In this document: one piece after another, positions 1-39,028 of the stretch
How the letters are laid out: every line of letters starts with the position of its first letter
How positions within the stretch are numbered: position 1 is the stretch's first letter
Program-made: the position numbers and the translations under genes
Source: a virus
IMG/VR virus record: IMGVR_UViG_3300010430_000200
Coordinates: 1 to 39,028 of that record
Reading direction: 5' to 3' (one strand)
Length of the DNA: 39,028 nucleotides
Notes under the pieces: model-generated
Databases searched by the model: none
Seen by the model: only the letters and a program-made list of their open reading frames with translations
Told to the model about the DNA's origin: nothing

Positions 1-123
1 AATCCACAAGGACAAAAGGATGTTCTTGATTATGGTGAGGAGCAAGGTTTCTTAACAAAACAACAAAGAAGTAAAGCAAATAAGGAACTCAAATTACCTA
101 CTGTTGGTGCTACAGTTGGGGCG
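1..123. repeat. Terminal direct repeat, left copy (circular overlap)
   Basis: The first 123 bases are identical to the last 123 (38906-39028). The open frame of the long virion gene continues exactly through the join, which is expected if a circular or circularly permuted genome was cut arbitrarily by an assembler. The length and mid-gene position argue against a biological terminal repeat or a cohesive end. Confidence 0.95.
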
Positions 124-3100
124 GTAGCAACTGCTCCAGCAAGAGTTCTTCAATCTACAGCTAAACAGATAGTTAGACTTCCTGAAATAGCTAAAGTTGG
201 TGTGAGTGAATTTACACAAGATTTCTTAGGTGGATTCCAAGATGTCAGAAACAGATTATTTCCGGGAGGTTTAGGTAGATATGGTGAATTACAAGATGAA
301 GCTATACGTAAACAATCACTTAGGTCTCAACAGACAGAAGCATTGGCTAGACAGGAGTTAAGGGATATTGAGAAATCTCCAGTATTACAGCCTGTAGGTC
401 AAGAGCTTGTAGAGAGAGCTCAGAAAGCACCTGTAGGAAGATTCGTAACAGGTGTTACAGAATCAGCTGCGGAATTAGGTGGGGCTGTATTAAGTGGTCA
501 ACCATTAGCTTTCTTTGGAGGTAAAACTGCAACAGAAGAAACTGGTAGAAGATTACTTGAAGGTGAAGATGTAGGTAAAGCGCTAGTGTCTGGTGTTACT
601 AAAGGTGGGCTAGAAGCTGGTACAGAACTATTACCACTTAAATTAATTGGTAAAGCATTTAAAGGACCTGCTAAACAAGCACTTGCTAATTATATATCAG
701 CTACTGTTACAGATGTTGTAGGAGAGAACTTAAATAACTTAGGTGCTAATATAGTAGATAAAGTTGTATTTGAAGAAGGAGACCCTTTAAAAGATACATT
801 AGCTCAAGCTCCTGAAACTACATTACAAACAATAGCGTTAGGTCTTCTTGTTGGTGGTACTGGTAAAGTAGCCAACAACGTTAAATCTAAATTAAATAAA
901 GGTGAGCAGTTAACTGACGCCGATGTTCAATCATTATTAGTTGAGTTTAATGAGAAAGGGCAAGAAGTGCCTGAATTAAAAGGTGAGGATTTCCAAGTAA
1001 CTGAACCTGATGCTAGACGTGCTGGTGAGTTTAGAAAACAACAAAGAGAAAGTATAGCTACAGCATTAGACCCTGTTATAAAAGCAATAGAAGACGGTGC
1101 TGATGTTAAAGACCAGAAGTTTATAAAAGGTAATGAAACTTTAGAATTTGCGGTTAAGAATATAACTACAGACAAGGTCTTAGGTGACCAATTAAATGTA
1201 TTAGTTGAAGATGTGCTAATGAAGCCTAAGCAACAAAATACTCAAACTATACTAAATGAATTATCAATAGTTCAAAATGATTTGGTTAATAATTTCGGAC
1301 TTAAAGCTAATTCTAAGACTGATAAATTAATAACTAAGTTTGGTGATGGTAGATTATCTAAAGAAGCATTAGTTAAACAGGTAGGTCAAGCACAAGCTGA
1401 TAGAATTGATTTACAATCTAAAATGATTAGAGAGTTATATGACAGATATTACAACAGAGTTAATGACTCACTAATAGCACAAGGTAAACAAGGGTTACCT
1501 AAGATAGAAAACTATTTTAGAGCATTTAATAAACCTACATTTATGGATAAATTAAGACAAATATCTGAGATAGGTGCTACAGCTCAAGAGTATACAGCAT
1601 TAGAAAAAGAACTTAGTATCTTGAAAGAGAGAAAAGGCACTGAGAATAACACTGGAGCCTTAGCTGGACTAGTAAACTACATTCCACAAATGGCTTACCA
1701 GTTGAATATAAATCCTCAAATCAACGTGTTGAAACAAGTTGCTGATGAGATAAATAATGCATCTGGAGGACAACTTGAAGCTTTCAAAAATAATATATAT
1801 AATCAAGCTGATTTATTGGCTGGAAATAGAACTCAAATTGATAACTTAGTTAGAGGACTAAATGAAAAAGGATTTGATGCGTTTGTTATAGCTAATAGAC
1901 TTGCTAGAGCAAATAAAGTAACATTTAAACCAAGTGTTGCTGTATCACAATTCCTGAACTTACCTAATGGTGCGTTAGTATTGATGAGGGGTGGTAGACA
2001 AGGTGCTGTTGCTGGATTCCAATCATCTATACAAACGGCTTTAGATTTAGCTGATTTAACAGCTTCTGAATCATATAATGCAATGCAAAATTCAGCGATG
2101 ATGACAGAGAGATATTTGGATTTAGAATTAAATAAATTTGATGAGGCTAAATTTAAAGCGTTAGATAATGCTAAAGCTATGGTTGAATTATCAGATAAAT
2201 TAACATCATCTGTAATATGGATGAGTTTATATAATAAGGGTAACGCTCTTGGAGTGGATAACCCAACACAATATGCAGATGTTAATACTAGAGAGGCTAT
2301 TGGTGGTAGAGGTATAGGAGAAAGAACTGTAGCTCAACAATCTGAACTATTTAAAGCATTTGCACCATTTACACTTGAAGTTGGAAATACACTTAGATTA
2401 ATTGGTAAGTCTGCTAAAAATGTAAAGAGTGATGCATTTGGACTATTAATATTTGGTTTAATGACTATGTTCTTAGGAGACCTTCAAGAGAAAATCGTGG
2501 GAAGAAGAGGTGGAAGTTTTGACTATGGTAATATAGTTAGAGATGCTTTCCAAGGAGACTCAACTATACCAGAAGCATTTGGTAGACTTGGGGCTGAAAC
2601 ACTCAACTCACTTCCAATGGGTTCAGCTATCGCTGGATTATTGCCACAGGATACTAGAAAGAAATTATTTGGTCAAGATGACCCATCAAGATTCGGTACT
2701 GGAGCAACTGCGGTTAAAGATGTTCAAACAGCAGTTTCAAAAGCTACTAGAGGAGATTTAGCTGGAGCAGGATTCCAACTTGCTACATCATTCACACCTA
2801 CTGGTGGAGGTTCTCAAATCAGACAATCAACTCAGGCTCTCACTGATGTTGCTAGAGGTAGATTGACAGGACGAGAAGATATTGAGTTTACACCTGAGCA
2901 ATTAGCTATAAAACCATATGCAGAGCTACAACAAATGGCTGATATTTATTTAGAGAATTATCAACCTGTACTCAGAGAAGATGGTAGAGTTGACGCTAGA
3001 GCTGATAGAGATTCAATTATACAAGCATTAACTGAGGCACCTATAAGAGGTGAGTCAATTAGAGCTGGTGTTGCTCAAACTCCAGAGAATGTTATTAGAG

Positions 3101-3363
3101 CAGGGCTATTTGGTAGAACAGCTCTTCCTGAGATTGGTGGTCCAGAAGGATATTACCAAAACTTAGCTCAGAGATTAAGTGCTCAACAATCTGCAAAGTA
3201 TAATAAATTAGTTGAAGAAGGTTTTGAACCTCAGAGACTATTACAAACTTTACAAGATATTAAGTCACTACCAAGTCAAAGTAACAAATCTAGAGCAGAT
3301 TTTCTGAGAAGTCAGGGATATTCGCCAACTGAAACGAGAAGTATCATAAATATATACTTTTAA
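1..3363 (+). CDS. Large internal virion / ejection-type protein, 3' part (gene starts at 38837)
   Basis: The frame is open from base 1 and joins the start at 38837, giving a 1,143-residue protein over the circular junction. A GTG at 202 is only an internal codon. The sequence is rich in Ala, Gln, Leu and Arg, with long helical stretches. A Gly-rich hydrophobic segment near the N-terminal quarter (TIALGLLVGGTG) and another around DAFGLLIFGLMTMFLGDL could be membrane-interacting. The stretch LFKAFAPFTLEVGNTLRLIG resembles segments of large polyvalent or internal virion proteins of podoviruses. Its position as the last late gene, after another Gln/Arg-rich helical protein, fits the slot of T7 gp15/gp16-like or P22 ejection proteins that enter the host envelope with the DNA. 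No lytic transglycosylase motif was recognised. The role rests on context and composition. Confidence 0.7.
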   Translation, partial: NPQGQKDVLDYGEEQGFLTKQQRSKANKELKLPTVGATVGAVATAPARVLQSTAKQIVRLPEIAKVGVSEFTQDFLGGFQDVRNRLFPGGLGRYGELQDEAIRKQSLRSQQTEALARQELRDIEKSPVLQPVGQELVERAQKAPVGRFVTGVTESAAELGGAVLSGQPLAFFGGKTATEETGRRLLEGEDVGKALVSGVTKGGLEAGTELLPLKLIGKAFKGPAKQALANYISATVTDVVGENLNNLGANIVDKVVFEEGDPLKDTLAQAPETTLQTIALGLLVGGTGKVANNVKSKLNKGEQLTDADVQSLLVEFNEKGQEVPELKGEDFQVTEPDARRAGEFRKQQRESIATALDPVIKAIEDGADVKDQKFIKGNETLEFAVKNITTDKVLGDQLNVLVEDVLMKPKQQNTQTILNELSIVQNDLVNNFGLKANSKTDKLITKFGDGRLSKEALVKQVGQAQADRIDLQSKMIRELYDRYYNRVNDSLIAQGKQGLPKIENYFRAFNKPTFMDKLRQISEIGATAQEYTALEKELSILKERKGTENNTGALAGLVNYIPQMAYQLNINPQINVLKQVADEINNASGGQLEAFKNNIYNQADLLAGNRTQIDNLVRGLNEKGFDAFVIANRLARANKVTFKPSVAVSQFLNLPNGALVLMRGGRQGAVAGFQSSIQTALDLADLTASESYNAMQNSAMMTERYLDLELNKFDEAKFKALDNAKAMVELSDKLTSSVIWMSLYNKGNALGVDNPTQYADVNTREAIGGRGIGERTVAQQSELFKAFAPFTLEVGNTLRLIGKSAKNVKSDAFGLLIFGLMTMFLGDLQEKIVGRRGGSFDYGNIVRDAFQGDSTIPEAFGRLGAETLNSLPMGSAIAGLLPQDTRKKLFGQDDPSRFGTGATAVKDVQTAVSKATRGDLAGAGFQLATSFTPTGGGSQIRQSTQALTDVARGRLTGREDIEFTPEQLAIKPYAELQQMADIYLENYQPVLREDGRVDARADRDSIIQALTEAPIRGESIRAGVAQTPENVIRAGLFGRTALPEIGGPEGYYQNLAQRLSAQQSAKYNKLVEEGFEPQRLLQTLQDIKSLPSQSNKSRADFLRSQGYSPTETRSIINIYF

Positions 3364-3373
3364 ACATAAAAAT

Positions 3374-3430
3374 AGAGCAAGCTTCGATTAAGGCTATTAA
3401 CAGCCATTCTAAGAGGTTTTGCTCTTTTTT
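3374..3430 (+). terminator. Terminator of the rightward (late) block
   Basis: Stem AGAGCAA (3374-3380) pairs with TTGCTCT (3419-3425) and is followed by a T-run to 3430. The loop holds a small inner GGCT/AGCC hairpin. It begins 11 bases after the stop codon of the last late gene. Confidence 0.75.
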
Positions 3431-3446
3431 GATATCATTTATCCTA

Positions 3447-3484
3447 AATAAAATAAAAACCTCACACCGGCTAAGATATGAGGT
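3447..3484 (-). terminator. Terminator of the leftward (early) block
   Basis: Read on the minus strand, ACCTCA (3484-3479) pairs with TGAGGT (3464-3459) around a GC-containing loop and runs into TTTTTATTTTATTT. The stem overlaps the last codons of the DNA polymerase gene. With the rightward terminator it insulates the convergent blocks in about 110 bases. Confidence 0.7.
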
Positions 3485-5378
3485 CGTTTTTTTCTAAATG
3501 TATGAAATTCGGGTAGAAAAGTCTCTTTTTTGCAAATTCAATATAAAATTCGTAATCTATGTCTAAATCTTCAAAATTATATGTAGAAATGTCTTCATTT
3601 AATATTTTTGAATGTTCAGAAATTTCTGACGCTTTATCATATTGAGGTTTTCCTTTTTTATTGATTTTAAATTTCTTTATTGTTCCGAATCTTTTATCTG
3701 TTGTTGCGATAGTTCTATTAACTTTATGTATTTCTTCTTCCTTATATCCTAATACATAATCTCCAGTATAATATAATGTTCTCTCATAACTATATCCAGT
3801 TTTACTAGTGAAGCAGAATTGTAATATATCCTTGCAATCTCTAATAGTATTTTCTACTGGTATGTCTTTTGAATAATAATCAACTATTGCTTTATGAACT
3901 ATTGGTGCATTTAAGTTAGCTGAACCTGTAACCCCAAAAGCTTGATTAGCCCACTTACCTTTTAGTTTACTTTTACCATTATCAAATTCGATATAATAAT
4001 TGTTAACATTTTTTTGAGTAATATGTCTAACCTTATCCCAGTCCATTCTGAGCATAGTTCTATTTTCCCATTGTGATACTATATTTTCCATAGCCTCTTT
4101 ATCCTCTGGGTTTATTAATGTTAGAATACCGTCAGTATTAGTTTGTATTATCTTACAATTAAACTTTAGATATAATTCATTAGCTAGAGCTAGTAATAAT
4201 AATTGACCTAGTATACAAATCCTACTGGCATTATCAGCATCAAATATAGCATTATATTGATTCTTCATTGCACCATATGTAGTATTTAATATAAGCTTAG
4301 TTGCATCACGCTGACTATTGTACATCATATATTCCTCAGACCCTTTTTCATATTGGTCTCTGATTTCACTCAATTCAAATTTCTTATTATAAATTGTTTC
4401 ATATAAACCTCTATCTTCAACAACTCGTCTACTTAAATAGTTGTAGTGAATCATCATATTAGGATAGTATGAATCAACATCAATATTATATAGTTGTTCG
4501 ATATCATTACTTGTTATACTAACATTGTCAGATATTGTTGAATGTATTCCACCAAGCCCCAATACTATATCATTATCAAATAAACTGATAGATTGTTTAT
4601 CTACCTCGCACATTGGTCTATTTGTATAATATTCTAATACTGTTCTTGGTACATACTTCTCTAAATAATCTTTAACATTTTCTGGTATAACAAAATACTC
4701 ATTCTCAAATTCTATCTTTGTTGGATTTAATACTTTTGTAACAAGCTTAGCATTTGTTGACTTCATTATGTCACCTAAATCTAAATTAAACATATTACCA
4801 ATAGTTATTTTACCCTGAGTATAATCTTTTCTAAAATCAAATAATTTAACTGTTGCTCTAACGTCGGCTTCACAATATTCACCAATCTCTAGCTTCTCAT
4901 CTTTAGTTAAATCTATTTTATTAAATGGCACCGTCGTCTCTCTAATATCCATACCTACATTACTTTCAAATGTCTTTAATGAACCCATCATATCATCGAA
5001 TAAATCTAAGAATAAGAATTTACCCCAATATTTATAATTATTAAATTCATTTTTAACTTCTCTATTATCATCACCCTCAATTATATCAAGTGATAATCCA
5101 TATACTTGTTGTGGTGTATAGACTCCGAATAATAGTGCATTTAGAACTCTAAGGTCATAACCCTTAATATTATATCCTACAAGAATGACACCTTTAACTT
5201 GCTCAAATAAACTTTCTCTCCAGTCAGTATCATCTGATGTTATTGTTATCATTCCTGTTGAATCCTTGTAAAATTTGACTAACCAGAAGTCTGGAAAGAC
5301 CTCGAAGTCAAAGAAGGAGAACTCTATTGAGTTAGAACTCTCCACTACCTGATGTTCTATGAGCTTTCTTGATAGCAT
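3471..5378 (-). CDS. Family B DNA polymerase with 3'-5' exonuclease
   Basis: Replicative polymerase of about 635 residues. Numbering from the upstream GTG at 5387: exonuclease motifs FDFE (26-29), GYNIKGYD (71-78) and YCEAD (171-175); polymerase motif A DVDSYYPNMM (303-312), motif B K364 with NTTYG (368-372), and motif C TNTDG (416-420). This set is typical of family B enzymes. The ATG at 5378 was preferred because AGGTGAG lies just upstream; the GTG at 5387 is an alternative start. Either overlaps the 3' end of the primase-helicase gene by about 50 bases, suggesting translational coupling. No terminal-protein gene was recognised next to it and the genome closes into a circle, so protein-primed replication is not indicated. 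It is the last gene of the leftward block. Confidence 0.9.
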   Translation of the reverse strand: MLSRKLIEHQVVESSNSIEFSFFDFEVFPDFWLVKFYKDSTGMITITSDDTDWRESLFEQVKGVILVGYNIKGYDLRVLNALLFGVYTPQQVYGLSLDIIEGDDNREVKNEFNNYKYWGKFLFLDLFDDMMGSLKTFESNVGMDIRETTVPFNKIDLTKDEKLEIGEYCEADVRATVKLFDFRKDYTQGKITIGNMFNLDLGDIMKSTNAKLVTKVLNPTKIEFENEYFVIPENVKDYLEKYVPRTVLEYYTNRPMCEVDKQSISLFDNDIVLGLGGIHSTISDNVSITSNDIEQLYNIDVDSYYPNMMIHYNYLSRRVVEDRGLYETIYNKKFELSEIRDQYEKGSEEYMMYNSQRDATKLILNTTYGAMKNQYNAIFDADNASRICILGQLLLLALANELYLKFNCKIIQTNTDGILTLINPEDKEAMENIVSQWENRTMLRMDWDKVRHITQKNVNNYYIEFDNGKSKLKGKWANQAFGVTGSANLNAPIVHKAIVDYYSKDIPVENTIRDCKDILQFCFTSKTGYSYERTLYYTGDYVLGYKEEEIHKVNRTIATTDKRFGTIKKFKINKKGKPQYDKASEISEHSKILNEDISTYNFEDLDIDYEFYIEFAKKRLFYPNFIHLEKNDLIS

Positions 5379-7371
5379 CCATCTCACCTGTCTTTCTTGG
5401 AATTACCCATCTGACAACATTTCTATCATCAGGTTTTGTGTGTGGTGTACCTTTTGTATTTGTTGTTTTTCTATATACTAAGCCGAACATCCCTTGCATC
5501 TCAAACTTGAAGCTCTGACTATTCATTTTCTTAAACCCGTTCATATCACAATAATGCTTATATTGGTCATATGTGTCTTTAACAGGAATATGTTCAAGTG
5601 TTTCAACATTATATTCAAACTCTTCAATGAACTGTCCTATTGAGCTTACAGACCTCATATAAGTGTTCTTTAATGATTCAGATTTAGCATACTCTGTTAA
5701 TTTCTTTCTCTTTAATACTTCATGTATAGCATCCACAGCTAGTGTGAATAAGTAATCCAAATCATTTTTAGTTATTCTTAACATCAATGTTGGGTCTGGA
5801 TTCTCAACTTGTCTCATGAAGTCTATTACCATAAATCTTCTATAAAAACCAAAAGTAGTATCTTTACTTCTTGGTATCTTATTAGTAGTAAATATCATTG
5901 TTGCATAATTCCTAAACGTTACAGGCTTCTCATATTTAACATCCACTGTTATTGGCTCTCCAGATATAACCTTCTTCAATACGTTTGTACTTTGTATTGT
6001 ACTTAGATTGATATCATCAGCTACGTTAGCTAATTTTCCAGCCATCTCTAAAGCCTTACAGTCTTTGTTTAAATCTTCAATCTCTATATTTGAAACGTTG
6101 TTGTCATCTAACATTCTACTTATTATGTTCATCAATGTTGATTTACCATTAGAACCTGTACCATAGAGCATATATGCCTTCTGATATATATTGTCTTTCA
6201 ATAAACAATAACCAACCATTTCTAATATTACTGTTCTTTTATTATCATCGCCATCACAGAAGAAATCTAATAAGTCTTCTATTATTTCTGATTTCTCAAG
6301 TTGTGGGTCATATATTCTAGGTACTCTTATAGTATCTACCTCAGCCCACGTGTGAGGGTATAGCTTTTTCTCTATTAGATTAAATCTACCTTGCTTTGTA
6401 TTTATAACGTGCCACTCTCTATCTAAATCTTCAACTGGTCGTTTAGTTTTCATCTTCATGAAAGTCACTACCTCGTTTCTATCATTAGTAGATATGTTGC
6501 TAACGTAATCATTAAATATCATGTCATGAACTTCATCTGTTTTCATAGGATGATAATATCCATGTCTATATTCATACATCATATTACCAGCTGTAACTAA
6601 ATGCTTCTCAGAAACTATTGTTTCAGCCAATAATAATAGCTTGTCAATCCTAGTCAGGCTACTGCTCTTAACACCTTCTTGAACCTTTTCTTGATTCTCT
6701 GGTCTAAGTACTGTCGCTTTCATCTCATCTTCTGTTAATGATTCACTAAATAAATATTCATTTATTATTCTTATTGAACCTTCTATCTCTACTGCTGTTA
6801 AACCTTTTGAATGTGACCCTAATTTAAGATAGTGATTATAAAGTGCATCGTTTCTACCACCCTCATCACCAACCTCTATGAAATTAGGAACTTCCTTCAA
6901 ACTCTTTTGAGGTTTTAAAAAATATGGGATTTCATCAACTTCTCCATCTGGTATAGGACCAAATTTTCTATTGTCATCATTTAGTGGCATTGTGATATTT
7001 CCTTTATCAGCACGCCTTATATCTATTTCAATACCTATAGCGGTATCTAAATGTGCACCTTGACCAATGTCTGCATCAGTATTTTTGAATATAAAGTGAG
7101 CACCTCTTGGGCTCGTATTTAAACCATATGTATATCCTTTCTCACTTAATATCTCATTTACTAATTTTGCACTCTCTTTGTCGTCAATATCCACTACTAT
7201 ATAAGGTCTCTGAACTAACCACGCTACATTATAACTTGATTCCTCAGCCACTTCATCAAATGGTAACAACCTGCCATCTATTGGTACTTTACCATTAGCT
7301 AGTCTATAACAATCCGCATTTTCTTTATTAAACTTATCATTAAATGCTTTAAATTCTTGAAGTTTACTCAT
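5332..7371 (-). CDS. Primase-polymerase / SF3 (D5-type) helicase
   Basis: Bifunctional replication protein of 679 residues. The N-terminus looks like a bifunctional primase/polymerase (PrimPol) domain: VVDIDD (59-64) supplies the metal-binding acidic pair, SPRGAHF (87-93) the conserved His strand, and GIEIDIR (113-119) a further acidic strand. The C-terminal half is a P4/D5-type superfamily 3 helicase with Walker A GTGSNGKS (404-411), an acidic Walker B-like NVADDIN (449-455), motif C TTNKIP (495-500) and arginines at 511-512. Such proteins prime and unwind DNA at a phage origin. AGGAGAGA precedes the ATG. The neighbours are the polymerase downstream and the SNF2-type helicase upstream. Confidence 0.9.
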   Translation of the reverse strand: MSKLQEFKAFNDKFNKENADCYRLANGKVPIDGRLLPFDEVAEESSYNVAWLVQRPYIVVDIDDKESAKLVNEILSEKGYTYGLNTSPRGAHFIFKNTDADIGQGAHLDTAIGIEIDIRRADKGNITMPLNDDNRKFGPIPDGEVDEIPYFLKPQKSLKEVPNFIEVGDEGGRNDALYNHYLKLGSHSKGLTAVEIEGSIRIINEYLFSESLTEDEMKATVLRPENQEKVQEGVKSSSLTRIDKLLLLAETIVSEKHLVTAGNMMYEYRHGYYHPMKTDEVHDMIFNDYVSNISTNDRNEVVTFMKMKTKRPVEDLDREWHVINTKQGRFNLIEKKLYPHTWAEVDTIRVPRIYDPQLEKSEIIEDLLDFFCDGDDNKRTVILEMVGYCLLKDNIYQKAYMLYGTGSNGKSTLMNIISRMLDDNNVSNIEIEDLNKDCKALEMAGKLANVADDINLSTIQSTNVLKKVISGEPITVDVKYEKPVTFRNYATMIFTTNKIPRSKDTTFGFYRRFMVIDFMRQVENPDPTLMLRITKNDLDYLFTLAVDAIHEVLKRKKLTEYAKSESLKNTYMRSVSSIGQFIEEFEYNVETLEHIPVKDTYDQYKHYCDMNGFKKMNSQSFKFEMQGMFGLVYRKTTNTKGTPHTKPDDRNVVRWVIPRKTGEMDAIKKAHRTSGSGEF

Positions 7372-7381
7372 GCTATCTCTC

Positions 7382-8644
7382 CTATCCTATATTTTTTAAG
7401 AACGTATCTTCATCCCATTTTTGCTGTATTGCTTGCCATACTGTTTCTTCAATAGTATTCTCACTAATCATTATATGATATATACAACTCTTAGTTTGAC
7501 CTTGTCTATTTATTCTAGCTTTCATCTGGTCATGCTTTATAAATGACCAACTATATGAATAGAATATCATAGTATTACATACGTGCTGTAAGTTAATACC
7601 CTCAGCAGATTGTGATTGTCTAAATAAAATCTGAACATCAGTCTCTTTAAACTCTTTATCATCACTCGTATATGTAAAGTCCTTTAATGTCTCTTTTAAG
7701 TTTTTTAAATCTTGCTTATACTGATACACAATAACTACTTTATTTGTATTAGTTAAAGTGTTCTCAGTTAAATCTCTTACCATTTTTAATTTATTATTGT
7801 CTTTATTTTCATAAATTATCTCACCATCATCTCCATATACAAAACCATTTGCACATTGATGACGCTTCTGGAACTTAACCAATGATAGTAAAGTATCTTT
7901 CATTCCGTTAGGATATTCAATAATACCTTTCTTTAATTGATTGTCGTATCTACTTGTCATCTTCGGTACTCTAACTAAGTGTACTTTTGATGGTGGTAAT
8001 TTCACACACTCTTCTTGCTTCTTTATCAAACATTCAGTGTGTAATATTGCTCTTAGTTCTTCTCTCTTCTCTGGTTTTACTTCTATTATTGGGAAGTATC
8101 TACCAGTTCTCCAATTCTTTTGATAATCAACATTACAGAATTTAGATAGGAAAGTTTTTCTACTTTCGATACCTTTTATCCTTATACCCAAATGTTGATA
8201 TATATTATACACATCTATAAGATTTTTGGCAATAGGTGTACCTGTTAAACCTACAGAATATTCTGATTTTTCTGACAATTTACTAACAAATTTAGAAATC
8301 TTACTCGATTCTGATATTATACCATGAGCCTCGTCAAATACTATGAATTGATACCCATCATTCAACATCTCTTTTCTCCTGATTAATTTCAACGGTGTTA
8401 TCAATGTAACATCATAGGAATCATCAAGATAAAATTCTATATTATCAACCCACTCATCATATACTATTGGTGGTACTATTATTAAAGTTTTAACTTTTAA
8501 TTGCCTTATTGCCTCTAACGCTAGGAACGTTTTACCAGTACCACATTCGTAGAAGATGCCGAACTTCTTATGTTTAATAATATGCTCAACACCTTCTTTT
8601 TGATGTGGAAATAAATCTACTGGTGATGAATTAAAATTTATCAT
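7382..8644 (-). CDS. SNF2-family DEAH helicase
   Basis: A 420-residue superfamily 2 ATPase. Walker A is CGTGKT (34-39), motif II is DEAH (104-107), motif III is TGTP (134-137), and the C-terminal lobe has SAEGINLQH followed by QMKARINRQGQ (motif VI with arginine fingers). This is the minimal SNF2/RapA-like core found in phage replication clusters, where it probably acts as a DNA translocase in replication or recombination. The ATG overlaps the stop codon of the VRR-NUC gene (ATGA), so the two are probably co-translated. No accessory domain is visible. Confidence 0.9.
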   Translation of the reverse strand: MINFNSSPVDLFPHQKEGVEHIIKHKKFGIFYECGTGKTFLALEAIRQLKVKTLIIVPPIVYDEWVDNIEFYLDDSYDVTLITPLKLIRRKEMLNDGYQFIVFDEAHGIISESSKISKFVSKLSEKSEYSVGLTGTPIAKNLIDVYNIYQHLGIRIKGIESRKTFLSKFCNVDYQKNWRTGRYFPIIEVKPEKREELRAILHTECLIKKQEECVKLPPSKVHLVRVPKMTSRYDNQLKKGIIEYPNGMKDTLLSLVKFQKRHQCANGFVYGDDGEIIYENKDNNKLKMVRDLTENTLTNTNKVVIVYQYKQDLKNLKETLKDFTYTSDDKEFKETDVQILFRQSQSAEGINLQHVCNTMIFYSYSWSFIKHDQMKARINRQGQTKSCIYHIMISENTIEETVWQAIQQKWDEDTFLKNIG

Positions 8645-8937
8645 TTATCCATCTCATAATCTATCCTATCTAATACATTTACAACTTCTTGTAGGTTATC
8701 TGTATAAAATGCTGTTCCCCCAGCTATATTAATATTATCTATGTGTATTACTTGTTGTTCACTTGGTTTTTTACCTATGTCTTTCACTTCTATTCCTAGA
8801 AAGTGCCCCCTATAACACGCTAATATATCTGGAATACCTTTTTTCATGTAGGCATTTCCATGAACCTTTATAAAGTAAGCTCCTCTCTGTTTAAGGTGCT
8901 TCTTTATTTGGTCCTCAATCTTTTTCTCACCAGCCAT
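8641..8937 (-). CDS. VRR-NUC domain nuclease
   Basis: A 98-residue stand-alone nuclease. It shows an N-terminal Glu (E8), GIPDIL (34-39, catalytic Asp), GIEVK (48-52, Glu-x-Lys) and a downstream Gln, which is the PD-(D/E)XK arrangement of VRR-NUC proteins. Stand-alone members are often proposed to cut branched DNA such as Holliday junctions. The gene is sandwiched between the SSB-like gene (TAATG overlap) and the SNF2-type helicase (ATGA overlap), which supports a recombination or replication role. Confidence 0.88.
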   Translation of the reverse strand: MAGEKKIEDQIKKHLKQRGAYFIKVHGNAYMKKGIPDILACYRGHFLGIEVKDIGKKPSEQQVIHIDNINIAGGTAFYTDNLQEVVNVLDRIDYEMDK

Positions 8938-9365
8938 TAAAATGGTACTTCTTCTGCTGGTTCAAAGTGCCAAGGGTCTAACTTAGAATACACTTTACTT
9001 GTGTCTTCAACATAATCACCGTTCTCAAATTTACTTCCGTACTCTCCAACAACTCTGATTTGCACCATTTTGTCTTTAAGTCCACTTTTAATTTGAGCCA
9101 GTGTTAACTCCTTTTCACCCTTCATAGTTTCATCCCCATCATTACAAGCCATAAATAGTTTTGTTAATCTCTCCATTGCCCCTTCTGATAAATAGAAATC
9201 ATCGCTAAGTTCTCCCTTTACATTCTTAAATGTGATTTTTAAAAGAGGTGTCTTCTTTACTTTTGATTCACCCTCTTCAATCTTAACAATCTTAACGTCG
9301 TGTAGTCCTTCTTTAAGGTATTTCCCTCCACCAGCGTTATCAAAATTCATTTTAAATTTACCCAT
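8937..9365 (-). CDS. Single-stranded DNA-binding-like protein
   Basis: A 142-residue protein rich in beta strands and charged residues. Its end, EPAEEVPF, matches the acidic-Pro-Phe tip of SSB proteins that recruits replication partners. The body resembles DUF669-type phage proteins, often annotated as SSB-like because they lie with Sak/Sak4 recombinases, as here. It probably coats ssDNA and recruits the nearby ATPase, nuclease and helicase. The start has AAAGGAGAG upstream. The tail motif and the neighbourhood are the main evidence; an OB fold was not shown directly. Confidence 0.65.
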   Translation of the reverse strand: MGKFKMNFDNAGGGKYLKEGLHDVKIVKIEEGESKVKKTPLLKITFKNVKGELSDDFYLSEGAMERLTKLFMACNDGDETMKGEKELTLAQIKSGLKDKMVQIRVVGEYGSKFENGDYVEDTSKVYSKLDPWHFEPAEEVPF

Positions 9366-9380
9366 TATAATCTCTCCTTT

Positions 9381-9620
9381 TTATTTGTATTTTTTTTCTA
9401 ATATTAATTCGTCAATCCTATCAATTTCACCATCAATAGTGTCTTTCTCATCATCAAGCTCTTCCCTTTCAAGTTGCAATCTAGATAATTTGGTTTTTGA
9501 TTCTACATATTCATCAAAAGCCTTATCAATAGCTAATTCTTTATTAGATATTTTTTCTTCTAAATCACTAAATTTTTCTGATAGTTCCTCTTTCTTTTCT
9601 TCTAGTTCTTCAATACTCAT
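9381..9620 (-). CDS. Small coiled-coil protein
   Basis: A 79-residue, highly charged protein that is nearly all Glu/Lys/Asp/Leu heptads (ELEEKKEELSEKFSDLEE) and predicted to be one long coiled coil. It has a strong AGGAGG start and lies between the Sak4-like ATPase and the SSB-like gene, so it may be a structural partner of the recombination proteins. Function is not recognised. Confidence 0.75.
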   Translation of the reverse strand: MSIEELEEKKEELSEKFSDLEEKISNKELAIDKAFDEYVESKTKLSRLQLEREELDDEKDTIDGEIDRIDELILEKKYK

Positions 9621-9632
9621 TTTAACCCCTCC

Positions 9633-10466
9633 TTAGTCAAATAATCCTGTTTTTTTCTTCTTACTAGGGTCATTTAACCCAGTAATGAAGTCGATGTACT
9701 TATCATAAGTTAAGTCATCAATATACTTACTATTAATCTTAGCTCCATTCGTTCTAGTCTTTAAGTCCATGAACGGATGTCCTGCTAAGGTAGTTCTATA
9801 TACTCCCTCAACTCCATCAACTGATACTTGTTCAACGTACCATACGTTTTTAGCGTCTTTAGTAAGTCTTGTACCATTAGATTGTGTTAAGTTTGGTATT
9901 GTTTTTGTATATTTATCCCCAGTAGTCTTAGATGTTTTCTCCATGTCTTTAACGTGAGAAATAATAACTACTTCTGTATCTGGTCTTAAACTGTAATTTT
10001 CATAAGCTTCATATACAGGGTATATTTGAGCTTTAATATTATTCCAGTCATCGAAGCTTAATCCTCCACCAGATTCTTTATTTTTAGTGTTCTTTCTTCT
10101 AGCTATAGTCATAGCCATTTCGTCTTCTATTGTACTAATAGCATCAAGTACTATTGTCTTATAGTGTGTATCGTTAGTGGCTTTTAAATCTTTAATTACT
10201 TCAATAGCCTCATAACCATTTTTAACTCTAAGAACATCAATACCTTCACCTTCAAGTTCAATTAATACTTGTTCACCTGAATCCCCTATCAATACATCGT
10301 CACCGTTCTTATCTGTCTCAACCTTATCGGCTACAGAAACAAATAATATTGGCTTCGGATATGATGATGCTATAGTTGTTTTACCTGACCCTATCGGACC
10401 CATAATAACAGTTACATTACTGTAGCTAAGTTCACTAGGTTTTTGTATTCTATCTAGTATACCCAT
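9633..10466 (-). CDS. Sak4-like RecA-fold ATPase (AAA_24)
   Basis: A 277-residue P-loop ATPase. Walker A is GPIGSGKTT (23-31) and Walker B is TIVLDAIST (104-112). The compact RecA core without an N-terminal domain fits the phage nucleotide-binding / Sak4 family, single-strand annealing-type recombinases that act with an SSB. The SSB-like gene two positions downstream and the Cas4-like nuclease gene two positions upstream make a plausible recombination set. GGAGGTGA precedes the ATG. Confidence 0.85.
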   Translation of the reverse strand: MGILDRIQKPSELSYSNVTVIMGPIGSGKTTIASSYPKPILFVSVADKVETDKNGDDVLIGDSGEQVLIELEGEGIDVLRVKNGYEAIEVIKDLKATNDTHYKTIVLDAISTIEDEMAMTIARRKNTKNKESGGGLSFDDWNNIKAQIYPVYEAYENYSLRPDTEVVIISHVKDMEKTSKTTGDKYTKTIPNLTQSNGTRLTKDAKNVWYVEQVSVDGVEGVYRTTLAGHPFMDLKTRTNGAKINSKYIDDLTYDKYIDFITGLNDPSKKKKTGLFD

Positions 10467-10838
10467 CTATATCACCTCCGAATATTCTTCTAAATTCAAC
10501 ACGTCTAAATTATAAGTCTCGATAGAACCATCATTCCATAATCTTATATAATCATCATTTTCATCTTTGAGATAGAAATAACTACCATTATAAGCAACTA
10601 TACCCTTTTCTGTTAAATCATCATCCCAAGCGTCTACTTCCTTAAACTGGATTGTGTCTCCAACAAAAATTTCTATATCATTCATATCAGTTCTTCCTGT
10701 TGACAACTGTATTTCAAATCGCTCATTCATTACTTCATCATATTCTTCGTGATATGCGTCACCATTATGTGTTAACATTATGTGATGTGTTTCATCATAT
10801 CCCCCATATTCTTTATCTAACGCTCTAAATTTATTCAT
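10467..10838 (-). CDS. YopX-like small protein
   Basis: A 123-residue protein with the YopX layout: an N-terminal KFRALDKEYGG strand, the central LSTGRTDMNDIEIFVGDTI segment (compare 'LSTGLKDKNGKEIYEGDIV' type motifs), then a short SH3-like beta barrel. YopX proteins are common in Bacillota phages and prophages, and their function is unknown. The start has GAAAGGAGAGG. It sits within the recombination cluster. Confidence 0.8.
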   Translation of the reverse strand: MNKFRALDKEYGGYDETHHIMLTHNGDAYHEEYDEVMNERFEIQLSTGRTDMNDIEIFVGDTIQFKEVDAWDDDLTEKGIVAYNGSYFYLKDENDDYIRLWNDGSIETYNLDVLNLEEYSEVI

Positions 10839-10840
10839 TT

Positions 10841-11758
10841 TTATTCCTCTCCTTTCTTACATATACTATAGTAAGGACACTTCTGACACTTGAACTGTGA
10901 ATAACTCTCAGGGAATAAGTCATGACCATGATGATAAGCTATTAAGCTATACATCTGATTATGAATATCTCTGAACTTAATTATATCTTGTTCACTAACG
11001 TCTTGTGACACTATAGTTACTGGTTTGACTTCATTTTCCTTTAAGTATTCTAAAAATTCTGAATAGTCTGACAACTCTTGCTCAAGCTCTTCAATTTTAG
11101 CTACATAATCGTCATATGAAACCTTTTGTTTCTTGTTCTTACTTAACTTACCACTCTTTAATACTTCTGGTTGACCCATAATAAACTTTGGTAAATTAAT
11201 ATATCCTATTCTAATATTTTCTATTTTATGGTCCTCTACAAGTTTAGGATTATTGGCTATCAGTAATGTATATAAAGATAATTGACCATCTATTTCTAAA
11301 TCTCCAATTAGTTTATCACTAGCTGATGCTTTATAATCCCATATAGTAAGTGTTTTTGTTTCTTCATCAAATGTAACTAAGTCAATCTTACCGTGTAGAT
11401 GATTCTCTAAGTCGTGTAACTCAAGCTCCACACCTATTACAACTTGATTCATTATGTTTTGAAACTCTTCATTTCTTTCTAATTCAAACTTTAGGAAGCT
11501 CCAATAATCTTCTAAACTTGGAATACCAAACTTAGCTAGAGCATCGAACTCCTCTTGTAGGACAACTGTTGTGTCAACGTCATCGCCCTTAACATACTCT
11601 TCCATTAATTTGTGTGCCATTGTTCCAAATGTCATATGCTCGTTAGATTCCAATTTAAAACCGTTTATATAACTTAACTTATATTTATAATAACAGTCTT
11701 GAAATGTGTTAACTCTACTATATGATATTGTGTCTGGCAATCTGTAATTTGATTCCAT
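10841..11758 (-). CDS. Cas4/RecB-like PD-(D/E)XK nuclease with Fe-S cluster
   Basis: A 305-residue nuclease. GTMAHKLME (45-53) supplies the motif I His, GKID (123-126) the Asp, and WDYKAS (140-145) the Asp-x-Lys catalytic strand. Cysteines C22, C291, C294 and C300 have the one-plus-three spacing of the 4Fe-4S cluster in Cas4 and AddB. It probably resects DNA ends to produce single strands for the Sak4-like and SSB-like proteins. The ATG overlaps the preceding stop codon (TAATG), giving translational coupling. No CRISPR array or other cas gene was seen, so a CRISPR role is unlikely. Confidence 0.88.
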   Translation of the reverse strand: MESNYRLPDTISYSRVNTFQDCYYKYKLSYINGFKLESNEHMTFGTMAHKLMEEYVKGDDVDTTVVLQEEFDALAKFGIPSLEDYWSFLKFELERNEEFQNIMNQVVIGVELELHDLENHLHGKIDLVTFDEETKTLTIWDYKASASDKLIGDLEIDGQLSLYTLLIANNPKLVEDHKIENIRIGYINLPKFIMGQPEVLKSGKLSKNKKQKVSYDDYVAKIEELEQELSDYSEFLEYLKENEVKPVTIVSQDVSEQDIIKFRDIHNQMYSLIAYHHGHDLFPESYSQFKCQKCPYYSICKKGEE

Positions 11759-12243
11759 TACTCATCACTCTTAATTTTAAAATCATGACCGAGTTTGCTA
11801 ACTAATTCTTCCATTGTGTATTCAGGTATTTCATATTCTTTATTTTCGTAAACTAGTCTACTAGAATAAGCATTAAACCATTTACCTGCTAAATCATTCT
11901 TCTCTGGATTACTATATATTTGTTTTATTTTGTTTAACTCAAAGTCTCTAGTTATCCCATCTGTAATATTTACAACAACATCTCCATGTTCAGTGTCTAA
12001 TAATACAGTTCCTGCAAAATCATCTTTAAATATAGCAATCATGCCAGTCTTAATGTTAGGGTTTAAAGTGAATACTTTACTATTCTCCCATGATGTATAA
12101 CCGTCATCTCCTATTATATGAATATCATAAGTCTGACCATGGTCTATCTTATTAATTACACCTACCTCTTGTTCAATATCATAATCACACCCATTGATAC
12201 CTTGTTTCATAAAAACTTTGTCTCCAACTTTAAATTCTCTCAT
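11758..12243 (-). CDS. SH3-like small protein
   Basis: About 161 residues, unknown function. The N-terminus FKVGDKVFMKQGING is the KVGDKV-type opening shared with several other proteins of this block, followed by alternating strands as in a small SH3/KOW-like barrel. The second half (GMIAIFKDDFAGTVL) may be another barrel. The ATG at 12243 was chosen because GAGGAGAG is well spaced from it; an ATG two codons earlier is almost on the ribosome binding site. Confidence 0.7.
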   Translation of the reverse strand: MREFKVGDKVFMKQGINGCDYDIEQEVGVINKIDHGQTYDIHIIGDDGYTSWENSKVFTLNPNIKTGMIAIFKDDFAGTVLLDTEHGDVVVNITDGITRDFELNKIKQIYSNPEKNDLAGKWFNAYSSRLVYENKEYEIPEYTMEELVSKLGHDFKIKSDE

Positions 12244-12271
12244 TTTCATCTCTCCTCTTTTTTTTAATTTT

Positions 12272-12481
12272 TTATTTAACTCCGTATTTTTCTCTTAACT
12301 CCTCAGCACTCGTACCAAGGTGTTCAGCCATTTTGTAAGTCAACAACTGATGTATAGGTCTATCAACACCTTTCAACCAGTCATAAACTGTGTTCTTACT
12401 AACTCCTACTACTTCACATATTGTTTTAAAATTTATTCCAAACTCAATCAATAGCGGATACTTTTTCTCTAAATTAGCCAT
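12272..12481 (-). CDS. Small HTH DNA-binding protein
   Basis: A 69-residue protein that is nearly all a Cro/XRE-like helix-turn-helix: INFKTICEVVGVSKNTVYDW, then a helical C-terminus with EHLGTSAEELREKYG. It is a candidate regulator. It is the first gene after its own promoter (12504-12532), and AAGGAGGTGG precedes the start. No target site can be assigned from sequence; the recurrent box in the late promoters is one candidate. No full repressor/antirepressor switch is visible. Confidence 0.75.
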   Translation of the reverse strand: MANLEKKYPLLIEFGINFKTICEVVGVSKNTVYDWLKGVDRPIHQLLTYKMAEHLGTSAEELREKYGVK

Positions 12482-12503
12482 TCATTACCACCTCCTTTAC
12501 TTC

Positions 12504-12532
12504 ATTGTATCATCATTCCCTCGTCAAGTCAA
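12504..12532 (-). promoter_or_regulatory. Internal leftward promoter
   Basis: Minus-strand TTGACT (12532-12527), 17-nt spacer, TACAAT (12509-12504). It sits directly upstream of the HTH gene and would add transcription to the recombination and replication genes. Confidence 0.6.
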
Positions 12533-13171
12533 CTATAAATTAGTGTTTTTATACTTCCAAGTGTTAGGTAGCCCTTTTCTTTTTGGCAAGTCCTGCATTT
12601 CTGGCAAGTTCTCTTCCATAAACATTATACCCATGATGTTCCATAGTACTGCTGATAAATGGTCCTCATCATCATATCCATCAAGATACTTTCCTAAGTG
12701 TCTCATCGCAGCGTCATAGAATCTGCTTACAGGCTGACCTTTCTCCCAGTTTCTATCGTCATATTTCTTAGCACCACGCTCATAGTGTAACGCTAATCTT
12801 GCTAATGGTCCAAAAGGTATTAAATCAAATCTACCTTTGTTCTCAGCTTGGTCTCTCATAGAACCAGTATCGAACGTTTCTATTTGTCCTGATGATGGTA
12901 AATCTGTTGGGTCATATACACCATTATTAGATTCCCCTAACACTTCTTTAATTACTTTATCTAAGTTTTCAGAATTGTCTGAATCTTCAAAAATATCTTC
13001 ACTCCAAGCTAAATCGTAATTGTCTTCCAATAATCGATACCATCCCTCCTTATTCTTAGATATTGTAACTATACATCCAGCCAATTTTTCCATTGCATCT
13101 ACATAGTACGAATCACAATCTCTAGGTATAACATCTTTTACTTTGACCTTGTCTCCAACTTCATACTTCAT
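12533..13171 (-). CDS. SH3-like domain fused to DUF5664 (dATP/dGTP diphosphohydrolase-like) domain
   Basis: A 212-residue protein. Residues 1-63 (MKYEVGDKVKVK...) match the small SH3-like family repeated in this block. Residues 113-190 look like DUF5664, described as dATP/dGTP diphosphohydrolase N-terminal domain: RFDLIPFGPLARLALHYERG, YDDRNWEKG, MRHLGKYLDGYDDEDHLSAV, with the His and acidic residues of an all-alpha nucleotide hydrolase core. It may adjust dNTP pools during replication. No PurZ-like gene was seen, so a link to base-modified DNA is not supported. AAGGAGGAG precedes the start. Confidence 0.72.
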   Translation of the reverse strand: MKYEVGDKVKVKDVIPRDCDSYYVDAMEKLAGCIVTISKNKEGWYRLLEDNYDLAWSEDIFEDSDNSENLDKVIKEVLGESNNGVYDPTDLPSSGQIETFDTGSMRDQAENKGRFDLIPFGPLARLALHYERGAKKYDDRNWEKGQPVSRFYDAAMRHLGKYLDGYDDEDHLSAVLWNIMGIMFMEENLPEMQDLPKRKGLPNTWKYKNTNL

Positions 13172-13188
13172 TTTTATACTCCTCCTTT

Positions 13189-14484
13189 TTATAATTCAAT
13201 AATATTGTCTTGTTCTTTGTCTTTCTTTAAAGCTTCTAAAAGCTCTATGTCTTTAACCATCTCTGGTTTAAATTTCTCTATAGTAGTTAATCCCATTTCC
13301 TCATCATAGATATACATTAAACTTGCAGTTTGAGATTTATAACCTTTGTTATGTTCCCATCTACTAGCACCTGTTAATGTTGGATTCCATCTATAGATAA
13401 CACCTCCGTGCTCATCTGTCTGCTCACTGTGTAAGTGACCCATGTGCATCTCTTTATATCTACAACTTGCATATAAAGAACTTGCCTCATCTGGCATTAC
13501 TCCAGTTAATTGTTTCTTACTCATTGTACCATGTGTTACACCAAGTGCAGTGTTTCCTAATTTGAAATACTTTCTAGTTCTAGGTGTAATGTCTACTGTA
13601 ATGTCTTCACTATCTTTAAAGTATTTGTTTAGAGCATAGTATGCGTGGAATGATGTCATCTCGTCATGATTACCACCAATATATGGTACATGAACTGGTG
13701 CCACCTCTGCCAACATTTCTATAGACTTCTCTAATAATCCCATACCAAGAGTGAACATCTTAGCCCATCTTACATCACTATCCTGTGGTGTTCCTGCTGT
13801 AGTTGTCTCAGCTATATTATCGTAATGGAAAAAGTCATCTCCAGTAACTAATAATATTTGTTTTGTGTTGCCTCTTTCTTTAAGCTTATCAACAAAATAT
13901 TGGATACAACCTAAATAGAATTTTGACGCTATTTTAGTATCATAGTTCTCTCCAACTTCCTCAATCCACGATAATAAACCTAAATGTAAATCTCTAACTT
14001 CTAGTATAGCATACTCTCTTCCTAGATTATATTCAAAAGATTCTGAATACTCTCTACCTTCAACATATCCGTCAATAATATCCTTCCAAATATCAGAGCT
14101 AACTGCTCCTTTAATTGGTTTTACCTTTATTCCTGATGAATACATTTTAATTACACCATTCTCTTTGCTTTGTGCTTCCCACTCTTTATAAGTGTGAGAT
14201 GTCATTTCAACTTGAGTTGGGTCTAATCCATGCTTCCTAATTAAGTACTCAGGGTCATTAAGCCTGTTCTCGTTCAGCTTCATGGTCTTAGTCTTTTCAA
14301 ACTCACCATTCTTACCAGTTTTGATAACTGTGGCTGTAGACTTCTTAGCCCATGTTGATATTGAGCCCAAACTAACCTTCTCATCAAATTCACTAACTAA
14401 TATTTCTTGAATTTTATTGAGAGTCTCACCTTTTCGTCTGAGCTCAATTGCCCTTTCTCTTACTTCGTCTCTTATTTTTGCCAT
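13189..14484 (-). CDS. HTH-linked calcineurin-like metallophosphoesterase
   Basis: A 431-residue protein. Residues 1-48 form a helix-turn-helix-like domain (RERAIELRRKGETLNKIQEI). The C-terminal half carries the metallophosphatase motifs in order: RDLHLG (164-169), GDDFFH (215-220), GNHD (271-274), THG (about 317-319) and GHLH (349-352), so the two-metal site should be intact. Relatives occur in phage replication regions with unknown substrates. The GDD variant in place of GDxxD is within the family's range. The RNA ligase gene lies one gene upstream, which makes RNA end processing one option and DNA processing another. TGGAGG precedes the start. Confidence 0.85.
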   Translation of the reverse strand: MAKIRDEVRERAIELRRKGETLNKIQEILVSEFDEKVSLGSISTWAKKSTATVIKTGKNGEFEKTKTMKLNENRLNDPEYLIRKHGLDPTQVEMTSHTYKEWEAQSKENGVIKMYSSGIKVKPIKGAVSSDIWKDIIDGYVEGREYSESFEYNLGREYAILEVRDLHLGLLSWIEEVGENYDTKIASKFYLGCIQYFVDKLKERGNTKQILLVTGDDFFHYDNIAETTTAGTPQDSDVRWAKMFTLGMGLLEKSIEMLAEVAPVHVPYIGGNHDEMTSFHAYYALNKYFKDSEDITVDITPRTRKYFKLGNTALGVTHGTMSKKQLTGVMPDEASSLYASCRYKEMHMGHLHSEQTDEHGGVIYRWNPTLTGASRWEHNKGYKSQTASLMYIYDEEMGLTTIEKFKPEMVKDIELLEALKKDKEQDNIIEL

Positions 14485-14496
14485 AAGATACCTCCA

Positions 14497-14727
14497 TTAA
14501 TTTATTTTCTCAAAAGCGTCGTTAATCGCTTGTGAAAGCTCTAATATTATTTCATCTTTTTCTTTGATTGCTCTATCTTTCTCTTTTATTTCTTCTTCAT
14601 AATCAAGTACAACACCGCCCCAGAATCTATCTAAATCTACGGCAACGTCTTTAGCGACAGGGTTAGAGCACTTTTTAAGTGTCTCTATCCCATCATCTAT
14701 TCTTGATTTTGCATATTTTCTATCCAT
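14497..14727 (-). CDS. Small helical protein
   Basis: A 76-residue charged protein with a C-terminal coiled coil (EEEIKEKDRAIKEKDEIILE). Part of that repeat (EKDEIIKEKEAIIEEY-like) recurs in the 15549-15911 product. The start has AGGGGGTAAT. Function unknown. Confidence 0.65.
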   Translation of the reverse strand: MDRKYAKSRIDDGIETLKKCSNPVAKDVAVDLDRFWGGVVLDYEEEIKEKDRAIKEKDEIILELSQAINDAFEKIN

Positions 14728-14732
14728 TTTAA

Positions 14733-15329
14733 TTACCCCCTATGGTCTTCTAATCCACCGTTTTTCATTCTAACATATTTAACTATGTTATTATGTGTAT
14801 TAACTATAAATCCCTCGACGTCTCTATCTGGTTCATATTCATTATATAAATCATCCAAATAAGGTATTGTAACTTTATCTGCGGTTCTTTTAACTACAGG
14901 AACTACACCTATATATTCTGGAATAATTTGTTCTGTGAACGGATATATTAAAAAATCAATATTGTAGTGTATATTTTTAACGTCTAGATTTTCATCTATA
15001 TTGGCTTTTGCAAATAAATACAGTCTCTTATCTAAATGCGGATATTTTAATCTACCCATGCCAATCCATTCTCCAAATACGCCACTACCCTCGTTCAATG
15101 AATTTTTAAAATCTTCTCCATACTTTTCTAACCAACCTTTTAATCCCTTGTATAATCCTCCAATAGTGTGAATCTCAGATAACTTATGTATATGATTTCT
15201 TTGTGCTATTATTAAATCATCATTAAGTCTAAAGAATCCTATATTAGAACCGTCTAATTTTTCTGTTATTATTGATGTTAATTCTTTTCTATTTATCCTT
15301 TGTGTTTTCGGATATAACGTCTTTTTCAT
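14733..15329 (-). CDS. RNA ligase family protein (Rnl2-like)
   Basis: A 198-residue nucleotidyltransferase. Motif I EKLDGSN (23-29) has the acceptor Lys24; FGEW (85-88) corresponds to motif III, EGFIV (172-176) to motif IV and KYVRMK (184-189) to motif V. It is short and ends soon after motif V, as in minimal RNA ligases without a C-terminal domain. Such enzymes seal broken RNA, often tRNAs cut by host defence nucleases. This phage carries its own tRNAs, but no polynucleotide kinase was recognised. GGAGATG precedes the start. Confidence 0.85.
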   Translation of the reverse strand: MKKTLYPKTQRINRKELTSIITEKLDGSNIGFFRLNDDLIIAQRNHIHKLSEIHTIGGLYKGLKGWLEKYGEDFKNSLNEGSGVFGEWIGMGRLKYPHLDKRLYLFAKANIDENLDVKNIHYNIDFLIYPFTEQIIPEYIGVVPVVKRTADKVTIPYLDDLYNEYEPDRDVEGFIVNTHNNIVKYVRMKNGGLEDHRG

Positions 15330-15331
15330 CT

Positions 15332-15544
15332 TTACATCTCCATTTCTTCTTCTATGATTTTACCTTCATAGAATGGGTCTTTCTTTTTCATATCATCTTC
15401 CCATTCTCTTTGTTTCTTGTATTCTCTTAACTCATCAAGCTCTATCTGCATATCCAAAACTGTCATTTTAATTGCTTGCTTGTGCTCACTCTTCGGTAAA
15501 GCCTGTATATGACCTACCAATGCACCAAATCTAAAATCATCCAT
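15332..15544 (-). CDS. Small hypothetical protein
   Basis: A 70-residue charged, mostly helical protein (ELDELREYKKQREWEDDMKK). It has a CAGGGGG ribosome binding site and sits 4 bases from the next gene. No family recognised. Confidence 0.65.
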   Translation of the reverse strand: MDDFRFGALVGHIQALPKSEHKQAIKMTVLDMQIELDELREYKKQREWEDDMKKKDPFYEGKIIEEEMEM

Positions 15545-15548
15545 GTTA

Positions 15549-15911
15549 TTACCCCCTGTTCATCGCTTCTATTACTTGTTCTTCCTCAGTCAATTCTTCT
15601 TCAAAATCTAACTTACCTTCGTACTTCTCAAATACTTCTTCATATGACGCTTTTACTATATTAGATAAATGCCTACCCTTAATCTCATTAAGTTCTTCAT
15701 CTTTGATATCTAACTGTTTACCACTATACATTATAATAGCTTCATATTCTTCTATTATAGCCTCTTTTTCTTTGATTATTTCATCTTTTTCTCTCACAAG
15801 TTTTTCTGTCTCTTCGTAATCTGATACTAACGAATTAAATAATCTTAATGTATCAATATCGACTGTTTCTGTAATCTTAGTGTGTATTGCTTTAACTACT
15901 TTTTTCTTCAT
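15549..15911 (-). CDS. Coiled-coil protein
   Basis: A 120-residue protein whose centre is a Lys/Glu/Ile-rich coiled coil (REKDEIIKEKEAIIEEYEAI). The AGGAGGTGA site lies inside the 3' end of the preceding glucosaminidase-like gene, and the reading frames overlap by 20 bases. Function unknown. Confidence 0.7.
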   Translation of the reverse strand: MKKKVVKAIHTKITETVDIDTLRLFNSLVSDYEETEKLVREKDEIIKEKEAIIEEYEAIIMYSGKQLDIKDEELNEIKGRHLSNIVKASYEEVFEKYEGKLDFEEELTEEEQVIEAMNRG

Positions 15912-16428
15912 TTTTCTTCACCTCCTGTAATCTTATTAACATAGCGTTTAAATAATTATCAGGGTCTCTATGCCAACCATTTAAAGCGTTAACAAATTCT
16001 TCTACTGTCTCAGCATTTTTACACTCTGGATAATATTTAGTTATCCTTCTTGAATAATCTTTAGCGAAGTGTATATAATCATAATACCATTCACCCTCAG
16101 TTTTACCGTCCGGTGCTCTTGATGTTGGGTCATCTATACCATAAGCCTTTATTCCTGCTGTGTTATATAAATTAACTGCTCTCCAACTCTTAAAAGCATC
16201 TCCCTCATGTCTCCAATGTGCCTCAACAAATTCTCTCTTGATTCCTGTAAGCTCACTAGCTTTTGTTATTGCACTTTGTATATCTGTTTCCTGCTCAATA
16301 TATATTTCTTTTGTTATAATAACTTCCTCTTTAATTATCTCTGGTTCGATGTTAGTCTTAGCATAATTATATCCTATCACGAATATTATAGCTAACGTGG
16401 CTAACATCCTAAGTAACCGACTAATCAT
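15892..16428 (-). CDS. Membrane-anchored glucosaminidase/lysozyme-like protein
   Basis: 178 residues. Residues 5-22 form one hydrophobic segment after two positive charges, an uncleaved signal-anchor or signal-arrest type N-terminus. The rest resembles a GH73 / FlgJ-like muramidase fold: a helical lead, EAHWRHEGDAFKSWRA with candidate catalytic Glu75, then NLYNTAGIKAYG, matching the usual NLFGIK strand. It would act on peptidoglycan outside the membrane. Its place in the early block, away from the lysin and holin candidate, is unusual. Roles could include early wall remodelling, superinfection exclusion or delayed lysis. A GAGGAGATG site precedes the start. Confidence 0.65.
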   Translation of the reverse strand: MISRLLRMLATLAIIFVIGYNYAKTNIEPEIIKEEVIITKEIYIEQETDIQSAITKASELTGIKREFVEAHWRHEGDAFKSWRAVNLYNTAGIKAYGIDDPTSRAPDGKTEGEWYYDYIHFAKDYSRRITKYYPECKNAETVEEFVNALNGWHRDPDNYLNAMLIRLQEVKKNEEKSS

Positions 16429-16576
16429 TAGTTGTCATCTCCTCTACGAATTGTATTTCAAACTCTCCCTCTTGCTCAGCTTCGTTAATGCTGTCAAGAA
16501 AAGCTTTCATTTCTTCCTCTGGAATATTCTCCAGTTGAACACCGAACACTTGTTCGACTATTTCTTGTGTTGTCAT
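16421..16576 (-). CDS. Small acidic protein
   Basis: A 51-residue acidic helical protein (MTTQEIVEQVFGVQLEN...). The ATG at 16576 follows AAGGGGG and overlaps the stop codon of the small membrane-protein gene upstream (ATGA), so they are translationally coupled. A longer frame reaching 16642 would ignore that site. It overlaps the glucosaminidase-like gene by 8 bases. Confidence 0.6.
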   Translation of the reverse strand: MTTQEIVEQVFGVQLENIPEEEMKAFLDSINEAEQEGEFEIQFVEEMTTND

Positions 16577-16734
16577 TTTCTTTTCCCCCTTAAAATATTT
16601 TTGGCTCTTCCAAATGGTGTTTCTTTTCGCATGAATACCCATTGTTTTGTATCAAAATATTTGCTGAGATTGTAACAGTCTATCAGAAATCTGATACTGC
16701 CACCTAATATAAGTCCTATAATAAATGATAACAT
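16573..16734 (-). CDS. Small membrane protein
   Basis: A 53-residue protein with an N-terminal transmembrane helix (LSFIIGLILGGSIRFLI) and a basic cytoplasmic tail ending RGKRK. It has a very strong site, AAAGGAGGTGGTGACA then ATG, and overlaps the next start by ATGA. It lies 25 bases downstream of the tRNA-like element at 16760-16799. Function unknown; the size and topology are also compatible with a small toxin or envelope modifier. Confidence 0.65.
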   Translation of the reverse strand: MLSFIIGLILGGSIRFLIDCYNLSKYFDTKQWVFMRKETPFGRAKNILRGKRK

Positions 16735-16759
16735 TGTCACCACCTCCTTTTTATTGCCA

Positions 16760-16799
16760 AAGTCAGTAGGGGAATCGAACCCCTTAAAACCATCTGACT
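16760..16799 (-). ncRNA. Reduced tRNA-like element (acceptor stem plus T-arm)
   Basis: Minus strand: AGTCAG (16799-16794) pairs with CTGACT (16766-16761) and encloses a canonical T-arm, AGGGG-TTCGATT-CCCCT, with only an 8-9 nt linker where the D and anticodon arms should be. It is about 40 nt long with no encoded CCA. It starts inside the stop codon of the upstream gene and is followed by the next ribosome binding site after about 11 bases. It could be a tRNA relic or a processing signal. Confidence 0.55.
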
Positions 16800-17154
16800 A
16801 ATTTCCTATATAACTCACAATATTTTTAATCTCATTTATTATTGCTTTTTCTGGTACTTGTTTTTTAGCTGTAGCATCTACAAAACCAGATACCGATGGT
16901 AAAAATATGAATATGAATACTAGAATCGCTCCCCATACACCAATGCCATCACAATAATCATCTTTTATCGTTAATACAATAAATAATAATATTATGATAA
17001 TAGCAAGTATAGCAATCCCGACACATATAGGTTGCCAGATACTGGCTCTAACTACAGCATCCTTAACAATAATCTCTGCTAATTCGCTACCTGTAGCTCC
17101 AAACTTCGCCGCCAATAAATCTAATCTTTTTAGAATTTCCGCTGTTATATTCAT
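16798..17154 (-). CDS. Membrane protein with two transmembrane helices
   Basis: 118 residues. An amphipathic N-terminal half (LKRLDLLAAKFGATGSELAE) is followed by a long hydrophobic helix (ICVGIAILAIIIILLFIVLT), a short acidic loop, a second helix (IGVWGAILVFIFIFLPSVSG) and a polar tail. The layout resembles superinfection-immunity or other small inner-membrane phage proteins. It starts right at the end of the 17154-17384 gene and ends at the tRNA-like element. No family assigned. Confidence 0.7.
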   Translation of the reverse strand: MNITAEILKRLDLLAAKFGATGSELAEIIVKDAVVRASIWQPICVGIAILAIIIILLFIVLTIKDDYCDGIGVWGAILVFIFIFLPSVSGFVDATAKKQVPEKAIINEIKNIVSYIGN

Positions 17155-17384
17155 TATTCAGTCACCTCTACTTTACTATCAATCATTTCATCAGTAAACA
17201 CTTTCCATGGTCCTACTTCTTCCATAACATAACACTCATCAGGACCATCCATATCTATTTTTTTAATAGTTACAGTGTCTCCAGCAAGTTCTTCCATACT
17301 AGGAACTATATCGTGAGTACCATACTGTTCTCCAAATTTTAAATCTTTTCTAATTTTAACTTTATCTCCCACTTTATATTTCAT
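17154..17384 (-). CDS. SH3-like small protein (MKYKVGDKV family)
   Basis: A 76-residue protein opening MKYKVGDKVKIRKDLKFGEQYG, then MEELAGDTVTIKKID and an aromatic-rich end. It is clearly related to the 18319-19029 product and to the N-terminus of the 12533-13171 product. The fold is probably a small SH3/mind-bomb-like barrel. AAGGAGATG precedes the start. Function unknown. Confidence 0.75.
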   Translation of the reverse strand: MKYKVGDKVKIRKDLKFGEQYGTHDIVPSMEELAGDTVTIKKIDMDGPDECYVMEEVGPWKVFTDEMIDSKVEVTE

Positions 17385-17683
17385 TATGCCTCATCTCCTT
17401 CTACATACTCAGCTTTCCACATACTGAAACTAAATTTTAGTGGTGCTAAACCTTCGTAACCACCCATTAACATCATCATTTTAATCATTGGGTCAGCTAA
17501 ATCATTAACATCAACTAAGATTAAACCATCTAATATATCATCATCTTCCTCTTCTTGTAATACTATTTCTTTCATACGCTCATCTTCTACAAGCTCAGAC
17601 GCCTCTTCCGCCGTGTATAATGAAACTACTGAACCTTCTACGATAACCTCATCATAATCCTCTAACATTTTAATTTTACGCAT
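17384..17683 (-). CDS. Early-block paralogue, GGYEG family
   Basis: A 99-residue acidic protein. The KMMMLMGGYEGLAPL segment near the end is almost the same as LMLMLMGGYEGKAPL in the 19031-19312 product, and both open with a RKIKMLEDY / KKVRVLTDT strand plus a VVSLYTAEEA-type segment. The start at 17683 was chosen from AAGAGGTG with a 6-base gap and overlaps the upstream gene by 8 bases. Function unknown. Confidence 0.7.
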   Translation of the reverse strand: MRKIKMLEDYDEVIVEGSVVSLYTAEEASELVEDERMKEIVLQEEEDDDILDGLILVDVNDLADPMIKMMMLMGGYEGLAPLKFSFSMWKAEYVEGDEA

Positions 17684-17972
17684 CTTCATCACCTCTTTCA
17701 AATAATGTGTTTCCATTCTCATCTAGCACTTTCATAATATCGAACTCATCATCTCCGTCTTTATCTGTTAAGTCATCATTACTATAATAAAGTTCTGCAA
17801 ATTTTGGTCCTTCTCCATCAAGTACTAGTAGAGCATCATCTGAATCATCTTTTAACATCATAAGTGGTTCCATGTTGTACTTTTCAATATGCTCCTTAAC
17901 TGTAATGATTTTACCCATTCTATATCCTCTTAATTGAGCTTTCATTCCTGCTCTCAACTCATTCTTTTTCAT
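17676..17972 (-). CDS. Small acidic hypothetical protein
   Basis: A 98-residue acidic protein (MKKNELRAGMKAQLRGYRMG...). It starts like the short regulator-sized proteins around it but has no recognised motif. AGAGGAGCG precedes the start. A 104-base spacer upstream (17973-18076) holds a TATTAT-like hexamer but no convincing -35. Confidence 0.65.
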   Translation of the reverse strand: MKKNELRAGMKAQLRGYRMGKIITVKEHIEKYNMEPLMMLKDDSDDALLVLDGEGPKFAELYYSNDDLTDKDGDDEFDIMKVLDENGNTLFERGDEDA

Positions 17973-18076
17973 TTTTATCGCTCCTCTTTTTTAATTTTTT
18001 TATTACCTTTTGTATAATATTTTCTTTGCCTATTAATTTATTATGTAAACGTCTGCTTATTTTGACGCCCTCATAA

Positions 18077-18316
18077 TCATAATACCTCTGACGCATATAC
18101 CTGCATTGCTGAATGACCATCATCTATCAGCACATACCCCACAATCTCGTCATTCAATACATCCGCTGTCTTTTTGACAGTCTCAATGTCACCTTTGTTG
18201 ATTGTTAAATCATCTAACATATCGATTATTTCTTCCTCGCTGTGAAGGTCTGTAGGTTCGTGCATCTTTATATCTAGCATTTTACAACTTGGTGCTGTCA
18301 ACACAACCTTTTTCAT
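18077..18316 (-). CDS. Small hypothetical protein
   Basis: A 79-residue mixed alpha/beta protein (MKKVVLTAPSCKMLDIKMHE...). AGGAGGTG precedes the start. No family recognised. Confidence 0.65.
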   Translation of the reverse strand: MKKVVLTAPSCKMLDIKMHEPTDLHSEEEIIDMLDDLTINKGDIETVKKTADVLNDEIVGYVLIDDGHSAMQVYASEVL

Positions 18317-18318
18317 GA

Positions 18319-19029
18319 TTACACCTCCTCTATTAGTTTAACTTCAAAAGTAGCAAACCATAGTTGATGATTAGTATCTAGTCTTTTTACCTTAACTGTA
18401 CTATCATCATCAATAATAATTATTTCACAAATAGTACCCTTCGGTATATTTCTATATTCATCTATCAAAATTTCAACTATATCTCCGACTTTGAATAGTG
18501 TATCTAAAGATGACTCTTCAACTTCTTCAACTTCTTCTACTTCTTTTTGTCTTAGTCCATTATCAATCATAAATCTCTCAACTGCTTTACTGCTTCCTAA
18601 CTCTCTCTTTAATAGACAGTTTAGTAGTCCTTTTTGTGCTGAGAACTCATCTGGCTCTGATACTTTTACTTCTTTAACTATTTTACCTTCGCCATCATAT
18701 TGTCTTCTAACTCCATCCCAAGCTTTAGAAATAATTTTCTCGTCATCATCAAATATAACAACAACCGCTGGGTCGTTAACAATAATCTTTTTAATACCGT
18801 TTAATGTTGGTGTTGGTGCTTTAACATCTTTAGCTAATCCTACGAACATTTCGTAAGTCCAAGCCCATCCACATTCCTCTATAGCGTACGTTGAGCCTTC
18901 GCAATGTTTGATTGTAACTACTTTACCGTTGAACTCAATCATCTCACTATTCATACTCCAGCCACCATATTTATTATCTAGGTTTAAATCAGCTCTAACT
19001 CTAACTTTGTCGCCAACCTTGTATTTCAT
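18319..19029 (-). CDS. Two-barrel SH3-like protein
   Basis: A 236-residue protein. The N-terminus MKYKVGDKVRVRADLNLDNK is the KVGDKV family module, with GKVVTIKHCEG and AWTYEMF matching its paralogues. A second barrel-like domain sits at the C-terminus (FKVGDIVEILIDEYRNIPKG). Between them is KIIVNDPAVVVIFDDDEKII, a strand-rich unit seen in other Bacillota phage proteins. The ATG at 19029 is set by GGAGGTTGAG. Function unknown. Confidence 0.7.
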   Translation of the reverse strand: MKYKVGDKVRVRADLNLDNKYGGWSMNSEMIEFNGKVVTIKHCEGSTYAIEECGWAWTYEMFVGLAKDVKAPTPTLNGIKKIIVNDPAVVVIFDDDEKIISKAWDGVRRQYDGEGKIVKEVKVSEPDEFSAQKGLLNCLLKRELGSSKAVERFMIDNGLRQKEVEEVEEVEESSLDTLFKVGDIVEILIDEYRNIPKGTICEIIIIDDDSTVKVKRLDTNHQLWFATFEVKLIEEV

Positions 19030-19030
19030 T

Positions 19031-19312
19031 TTACTCAACCTCCTCTACTAATTCATATCTATCACTATTTACATTAATCATAAGTGGTGCTTTACCTTCA
19101 TATCCGCCCATTAGCATCAACATTAGTTGCATAGGTTCTGGTAATTGTTCAACATCAACTAATGATACAAGTTCTGATGCTGGGTCATTCATTAGTTGAG
19201 TTTTCATTTCCTCATTGTCAACAAATTTCGCCGCTTCTTTTGGTGAATAAACATCAATTATATCACCTTCATTATACTCATGTGTATCTGTTAATACTCT
19301 AACCTTTTTCAT
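19031..19312 (-). CDS. Early-block paralogue, GGYEG family
   Basis: A 93-residue protein with DIIDVYSPKEAAKFVDNEEM and LMLMLMGGYEGKAPL, paralogous to the 17384-17683 product. The ATG at 19312 is set by GGAGGTTGAATAAA and follows the stop of the upstream gene by one base. Function unknown. Confidence 0.7.
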   Translation of the reverse strand: MKKVRVLTDTHEYNEGDIIDVYSPKEAAKFVDNEEMKTQLMNDPASELVSLVDVEQLPEPMQLMLMLMGGYEGKAPLMINVNSDRYELVEEVE

Positions 19313-19313
19313 T

Positions 19314-19583
19314 TTATTCAACCTCCTTAAAATCAATTATAGTGCTTTCATTAATCTCTGCATATGGTAGTGGTTTATCGAATATTTCCGATATCATCAC
19401 AATTTCAACTGGTATAAACTCCTTAGGTACTGGGAAGAAATATACTCCCTCGTGTTCTGATTGGTACACCTCAGCATTTTCTCTTTCGTTAACTTCATCT
19501 CTAGTATATGCTTCAATTACGTCTCCAACTTTTAGACCAACCTCTCCTAGTCTATCATCTCTTACTACCTCAAACTTTTTCAT
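19314..19583 (-). CDS. Early-block small protein, VGDVIEAY family
   Basis: An 89-residue protein opening MKKFEVVRDDRLGEVGLKVG, then DVIEAYTRDEV, the same opening architecture as the 19031 and 20902 products. The C-terminal half differs. CGGAGG precedes the start and a consensus promoter lies just upstream (19623-19651). Function unknown. Confidence 0.7.
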   Translation of the reverse strand: MKKFEVVRDDRLGEVGLKVGDVIEAYTRDEVNERENAEVYQSEHEGVYFFPVPKEFIPVEIVMISEIFDKPLPYAEINESTIIDFKEVE

Positions 19584-19622
19584 TTTTATTACCTCCGTTT
19601 TTTTTATTTTTCTTACATTTAT

Positions 19623-19651
19623 ATTATATCACCTTTTTGTTCCTCTGTCAA
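19623..19651 (-). promoter_or_regulatory. Leftward promoter inside the early block
   Basis: Minus-strand TTGACA (19651-19646), 17-nt spacer, TATAAT (19628-19623): a perfect consensus. The spacer GAGGAACAAAAAGGTGA resembles that of the 21566-21594 promoter, so the two may be duplicated or co-regulated. Confidence 0.8.
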
Positions 19652-19656
19652 GGTAA

Positions 19657-20094
19657 CTATAATAACTCTTTTAATTTTTTTAAGTCTTCATTATCAAGAT
19701 AAACCGTGTTATGTTTCTTTGTAGCTGAATCATACTCAACTAACATATTTAACTCATCTGTCTTAACTAAATATACACAATCCCTATTTTGGAAATAGTC
19801 TAAATGTGTACCTTTAACCATCTTCACGTGCTCAAGTTTTTGCTTATCTTCTGGTGTGATAGCTCTGCTTTCAACTTTAATATCAACTTCAACATCACTG
19901 CTATCATAACTTCTGTCTACTTTTTTTAAGTCACGTGCATATACCCAAGCTCCAGTACGTGCTGTATCTGATTCTACAATGTAGCCACCATCCTCTATAT
20001 CTACTATTGTTGCATATGTACCCATAGGGTAACCCATTGACTCCAATATATCTATGCGTCTTGTTATTTGAATCTTATCCCCAATACTTAACAT
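19657..20094 (-). CDS. SH3-like small protein
   Basis: A 145-residue protein. The first 55 residues (MLSIGDKIQITRRIDILESM..., then GTYATIVDIEDGGYIVESD) look like the KVGDKV barrel module. The C-terminal half (KLEHVKMVKGTHLDYFQN, KTDELNMLVEY) is unassigned. GAGGAGGTGA precedes the start. Function unknown. Confidence 0.7.
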   Translation of the reverse strand: MLSIGDKIQITRRIDILESMGYPMGTYATIVDIEDGGYIVESDTARTGAWVYARDLKKVDRSYDSSDVEVDIKVESRAITPEDKQKLEHVKMVKGTHLDYFQNRDCVYLVKTDELNMLVEYDSATKKHNTVYLDNEDLKKLKELL

Positions 20095-20095
20095 T

Positions 20096-20362
20096 TTAGT
20101 TCACCTCCTCATAATCGTCTCCATCAACTGCTTTAAAATCTATGACATTTTCAAATTCAGAATATATCCATCCTGTTACATTAAACGGTGCATTTTCTAA
20201 ATCGTATTCAACATCACCGATGTAATCAACTAAATTTTCAGTTAGCTCATTTTCATGACAATATTCTACAATCTCATCTATTGTTTCTAATAACGTGGTT
20301 TCGTCACCAACCGAATATTGCGTTAAGAATATTCCGATTTTAGTTAATTTAACCTTTTTCAT
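20096..20362 (-). CDS. Small hypothetical protein
   Basis: An 88-residue acidic protein (MKKVKLTKIGIFLTQYSVGD...). The ATG at 20362 follows GAGGGGGTG and lies one base past the upstream stop. The opening MKKVKLTKIG is similar to neighbours, but no family is recognised. Confidence 0.65.
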   Translation of the reverse strand: MKKVKLTKIGIFLTQYSVGDETTLLETIDEIVEYCHENELTENLVDYIGDVEYDLENAPFNVTGWIYSEFENVIDFKAVDGDDYEEVN

Positions 20363-20363
20363 T

Positions 20364-20612
20364 TTACAACACCCCCTCAAGAATCTTTTTTGTTATTTCA
20401 TCAAAATCAACCTCACCTATTTGCTCATATAAATCTGGATTAAGTTGTGGATTAAGTTCTATATCATTACATATAATGTCCTTAACTTCTCTCTTTGTGT
20501 GCTCATAACAATTAGGACACCCCACACAATCAAGTATTATAAACTTAGCCTCTAAAGCGTTCTTTACTCTCTCCGCATATTTCGTTAATGCGTCTCTTGT
20601 TGGTTTATTCAT
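20364..20612 (-). CDS. Small protein with CxxC pair
   Basis: An 82-residue helical protein with CVGCPNC in the middle and a further Cys downstream, possibly a metal or redox site. The ATG at 20612 is placed by AGAAGGA with about 8 bases spacing; two ATGs further upstream are too close to it. It overlaps the end of the small membrane-protein gene by 8 bases. Confidence 0.6.
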   Translation of the reverse strand: MNKPTRDALTKYAERVKNALEAKFIILDCVGCPNCYEHTKREVKDIICNDIELNPQLNPDLYEQIGEVDFDEITKKILEGVL

Positions 20613-20730
20613 TTTCATCATTCCTTCTATTAATTTCTTTTTGTAAAACTATTTGATTACTACACACCACATAAAAACCATATAAACATATCATGATATT
20701 TATGATGAGTCCTATTTTTAAACCAATCAT
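20605..20730 (-). CDS. Very small membrane protein
   Basis: A 41-residue protein: an N-terminal transmembrane helix (LKIGLIINIMICLYGFYVV) and a polar tail (QKEINRRNDENE). AAGGCGGTG precedes the ATG, and it overlaps both neighbours by a few bases, as genes in this operon usually do. It fills a gap that would otherwise be empty. Function unknown. Confidence 0.55.
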   Translation of the reverse strand: MIGLKIGLIINIMICLYGFYVVCSNQIVLQKEINRRNDENE

Positions 20731-20909
20731 TTTAGCACCGCCTTATCATATATATTTGTTGCTTCTTTTATACTTACGTTGTACTTCTCAGCTACCTTTT
20801 CAATACCTTTGTTTCGGTCACACCACAACACTAATAATAATGTGATGCAAGCCAAAATTATAATAGCTTTTGCCAGCTTGTAGCCGTCTTTAACCTCGTA
20901 TTTACGCAT
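20727..20909 (-). CDS. Small single-pass membrane protein
   Basis: 60 residues: a basic N-terminus, transmembrane helix AKAIIILACITLLLVLWC, and a helical tail KVAEKYNVSIKEATNIYDKA. The ATG overlaps the end of the upstream gene. Function unknown. Confidence 0.65.
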   Translation of the reverse strand: MRKYEVKDGYKLAKAIIILACITLLLVLWCDRNKGIEKVAEKYNVSIKEATNIYDKAVLK

Positions 20910-21135
20910 CTATATCAACTAATTCTGAATCAAAAGCTGTTAGATGATAAACACCCGATTTACAATCAGTGTCTATAATAAAACCAACGACGTTGTCTTT
21001 TTCTGAATCTTGTATATATGTTTCTTTGTGACCATCTGTAGTTTCAAGGACTTCTTCTATTGTATACACATCTACAATATCACCTTTTTTAATGTCAGTT
21101 AAAAACATATCCTCTATTGCTCTCATTTTTTTCAT
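20902..21135 (-). CDS. Early-block small protein, GDIVDVYT family
   Basis: A 77-residue protein with the MKKMRAIED... and KKGDIVDVYTIEEV opening shared with the 19031 and 19314 products. The ATG at 21135 is set by AAGGAG with 8-base spacing. The tRNA-like element at 21170-21262 ends 35 bases upstream. Function unknown. Confidence 0.7.
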   Translation of the reverse strand: MKKMRAIEDMFLTDIKKGDIVDVYTIEEVLETTDGHKETYIQDSEKDNVVGFIIDTDCKSGVYHLTAFDSELVDIDA

Positions 21136-21169
21136 TTGTATCACTCCTTTTTTATTTTTTTATTGCAAG

Positions 21170-21262
21170 TAACGAGCCGGGGAATCGAACCCCGAAATCT
21201 TGCACCACAGATGCAACACCCTTTGCTGTTCAACAAACTGGCTTTGTCCAGAGCCTCTCGCC
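21170..21262 (-). ncRNA. Degenerate class II tRNA-like element
   Basis: A 93-nt minus-strand structure. The acceptor-like stem GGCGAG pairs with CTCGTT (two G-U pairs). Inside are GGCTCTGGACAAAGCC (D-arm-like), TTTGT-TGAACA-GCAAA (anticodon-arm-like, but a 6-nt loop), TTGCA-TCTGTGG-TGCAA (variable-arm-like) and a perfect T-arm CGGGG-TTCGATT-CCCCG. No CCA is encoded. The abnormal anticodon loop and GG where U8 is expected argue against a working tRNA. Another GGGGG/CCCCC hairpin (about 21269-21285) lies just 5' of it. Confidence 0.5.
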
Positions 21263-21282
21263 ATATGGGGGAACTGAGCCCC

Positions 21283-21534
21283 CTATTTAATGTAATCTTC
21301 TTCTATTTGTTTTTTTGTATCTGCTTCAAACCCATTTTGTTTTAAATATTCCTTAATATGTCTAAGTGTTGTTGGTGAATATGTTCCAAATACCTCAACT
21401 TCTCCATCTTTTATTTCAGCCACTACTGTGTTATAGCTAGTCAAATAACTGCCATTACCTGTAGTTGTAACTCTAGCTTTACCATAAAAACTTTGTCTAC
21501 TATCATATCTCGCCTCTAGTTCATAATTATTCAT
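21283..21534 (-). CDS. Small hypothetical protein
   Basis: An 83-residue protein (MNNYELEARYDSRQSFYGKA...) with alternating strands and YLTSYNTVVAEIKDGEVEVF, then a helical tail. The ATG at 21534 is set by AAAGGAGATG. It resembles DUF-type small proteins of Bacillota phages, but no family is assigned. It is the first gene behind the 21566-21594 promoter. Confidence 0.65.
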   Translation of the reverse strand: MNNYELEARYDSRQSFYGKARVTTTGNGSYLTSYNTVVAEIKDGEVEVFGTYSPTTLRHIKEYLKQNGFEADTKKQIEEDYIK

Positions 21535-21565
21535 CTCAATCATCTCCTTTTTTGATTATATACTT

Positions 21566-21594
21566 ATTATACATCACCTTTGTTCTTTTGTCAA
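21566..21594 (-). promoter_or_regulatory. Leftward early promoter
   Basis: Minus-strand TTGACA (21594-21589), 17-nt spacer AAAGAACAAAGGTGATG, TATAAT (21571-21566): a perfect consensus. It lies 30 bases upstream of the 21283-21534 gene. Confidence 0.82.
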
Positions 21595-21601
21595 GAGAAT
21601 G

Positions 21602-21877
21602 TTATTTTCTGTTTACAGTATAGCCATACTCTCCGAACAATTCTTTGTAATACTCTATCAATTCATCATAAAATTCATCAATAGCTTTATAAGCCACTTC
21701 TACTGATGAGAACACCACTACACCCATTGGCACATGATTAGATATATAGCCAACGTCTAGCCTGTCGTTAGGTATATCATAATATATATAGTTTTTGCAG
21801 ATGCTTCTGTTAGTCATTCTTAATTCATCGTTGTTTTCATTTGCAAATTCTTTAAGTTTTTCATTTATTGTTAACAT
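21602..21877 (-). CDS. Small hypothetical protein, first gene of the leftward block
   Basis: A 91-residue protein (MLTINEKLKEFANENNDELR...). AAAGGAGAG precedes the ATG at 21877; a GTG three codons upstream is too close to that site. It is the gene closest to the control region. Some resemblance to acetyltransferase-sized folds, but no motif is clear enough to name it. Confidence 0.6.
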   Translation of the reverse strand: MLTINEKLKEFANENNDELRMTNRSICKNYIYYDIPNDRLDVGYISNHVPMGVVVFSSVEVAYKAIDEFYDELIEYYKELFGEYGYTVNRK

Positions 21878-21899
21878 CTTCTCCACTCTCCTTTCTAAA

Positions 21900-21928
21900 T
21901 TGTCAAAGTTGTCAGAATATTCTATTAA
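21900..21928 (+). promoter_or_regulatory. Weak inward-facing promoter-like element, left of core
   Basis: TTGTCA (21900-21905), 17-nt spacer containing TCAGAATATTC, TATTAA (21923-21928). No gene follows; it would transcribe into the AT-rich core and could make an origin transcript. Confidence 0.35.
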
Positions 21929-22370
21929 TGAGTAAACGTAAAATTTTACGGTTTTTTTTACGTTTTCTAAAATCGCTCTAGCCCTTTACTGGTCTATCTT
22001 AGAGTGCTGTCTTTTACCTTGTGATGTGAACGTACAAAAACTTTAAGAACGTTGTAACCATAGGGTTTATAGCTGTTTTTTACTGTTTTATATACTTTTT
22101 TTAATGTAAAAAGATATATAGAATATAATAGTGTAATATATAGTATAATATATAAATATATAGTATATATAAAGTTTTAGATTTTAAAAACAGTAAAATA
22201 GTAAAAAGATTGCTGGAACCCCTTTAAACATAGGGTTTTCATTTTTATGTAACATATGTTACGCTTTGTATTTTTATCGTCTGTAGCCCTTTATTCATCA
22301 GTGTTTGCTAAATTGTCAGAATTTTACGTTTTCAAAATAGTAATCGTAAAAAAACAGTAAAAAAACGTAA

Positions 22371-22399
22371 AATAATAAGTATTCTGAATTATCTGACAA
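22371..22399 (-). promoter_or_regulatory. Weak inward-facing promoter-like element, right of core
   Basis: Minus strand TTGTCA (22399-22394), 17-nt spacer with TTCAGAATAC, TATTAT (22376-22371). It mirrors the element at 21900-21928. Confidence 0.35.
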
Positions 22400-22562
22400 T
22401 TGTGACAATTTAAGCCGATTTATTAATGTTGTCAAAGTGCCCGTAACGCTGGTATTTATTGATGTTGCTGTTATTTACTTGTTATTTGTTAAATGTATTC
22501 ACACCCTTAACCGACTCAACGGAGGAACAAATGTTTTACTGGTGGTATTTAACTGTTAACTT

Positions 22563-22591
22563 ATTATAGCACATATACGTTACCTTGTCAA
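22563..22591 (-). promoter_or_regulatory. Main leftward early promoter
   Basis: Minus-strand TTGACA (22591-22586), 17-nt spacer, TATAAT (22568-22563): a perfect consensus. The first leftward gene starts about 690 bases away, so the transcript would have a very long leader crossing the candidate origin. Confidence 0.75.
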
Positions 22592-22934
22592 ACGAATGTA
22601 CAATTAATTTATTTCTTTTATTACTATATATAAAGTATATCAGATAGATATTAACTGGTGGTGTATAAGATGTTACAAAAGTATTAACAATTGTTACATA
22701 AATGTTAACTGGTGTAGAAGTGAAAACCTCCCAGCGTGAAGTGGTGCAGTGTGGGAACGTATGTTCGATGGAAAATGAGGGGGTATAGCCAGTGGGGATA
22801 GTATTCAGACTATTCAGAGAATTGGGAATTGTGAAAAATCTTTTTGGGGGGTGGGGGTCTGTAAGTAAGGCACCACTTAGAACCGACAAATTTTAAAAGT
22901 TACATTCCCTTCCCAAAAGAAACAACACTGCCTA
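22592..22934. other. Gene-free segment with G-rich tract and TTAACTGGTG repeats
   Basis: No supported gene. TTAACTGGTG-type repeats occur near 22535, 22651 and 22705. The part from about 22715 to 22865 is distinctly richer in G on the plus strand, with a tract of G runs at about 22840-22857. The one minus-strand frame across it has no ribosome binding site and an unnatural composition. It could hold packaging or control sites; nothing is proven. Confidence 0.4.
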
Positions 22935-22963
22935 TTGACAAACACCAATAATCATGTTATACT
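22935..22963 (+). promoter_or_regulatory. Rightward promoter of a short leader/sRNA
   Basis: TTGACA (22935-22940), 17-nt spacer, TATACT (22958-22963). It shares TGCCTATTGACAAA with the next promoter (23052), so the two look duplicated, but it lacks the TCAGAATA box. Confidence 0.75.
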
Positions 22964-22969
22964 ATAGAT

Positions 22970-23043
22970 GAATAAATCATTATATTTTACCTCCTGTTTA
23001 AATACAGGAAACACTAAGACGTTTGTGGGGAAGCGTCTTTTTT
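22970..23043 (+). ncRNA. Candidate small RNA or attenuated leader
   Basis: Between a near-consensus promoter and a strong terminator lies about 74 nt with two hairpins: TCCTGT-TTAAAT-ACAGGA (22992-23009), then the terminator. The first includes ACCTCCT (22989-22995), the same sequence as the anti-Shine-Dalgarno end of 16S rRNA, so it could pair with ribosome binding sites. A reading frame starting at 22968 crosses it but has no ribosome binding site. It may be a regulatory RNA or a short attenuated leader. Confidence 0.45.
23016..23043 (+). terminator. Terminator of the small RNA/leader
   Basis: AAGACG (23016-23021) pairs with CGTCTT (23034-23039) and runs into TTTTTT. It ends 8 bases before the -35 of the next promoter. 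Confidence 0.75.
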
Positions 23044-23051
23044 GTTGCCTA

Positions 23052-23080
23052 TTGACAAATAGTCAGAATAGTGCTATAAT
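23052..23080 (+). promoter_or_regulatory. Rightward promoter with TCAGAATA box
   Basis: TTGACA (23052-23057), spacer AATAGTCAGAATAGTGC (17), TATAAT (23075-23080). It drives the 23103 gene, the tRNA cluster and probably the terminase genes. Confidence 0.85.
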
Positions 23081-23102
23081 ATATACAAAGGAGGAGATAA
23101 AG

Positions 23103-23447
23103 ATGAATAGAGCGGAGATTTTAGAAAATACATTACAAGCAAAATTTGTGGTAGAACAAGAGTTAAAAAGAAAGTTCACTGACATCAGTAATTTTTTGAT
23201 TAACCTACCATATATTGATTGGGTGCACACTGAGGAGTGGGAAGACGGGTTATGTGAGATAGACCTGACAACTGCTGGGAGTAACGTGAGAATTAGCGTT
23301 ACATATGATACTCAGTTTATAGTTAGAGGTCAATTAGGCAATGTCAATATGGACGCTATAATGAGTGATTTAATATTTTATTTAGGAGGAGCTGACGACA
23401 ATGAAGAAAATTATGAAGAAATTGGGCAAGATAACAATAACATTTGA
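23103..23447 (+). CDS. Small hypothetical protein, first rightward gene
   Basis: A 114-residue acidic protein (MNRAEILENTLQAKF...), helical at the start with a strand-rich middle (CEIDLTTAGSNVRISVTY) and a very acidic tail. The ATG at 23103 follows AAGGAGGAG; a longer frame from 22968 crosses the terminator and lacks a site. No family recognised. Confidence 0.7.
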   Translation: MNRAEILENTLQAKFVVEQELKRKFTDISNFLINLPYIDWVHTEEWEDGLCEIDLTTAGSNVRISVTYDTQFIVRGQLGNVNMDAIMSDLIFYLGGADDNEENYEEIGQDNNNI

Positions 23448-23559
23448 TAAGTACACTGCATTTTCAATAGCAATAATGTTCAATGTGTGGAGTAAGTATG
23501 AGATGGACTTTAGTATTCAACTAGGGAAATATGAGTTAGTAATAGAATATAAGAAATAA
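23401..23559 (+). CDS. Very small hypothetical protein
   Basis: A 52-residue basic protein (MKKIMKKLGKITITFDKYTA...). It overlaps the previous gene by 47 bases and uses AGGAGG, 11 bases upstream of the ATG. The UUCG hairpin and tRNA cluster follow. Function unknown. Confidence 0.55.
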   Translation: MKKIMKKLGKITITFDKYTAFSIAIMFNVWSKYEMDFSIQLGKYELVIEYKK

Positions 23560-23564
23560 TTAAC

Positions 23565-23576
23565 GCCCTTCGGGGC
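23565..23576 (+). other. UUCG tetraloop hairpin before the tRNA cluster
   Basis: GCCC-TTCG-GGGC, an extra-stable cUUCGg hairpin, three bases upstream of tRNA-Trp. A similar one precedes the tRNA-like element before terL. Confidence 0.55.
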
Positions 23577-23579
23577 TAT

Positions 23580-23651
23580 GCACCTTTAGTATAATTGGCA
23601 GTACAGCGGTCTCCAAAACCGTTAGTTGAGGTTCAAATCCTTGAGGGTGTG
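23580..23651 (+). tRNA. tRNA-Trp (anticodon CCA)
   Basis: A 72-nt cloverleaf. The acceptor GCACCTT pairs with AGGGTGT (G1-U72), D-arm GTAT/GTAC, anticodon arm GCGGT-CTCCAAA-ACCGT with CCA, T-arm TGAGG-TTCAAAT-CCTTG, discriminator G. No CCA is encoded. Confidence 0.9.
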
Positions 23652-23656
23652 TTTAT

Positions 23657-23730
23657 AGCGGGATGATGCAGTTAGGTAGCAGACAAGTCTCATAAGCTCG
23701 TAGCCGAGGGTTCAAATCCCTCTCCCGCAA
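23657..23730 (+). tRNA. tRNA-Met (CAT), initiator-like
   Basis: A 74-nt cloverleaf with anticodon loop CTCATAA. The T-stem GAGGG/CCCTC sets the acceptor as AGCGGGA against TCCCGCA, leaving an A1-A72 mismatch; an unpaired 1-72 is the hallmark of bacterial initiator tRNA, and the overall sequence resembles GCGGG...CCCGCAA initiators. But the anticodon stem (CAAGT/GCTCG) lacks the three G-C pairs of true initiators and has one mismatch. Confidence 0.85.
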
Positions 23731-23733
23731 TAT

Positions 23734-23807
23734 ACAGGTGTAGTTCAGTTTGGAAGAACGCTAGTTTTGGGAACTAGAGGTCGTAGGTTCGAGCCCTGCC
23801 ACTTGTA
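23734..23807 (+). tRNA. tRNA-Pro (anticodon TGG)
   Basis: A 74-nt cloverleaf. Acceptor ACAGGTG pairs with CACTTGT, D-stem GTTC/GAAC, anticodon arm CTAGT-TTTGGGA-ACTAG with TGG, T-arm GTAGG-TTCGAGC-CCTGC, discriminator A. No CCA is encoded. The terminase small subunit gene starts 26 bases later. Confidence 0.9.
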
Positions 23808-23833
23808 CTAAAAATAAAAGAAAGGATGGTAAT

Positions 23834-24367
23834 ATGAGTATATTAGATAATTTAAAGAATGAAGAAGTAATTGAGAAAGTTGAAGCTGAAATAGTACCAC
23901 AAGAAGAAATCAAATACACACATAAATTGACTAAACATATACTTGATAGTGTTGAAGATTGGACTTCTAACGGTTTACCTAAGAGAAACATAGCTACGGC
24001 TATAGGCGTATTGCCAACAACTCTTAATAAATGGTTAAGACGTGGTCTAGAAAATGTTCAAGATTATGAAGATGGTGAAGTTGCATATATGGATTTATAT
24101 GGTCAGTTTTATATTAACTATCATATGGGTCTAAACAAATTTGAAGAAACTCAATTAGGTATGATTGATGCTAGTAAAGATTATAAAGCTCATATATGGA
24201 GATTACAACAAGCATTTAAAGGCGAAGAACATGACAACTATAAAGAAGAAACTAAGATTGTTGTTGAGAATAAGTATTCAGAATATACGTCAGACCAATT
24301 AAAATCAGAAGTTTTAAAGAAGTTGGGTATCATTACACATCAGGATGAGAACCCATTAAATTTATAG
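23834..24367 (+). CDS. terS: Terminase small subunit
   Basis: A 177-residue protein with a helix-turn-helix (LPKRNIATAIGVLPTTLNKW, about 48-67) followed by helices and a charged C-terminal tail, the layout of small terminase subunits that recognise the packaging site and feed DNA to the large subunit. The gene precedes terL, with a zinc-ribbon gene between. AAAGGATGG precedes the ATG. Circular permutation of the assembly is compatible with headful packaging. Confidence 0.8.
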   Translation: MSILDNLKNEEVIEKVEAEIVPQEEIKYTHKLTKHILDSVEDWTSNGLPKRNIATAIGVLPTTLNKWLRRGLENVQDYEDGEVAYMDLYGQFYINYHMGLNKFEETQLGMIDASKDYKAHIWRLQQAFKGEEHDNYKEETKIVVENKYSEYTSDQLKSEVLKKLGIITHQDENPLNL

Positions 24368-24396
24368 TTGCAATTTTCAGAATATTGTGATATAAT
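24368..24396 (+). promoter_or_regulatory. Rightward promoter with TCAGAATA box
   Basis: TTGCAA (24368-24373), spacer TTTTCAGAATATTGTGA (17), TATAAT (24391-24396), overlapping the terS stop region. It drives the zinc-ribbon gene at 24417. Confidence 0.8.
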
Positions 24397-24416
24397 AAAG
24401 AAAAGGAGGAATTAAC

Positions 24417-24692
24417 ATGAAGGAATTAACAAACGGAAATTACTTTCCATGCCCACACTGTGGAGAAGATGCATTAGAAATATATAATGATATGCTCGTA
24501 GAAATGGGAGATGGAACTTTAATAAAGGTAGAAGAGTTACCAATGCTAATGTGTGAAAGCTGTGGTCAAGTTACAGTTAAAGACGAGAATGGTGACATTA
24601 TAAAAAATACTGTAATGAAGAAAATGGTAGAAATATTAGATAATAGAGATAAGTTAGATTTAGAAGGACTTATGAAATTTAAAGCTGAATAA
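24417..24692 (+). CDS. Zinc-ribbon protein
   Basis: A 91-residue protein with CPHCG and CESCG pairs about 30 residues apart, which should bind one zinc, as in YgiT/MqsA-type zinc fingers. Its own promoter and AAGGAGG site precede it. It lies between the terminase subunits; role unknown (a transcription factor for late genes is one option, since it is the only gene before a terminator on this transcript). Confidence 0.75.
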   Translation: MKELTNGNYFPCPHCGEDALEIYNDMLVEMGDGTLIKVEELPMLMCESCGQVTVKDENGDIIKNTVMKKMVEILDNRDKLDLEGLMKFKAE

Positions 24693-24730
24693 TGAGCGTG
24701 CTCTCTAGATAGGGCACACTATTCATTTTT
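24691..24730 (+). terminator. Terminator-like hairpin after the zinc-ribbon gene
   Basis: GTGCTCT (24698-24704) pairs with AGGGCAC (24711-24717); AATGA/TCATT extends the stem, and TTTTT follows. terL lies beyond it with no evident promoter of its own, so readthrough or antitermination is implied. Confidence 0.6.
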
Positions 24731-24739
24731 ATACTCCGA

Positions 24740-24755
24740 GGGGGCTTCGGCTCCC
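24740..24755 (+). other. UUCG tetraloop hairpin before the tRNA-like element
   Basis: GGGGGC-TTCG-GCTCCC, a stable cUUCGg hairpin between the terminator-like hairpin and the tRNA-like element. Confidence 0.6.
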
Positions 24756-24761
24756 GCATAA

Positions 24762-24807
24762 CGAGAGACTATGGTTAGCTAGACAGGTTCAATCCCTGTA
24801 ATCTCGA
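24762..24807 (+). ncRNA. Reduced tRNA-like element before terL
   Basis: CGAGA (24762-24766) pairs with TCTCG (24802-24806), enclosing a small CTA...TAG arm and a canonical T-arm, ACAGG-TTCAATC-CCTGT (24783-24799). About 46 nt, without normal D or anticodon arms and without CCA. The terL ribosome binding site GTAGGAGGAG follows at once. It shares this layout with the element at 16760-16799. Confidence 0.55.
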
Positions 24808-24824
24808 AAGTAGGAGGAGTTAAA

Positions 24825-26387
24825 ATGTACAAAGAATCTAAAATAACAGGAGAAAATAAAATACGTATCAATTCAATGGATGACATAGCTGAGTTAAACT
24901 CACTATCAGATGAAGAAATTAAAGACCTTCTTGAAATGATTGATGCTGAGTTGGCAAGTGCAATGAATGATAGTTACTTGTCTTTTTTACGTGAGAGCCA
25001 TGACGGTTTTGTAGTAGGAAAACACACTCAGTATTTGACTCACAAATTAGAGGAATTTATGGCTGGAGATAAGAAATTTTTGGTTATATCAATGCCACCA
25101 CAACATGGTAAGTCATTGACAGTAACAGAGAGTTTTCCAGCATGGTATGTAATGAAAAACCCAAAGAAAAGAGTTATTTTGACTGCATATAACAGTGATT
25201 TTGCTACAGACTTTGGTAGAAAAAATAAAGATAAAATAGAAAGATTTGGTCATCACTTTAATGTGAGCCTTAATCCATTAGCTAAAAGAAACGATAAGAT
25301 GTTTATAAATGGTTATGGAGGTTCAATCATGTGTTTTGGTATCATGTCAGGTATTACTGGTAAAGGTGCTGATTTAATAATAATTGATGACCCTATTAAA
25401 AATAGACAGGAAGCAAACTCTAAGACAACTAGAGAGAGTGTATGGGATGAAATACTTGACTCTGTAAATACAAGACTTTCTGCCGATGGGAAGATAATCT
25501 TCATCATGACTAGATGGCATGAAGATGACCCAGTAGGTAGAATAATTGATATAGTTCCAGAGCAATGTGAGATTATTAATATACCTTTAGAGGCTGACGA
25601 AGATGACCCTCTTGGTAGAGAAGTTGGAGAACCACTTTTCCCAGAGATAGGTAAGGATGCTAAATGGCTAGAAGAAACTAAAAGAATGTACACACAAAAG
25701 AAAGGTAAATTGAGTTGGGAGGCTTTATATAATGGGAAACCATCTATAGCAGAAGGTAACTTATTAAAAGCAGAACACTTTAATTATTATAAGAAAGAAG
25801 ACTTACCAGAGAAATTCCCAGTATTGATTTTGTCTGTTGATACAGCATTAAAAGATGGAGAAGATAATGACTGGACTGTAATTCAAGCTTGGGGTAAGAT
25901 AGGACCAGATTTCTATATGTTAGATATAACTAGAGGACACTGGAACTTTACACAGATGGTATCAAATATAAGGATGATGCACAATCACTGGAAGCCACAG
26001 CAGACTCTAATTGAAGCAAAGGCTGCGGGTCAACCAGTAATTGATGTACTTAGAAGAACCATCACAGGAATCATACCAGTAGTACCAAAAGACGGTAAGG
26101 TTTCAAGAACACAAGCTATATTGGGTGCTGTAGAAGGTGGAAATATTTATATACCAGAGGACCACTTATTAACTTATGATTTTGTGGAAGAATGTAAATC
26201 ATTCCCTAATGGTAAAAATGATGATATGGTTGATGCCTTTACACAAGCTGTATACAGACTAATGTATCAAACAGCAGAGTTGGCAAGACCAAAACCAAAA
26301 CCAGACCCATTTGGAAGAATATTACACAAAGAACCTGACCAAAACGTATATGGTATAGGAGACATAGGAGGTTTTATGAAATGGTAG
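24825..26387 (+). CDS. terL: Terminase large subunit
   Basis: A 520-residue packaging motor. The ATPase domain has Walker A MPPQHGKS (90-97), Walker B LIIIDDP (184-190) and a coupling-type segment (IIFIMTRWHEDDPVGR). The C-terminal RNase H-like nuclease begins at LSVDTALKDGEDNDWTV and ends with NGKNDDMVDAF. It pumps DNA into the prohead through the portal and cuts it. GGAGGAG precedes the ATG. It overlaps the next gene by 7 bases. Confidence 0.96.
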   Translation: MYKESKITGENKIRINSMDDIAELNSLSDEEIKDLLEMIDAELASAMNDSYLSFLRESHDGFVVGKHTQYLTHKLEEFMAGDKKFLVISMPPQHGKSLTVTESFPAWYVMKNPKKRVILTAYNSDFATDFGRKNKDKIERFGHHFNVSLNPLAKRNDKMFINGYGGSIMCFGIMSGITGKGADLIIIDDPIKNRQEANSKTTRESVWDEILDSVNTRLSADGKIIFIMTRWHEDDPVGRIIDIVPEQCEIINIPLEADEDDPLGREVGEPLFPEIGKDAKWLEETKRMYTQKKGKLSWEALYNGKPSIAEGNLLKAEHFNYYKKEDLPEKFPVLILSVDTALKDGEDNDWTVIQAWGKIGPDFYMLDITRGHWNFTQMVSNIRMMHNHWKPQQTLIEAKAAGQPVIDVLRRTITGIIPVVPKDGKVSRTQAILGAVEGGNIYIPEDHLLTYDFVEECKSFPNGKNDDMVDAFTQAVYRLMYQTAELARPKPKPDPFGRILHKEPDQNVYGIGDIGGFMKW

Positions 26388-26674
26388 AATTTTTATTAGG
26401 AGTAGGTTTTGTATCTATATTATATGTTGGATATGTCGTATTTAATAATTATAATGATTTAAAAATGACAATATCAGATAAAAATAATAAGATTTCAGAA
26501 TTATTAGAATATTCAGAAAATTTAGAAAAACAATTAGAAGGTTACAGAGAAATGGATTTATTAAGTAAAGAAGATTACAAATCAAGAATAGATGGACAGA
26601 AAAAATTTAATGATGGATTGACTAGCATTTTAAATTTCGACGGTGAAGTTTTTAATGTTGTTAGTAAAAAATAA
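26381..26674 (+). CDS. Membrane-anchored coiled-coil protein
   Basis: 97 residues: a transmembrane helix (FLLGVGFVSILYVGYVVF), then a coiled coil (KNNKISELLEYSENLEKQLE). It is translationally coupled to terL and followed by the portal gene, an unusual place for a membrane protein. Function unknown. Confidence 0.65.
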   Translation: MVEFLLGVGFVSILYVGYVVFNNYNDLKMTISDKNNKISELLEYSENLEKQLEGYREMDLLSKEDYKSRIDGQKKFNDGLTSILNFDGEVFNVVSKK

Positions 26675-26688
26675 AAAGGAGGAAAGTT

Positions 26689-28416
26689 ATGGCTAATAAG
26701 AACAAAAATGGTTACACGGATATATGGAATGAATATAGACAAGGTATCGAATATAATCAAAATATATCATATTATAGAAATTCAAAGATTAATGAGAGAT
26801 TCCTTAGTGGAGACCAATGGTATGGTGTAGATTCAAAAGGTTTACCGACACCACAATTTAATATTTTTAAAAGAGTATTTGCTTTTATAAGAGCTTATCT
26901 TAAAACATCTGCTATAGCAGTTAAATTTACAGCAGAAGGTGTTGATTTAAGTAAATCAAAAGAAGACATGAGCAATGAAGAGCAATTAATAGCAAAAACA
27001 CTAGAAGTTCTTCATAAGAAAATTAACCAACATATGGAAGATTGTAAGATGGACCAAATTATTTCAGAAGTATTAAATGACGCTGTTATAACTGGAGATT
27101 TTGCTTCATTCACTATGTGGGACCCAAATATTAAAAATGGTAAAGTTAAAGGAGACTTTGTTACAAAGAGAATTTATGGAGCTAAAGTATTATTTGGTAA
27201 TCCTAATACTAGAGAGGTAAATGGTAGAGGTATTCCAACTCAACCTTACATACTATTAGAAGGAAGAGATACAGTTAGAAATTTAAGAATGGAATTAGAA
27301 CAAGATTGGAAAGAAAATAAAAGAGGTCCTAAAGAAGATTTAGAATTAAAGAAAAAAAGAATCCAACCAGATTCTGTACCTGCTGAAACTCAATCGAGTG
27401 ACAGAGCATTAGTTGAATTAAAAACAACAAGTGATAATGCTAAAGCTACATATATTATAAAATTAGAGTATGACTTAGAGACTAAAACTATTAAACAAAG
27501 TAAGTCTACAAGAGACTGTGATATTTATAAAGATAAAGATACGGGATTAACTCAATATCCTGTAGCTTGGGAAAACTGGGAAACAAGAAATGACAGTTAT
27601 CATGGTCAATCACCAATGACTGGTTATATTCCAAATCAAGTTTTCATTAACAAAGCATTAGCAATAGTTATGATTGGTATGATGAATAATGCATCACCAA
27701 AAGTAGCATATGACAACACTAGAATTAATGGTATAGCTAATACTGTTTCAGGTTCTATATCAGTATCAGGACCAGTAAATGATGCTATTAAAGTTATTAA
27801 TTCAGGGCAATTACCTAATAGTATTGTTGACTTAATACAAATGGTAGCTAAGATTACTATTGAGGCTCTAGGAGGAAATGAAGTTGTTTTAGGTAACGTT
27901 GCTCCAGAAAATAAATCTGCGATTGTACAAGTTACACAACAAGCATCAATTCCTTATGAAAATCAAAAAGGTGCACTATATAACTTTATGGAACAAAATG
28001 CATATATTTGGATTGACTTCTTAAAGAATAAATATGGTAAGATACCTGTGGAATTAACATTAACAGATGATGATGGTAACCAATATACAGAAACTCTTGA
28101 TTTAAAACCTATCTTAGATAAGGAAATTAAAGTTAAAGTAGATATTGGACCAAGTTCATATTTCTCAGAGCTTGATGATAAAGCTATCTTAGATAACTTA
28201 TTAACAGCTGGATTAATTGATGTTATTGATTACTTAGAAAGATTACCAGAAGGTAAAATACCTAAGAAGAGAGAGTTAATAAACTCACTTAAATCTAAAA
28301 TAACTGGAGAAGGCGATGCTGAGAGAGATGCTGAATTTGAAAAAGTAGCATTATTCATAGAGCAACTGCCAGTAGAGTTCCAAGAAGAATTTGAAAGAAT
28401 AATGGTAATGGAATAA
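26689..28416 (+). CDS. Portal protein (P22-type)
   Basis: A 575-residue protein forming the dodecameric portal vertex through which DNA is packaged and leaves. The N-terminal part (ERFLSGDQWYGVD, PQFNIFKRVFAFIRAYLKTS) and the middle part (NDAVITGDFASFTMWDPN, MTGYIPNQVFINKALA) fit podovirus P22-like portals. The order terL - portal - scaffold - capsid supports it. AAAAGGAGG precedes the start. Confidence 0.88.
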   Translation: MANKNKNGYTDIWNEYRQGIEYNQNISYYRNSKINERFLSGDQWYGVDSKGLPTPQFNIFKRVFAFIRAYLKTSAIAVKFTAEGVDLSKSKEDMSNEEQLIAKTLEVLHKKINQHMEDCKMDQIISEVLNDAVITGDFASFTMWDPNIKNGKVKGDFVTKRIYGAKVLFGNPNTREVNGRGIPTQPYILLEGRDTVRNLRMELEQDWKENKRGPKEDLELKKKRIQPDSVPAETQSSDRALVELKTTSDNAKATYIIKLEYDLETKTIKQSKSTRDCDIYKDKDTGLTQYPVAWENWETRNDSYHGQSPMTGYIPNQVFINKALAIVMIGMMNNASPKVAYDNTRINGIANTVSGSISVSGPVNDAIKVINSGQLPNSIVDLIQMVAKITIEALGGNEVVLGNVAPENKSAIVQVTQQASIPYENQKGALYNFMEQNAYIWIDFLKNKYGKIPVELTLTDDDGNQYTETLDLKPILDKEIKVKVDIGPSSYFSELDDKAILDNLLTAGLIDVIDYLERLPEGKIPKKRELINSLKSKITGEGDAERDAEFEKVALFIEQLPVEFQEEFERIMVME

Positions 28417-28441
28417 TTATCTGAATATTCTGGAGAAAGAG

Positions 28442-28470
28442 TTGACAATATTCAGAATATTTGGTATAAT
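28442..28470 (+). promoter_or_regulatory. Late promoter with palindromic TATTCAGAATA box
   Basis: TTGACA (28442-28447), spacer ATATTCAGAATATTTGG (17), TATAAT (28465-28470). The box is the perfect 13-base palindrome ATATTC-A-GAATAT; a second half-site-like CTGAATATTCTGG lies upstream (about 28421-28433). It drives scaffold and capsid genes. Confidence 0.85.
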
Positions 28471-28493
28471 ATAACTATAATAAAAATAAAATA

Positions 28494-28530
28494 AGCATAG
28501 ACCAATGCTACATACGTAGACCAATGTATG
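28494..28530 (+). promoter_or_regulatory. Twin AGACCA-loop hairpins in the scaffold leader
   Basis: Hairpin 1: AGCAT-AGACCA-ATGCT (28494-28509). Hairpin 2: CATACGT-AGACCA-ATGTATG (28511-28530). Both show the same six-base loop on different stems, so the loop is what is kept. They lie between the late promoter and the AAAGGAA site of the scaffold gene. They could bind a protein, stabilise the 5' end or control translation. Confidence 0.65.
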
Positions 28531-28545
28531 GGAAAGGAATTTATT

Positions 28546-29334
28546 ATGGAAAATTTACAAAACGTACAAGAGCCTGTGGAAAACACAGCACCAGTTACTG
28601 AGGAAGTAGTGATAGACCAACCTACAGAAACAGATAACACACCTACATTTGATACTTATACAATTAAGCATATGGATGAGGAGATAGTTGTTGATTCATT
28701 AGAAAAGCAACAATCACTTTTAAACAAGGGTGCTGATTACGACAGAATTAAAGCTAAGTACGATGAGGCTTCAAATGACCCATCTAAAAATGTTATCAAA
28801 GCATTTGCTGACAGATATGGATTAAGTCAAGAAGAAGCTGTAGCAGAATTGAAAGGTCAACTTTATCAAGATGAACTATCTCAATATGCTAAAGACAATG
28901 GTTTTGGGGAAGACCTAGAGAGAGCTAAAAAGTTTTATGAACTTGAAAAAAGAGATAATACTTATACTCAAAAGGACAAAGACGAACAAGCCAAATTAAA
29001 AAGAGAGCAGGATTTAATGGACTTTATTGATTTCCAAAAGGAATTTTATGACAAAGACATTACTGCCGAAGACATTCCTAACGAAGTTTGGGAACAATAT
29101 GAAAACGGTAAGAGCATGACCGAAGCGTTCTTAAAACATGAATTAAAAATGAAAAAAGAACAAGCCGAAATAGACGCTCAAAATAAAAAGAATGACGATA
29201 CTGTTATTCCAGATGTAACTCAACACTCAGCTAAAGACGAAAACGTTATTAGTGCTGAATGGTTAGCTAATGCTACACCAAAAGAAGTTGCGGCGAGATG
29301 GGATGAAGTAATGGCTTTCAAAAACAAAAAATAG
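28546..29334 (+). CDS. Scaffolding protein
   Basis: A 262-residue, strongly acidic and helical protein: a disordered N-terminus (VQEPVENTAPVTEEVV), long charged helices (KRDNTYTQKDKDEQAKLKRE) and a small C-terminal helical domain likely to bind the capsid protein (EWLANATPKEVAARWDEVM). Position just before the capsid gene is typical. The ATG at 28546 follows AAAGGAATTTATT; an ATG six codons upstream lies within hairpin 2 and has no site. Confidence 0.85.
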   Translation: MENLQNVQEPVENTAPVTEEVVIDQPTETDNTPTFDTYTIKHMDEEIVVDSLEKQQSLLNKGADYDRIKAKYDEASNDPSKNVIKAFADRYGLSQEEAVAELKGQLYQDELSQYAKDNGFGEDLERAKKFYELEKRDNTYTQKDKDEQAKLKREQDLMDFIDFQKEFYDKDITAEDIPNEVWEQYENGKSMTEAFLKHELKMKKEQAEIDAQNKKNDDTVIPDVTQHSAKDENVISAEWLANATPKEVAARWDEVMAFKNKK

Positions 29335-29348
29335 GAGAGTGAAAAATT

Positions 29349-30206
29349 ATGGCAATATTAGATAACCTAACAAACACGACAGAAACTCTTTTATCAGCTA
29401 AACTTATCAAAGTATTACAAACTAGACTAGTTGCTAAAAGAATCTGTACTTTAGAAACAAACACTGAAATAAAAAGAAAAGGTGAGGCTGTAGACTTCCC
29501 AAGTTTAGCATCACCAACTGTAAAAACTTATGACGGAACTGTAGTATTTGAAACACTTTCAGATGCTGTTATCACATTAACTGTGGACCAAGCTGAATAT
29601 GTAGCTGTGAAGTTCGGGGATATTGAATTATTCCAAAGTTCAATAGATGCAAAGGGAGCAACTGCTGAGCAAGCTGGTTACAAATTAGCTGACTCAATGG
29701 ATAAGTATATCTTAGGATTATACACAGAAGCTGGAATAAGCTACAAAGCTGGAGCAAACGTTACAGTTAACTCAAGCAACGTATTAGAAGTAATTTCTGA
29801 TATAGCAATAGAGTTAGAAGAAAACAACGTTCCAAACGGACAATCATGGATAGTACTTGCACCATGGTTAAAGCAAAAACTTTTACTTGCTGGTGTTAAA
29901 TTCGGAATCAACGAAGGTATGGCAGGAGAAAAAGGTGGACTTGCATGGGTTAAATATAATGACTTAGACATTTATATTTCAAACAACGTACCAACTACTG
30001 AGACTTTAGGACTTAAAACTTCTCAAATCATGTCTGGTATGTACAACTCAATTGCTTTCGTAGAGCAAATAACTGAAACTAAGATTGATGACAATCCACA
30101 AGATTACTTTGGATATGAAATGAAATCATTAGCAGTTTACGGTGGTAAAGTAATCAGACCTGATGCTTTATTACACGCAGTACTTGAAGAAATCGCTGAG
30201 GCGTAA
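29349..30206 (+). CDS. Major capsid protein
   Basis: A 285-residue protein with HK97/P22-coat-like features: an N-terminal helix (LLSAKLIKVLQTRLVAKRIC), strands of an E-loop-like region (KGEAVDFPSLASPTVKTYDG), the long helix with YKLADSMDKYILGLYTEAG, and a C-terminal GKVIRPDALLHAVLEE. It follows the scaffold gene and is followed by a strong terminator, fitting a highly expressed shell protein. The codon choice is regular. Confidence 0.9.
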   Translation: MAILDNLTNTTETLLSAKLIKVLQTRLVAKRICTLETNTEIKRKGEAVDFPSLASPTVKTYDGTVVFETLSDAVITLTVDQAEYVAVKFGDIELFQSSIDAKGATAEQAGYKLADSMDKYILGLYTEAGISYKAGANVTVNSSNVLEVISDIAIELEENNVPNGQSWIVLAPWLKQKLLLAGVKFGINEGMAGEKGGLAWVKYNDLDIYISNNVPTTETLGLKTSQIMSGMYNSIAFVEQITETKIDDNPQDYFGYEMKSLAVYGGKVIRPDALLHAVLEEIAEA

Positions 30207-30212
30207 TAATAT

Positions 30213-30247
30213 AAAAGAGGGTAGGGGTTTAGCCCTTACTCTTTTTT
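30213..30247 (+). terminator. Terminator after the capsid gene
   Basis: AAAAGAG and GTAGGGG pair with CCCTTAC and CTCTTTTTT around a short loop. It probably lowers expression of downstream tail genes relative to the capsid gene. Confidence 0.8.
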
Positions 30248-30270
30248 AATATAGAATAGGAGGAATGGAT

Positions 30271-30492
30271 ATGAAATTAGGAAAAAAAGTTAGATTCATT
30301 GGAGCACCAAATATGGCATATATGACAGGTAAAATAGGTGCTAAAAGACTTATAGCTAAGTTCGATGATAAGGGATTCTTTGAAACAGACGATACTAAAA
30401 TAGCGTATCTATTAGAAGAAAAAGGACTACCTTATAATGAAGTTAATCCTGATAAAGAACAGCTAGAAGCTACCAAAGAATTATTTGATTAA
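30271..30492 (+). CDS. Small virion-associated protein candidate
   Basis: A 73-residue protein (MKLGKKVRFIGAPNMAYMTG...) with FDDKGFFETDDTKIAYLLEEKG. Short proteins of this type, in which a strand pair is followed by 'ETDD.K.AYLL..KG', are common just behind capsid genes. The ATG at 30271 is set by AGGAGG with 7 bases spacing; an ATG six bases upstream is too close to it. Confidence 0.7.
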   Translation: MKLGKKVRFIGAPNMAYMTGKIGAKRLIAKFDDKGFFETDDTKIAYLLEEKGLPYNEVNPDKEQLEATKELFD

Positions 30493-30506
30493 TAGGAGGT
30501 TATATT

Positions 30507-30632
30507 ATGGAAGATATGAGAAGCAAGAAATTAAATAGAGCTGAAATGGGTTCTAAAAAAATAGAAAAAATAGAAAAAATAGAAAAGAAAGTTAAGAGAT
30601 ACAAAAATTATAATAAAAACGAAGACAAATAA
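30507..30632 (+). CDS. Very small basic protein
   Basis: A 41-residue Lys-rich protein with three KIE repeats (GSKKIEKIEKIEKKVKRYKN). Strong AGGAGG upstream. It lies between two structural genes; function unknown. Confidence 0.55.
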   Translation: MEDMRSKKLNRAEMGSKKIEKIEKIEKKVKRYKNYNKNEDK

Positions 30633-30647
30633 TCGGGAGGTGATTAT

Positions 30648-31211
30648 ATGTTACAAAATTATACTAAGAATAAATTAGAGGAGTTTTTAGAAAATGTTTC
30701 ATTTGATACTTCGGTTACTGTGAATACTCATGTTCATAGATTAATACATGAGGGTAAAATGTTTATGGTGCCACACATATTTTTAGCAGTTGCACCGGGA
30801 GCGACAATATATTTAAGACATTACGGAGCAACAACTAAATATCTTAACAGTATACTTGATATAAATACTGTTGGTGAGTGGACTTTTACATCATATTCAG
30901 GAACTACATACACTGCTGATGGTACTGAAATAACACCAGTAAATAGAAAGAGTGATTCCACTGAGGTTCTAGAAAGTACATTTGAATATAATCCAGTAAT
31001 AGATGTTCTAGGTACACCTAGATTACCAATAAGATTTGGTTATGCTGATATTCCTGCTAAAGCAAGCACTAGTGAGTTTAATGAAGCACTTGAATCAGTA
31101 TTTGCACCGGGAACAGATGTATTAATAGGATTAAAGAATGAAAGTGTGAGTAAAACTTATTATTTATCAATTTTATTTAATGTATACGAAGACGAAAATG
31201 GAAATGAATAA
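30648..31211 (+). CDS. Virion protein, possibly head decoration
   Basis: A 187-residue beta-rich protein (VTVNTHVHRLIHEGKMFMVP, GATIYLRHYGATTKY, GTDVLIGLKNESVSKTYYLS). The alternating strands suggest a sandwich fold. Placement between capsid and connector genes suggests a head-associated protein; no family was recognised. GGGAGGTG precedes the start. Confidence 0.6.
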   Translation: MLQNYTKNKLEEFLENVSFDTSVTVNTHVHRLIHEGKMFMVPHIFLAVAPGATIYLRHYGATTKYLNSILDINTVGEWTFTSYSGTTYTADGTEITPVNRKSDSTEVLESTFEYNPVIDVLGTPRLPIRFGYADIPAKASTSEFNEALESVFAPGTDVLIGLKNESVSKTYYLSILFNVYEDENGNE

Positions 31212-31229
31212 TTAAAGAGAGGTGATTAT

Positions 31230-32141
31230 ATGAAAGCAATAGAAGTATTTGAAAGAGCAATGGACCTTATGGACGAAAGAGAAGACAATGGTACATTAGA
31301 TGCTCAAAGTGTTATAAACTATAAAGCTAAAGCTCCGGGTATATTGACTATATATCAAAATGAGTTGCTTAGAGAAGCTGATTATTTTAAGACATATGAG
31401 ATAACTAATAACTATATTAAACCTTTAGACTCACATGAAGCTGAACAAGACCACAACACTGATGATATTATATTTGAATATGAAAATGGCTTTAAAGCTT
31501 ACACATTTGAATGTAATTCTACAGCTACTGTGTACATTGAGGAGTTCGACGGTACATGGCAAATACTAGAACAAATAGATATAAGCATAGATAAAATGAG
31601 TTATCAAAGATTTCACAATAAAGTTACATCTACTAATAAGATGAGGATTAGATTCGCTGGAGATTATTTTTATAAAATCAAAAATTTAGCTGTATATAAA
31701 GAAAATTTCAATAATATTGATAATATACCTAGAGGTGGAGATTTTATCAGATATGAATTACCAACGGATTTTAATTCACAACATGATATTAGTAAAATAC
31801 TTGTTAATGGTTCATTTGTTAAAACTACAGAATATCAATGGTTAGGAAAAAGAACACTATTATTACCTAAAAAGTTTAATGGTACAATGGTTATTGAATA
31901 TAGACCAACACCTCCAAATATAACTGATTTAGAAAATGACGATTTGGTAGTAGATGATGTTACATCAATAACTTGCCTATCTTACGCATTAGCAACAGAG
32001 TTGATGATTGCAGATGAGAATCCTAATGCATCATACTACAATGGTAAGTATGAGGAAGCTAGGGATTTAGCTAGAAGAGACAGAAGATTAGAAGTTACAA
32101 ATAATGAAGATGTCATAAGCACAAGTTTGGACGTGTGGTAA
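31230..32141 (+). CDS. Head-to-tail connector / tail adaptor
   Basis: A 303-residue protein: an N-terminal helical part (MKAIEVFERAMDLMDEREDN), a middle beta domain (FECNSTATVYIEEFDGTWQI), and a C-terminal helix with ATELMIADENPNASYYNGKYEEA typical of adaptor-type proteins (P22 gp4 / T7 gp11 role). It would sit below the portal. The beta domain inside the helical fold is unusual but seen in other Gram-positive podovirus-like phages. The next gene starts two bases later. Confidence 0.72.
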   Translation: MKAIEVFERAMDLMDEREDNGTLDAQSVINYKAKAPGILTIYQNELLREADYFKTYEITNNYIKPLDSHEAEQDHNTDDIIFEYENGFKAYTFECNSTATVYIEEFDGTWQILEQIDISIDKMSYQRFHNKVTSTNKMRIRFAGDYFYKIKNLAVYKENFNNIDNIPRGGDFIRYELPTDFNSQHDISKILVNGSFVKTTEYQWLGKRTLLLPKKFNGTMVIEYRPTPPNITDLENDDLVVDDVTSITCLSYALATELMIADENPNASYYNGKYEEARDLARRDRRLEVTNNEDVISTSLDVW

Positions 32142-32142
32142 G

Positions 32143-33921
32143 ATGGCTACGATACCAAAGAAAAGAAGAAAAGACCCTTTTAAACTAACTAAGTTTGAAG
32201 GACTTTGGTTAGAGGACACTGGGGATACTCAAATCCCTGTAGGTGCCTCTGGTAACATGACAAACTTCTATCCAACTAAGCTTAAAAAATTAAAAAAGAC
32301 GGAGGGTTATAAAAGATTATTTGATTCGATTGGAGCATTTAGAATAAACGCACTATGGAATGGTAACATTCAAGGTGTAAATACTACATTGTTTATATCA
32401 AATAGTAATCTTTATAAACTAGACTTAACAGATAATACTTACGTTAGTGTAGGTTCAGTAACTGATGCAGATGCTACAATATTTGGATTTGAAGATAAAG
32501 CTTATATAATCAATGGTTCTGAATACAAGGTTTATGATGGTAGTACATTACAAGACGTTGTTGACACAGCTTATATACCTTTAACATTTACAGCACAAAC
32601 TCCAAATAGAAGTTCTAGTACTGCACTTGAGAATATAAACTTATTAACTGGGGCAAAAAGAGAAAGATTTATATCAGACGGTACTACTACAATATATCAA
32701 CTTGCAGAAACAAATATAGATAGTGTTGACTTTGTCAGATACTTAATTGGTGGTTCATTACCAGCATGGAATGTTGACTTAGTAAAAGGTCAAATTATAT
32801 TTACATCACCACCTACATCATCACTAATAGATGATATTGAAATAGAATATACTAAAGGTTCTGGTGCTCCTGAGGATGTATATAAAAATAAATATGCAAC
32901 TATATATGGTCAAAGTAATGACACAAGAGTTTTCTTATTCGGTAATGAAGACCAAAAAGATAGTTTAACATATTCAGGACTTGCAGACGGTGTGGCTACA
33001 GCTACATATTTTCCAGCATTAAGTTTTATACAAGTTGGGAGTCAAAATACTCCAGTAATGGATATGGTTGTATCAAATACTAGATTTGTAATATACAAAG
33101 AAGACAGAGCGTATATTGGTTACTATCAATATTCACCAACTGTTGGTACTCCAGAGTTCCCAACAAGTCCACTGGATTATATGGTTACAAAGGCGTATGC
33201 ACAAACTCAAGTTGTGAACAGTGTTCCTTTAAGTATTGGTAATAAAATATTATCATTAGTAGGAACAAACGTTAGAGATGAGCGTAATATTGAACCTATA
33301 AGTGATAGGATACAAAATGATTTAGATAATCTAGATATGAGTAAGGCTGTAACTGTTGACTGGGAATCTAAGCAATGGTACTTAATGGCTATAGATGATA
33401 AAGTTTATATATATGATTATGAAATAGGAACATTTGCTAGATTACACATAGCACATAATGTTACTAAATTCATTGAAATAGATAGAGAATTGTACTTCGG
33501 TACAGATGATGGTATGATTATGAAGTTTGATGAAGATGAATTAACATTCGACGGTGAAGTTATAAACGCTCACTGGGAAATGAATTTTGAAGACTTCGGT
33601 GCATCTTGGGTTAAGAAATCTATAAGAGAACTTTGGATTTCGTTATTCCCTAAAAATAAAAGTAGAATTGATGTCAGTTTAACATTGAGTTCAAACTCAC
33701 CATCTACTATTAGAACTATAAGATATGAAAATCTTGATTTCGAAAATGTTGATTTCTCTGATTTCAGTTTTAGCACAAGTTATAATCCACAACCATTTAG
33801 AGTAAGAATAAAAGGTAAAAAGTTTGCATACATGAAGGTTGAGCTAGATAATAACTATGAAAAAGATGCAACAATATTAGAAATAACACTACCAATAAAT
33901 TACGGTGGTAAAATAAAATAA
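32143..33921 (+). CDS. Tail nozzle / stabilisation-type protein
   Basis: A 592-residue beta-rich protein with repeated Tyr/Asp strands (TLFISNSNLYKLDLTDNTYV, YLMAIDDKVYIYDYEIGTFA, YFGTDDGMIMKFDEDELTFD), consistent with the propeller-like nozzle of short tails (T7 gp12 / P22 gp10 role). The opening FEGLWLEDTGDTQIPVGASG is a typical start for this family. It follows the adaptor by one base. Confidence 0.78.
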   Translation: MATIPKKRRKDPFKLTKFEGLWLEDTGDTQIPVGASGNMTNFYPTKLKKLKKTEGYKRLFDSIGAFRINALWNGNIQGVNTTLFISNSNLYKLDLTDNTYVSVGSVTDADATIFGFEDKAYIINGSEYKVYDGSTLQDVVDTAYIPLTFTAQTPNRSSSTALENINLLTGAKRERFISDGTTTIYQLAETNIDSVDFVRYLIGGSLPAWNVDLVKGQIIFTSPPTSSLIDDIEIEYTKGSGAPEDVYKNKYATIYGQSNDTRVFLFGNEDQKDSLTYSGLADGVATATYFPALSFIQVGSQNTPVMDMVVSNTRFVIYKEDRAYIGYYQYSPTVGTPEFPTSPLDYMVTKAYAQTQVVNSVPLSIGNKILSLVGTNVRDERNIEPISDRIQNDLDNLDMSKAVTVDWESKQWYLMAIDDKVYIYDYEIGTFARLHIAHNVTKFIEIDRELYFGTDDGMIMKFDEDELTFDGEVINAHWEMNFEDFGASWVKKSIRELWISLFPKNKSRIDVSLTLSSNSPSTIRTIRYENLDFENVDFSDFSFSTSYNPQPFRVRIKGKKFAYMKVELDNNYEKDATILEITLPINYGGKIK

Positions 33922-33934
33922 AGGAGATGATAAT

Positions 33935-35542
33935 ATGGCATTAAATAAATACACTGGTGGTAAAGGTAAAGTTCAAGCTTTATCAGACAAACCTAATGAA
34001 AATGAAGGTTTATCAGCATCAGAACTAAAACAAGTATTTGATGAAACTCCAGATGGTTTAGTTGATTTTTTAAATGATGACTTGACTGAGAATGTATACG
34101 ATAAAACAGAAGTTGATGATATTGCTGATAATTTTGTTTTAGGTGCAATTCCAGACACATCATTAACTAAAGATAAACTAGTAACAACTTTACAAAAAGA
34201 CATTGAGCTTGGTAGAGATGTTATGGTTGACACATCTGTGGTAGCCAATACTATCACAATAGTAACTGGTGGTTCAGGAATCACTGGACTTAAAGGTTCT
34301 GTAAAAGTTGCTAATACTAATACTGGACCAGTTACAATAAATATTGATGGTACAGACTACGATTTAAAGAAAAATATAACAGAAGACTTAGAAGCTGGGG
34401 ATGCTGGTATAGGAGAGGTTATAAACTTTGCGTATGATGGAACCAATGTTCAACTATTAAAAGCTTTTGTTAAAGCATCAATAGTGGATAGATTTCATAA
34501 AACAACTTCTGCTCCAGACGTCGACCATAGAGCATATACAATAAATACTGGTCAAGGAGTAAGTTTAATTGATGGTATGGTTGTATATATGGAGGCGGAT
34601 GAGGATTCTGTTAAAGGAGATGTCACATCTGATATAAATGATTTAACAGCCACTGGTAATAAAATAGTACATGGTTACAATAATAGTTATGGTGCATTTT
34701 ATGGTGATTCTGGTAATAAGGTATATTATACAGATTACTCAAGTAATAAAATATATCAAAGGACTCTTTCAACACCGTATGATATTGATACGGCAGGTGC
34801 TGAAACAAGCTTCGATATGTCTGGTACAGCTAGTACTCCAATGGGAGGTCATTGGCGTTCAGATGGTTTATTCTACTATATATTTAATAATGGTGATGAC
34901 AAAGTCAGAACATATAGTGTATCATCAGCATGGGATGTAACTACATCAACATATGAGGGAGTGTCTACAACAACATTTTCTTCAACTGCTGGTATGGCAT
35001 TAGAACCAGTTCCTATTGGTACTGGATCAGCTAAGGCTATATTTAGTAGAAGTGATGTTGCTGGTCGTATTGCAGAGTATACAGTAAGTTATGTTGATGG
35101 TGTATTAACATCAGGTTCATTTCAAACTAGTGTTGACGTTTCAGGAATATCTGGAACACTAAGGGGTGTACGATTCAATAGTGATGGCTCATTATTATAT
35201 GGTATAAACACTAGTCAAAACTTATATGAAATAACATTACCTACACCATATAATGCAGATTCAGCGACTCTAAATAAAACTAAGAATATAGGTATTGCAG
35301 GATATGATGTTGACTTTAATCCAGCATTGAATACATTCATAGTGGCTACAGGAATTGGTGAATTACTTGAATATATTAATGTTGAAACATATACTGAACC
35401 ACCATATGGAACATTAAATATTGATAGCACAGGAGATAAGAGCTTTACACAGACTATAGAAAAAGATAAAAATTATATGTTAAAGTATGATTTAACACAA
35501 GATAAATTCTTGGTTGTTTCTGATTACGGAATAGTATCTTAA
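33935..35542 (+). CDS. Tail fibre / receptor-binding protein with propeller-like domain
   Basis: A 535-residue protein. Residues 1-60 look like a virion-attachment domain (ALNKYTGGKGKVQALSDKPN). The middle is beta-rich (GTDYDLKKNITEDLEAGDAG). The C-terminal half has at least four propeller-like blades: YSSNKIYQRTLSTPYDIDTA, SDGLFYYIFNNGDDKVRTYS, SDGSLLYGINTSQNLYEITL, NTFIVATGIGELLEYINVET. It would contact the host surface. It is followed by a promoter-terminator pair. AAGGAGATG precedes the start. Confidence 0.75.
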   Translation: MALNKYTGGKGKVQALSDKPNENEGLSASELKQVFDETPDGLVDFLNDDLTENVYDKTEVDDIADNFVLGAIPDTSLTKDKLVTTLQKDIELGRDVMVDTSVVANTITIVTGGSGITGLKGSVKVANTNTGPVTINIDGTDYDLKKNITEDLEAGDAGIGEVINFAYDGTNVQLLKAFVKASIVDRFHKTTSAPDVDHRAYTINTGQGVSLIDGMVVYMEADEDSVKGDVTSDINDLTATGNKIVHGYNNSYGAFYGDSGNKVYYTDYSSNKIYQRTLSTPYDIDTAGAETSFDMSGTASTPMGGHWRSDGLFYYIFNNGDDKVRTYSVSSAWDVTTSTYEGVSTTTFSSTAGMALEPVPIGTGSAKAIFSRSDVAGRIAEYTVSYVDGVLTSGSFQTSVDVSGISGTLRGVRFNSDGSLLYGINTSQNLYEITLPTPYNADSATLNKTKNIGIAGYDVDFNPALNTFIVATGIGELLEYINVETYTEPPYGTLNIDSTGDKSFTQTIEKDKNYMLKYDLTQDKFLVVSDYGIVS

Positions 35543-35545
35543 TTA

Positions 35546-35574
35546 TTGCAATATTCTGAATAATATGGTATAAT
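35546..35574 (+). promoter_or_regulatory. Late promoter with TTCTGAATA box
   Basis: TTGCAA (35546-35551), spacer TATTCTGAATAATATGG (17), TATAAT (35569-35574). The box is the reverse-orientation form of that in the other late promoters. Confidence 0.8.
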
Positions 35575-35585
35575 AAAGATAACAA

Positions 35586-35623
35586 AAGTGAATAGGGGCA
35601 CGTCTTCTGTTCACTTATTTTTT
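35586..35623 (+). terminator. Terminator immediately after a promoter
   Basis: AAGTGAA (35586-35592) pairs with TTCACTT (35610-35616) and ATTTTTT follows. It lies only 12 bases beyond the -10 of the preceding promoter. It could end fibre-gene transcripts and also stop new transcripts after about 40 nt unless read through. Confidence 0.65.
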
Positions 35624-35640
35624 AAAAAGTAGGTGAAAAT

Positions 35641-35874
35641 ATGGATGAGAAAAACGGAGGATTTATAAGTATTAAAGACCATCGTGAGATAATTAAATCG
35701 CTACTAACTGTTGGAGCATTAATAATCGGAGCATGGGCAGTAACAACAATATATGCTTTTAGGACTATAGGAAACATGACGGACTTATATTTTACAACAG
35801 ACTATGAATATGGTACTGAAATCACTAACACAAATACAAATACGAATAGTAACGACGAGATAAGGGAGGAATAA
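35641..35874 (+). CDS. Small membrane protein
   Basis: 77 residues: a charged N-terminus, transmembrane helix SLLTVGALIIGAWAVTTIYA, then an acidic, Asn/Thr-rich tail (NTNTNTNSNDE). It may belong to the lysis group that follows. AGTAGGTGA precedes the start. Confidence 0.65.
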   Translation: MDEKNGGFISIKDHREIIKSLLTVGALIIGAWAVTTIYAFRTIGNMTDLYFTTDYEYGTEITNTNTNTNSNDEIREE

Positions 35875-35877
35875 TAG

Positions 35878-35976
35878 ATGCCTAAACCAAGAAAACCTAT
35901 AAAACCTTTAAAGAAAGGCAAAGGGGCTAAGCCTAAGAAAACACCAAAGGTTACTAAACGTAGAAAAGCGAGGTAA
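35878..35976 (+). CDS. Highly basic 32-residue peptide
   Basis: Half of its residues are Lys or Arg, with Pro spaced through it (PKPRKPIKPLKKGKGAKPKK). Strong AGGAGGAA upstream. It resembles short nucleic-acid-binding or condensing peptides found near virion genes of some phages; it may be packaged or bind RNA. Function unknown. Confidence 0.6.
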   Translation: MPKPRKPIKPLKKGKGAKPKKTPKVTKRRKAR

Positions 35977-35979
35977 CAT

Positions 35980-36237
35980 ATGGATAAAATATTAGAAGCG
36001 ATGCCACCACAATATATGATATTAGGAATGATATTCATGTCAATAGCTGTAACCATAGCTGGAACTATATATTTGATTTTAAAATTTCAAAAAGATAAAC
36101 CAGATGTATATAAGGCGGATGACGATGGCAAGTTATATAAAGTGGATGGAATGAAAGACTTAGAAGATAAAGTGAAAGATATTGATGATAACGTAAAAGA
36201 GATTTTATTGAGGATGAAAATAGATAAGGAGGGTTAA
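35980..36237 (+). CDS. Membrane protein with coiled-coil tail
   Basis: 85 residues: transmembrane helix YMILGMIFMSIAVTIAGTIY, then a charged tail ending in a coiled coil (LEDKVKDIDDNVKEILLRM). One-helix proteins of this type lie beside lysins and may act as holin accessory or antiholin. AGGTAACAT upstream. Role inferred from context. Confidence 0.6.
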   Translation: MDKILEAMPPQYMILGMIFMSIAVTIAGTIYLILKFQKDKPDVYKADDDGKLYKVDGMKDLEDKVKDIDDNVKEILLRMKIDKEG

Positions 36238-36238
36238 T

Positions 36239-37513
36239 ATGAACAAGAATAAGAAAGAATTTGAATTATCTAATATACAACCGTATATAGACGCTGGGAT
36301 AACTGGTAAAGGTTGGAAATTCACAACATTAGAATCTTTAGGAAAATCACACGGTCATGCTGAAATGACTATAGCAGTATATAAGACAGGATTACCTGAT
36401 GCTGAGTTTATAGAATGTCCTATTAAAACAGCTTGGTCTGACGATAACATAGATGATGTTGTTGATTGGGCTATAGAGAATGGAATAAGAACTATACTAA
36501 TATCTTTATTAAGTAGTTTAACCGGCGAGGAGATTGAAAAATATAACAATGCTATTAAAAGAGGACAAGAGCACGGTGTATTTTTTGCTAACTCTATAGG
36601 TAATGATAGTAAAGATATGACTGGTAAAAATAATTTAGCAACTGTATCTAATAATACTATAATCTCAGCAATTTACTTTCATGATGGATTAAATAAAATC
36701 ATGAGAGCAGGGTATTCAAATTATGGTGAACCTGTTGATTATGCAGAATTTTCTAACATATGGCTAGAATCATTAAATAAATATGGCACAGGAACAAGTG
36801 CATCTAGCCCATTCTTTAATATGAAACGAGATATGATAAGAATATATGTAGAAAAAATAACAAACAAGAAGGCTGATTATAATATGATTATGGAAATAGT
36901 CAATGAACACATTATTGATTTAGGAGAAATAGGTGAAGATTATTATTACGGTAAAGGGTTATTAAAACTACCGAACTTAGATTACTATATACAATTAGAA
37001 GAGGAGGATGAGGAAATGATTAGAAAATTAGAAGAGCTACACCCGAAAGTAAGAATCATGACAGAAGAATTATTATACTTATGTGAGAAAGAAGGTCTAG
37101 ACATAATGATAAATGAGACATACAGAACTCAAGAAAGACAAAATGAGTTATATGCTCAGGGTAGAACAGCACCCGGTAATATTATCACTTGGACTAAACA
37201 TTCAAAACATACTGAGAGAAGAGCTGTTGACTTTATACCTGTAGATGAGGACGGTAATCCAGATTGGAATGACCATGACACATTTGATAAGGTTCGTAAA
37301 ATAGCTACAGACTTAGGATTTACAATATTGGGTGACTTTGATAAAGCACATATTCAATATGATGGTGATATAACAATGAGTGATTGGGATATCGAGAGAA
37401 GCGAAGCTAGATTATACTATATGATAAAAGGTATGACTGACGGTAGCAATCCAACAGGACCATTAACTAGAGAACAATATTGGGTAATGAAGAGAAGAGA
37501 GGAGAATGATTAA
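36239..37513 (+). CDS. Subtilase-like / M15 peptidase fusion (lysin candidate)
   Basis: A 424-residue two-domain protein. Residues 1-255 resemble a subtilisin-type S8 domain: TTLESL (29-34) takes the place of the catalytic Asp strand (usual VLDSG), SHGHAEMT (37-44) the His motif, ANSIGN (117-122) the oxyanion Asn region, and GTSASSP (185-191, Ser187) the Ser motif. Residues 265-400 are a VanY/L-Ala-D-Glu-type M15 peptidase: TYRTQERQNELYAQGR (295-310), SKHTERRAVD (323-332, zinc ligands His325 and Asp332) and AHIQY (371-375, His372). The M15 part should cut peptidoglycan stem peptides and is the likely lytic domain. The Asp-to-Glu change leaves it open whether the protease part is active. AAGGAGGG precedes the start. 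Confidence 0.8.
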   Translation: MNKNKKEFELSNIQPYIDAGITGKGWKFTTLESLGKSHGHAEMTIAVYKTGLPDAEFIECPIKTAWSDDNIDDVVDWAIENGIRTILISLLSSLTGEEIEKYNNAIKRGQEHGVFFANSIGNDSKDMTGKNNLATVSNNTIISAIYFHDGLNKIMRAGYSNYGEPVDYAEFSNIWLESLNKYGTGTSASSPFFNMKRDMIRIYVEKITNKKADYNMIMEIVNEHIIDLGEIGEDYYYGKGLLKLPNLDYYIQLEEEDEEMIRKLEELHPKVRIMTEELLYLCEKEGLDIMINETYRTQERQNELYAQGRTAPGNIITWTKHSKHTERRAVDFIPVDEDGNPDWNDHDTFDKVRKIATDLGFTILGDFDKAHIQYDGDITMSDWDIERSEARLYYMIKGMTDGSNPTGPLTREQYWVMKRREEND

Positions 37514-37514
37514 T

Positions 37515-37739
37515 ATGAAGAAGGATTTAACAGCAATGGGTAAAGCACTAGTTTTGTTTTTGACTAATACAGCTAAACTTATTAAAATAGATAGTATAGT
37601 AACATTAGCTACAACAGGAGTAGTTGCTTATATGGCACTTACTGGTACTTTAGAAGGACCAAGTGCTACAGCATTTCTACCAATATATATGATTATAATC
37701 AAAAGTTATTTTGATAAAAAAGCGAATAAGGAGGGTTAA
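37515..37739 (+). CDS. Holin candidate
   Basis: A 74-residue protein with two hydrophobic helices (IVTLATTGVVAYMALTG and TAFLPIYMIIIKSYF) and a short basic tail (DKKANKEG), typical of small class II-like phage holins. It directly follows the lysin candidate. The ATG at 37515 is set by AGAGGAG with 9 bases spacing. Identification rests on topology and position. Confidence 0.65.
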   Translation: MKKDLTAMGKALVLFLTNTAKLIKIDSIVTLATTGVVAYMALTGTLEGPSATAFLPIYMIIIKSYFDKKANKEG

Positions 37740-37741
37740 TT

Positions 37742-38821
37742 ATGCCATCACACAATGAAGAAGAAAGAAAAAAAAGAAGACAAGAAGGTACACTTAGATT
37801 TACTGGTGACCCGGGTAAAGTAGGCACTGCATTTGATGCGGAAGGTGGAACTACTGACACTGGTGCAACATCAGCAAGTAGACGAGTACAACGTCAATCT
37901 GAAATAGATAGAGTTAGGAGAAATAGAGCTTTAACAGAATTAGAACAAGCTAGAACATCTGCACTCAGTGGACTTGAACAAAGAGAAAGACAGCTAGCAC
38001 CAACATTCCAAGCTGAGAGAGCTGGATTAAGCGGAGCAAGTCAAGTTAGAGCTAGAAATTTAGCAGAGTATTTGGCTAATAGAGGTGTCACTAGAAGTGG
38101 AGCAACGCTACAAGGAGCATTAGCTAGAACAGGGCAACTTGGTACACAATTAGCTGGTTCACAACAAAGAGAAACTCAAGCTAGACAAGATATAGCACAA
38201 GAAAGAGCTGATATAGGTAGAGAATTTGGTTTAAGAAGATTAGGAGCTTTCTCTAAATTAGAAGAGCAAGAATTACTTGGTCAACAACAATTAGAGAGGG
38301 ATTTAACATCTCTTGCTGATAGAGAAAGAGCTATCGCTAGACAAACTAAAGCTGATGAATTTGAAGATATCCAAAGAGAAGTTGCTTTATCTGCTGGAGA
38401 TTATGCACAAGCAATGCAAGATTATTTGGCTGAGGGTGGAAGCCCATCTGACCCAAGATATAGAGCTTTACAGACTGCTAGAGCTGAGAAAATACGAGAA
38501 CAGGAACTTAGAGAAGTTCAAGCTACAACTACTGAATTACAGCAAGAAAAACTTAGAGTTGATATTGATAAAATAGAGGCTAGTGTAGCAGACCCTGAAC
38601 CTAGTACAGATAGAAGAATAAAAGACTTAGCGGAAGATATATTACTTAAAAATTCTGGACCAAATGTGATAGTTAAAATGGAACCAGAAGAAGCTCTAAG
38701 ACAAGCTACAATACTTATAAAAGGTGAAGCACCAGCGGTTGTAACTCAACCCGGACAATTAACTCCATCTGGTAGAGAAACCTTTAGAAATCTATTAGGA
38801 GATTATGATTTCCTAAAATAA
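37742..38821 (+). CDS. Internal virion protein, helical
   Basis: A 359-residue protein, nearly all Ala/Gln/Arg/Glu helices (RALTELEQARTSALSGLEQR, AQAMQDYLAEGG). NRGVTRSGATLQGALAR in the middle is a common element of podovirus internal or ejected proteins. The N-terminus is basic and disordered (NEEERKKRRQEG). It is followed by another, larger internal protein gene, a typical late end. Function is by analogy with T7 gp14/P22 gp7 slots. Confidence 0.72.
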   Translation: MPSHNEEERKKRRQEGTLRFTGDPGKVGTAFDAEGGTTDTGATSASRRVQRQSEIDRVRRNRALTELEQARTSALSGLEQRERQLAPTFQAERAGLSGASQVRARNLAEYLANRGVTRSGATLQGALARTGQLGTQLAGSQQRETQARQDIAQERADIGREFGLRRLGAFSKLEEQELLGQQQLERDLTSLADRERAIARQTKADEFEDIQREVALSAGDYAQAMQDYLAEGGSPSDPRYRALQTARAEKIREQELREVQATTTELQQEKLRVDIDKIEASVADPEPSTDRRIKDLAEDILLKNSGPNVIVKMEPEEALRQATILIKGEAPAVVTQPGQLTPSGRETFRNLLGDYDFLK

Positions 38822-38836
38822 AGGAGGTGTTATAAA

Positions 38837-39028
38837 ATGGGTATAAGAGAAGGAGAATTAATAAGCAAAGGCATAGAGGCTGGAGAATTTAAGTTTGATG
38901 ACCTTAATCCACAAGGACAAAAGGATGTTCTTGATTATGGTGAGGAGCAAGGTTTCTTAACAAAACAACAAAGAAGTAAAGCAAATAAGGAACTCAAATT
39001 ACCTACTGTTGGTGCTACAGTTGGGGCG
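38837..39028 (+). CDS. Large internal virion / ejection-type protein, 5' part (continues at base 1)
   Basis: The ATG at 38837 follows a strong AAAGGAGGTG. The first 23 codons precede the terminal overlap; reading on through 38906 (equal to base 1) gives the 1,143-residue protein described at 1-3363. This is a whole gene split by the assembly, not a truncated one. Confidence 0.9.
   Translation, partial: MGIREGELISKGIEAGEFKFDDLNPQGQKDVLDYGEEQGFLTKQQRSKANKELKLPTVGATVGA
38906..39028. repeat. Terminal direct repeat, right copy (circular overlap)
   Basis: Identical to bases 1-123. See that entry. Confidence 0.95.

Follow-up and report, generated by a model that had tools for sequence, protein, structure and literature searches.

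Promoters and operators in the window

The viral DNA analysed here (the window) comprises 39,028 nucleotides, positions 1 to 39,028 of IMG/VR record IMGVR_UViG_3300010430_000200. Its putative origin is an AT-rich region that separates divergent transcription units, and promoters of the form TTGACA-N15–19-TATAAT occur five times in the window versus 0.26 expected. Rightward promoters are listed below with the boxes, in or beside them, that resemble the CodY box of Firmicutes, AATTTTCWGAAAATT (PMC5314169); features without a strand are given by coordinates only, and box centres are relative to the predicted start.

22935–22963, + strand: fifth rightward promoter, TTGACA-17-TATACT; spacer without a CodY box, followed by a hairpin terminator at 23016–23039
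23052–23080, + strand: rightward promoter TTGACA-17-TATAAT, AATAGTCAGAATAGTGC; CodY-like box 23058–23072 AATAGTCAGAATAGT, 4 mismatches, centre -22; weakest box among the four promoters
24368–24396, + strand: rightward promoter TTGCAA-17-TATAAT, TTTTCAGAATATTGTGA; CodY-like box 24372–24386 AATTTTCAGAATATT, 1 mismatch, centre -24
28415–28438: CodY-like operator AATTATCTGAATATTCTGGAGAAA with 2+5 mismatches, upstream of the 28442 promoter; its boxes are centred at -55 and -46
28442–28470, + strand: rightward promoter TTGACA-17-TATAAT, ATATTCAGAATATTTGG; CodY-like box 28447–28461 AATATTCAGAATATT, 2 mismatches, centre -23
35546–35574, + strand: rightward promoter TTGCAA-17-TATAAT, TATTCTGAATAATATGG, inside feature 35541–35574; overlapping CodY-like boxes at 35541 (5 mismatches) and 35550 (3 mismatches, centre -24)

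The first-pass annotation had drawn attention to the promoters at 23052, 24368, 28442 and 35546, and its coordinates, the 17-nt spacers and the presence of TCAGAAT or its complement are all borne out. Of the five rightward intergenic promoters that rank strongest, four contain this one 7-mer, and none of 20,000 spacer shuffles gives four. The strong rightward promoter at 22935, which is without the 7-mer, had been missed. The promoter at 28442 drives an operon beginning at 28528, in the scaffold/capsid position. The box centres of all four promoters fall between -22 and -24 relative to the predicted start, where a bound protein would stand in the way of RNA polymerase. The leftward promoters at 22563, 21566, 19623 and 12504 were said to be free of the motif, and they are; no good box lies near them, the best having at least 4 mismatches within about 75 bp. 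The two inward-facing elements at the origin do carry the motif as described (22316 and 22381), and an additional, unlisted copy is found at 21912. A point omitted from that annotation is that 9 of the 17 copies of TCAGAAT/ATTCTGA are intragenic. Outside the four promoters, the following CodY-like boxes and operators were mapped.

3602–3634: three overlapping CodY-like boxes (summed mismatches 7, 6), within the DNA polymerase gene
8248–8280: three overlapping CodY-like boxes (sums 8, 6), within the helicase gene
11044–11076: three overlapping CodY-like boxes (sums 7, 8), within the PD-(D/E)XK nuclease gene
12964–12996: three overlapping CodY-like boxes (sums 7, 7), within the dATP/dGTP diphosphohydrolase-like gene
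14028–14051: overlapping CodY-like boxes (4+4 mismatches), within the phosphoesterase gene
21896–21922: left inverted arm of the putative origin; CodY-like box 21907–21921 AGTTGTCAGAATATT, 3 mismatches
22311–22325: CodY-like box AATTGTCAGAATTTT, 3 mismatches; the first of the inward-facing elements
22378–22412: right inverted arm of the putative origin; two boxes that overlap, at 22378 (5 mismatches) and 22387 AATTATCTGACAATT (2 mismatches); the second inward-facing element
22800–22823: non-coding 24-bp operator AGTATTCAGACTATTCAGAGAATT, 4+3 mismatches; the 22935 promoter follows about 110 bp downstream
26490–26531: four boxes in a chain, each offset from the next by 9 bp, within the small gene between terL and portal

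The putative origin is flanked by 27-nt inverted arms (21896–21922 and 22386–22412) that are 85% complementary, with a box in each. The best operator of the genome, 26499–26522 AATTATTAGAATATTCAGAAAATT with 3+1 mismatches, is part of the four-box chain. About half of the operator clusters are intragenic: leftward genes contain five, and a further one falls between terL and portal. Intergenic DNA, which makes up 8% of the window, holds about 7 of the 13 clusters. The proposal of a shared operator within late-promoter spacers, suited to a repressor, is supported. Its restriction to late genes does not fit the operators beside the putative origin and within early genes, and has to be widened.

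Box sequence, arms and 9-bp phasing

The spacer motif described earlier, TATTCWGAATA, makes a weak case when taken alone, since the whole window contains 46 copies with at most two mismatches versus 39.5 expected; it is not enriched by itself. This 11-mer forms the central part of a known and longer site, the CodY box AATTTTCWGAAAATT, and enrichment emerges with the 15-bp box and 9-bp phasing, not with the 11-mer alone. Allowing at most two mismatches, the window has 7 CodY boxes versus 0.80–0.89 expected (0.80 in dinucleotide shuffles), and 4 versus 0.084 in intergenic DNA, where boxes with at most three mismatches number 8 versus about 1. When 105 composition-matched palindromes were ranked by excess, the CodY consensus came first and the palindrome of the first-pass annotation, TATATTCWGAATATA, second. 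Sites for Spo0A, CcpA, TnrA, LexA, PerR, Fur and other regulators showed no notable enrichment in the window, and 82 other AT-rich phage loci (1.23 Mb) showed no clear excess (7 versus 4.9 expected).

Because the idea of CodY came after the core had been seen, two further tests were run that used other features of the site, namely its arms and its phasing. The window has 15 intergenic TCWGA cores; in 8 of them, seven or more of the 10 arm letters agree with CodY, against a background of 1.9% of intergenic positions; with the four promoter sites set aside, 5 of 11 cores still reach this level, and three control cores give 0 of 12. The box at 22387, AATTATCTGACAATT, is one base away from a CodY motif, tATTaTCTGAcAATT, contained in a strong braB binding site (PMC4608796).

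CodY operators typically consist of two 15-nt boxes with a 6-nt overlap (PMC10415144), and pairs are therefore expected at an offset of 9 bp. With pairs defined by summed mismatches of at most 7, giving a 24-bp overlapping operator, the window contains 13 pairs at this offset versus 0.19 expected, and the maximum across 300 shuffles is 3. Other offsets are sparsely populated: one pair at 10 bp, three at 11 bp, none at 12–17 bp and three at 18 bp, the last being expected from chains of three boxes. Within genes, 8 pairs are found versus 1.2 after synonymous-codon permutation, and none of 300 permutations reaches 8; the intragenic pairs are no by-product of codon use. Published functional CodY operators fall in the same range as those of the phage, with 2+4 mismatches at hutP, 5, 2 and 3 at ureA, and sums of about 5–7 per pair. 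At the 24368 and 28442 promoters the overlapping partner boxes are weak, with 6 mismatches, and this counts against the assignment to CodY, which usually relies on overlapping pairs.

The operator in other phages and its candidate binding protein

IMG/VR was scanned with the operator pattern, using the reversed pattern as a control. The scan recovered other phages with many operators, and the control gave 0. Two of these are large phages of 156 and 162 kb, which carry operators and over short stretches resemble the Bacillus phages BM15 and CM1; in the 162-kb phage, the main operator cluster lies near both ends. Four shorter contigs hold 9–35 pairs each, and two of these contigs contain non-coding arrays that span about 500 bp; up to 31 pairs occur at a single locus in these other phages. 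BM15 itself has two operator matches (at most three mismatches), one near either genome end. At the same threshold the 24-bp operator has 0 matches in SPbeta, SPO1, phi29, CM1, Wanderer, PWc, Page, PI-Sepi-HH2 and IME-EFm1. The terminases of two operator-rich contigs match Bacillota phages among the matches listed, and the operator-carrying phages whose kinship was tested are Bacillota phages.

Several other searches yielded little. A scan of viral contigs for the core in strong promoters returned mostly unrelated background, including a phage with repeated TTCTGAA promoters (L093/L154) whose proteins point to a proteobacterial host. Locus L329 is a coding repeat artefact. The sites are absent from the nearest portal relatives (Pagevirus and Bacillales prophages, L205–L225), which at 25–30% identity are too distant for conservation to be judged, and no relative of the helicase-primase was found among viral contigs.

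All five operator-carrying phages that were compared use the same 24-bp operator in the same phase as the window phage, and no proteins common to the window phage and these five genomes were detectable (best E 0.0018). Two phage proteins had been put forward as binders, a 69-aa Cro-like helix–turn–helix (HTH) protein (12272–12481) and a YokU-like zinc-ribbon protein (24417–24692); neither is supported, as neither has a counterpart in the five unrelated phages. That unrelated phages use one operator without a common protein is most simply accounted for by a host factor common to them, and among such factors CodY would best explain the shared site. The regulator that matches the site in core, arms and 9-bp overlap is CodY, which had not been considered previously. 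Searches for the two CodY families (PF06018, PF08222) detected neither, both in the window phage and in six other phage records. The hosts of the portal relatives are all Bacillales or Bacillota, and 8 of the 12 genomes tested among those that contain portal relatives encode CodY.

A proposed role for host CodY

CodY is a nutrient sensor of Gram-positive bacteria that is active with branched-chain amino acids, plus GTP in most Bacilli. We propose, with a probability of roughly 0.6, that the element is a CodY operator through which host CodY represses the late promoters, acting as a late-gene timer or nutrient gate. Active CodY would sit on the late rightward promoters, at the boxes centred between -22 and -24, and exclude RNA polymerase; it would also occupy the inverted arms of the putative origin and several of the intragenic overlapping operators. 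The leftward early promoters, lacking a good box, would be active from the outset. Once GTP and amino acids had fallen, through infection or host starvation, CodY would leave the late promoters and the late genes would start, so that the phage probably times its late genes with the nutrient sensor of its host. The sequence, phasing and positions of boxes and operators, and their excess over both chance and other phages, were computed; from these we infer CodY binding, repression and the trigger. The weak box at 23058 (4 mismatches) may matter little, and the advantage to a lytic phage of shutting off late genes under rich conditions is not obvious.

A serious rival, although an unlikely one as the main function, is that the operators act as a sponge: they would mainly titrate host CodY as phage DNA accumulates, freeing host genes for amino-acid synthesis and transport, with promoter control secondary. 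Intragenic operators away from promoters, in excess over synonymous shuffles, are what titration would call for, as are the arrays of about 500 bp and up to 31 pairs per locus in other phages. Against it, the operators are concentrated in the small intergenic fraction, and titration does not need a fixed position in four promoters. The two roles are compatible, and the dense arrays in other phages suggest taking CodY away from the host as a second use.

That a phage-encoded repressor, the Cro-like HTH protein or another, binds the operators, which would then resemble CodY boxes by convergence, is comparably improbable. The phage does encode an HTH protein, and phage repressors commonly overlap promoters, but this explanation has to face the recurrence of the operator, in its 9-bp phase, in five unrelated phages that have no detectable protein in common with this one, as well as arms and a 6-bp overlap that are specifically CodY-like. 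Repeated intergenic 15-bp operators are also known from SPBRE/MrpR of Bacillus phage SPbeta, where a phage repressor binds them (PMC10516654); the window-phage operator has no match in the whole SPbeta genome (134,416 bases).

Chance, or descent of the promoters from one ancestral copy whose shared spacer would carry no regulatory meaning, is very unlikely: positions 24366–24397 do match the 28442 promoter region with 88% identity over 32 bp, but the boxes lie in both orientations and also outside promoters, their arms match beyond the promoters, and the pairs keep the 9-bp phase. MerR-type promoters need spacers of 19–20 nt, and the activator of this type suggested by the first-pass annotation from the palindrome between -35 and -10 is very unlikely, being disfavoured by normal 17-nt spacers in all four promoters and by the same operator at the putative origin and in genes.

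Comparison with known regulators

Use of host master regulators by phages is known; CodY in that role would be new, and no report of CodY at phage late promoters was found in the literature searched, subscription journals being largely outside it. Temperate phages read LexA, and Caulobacter-type phages read CtrA (PMC9437464). Sites for CtrA in promoters of unrelated Alphaproteobacteria phages were convergently gained, and 'lytic deferment' has been proposed for them (PMC9437464). CtrA, however, is a cell-cycle regulator whose binding was shown experimentally; the CodY sites described here are predicted from sequence. In the account cited in PMC9437464, the virulent Bacillus phage phi29 has promoters with sites for Spo0A, a nutrient-linked master regulator of the host; it differs in that Spo0A acts in starvation and CodY in plenty, and Spo0A boxes are unenriched in the window.

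If the CodY reading is true, CodY joins LexA, Spo0A and CtrA on the short list of host regulators read by phages, and a lytic phage would rely on the main nutrient sensor of its host for the timing of late genes, without a late regulator of its own for this step. Burst timing in Gram-positive hosts would then be linked with levels of GTP and amino acids, and the old question of how a phage perceives the nutritional state of its host would become testable by standard CodY assays. Whether unrelated Bacillota phages independently acquired CodY operator networks, tying development to host GTP and branched-chain amino acids, stands at even odds. Such networks would take the form of promoter boxes here, terminal-repeat clusters in the large Bacillus phages and dense non-coding arrays elsewhere, and would read, and sometimes trap, the host nutrient sensor.

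CodY operators of Bacillus subtilis (hutP, ureA and braB) resemble those of the phage in matching AATTTTCWGAAAATT with 1–5 mismatches, in their 6-nt overlap, and in lying both in promoters and in gene interiors (PMC10415144, PMC4608796). The putative phage operators differ from Bacillus CodY sites in being placed at late promoters and the putative origin, and their density far exceeds that in three Bacillus-type chromosomes that were scanned. These chromosomes have few copies of the strict phage operator (0, 0 and 5), a point against the CodY reading; CodY's own chromosomal sites are therefore more degenerate.

Predicted RNA structure in rightward transcripts

Hairpins are predicted in rightward transcripts at the following positions in the window:

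22935-23048, rightward: promoter 22935, whose spacer lacks a CodY box (the 15-bp site at which CodY binding is predicted), with a strong hairpin and T-run ~55 nt past it; fold z of the predicted RNA, -3.3
28494-28533, rightward: leader of the operon that starts at 28528 and is driven by promoter 28442, with two hairpins in succession, each displaying TAGACCAA; fold z, -2.7
35581-35624, rightward: 13-pair hairpin and U-run near the very start of the transcript predicted from promoter 35546; fold z, -4.3

Judged from its sequence, promoter 22935 would produce an RNA of ~75 nt, within which lies ACCTCC, a motif resembling an anti-Shine-Dalgarno sequence. The double-hairpin leader has the appearance of a protein-binding or attenuator site.

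Leftward spacers and genome ends

The spacers of two leftward promoters, 21566-21594 and 19623-19651, have GAACAAA(AA)GGTGAT in common, which is possibly a separate early operator. The ~120 bases at the start of the window (1-122) are repeated at its end (about 38907-39028), which suggests that the record is a complete genome, either circular or circularly permuted.

Operators and promoter repeats in other phages

CodY-type operators, in which two boxes overlap at a 9-bp offset, form non-coding arrays at two loci of other phages, L250 (array at 5214-5726; 31 overlapping pairs in the locus) and L236 (array at 7425-7970; 22 overlapping pairs in the locus). The operators of both arrays match better than published chromosomal CodY sites, and on sequence grounds the arrays are candidate CodY sponges. 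A large Bacillus-type phage (L289, genome G005) carries an operator cluster close to each genome end (1529-2450 and 157651-158572), apparently within terminal repeats. An unrelated phage (L093/L154), whose proteins point to a proteobacterial host, has a repeated promoter family of four strong, near-identical members, TTGACAyTTGTTCTGAAwTGATGTATAAT.

Follow-up and report, generated by a model that had tools for sequence, protein, structure and literature searches.

We have analysed three tRNA-like elements, E1, E2 and E3, in a stretch of viral DNA of 39,028 nucleotides (the window; positions 1 to 39,028 of IMG/VR record IMGVR_UViG_3300010430_000200). E1 and E2, and probably E3, appear to belong to a phage family of anticodon-less mini-tRNAs that act as RNase P-type processing sites and as 5' leaders, a reading to which we assign a probability of about 0.55. 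Members of this family were recognised by a coaxial acceptor and T helix of 11-13 bp, a canonical T-loop (TTCRA), a YGG within a linker of 7-18 nt, where a mini D-arm of 1-3 pairs is formed around it, and the lack of an anticodon arm.

The tRNA-like elements of the window

E1 lies on the plus strand at 24762-24807 and reads CGAGA-GA-CTA[TGGT]TAG-CTAG-ACAGG-TTCAATC-CCTGT-AA-TCTCG-A. Its acceptor strands are at 24762-24766 and 24802-24806, the mini D-arm CTA[TGGT]TAG at 24769-24778, the T-arm at 24783-24799 and position 73 at 24807. The preliminary description of this DNA had reported a 46-nt structure with an acceptor-like stem and a T-arm directly before the ribosome binding site of terL, and E1 is indeed found there: the AGGAGG motif is at 24812-24817 (+) and terL, encoding the large terminase (PHROG phrog_38, E = 1e-102), at 24825-26387 (+). 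The same description denied E1 a proper D-arm as well as an anticodon arm; the latter is absent, but a D-arm of 3 bp is present. On the 5' side, a GC-rich UUCG hairpin, GGGGGC[TTCG]GCTCCC (24740-24755, +), ends 6 nt before E1. Further upstream, after the gene at 24417-24692, is a terminator-like hairpin, GTGCTCT..AGGGCAC, followed by a T-rich tail (24698-24717, +), which is a consensus match only, with one such site found against 0.8 expected. The order is thus terminator-like site, hairpin, 6 nt, E1, AGGAGG and terL.

E2 occupies 16760-16799 on the minus strand, with the sequence AGTCAG-A-TGGTTTTA-AGGGG-TTCGATT-CCCCT-A-CTGACT-T. The TAG with which the preceding gene (16798-17154) terminates runs into the 5' acceptor strand of E2, and the gene that follows, starting with ATG at 16734, has an AGGAGG ribosome binding site at 16743-16748 (-). 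E3 (21170-21262, -) is larger, with 93 nt and an uncertain class. It is composed of an acceptor of six pairs including two G-U, a D-like arm GGCT[CTGGACAA]AGCC, two further arms and a T-arm CGGGG[TTCGATT]CCCCG. A hairpin, GGGGG[CTCAGTT]CCCCC (21267-21283, -), stands 4 nt before it, and the next gene (ATG at 21135) has a GGAG ribosome binding site at 21144-21147 (-). Both elements are where they had been placed beforehand, in intergenic gaps upstream of ribosome binding sites, and all three elements lie between co-directional genes. E3 has the helix and the elbow of the family but also extra arms; it probably belongs with E1 and E2, but could instead be a deviant tRNA resembling class II. Another large element with extra arms and with the T-arm and acceptor kept was seen in contig L279 (5645-5734, -), and together with E3 it may represent a second class.

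The window also contains three ordinary tRNA genes (Trp, Met and Pro; 23579-23808, +), which were identified by ARAGORN and Rfam and provide an internal contrast outside the family. These three were the only tRNAs that ARAGORN (tRNA and tmRNA) predicted in the window, with no tRNA or tmRNA at E1 or E2, and the only Rfam matches, with none at E1, E2 or E3. Judged as tRNAs, E1 and E2 have a T-arm with a TTCRANY loop and an acceptor stem but lack the anticodon arm; judged as tmRNAs, they lack the tag reading frame and the mRNA-like domain, and the elements are of 40-46 nt. A GCCC[TTCG]GGGC hairpin (23565-23577) directly precedes the tRNA cluster, and similar hairpins precede E1 and E3.

A T-arm descriptor (a 5-bp T-stem closed by G-C, with the loop TTCRA) matched five sites in the window, namely E1 to E3 and two true tRNAs, against 0.13 per shuffled window. 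With an acceptor stem added to the descriptor and the linker limited to 20 nt, E1 and E2 remained, with 0.017 expected from shuffles. Both also matched the full descriptor of the family. E1, in which 10 of the 12 helix positions pair, is the weakest member of the set; its folding energy is unexceptional (z = -0.48) and its minimum-energy fold differs from the tRNA-like one. Since E1 does not stand out by its folding energy alone, the case for it rests on the family. An identical E1 is present in two near-identical contigs (L082 and L083) and is therefore not an assembly error. Searches of the collections with terL, portal and DNA polymerase queries returned only terL loci of 45% identity and these two contigs, with no diverged relatives of E1-E3; for this reason the three elements were assigned to the family by structure and context only.

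A family of anticodon-less mini-tRNAs in phages

The same descriptor was applied to 80 terL-related contigs (about 1 Mb), and non-tRNA minihelices were found in L016, L017 and L024, the last with a longer linker and ACCA. The L024 element (488-550, +) has a 7-bp acceptor, a 29-nt linker and a T-arm followed by ACCA, and looks like a longer-linker relative with an encoded CCA; its 5' strand lies in the last part of a reading frame of 41 codons, and the stop codon of this frame sits in the linker. A degenerate DNA pattern searched against IMG/VR yielded at least 13 clear elements among the 120 matches listed, the remainder being mostly true tRNAs, and a second pattern that did not require a ribosome binding site yielded at least 24 more distinct elements among the matches listed. 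Permuted T-loops of the same composition gave 0-3 matches, compared with 38 for the real loop. With a stricter 12-bp descriptor, 206 loci (2.3 Mb) gave 85 matches, true tRNAs included, compared with 0-2 for permuted loops.

The first base of an element is 1-16 nt past a stop codon, and most elements are preceded by a hairpin or by a promoter predicted to initiate at base 1. In six marine contigs, E2 and L016 the stop codon is inside or beside the 5' acceptor strand. Among the 24 distinct elements sampled without the ribosome binding site requirement, 12 have a Shine-Dalgarno sequence and start codon within 90 nt and 15 have a stop codon within 40 nt; a position directly before a ribosome binding site is common, not universal. 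No Rfam family was found on the elements of the window or of contigs L201, L101, L343, L352, L380, L350, L393, L329 and L344. Several single observations came from these scans. One mini element, in L340 (4140-4183, -), lies amid about 36 clustered genes for true tRNAs. In the marine phage contigs L343, L352 and L380 a conserved stretch containing GTTAAAAACYAGCCCGAGATCTTGGGCCGC, which has no Rfam match, follows the element and is itself followed by a T7-promoter-like sequence. A lone tRNA 3' end with CCA in L037 (3063-3079, -) is probably the attachment site of an integrated phage and is not a family member.

The elements are most numerous in Streptomyces phages. The Camvirus phages Saftant, phiScoe3, Endor2, Amela and Sitrop have 8-9 each; the Hautrevirus BroPlease has five, and the related contigs L201 and L101 have nine and three, respectively. 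In the right arms of Saftant, phiScoe3 and Endor2, an element is present in 24 of the 28 gaps that measure 70 nt or more and in none of 44 shorter gaps. The distance from the end of the element to the start codon that follows is 33-52 nt for all 24, and 22 of them begin 6-16 nt past a stop codon, the other two about 110 nt past it. Gaps without an element often contain promoter-like TTGACTGTGACAGTGTGAG sequences. A repeated promoter-like sequence, TTGACTGTGACAGTGAGACTGTGACAGTGTGAG, was seen in right-arm gaps of these three genomes that alternate with element gaps (e.g. Saftant 43176-43239). A stop-codon hairpin with a stem of at least 5 pairs is upstream of 14 of 25 elements, compared with 13 of 53 other stop codons, and ends 1-4 nt before base 1. 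The alternative upstream feature is a promoter with a -10 box ending 5-12 nt before base 1, as seen for about two elements per Camvirus genome.

Some of these elements carry tRNA names. An annotated tRNA-Arg in Endor2 (NC_054673, 44378-44460), the single tRNA of Sitrop, a tRNA-Arg at 11494-11576 that ARAGORN also predicted here, and ARAGORN calls in Amela (15163-15245 and 18674-18764) and Saftant (46607-46692) all fall on elements; the Sitrop paper likewise counts one tRNA. These annotations and calls (tRNA-Arg, tRNA-Trp and tRNA-Ile) are probably misannotated mini elements.

The 32 Camvirus-type elements, each of 41 nt, were aligned without gaps, and statistics were calculated on the 29 distinct ones. 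All 377 of 377 pair cells are standard, and 9 of the 13 pairs show double-sided changes. The covariation score was 0.643, compared with 0.163 for shuffled data (0/500) and at most 0.118 with slid partners. The alignment also showed pairs beyond the descriptor: a sixth T-stem pair, a mini-D pair between columns 7 and 13 that closes the YGGCA loop, and a tertiary pair between columns 14 and 29, joining the linker to T-loop position 60, which occurs as A-U, G-C, C-G and U-A. GGCA of the linker and TTCGAG of the T-loop show no variation. In the cyanophage set, 8 pairs show double changes. For the single-copy elements found by pattern, acceptor pairing was a selection criterion and stem pairing is thus partly circular; the fairer tests of covariation are the Camvirus phages, for which BLAST searches with flanking genes were used, and the set from cyanophages, which includes the BLAST-fetched S-TIP37. 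The preliminary description had named a lack of compensatory changes in related phages as a ground for refutation; such changes are present in both sets, which consist of other members of the family. Over 58 distinct elements the helix totals 11-13 bp while the 5' break shifts (5+7, 6+6 or 7+5 pairs); the acceptor and T helix of tRNA is 12 bp long. Mini-D pairs average 2.16, compared with 1.31 in shuffles. A covariance model built on the Camvirus elements did not reach the elements of the window and found few single-copy elements, and the family is therefore held together by structure and not by sequence. Aminoacylation by way of G3-U70 was rejected as a general feature, this pair occurring in only 1 of the 32 Camvirus-type elements.

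In T7-like cyanophages a single copy of the element stands just before the gene for the major capsid protein. Six marine contigs have it behind a gene for a small YRGV-type protein and before the capsid gene, and in S-TIP37 it is 5' of the capsid gene (20516-20560). In Syn5 the element, at 19842-19882, is the sole minihelix detected by a descriptor scan of the genome and lies between gene 38, which ends at 19754, and gene 39, which encodes the major head protein and starts at 20017. We found exactly two promoters for the Syn5 RNA polymerase, at 4929 and 44797. One promoter serves more than 37 kb (PMC3950665), and the capsid gene must therefore be far inside a transcript, with no local phage promoter. 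Two side observations concern similar phages. A Glutamine-II riboswitch (Rfam RF01704) precedes the element by about 110 bases in two cyanophage-like contigs (L329, 2283-2335; L393, 70-122). The Prochlorococcus phage P-SSP7 has a possible mini element near its left end (603-647, +), and the T-loop is matched twice more, near 1025 and near 2584.

The element seems to be restricted to phages and prophages, as judged from a pattern search of bacterial and archaeal genomes (257 Gb) and a model search of 150 Streptomyces genomes. The former gave 43 matches, about 20 of them tRNAs and the others mostly in coding sequence, none with the phage architecture; the sole descriptor match among them (L237) was discarded as apparently due to chance, being inside a coding sequence. 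The Camvirus model matched in 3 of the 150 genomes, one of which has four matches within 5 kb and is prophage-like. No convincing element was found in scans of Bacillus phages Page and Palmer, BCJA1c, Javan377, Aster, phiC31, WRightOn, P60 and 7B11-B. Several relatives of carrier phages, among them BCJA1c, Javan377, Page and P60, are without the element, which has therefore been gained and lost.

Proposed processing by RNase P and other explanations

Within a polycistronic transcript, the element would fold into the 11-13 bp acceptor and T helix, with an elbow formed by the T-loop held by the GG of the mini D-arm. Host RNase P may then mistake it for a pre-tRNA and cut 5' of base 1. The upstream mRNA would end just past its own stop codon, often beneath a hairpin, and the new 5' end of the downstream mRNA would be tRNA-like and base-paired, with the ribosome binding site after it. 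Where a promoter is just upstream, transcription would start at about base 1 and the element would serve as the 5' leader as it stands; on the 3' side, RNase Z may make an occasional cut. The surroundings of E1, with a terminator-like site and a hairpin before it and the terL ribosome binding site after it, fit this scheme. The role of RNase P as the reader of the element, the cleavage itself and the ensuing separation and protection of mRNAs are what we infer from the following features.

In the Streptomyces set G1-C72 is kept in 56 of 57 elements, A73 in 53, C74 in 55 and U75 in 47. The GGU of RNase P RNA contacts the nucleotides 3' of the acceptor, and acceptor and T hairpins, like the phage M3 and C4 RNAs, are cut by RNase P (PMC11143913). 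The A73-C74-U75 of the elements can pair with this GGU. Retention of the elbow (GG and TTC), a helix of about 12 bp, G1-C72 and R73-C74, together with loss of the anticodon arm, which RNase P does not require, fits recognition by this enzyme. The match is poorer in the window: E1 and E2 lack G1-C72 and RCC and have non-standard pairs at the junction of acceptor and T-stem. R73-C74 is weaker outside actinophages, and the 3' ends are A-A in E1, T-T in E2 and L016 and T-A in L017. As to structure and location, the view that reduced tRNA-like elements punctuate transcripts before ribosome binding sites is well supported.

A possible though unlikely alternative is that the element is an uncut 5' leader, a compact, RNase-resistant tRNA-like fold that makes the downstream mRNA more stable or insulates the ribosome binding site behind it and owes its shape to stability or to a tRNA-binding factor. 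For the approximately two Camvirus elements per genome that are 5-12 nt behind a -10 box, a cut is indeed unnecessary, and E1 and the L017 element, which come after terminator-like hairpins, belong to the downstream gene. However, most elements are within operons, and an ordinary hairpin would suffice for such a leader; the conserved TTCGA, GG, 14-29 pair and A73-C74 point instead to a tRNA enzyme.

The element could also be a site for RNase Z or the CCA-adding enzyme, with maturation on its 3' side protecting the 3' end of the upstream mRNA, but we regard this as distinctly improbable. Both enzymes recognise an acceptor and T minihelix, elements are close to stop codons, and the L024 element has a 7-bp acceptor followed by ACCA. 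On the other hand, C74 tends to inhibit RNase Z and is common in the elements, and a hairpin or terminator is already present for the genes upstream of the E1, L017 and Syn5 elements. As the primary reader of the element, RNase P is a better fit than RNase Z.

Multiple copies in Camvirus and the tRNA-like elbow would also suit a decoy or modification target, binding host tRNA enzymes or the tRNA-cleaving nucleases of host defence. This is very unlikely, as the elements have no anticodon loop and so do not mimic the substrate of anticodon nucleases, and a decoy would not have to stand at a fixed place in the gap that follows a stop codon. We give even less credence to decayed tRNA genes or tRNA fragments left at attachment sites, an alternative raised in part by the preliminary description. 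Linkers such as TGGCAGACAC do resemble the 3' half of a D-arm, and the lone tRNA 3' end of L037 is att-like. Nevertheless, every arm shows compensatory changes, a genome can hold as many as 9 copies, both acceptor strands are retained and the position in gaps is fixed; decay is excluded as a general explanation. An att-site origin of E1 was rejected separately, since E1-E3 retain both acceptor strands and differ in sequence. Finally, chance hairpins are refuted for the family by its covariation and by permuted-loop controls near zero, and for E1 alone, with its unexceptional folding energy, a small likelihood of chance is left.

Relation to known systems and implications

Several known systems bear comparison with the proposed processing sites. 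The t-elements of plant mitochondria are tRNA-like structures that define mRNA ends (PMC8003010); like the phage elements they lack tRNA function, lie beside or between protein genes and are taken as cleavage sites for tRNA enzymes. A t-element coincides with a mapped mRNA end, and the location of the phage elements would fit such a role. The t-elements differ in being organellar, whereas the phage elements have a fixed, compact and covarying architecture at the stop codons and leaders of viral operons, their cleavage is predicted, and the likeness need not reflect common ancestry. In mitochondrial tRNA punctuation by RNase P and RNase Z (PMC8003010, PMC9181182), tRNA-shaped units also separate the genes of polycistronic RNA, but these are true tRNAs, whereas the phage elements have no anticodon arm and hence no decoding role. 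Non-tRNA substrates of bacterial RNase P include M3 RNA, the C4 antisense RNA of P1 and P7 and the his operon mRNA (PMC11143913), two of them from phage; these are single cases, whereas the elements form a repeated family in diverse phages. The tRNA-like domain of tmRNA likewise combines acceptor, T-arm and D-loop without an anticodon arm, but the phage elements have neither tag reading frame nor mRNA-like domain. The mRNAs of T7 are punctuated by RNase III. There too a long phage transcript is processed at gene borders, and Syn5 is T7-like, but the T7 sites are duplex hairpins read by a different enzyme, whereas the phage elements present a tRNA elbow.

The literature searched, which included term searches in the papers on Verabelle, Sitrop, Endor and CaiB, gave no report of the family. 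The elements would constitute a new phage-borne RNA family that works in the manner of t-elements, with those of plant mitochondria as the nearest known kind, followed by mitochondrial tRNA punctuation and the isolated phage substrates of RNase P (M3 and C4). Chances are about even that unrelated tailed phages, of Streptomyces, cyanobacteria and other hosts, share a device for mRNA punctuation in which mini-tRNAs hand long transcripts over to host RNase P in place of local promoters or RNase III sites, and so provide the 5' ends of key late mRNAs such as those for capsid and terminase. Base 1 of each element is a precisely predicted RNA end. If the interpretation is correct, a phage RNA family would be added that has been overlooked because tRNA finders reject or misname its members, and the tRNA punctuation known from mitochondria would have a counterpart in bacterial viruses. 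It may also answer how Syn5, with one promoter for more than 37 kb, makes its capsid mRNA.
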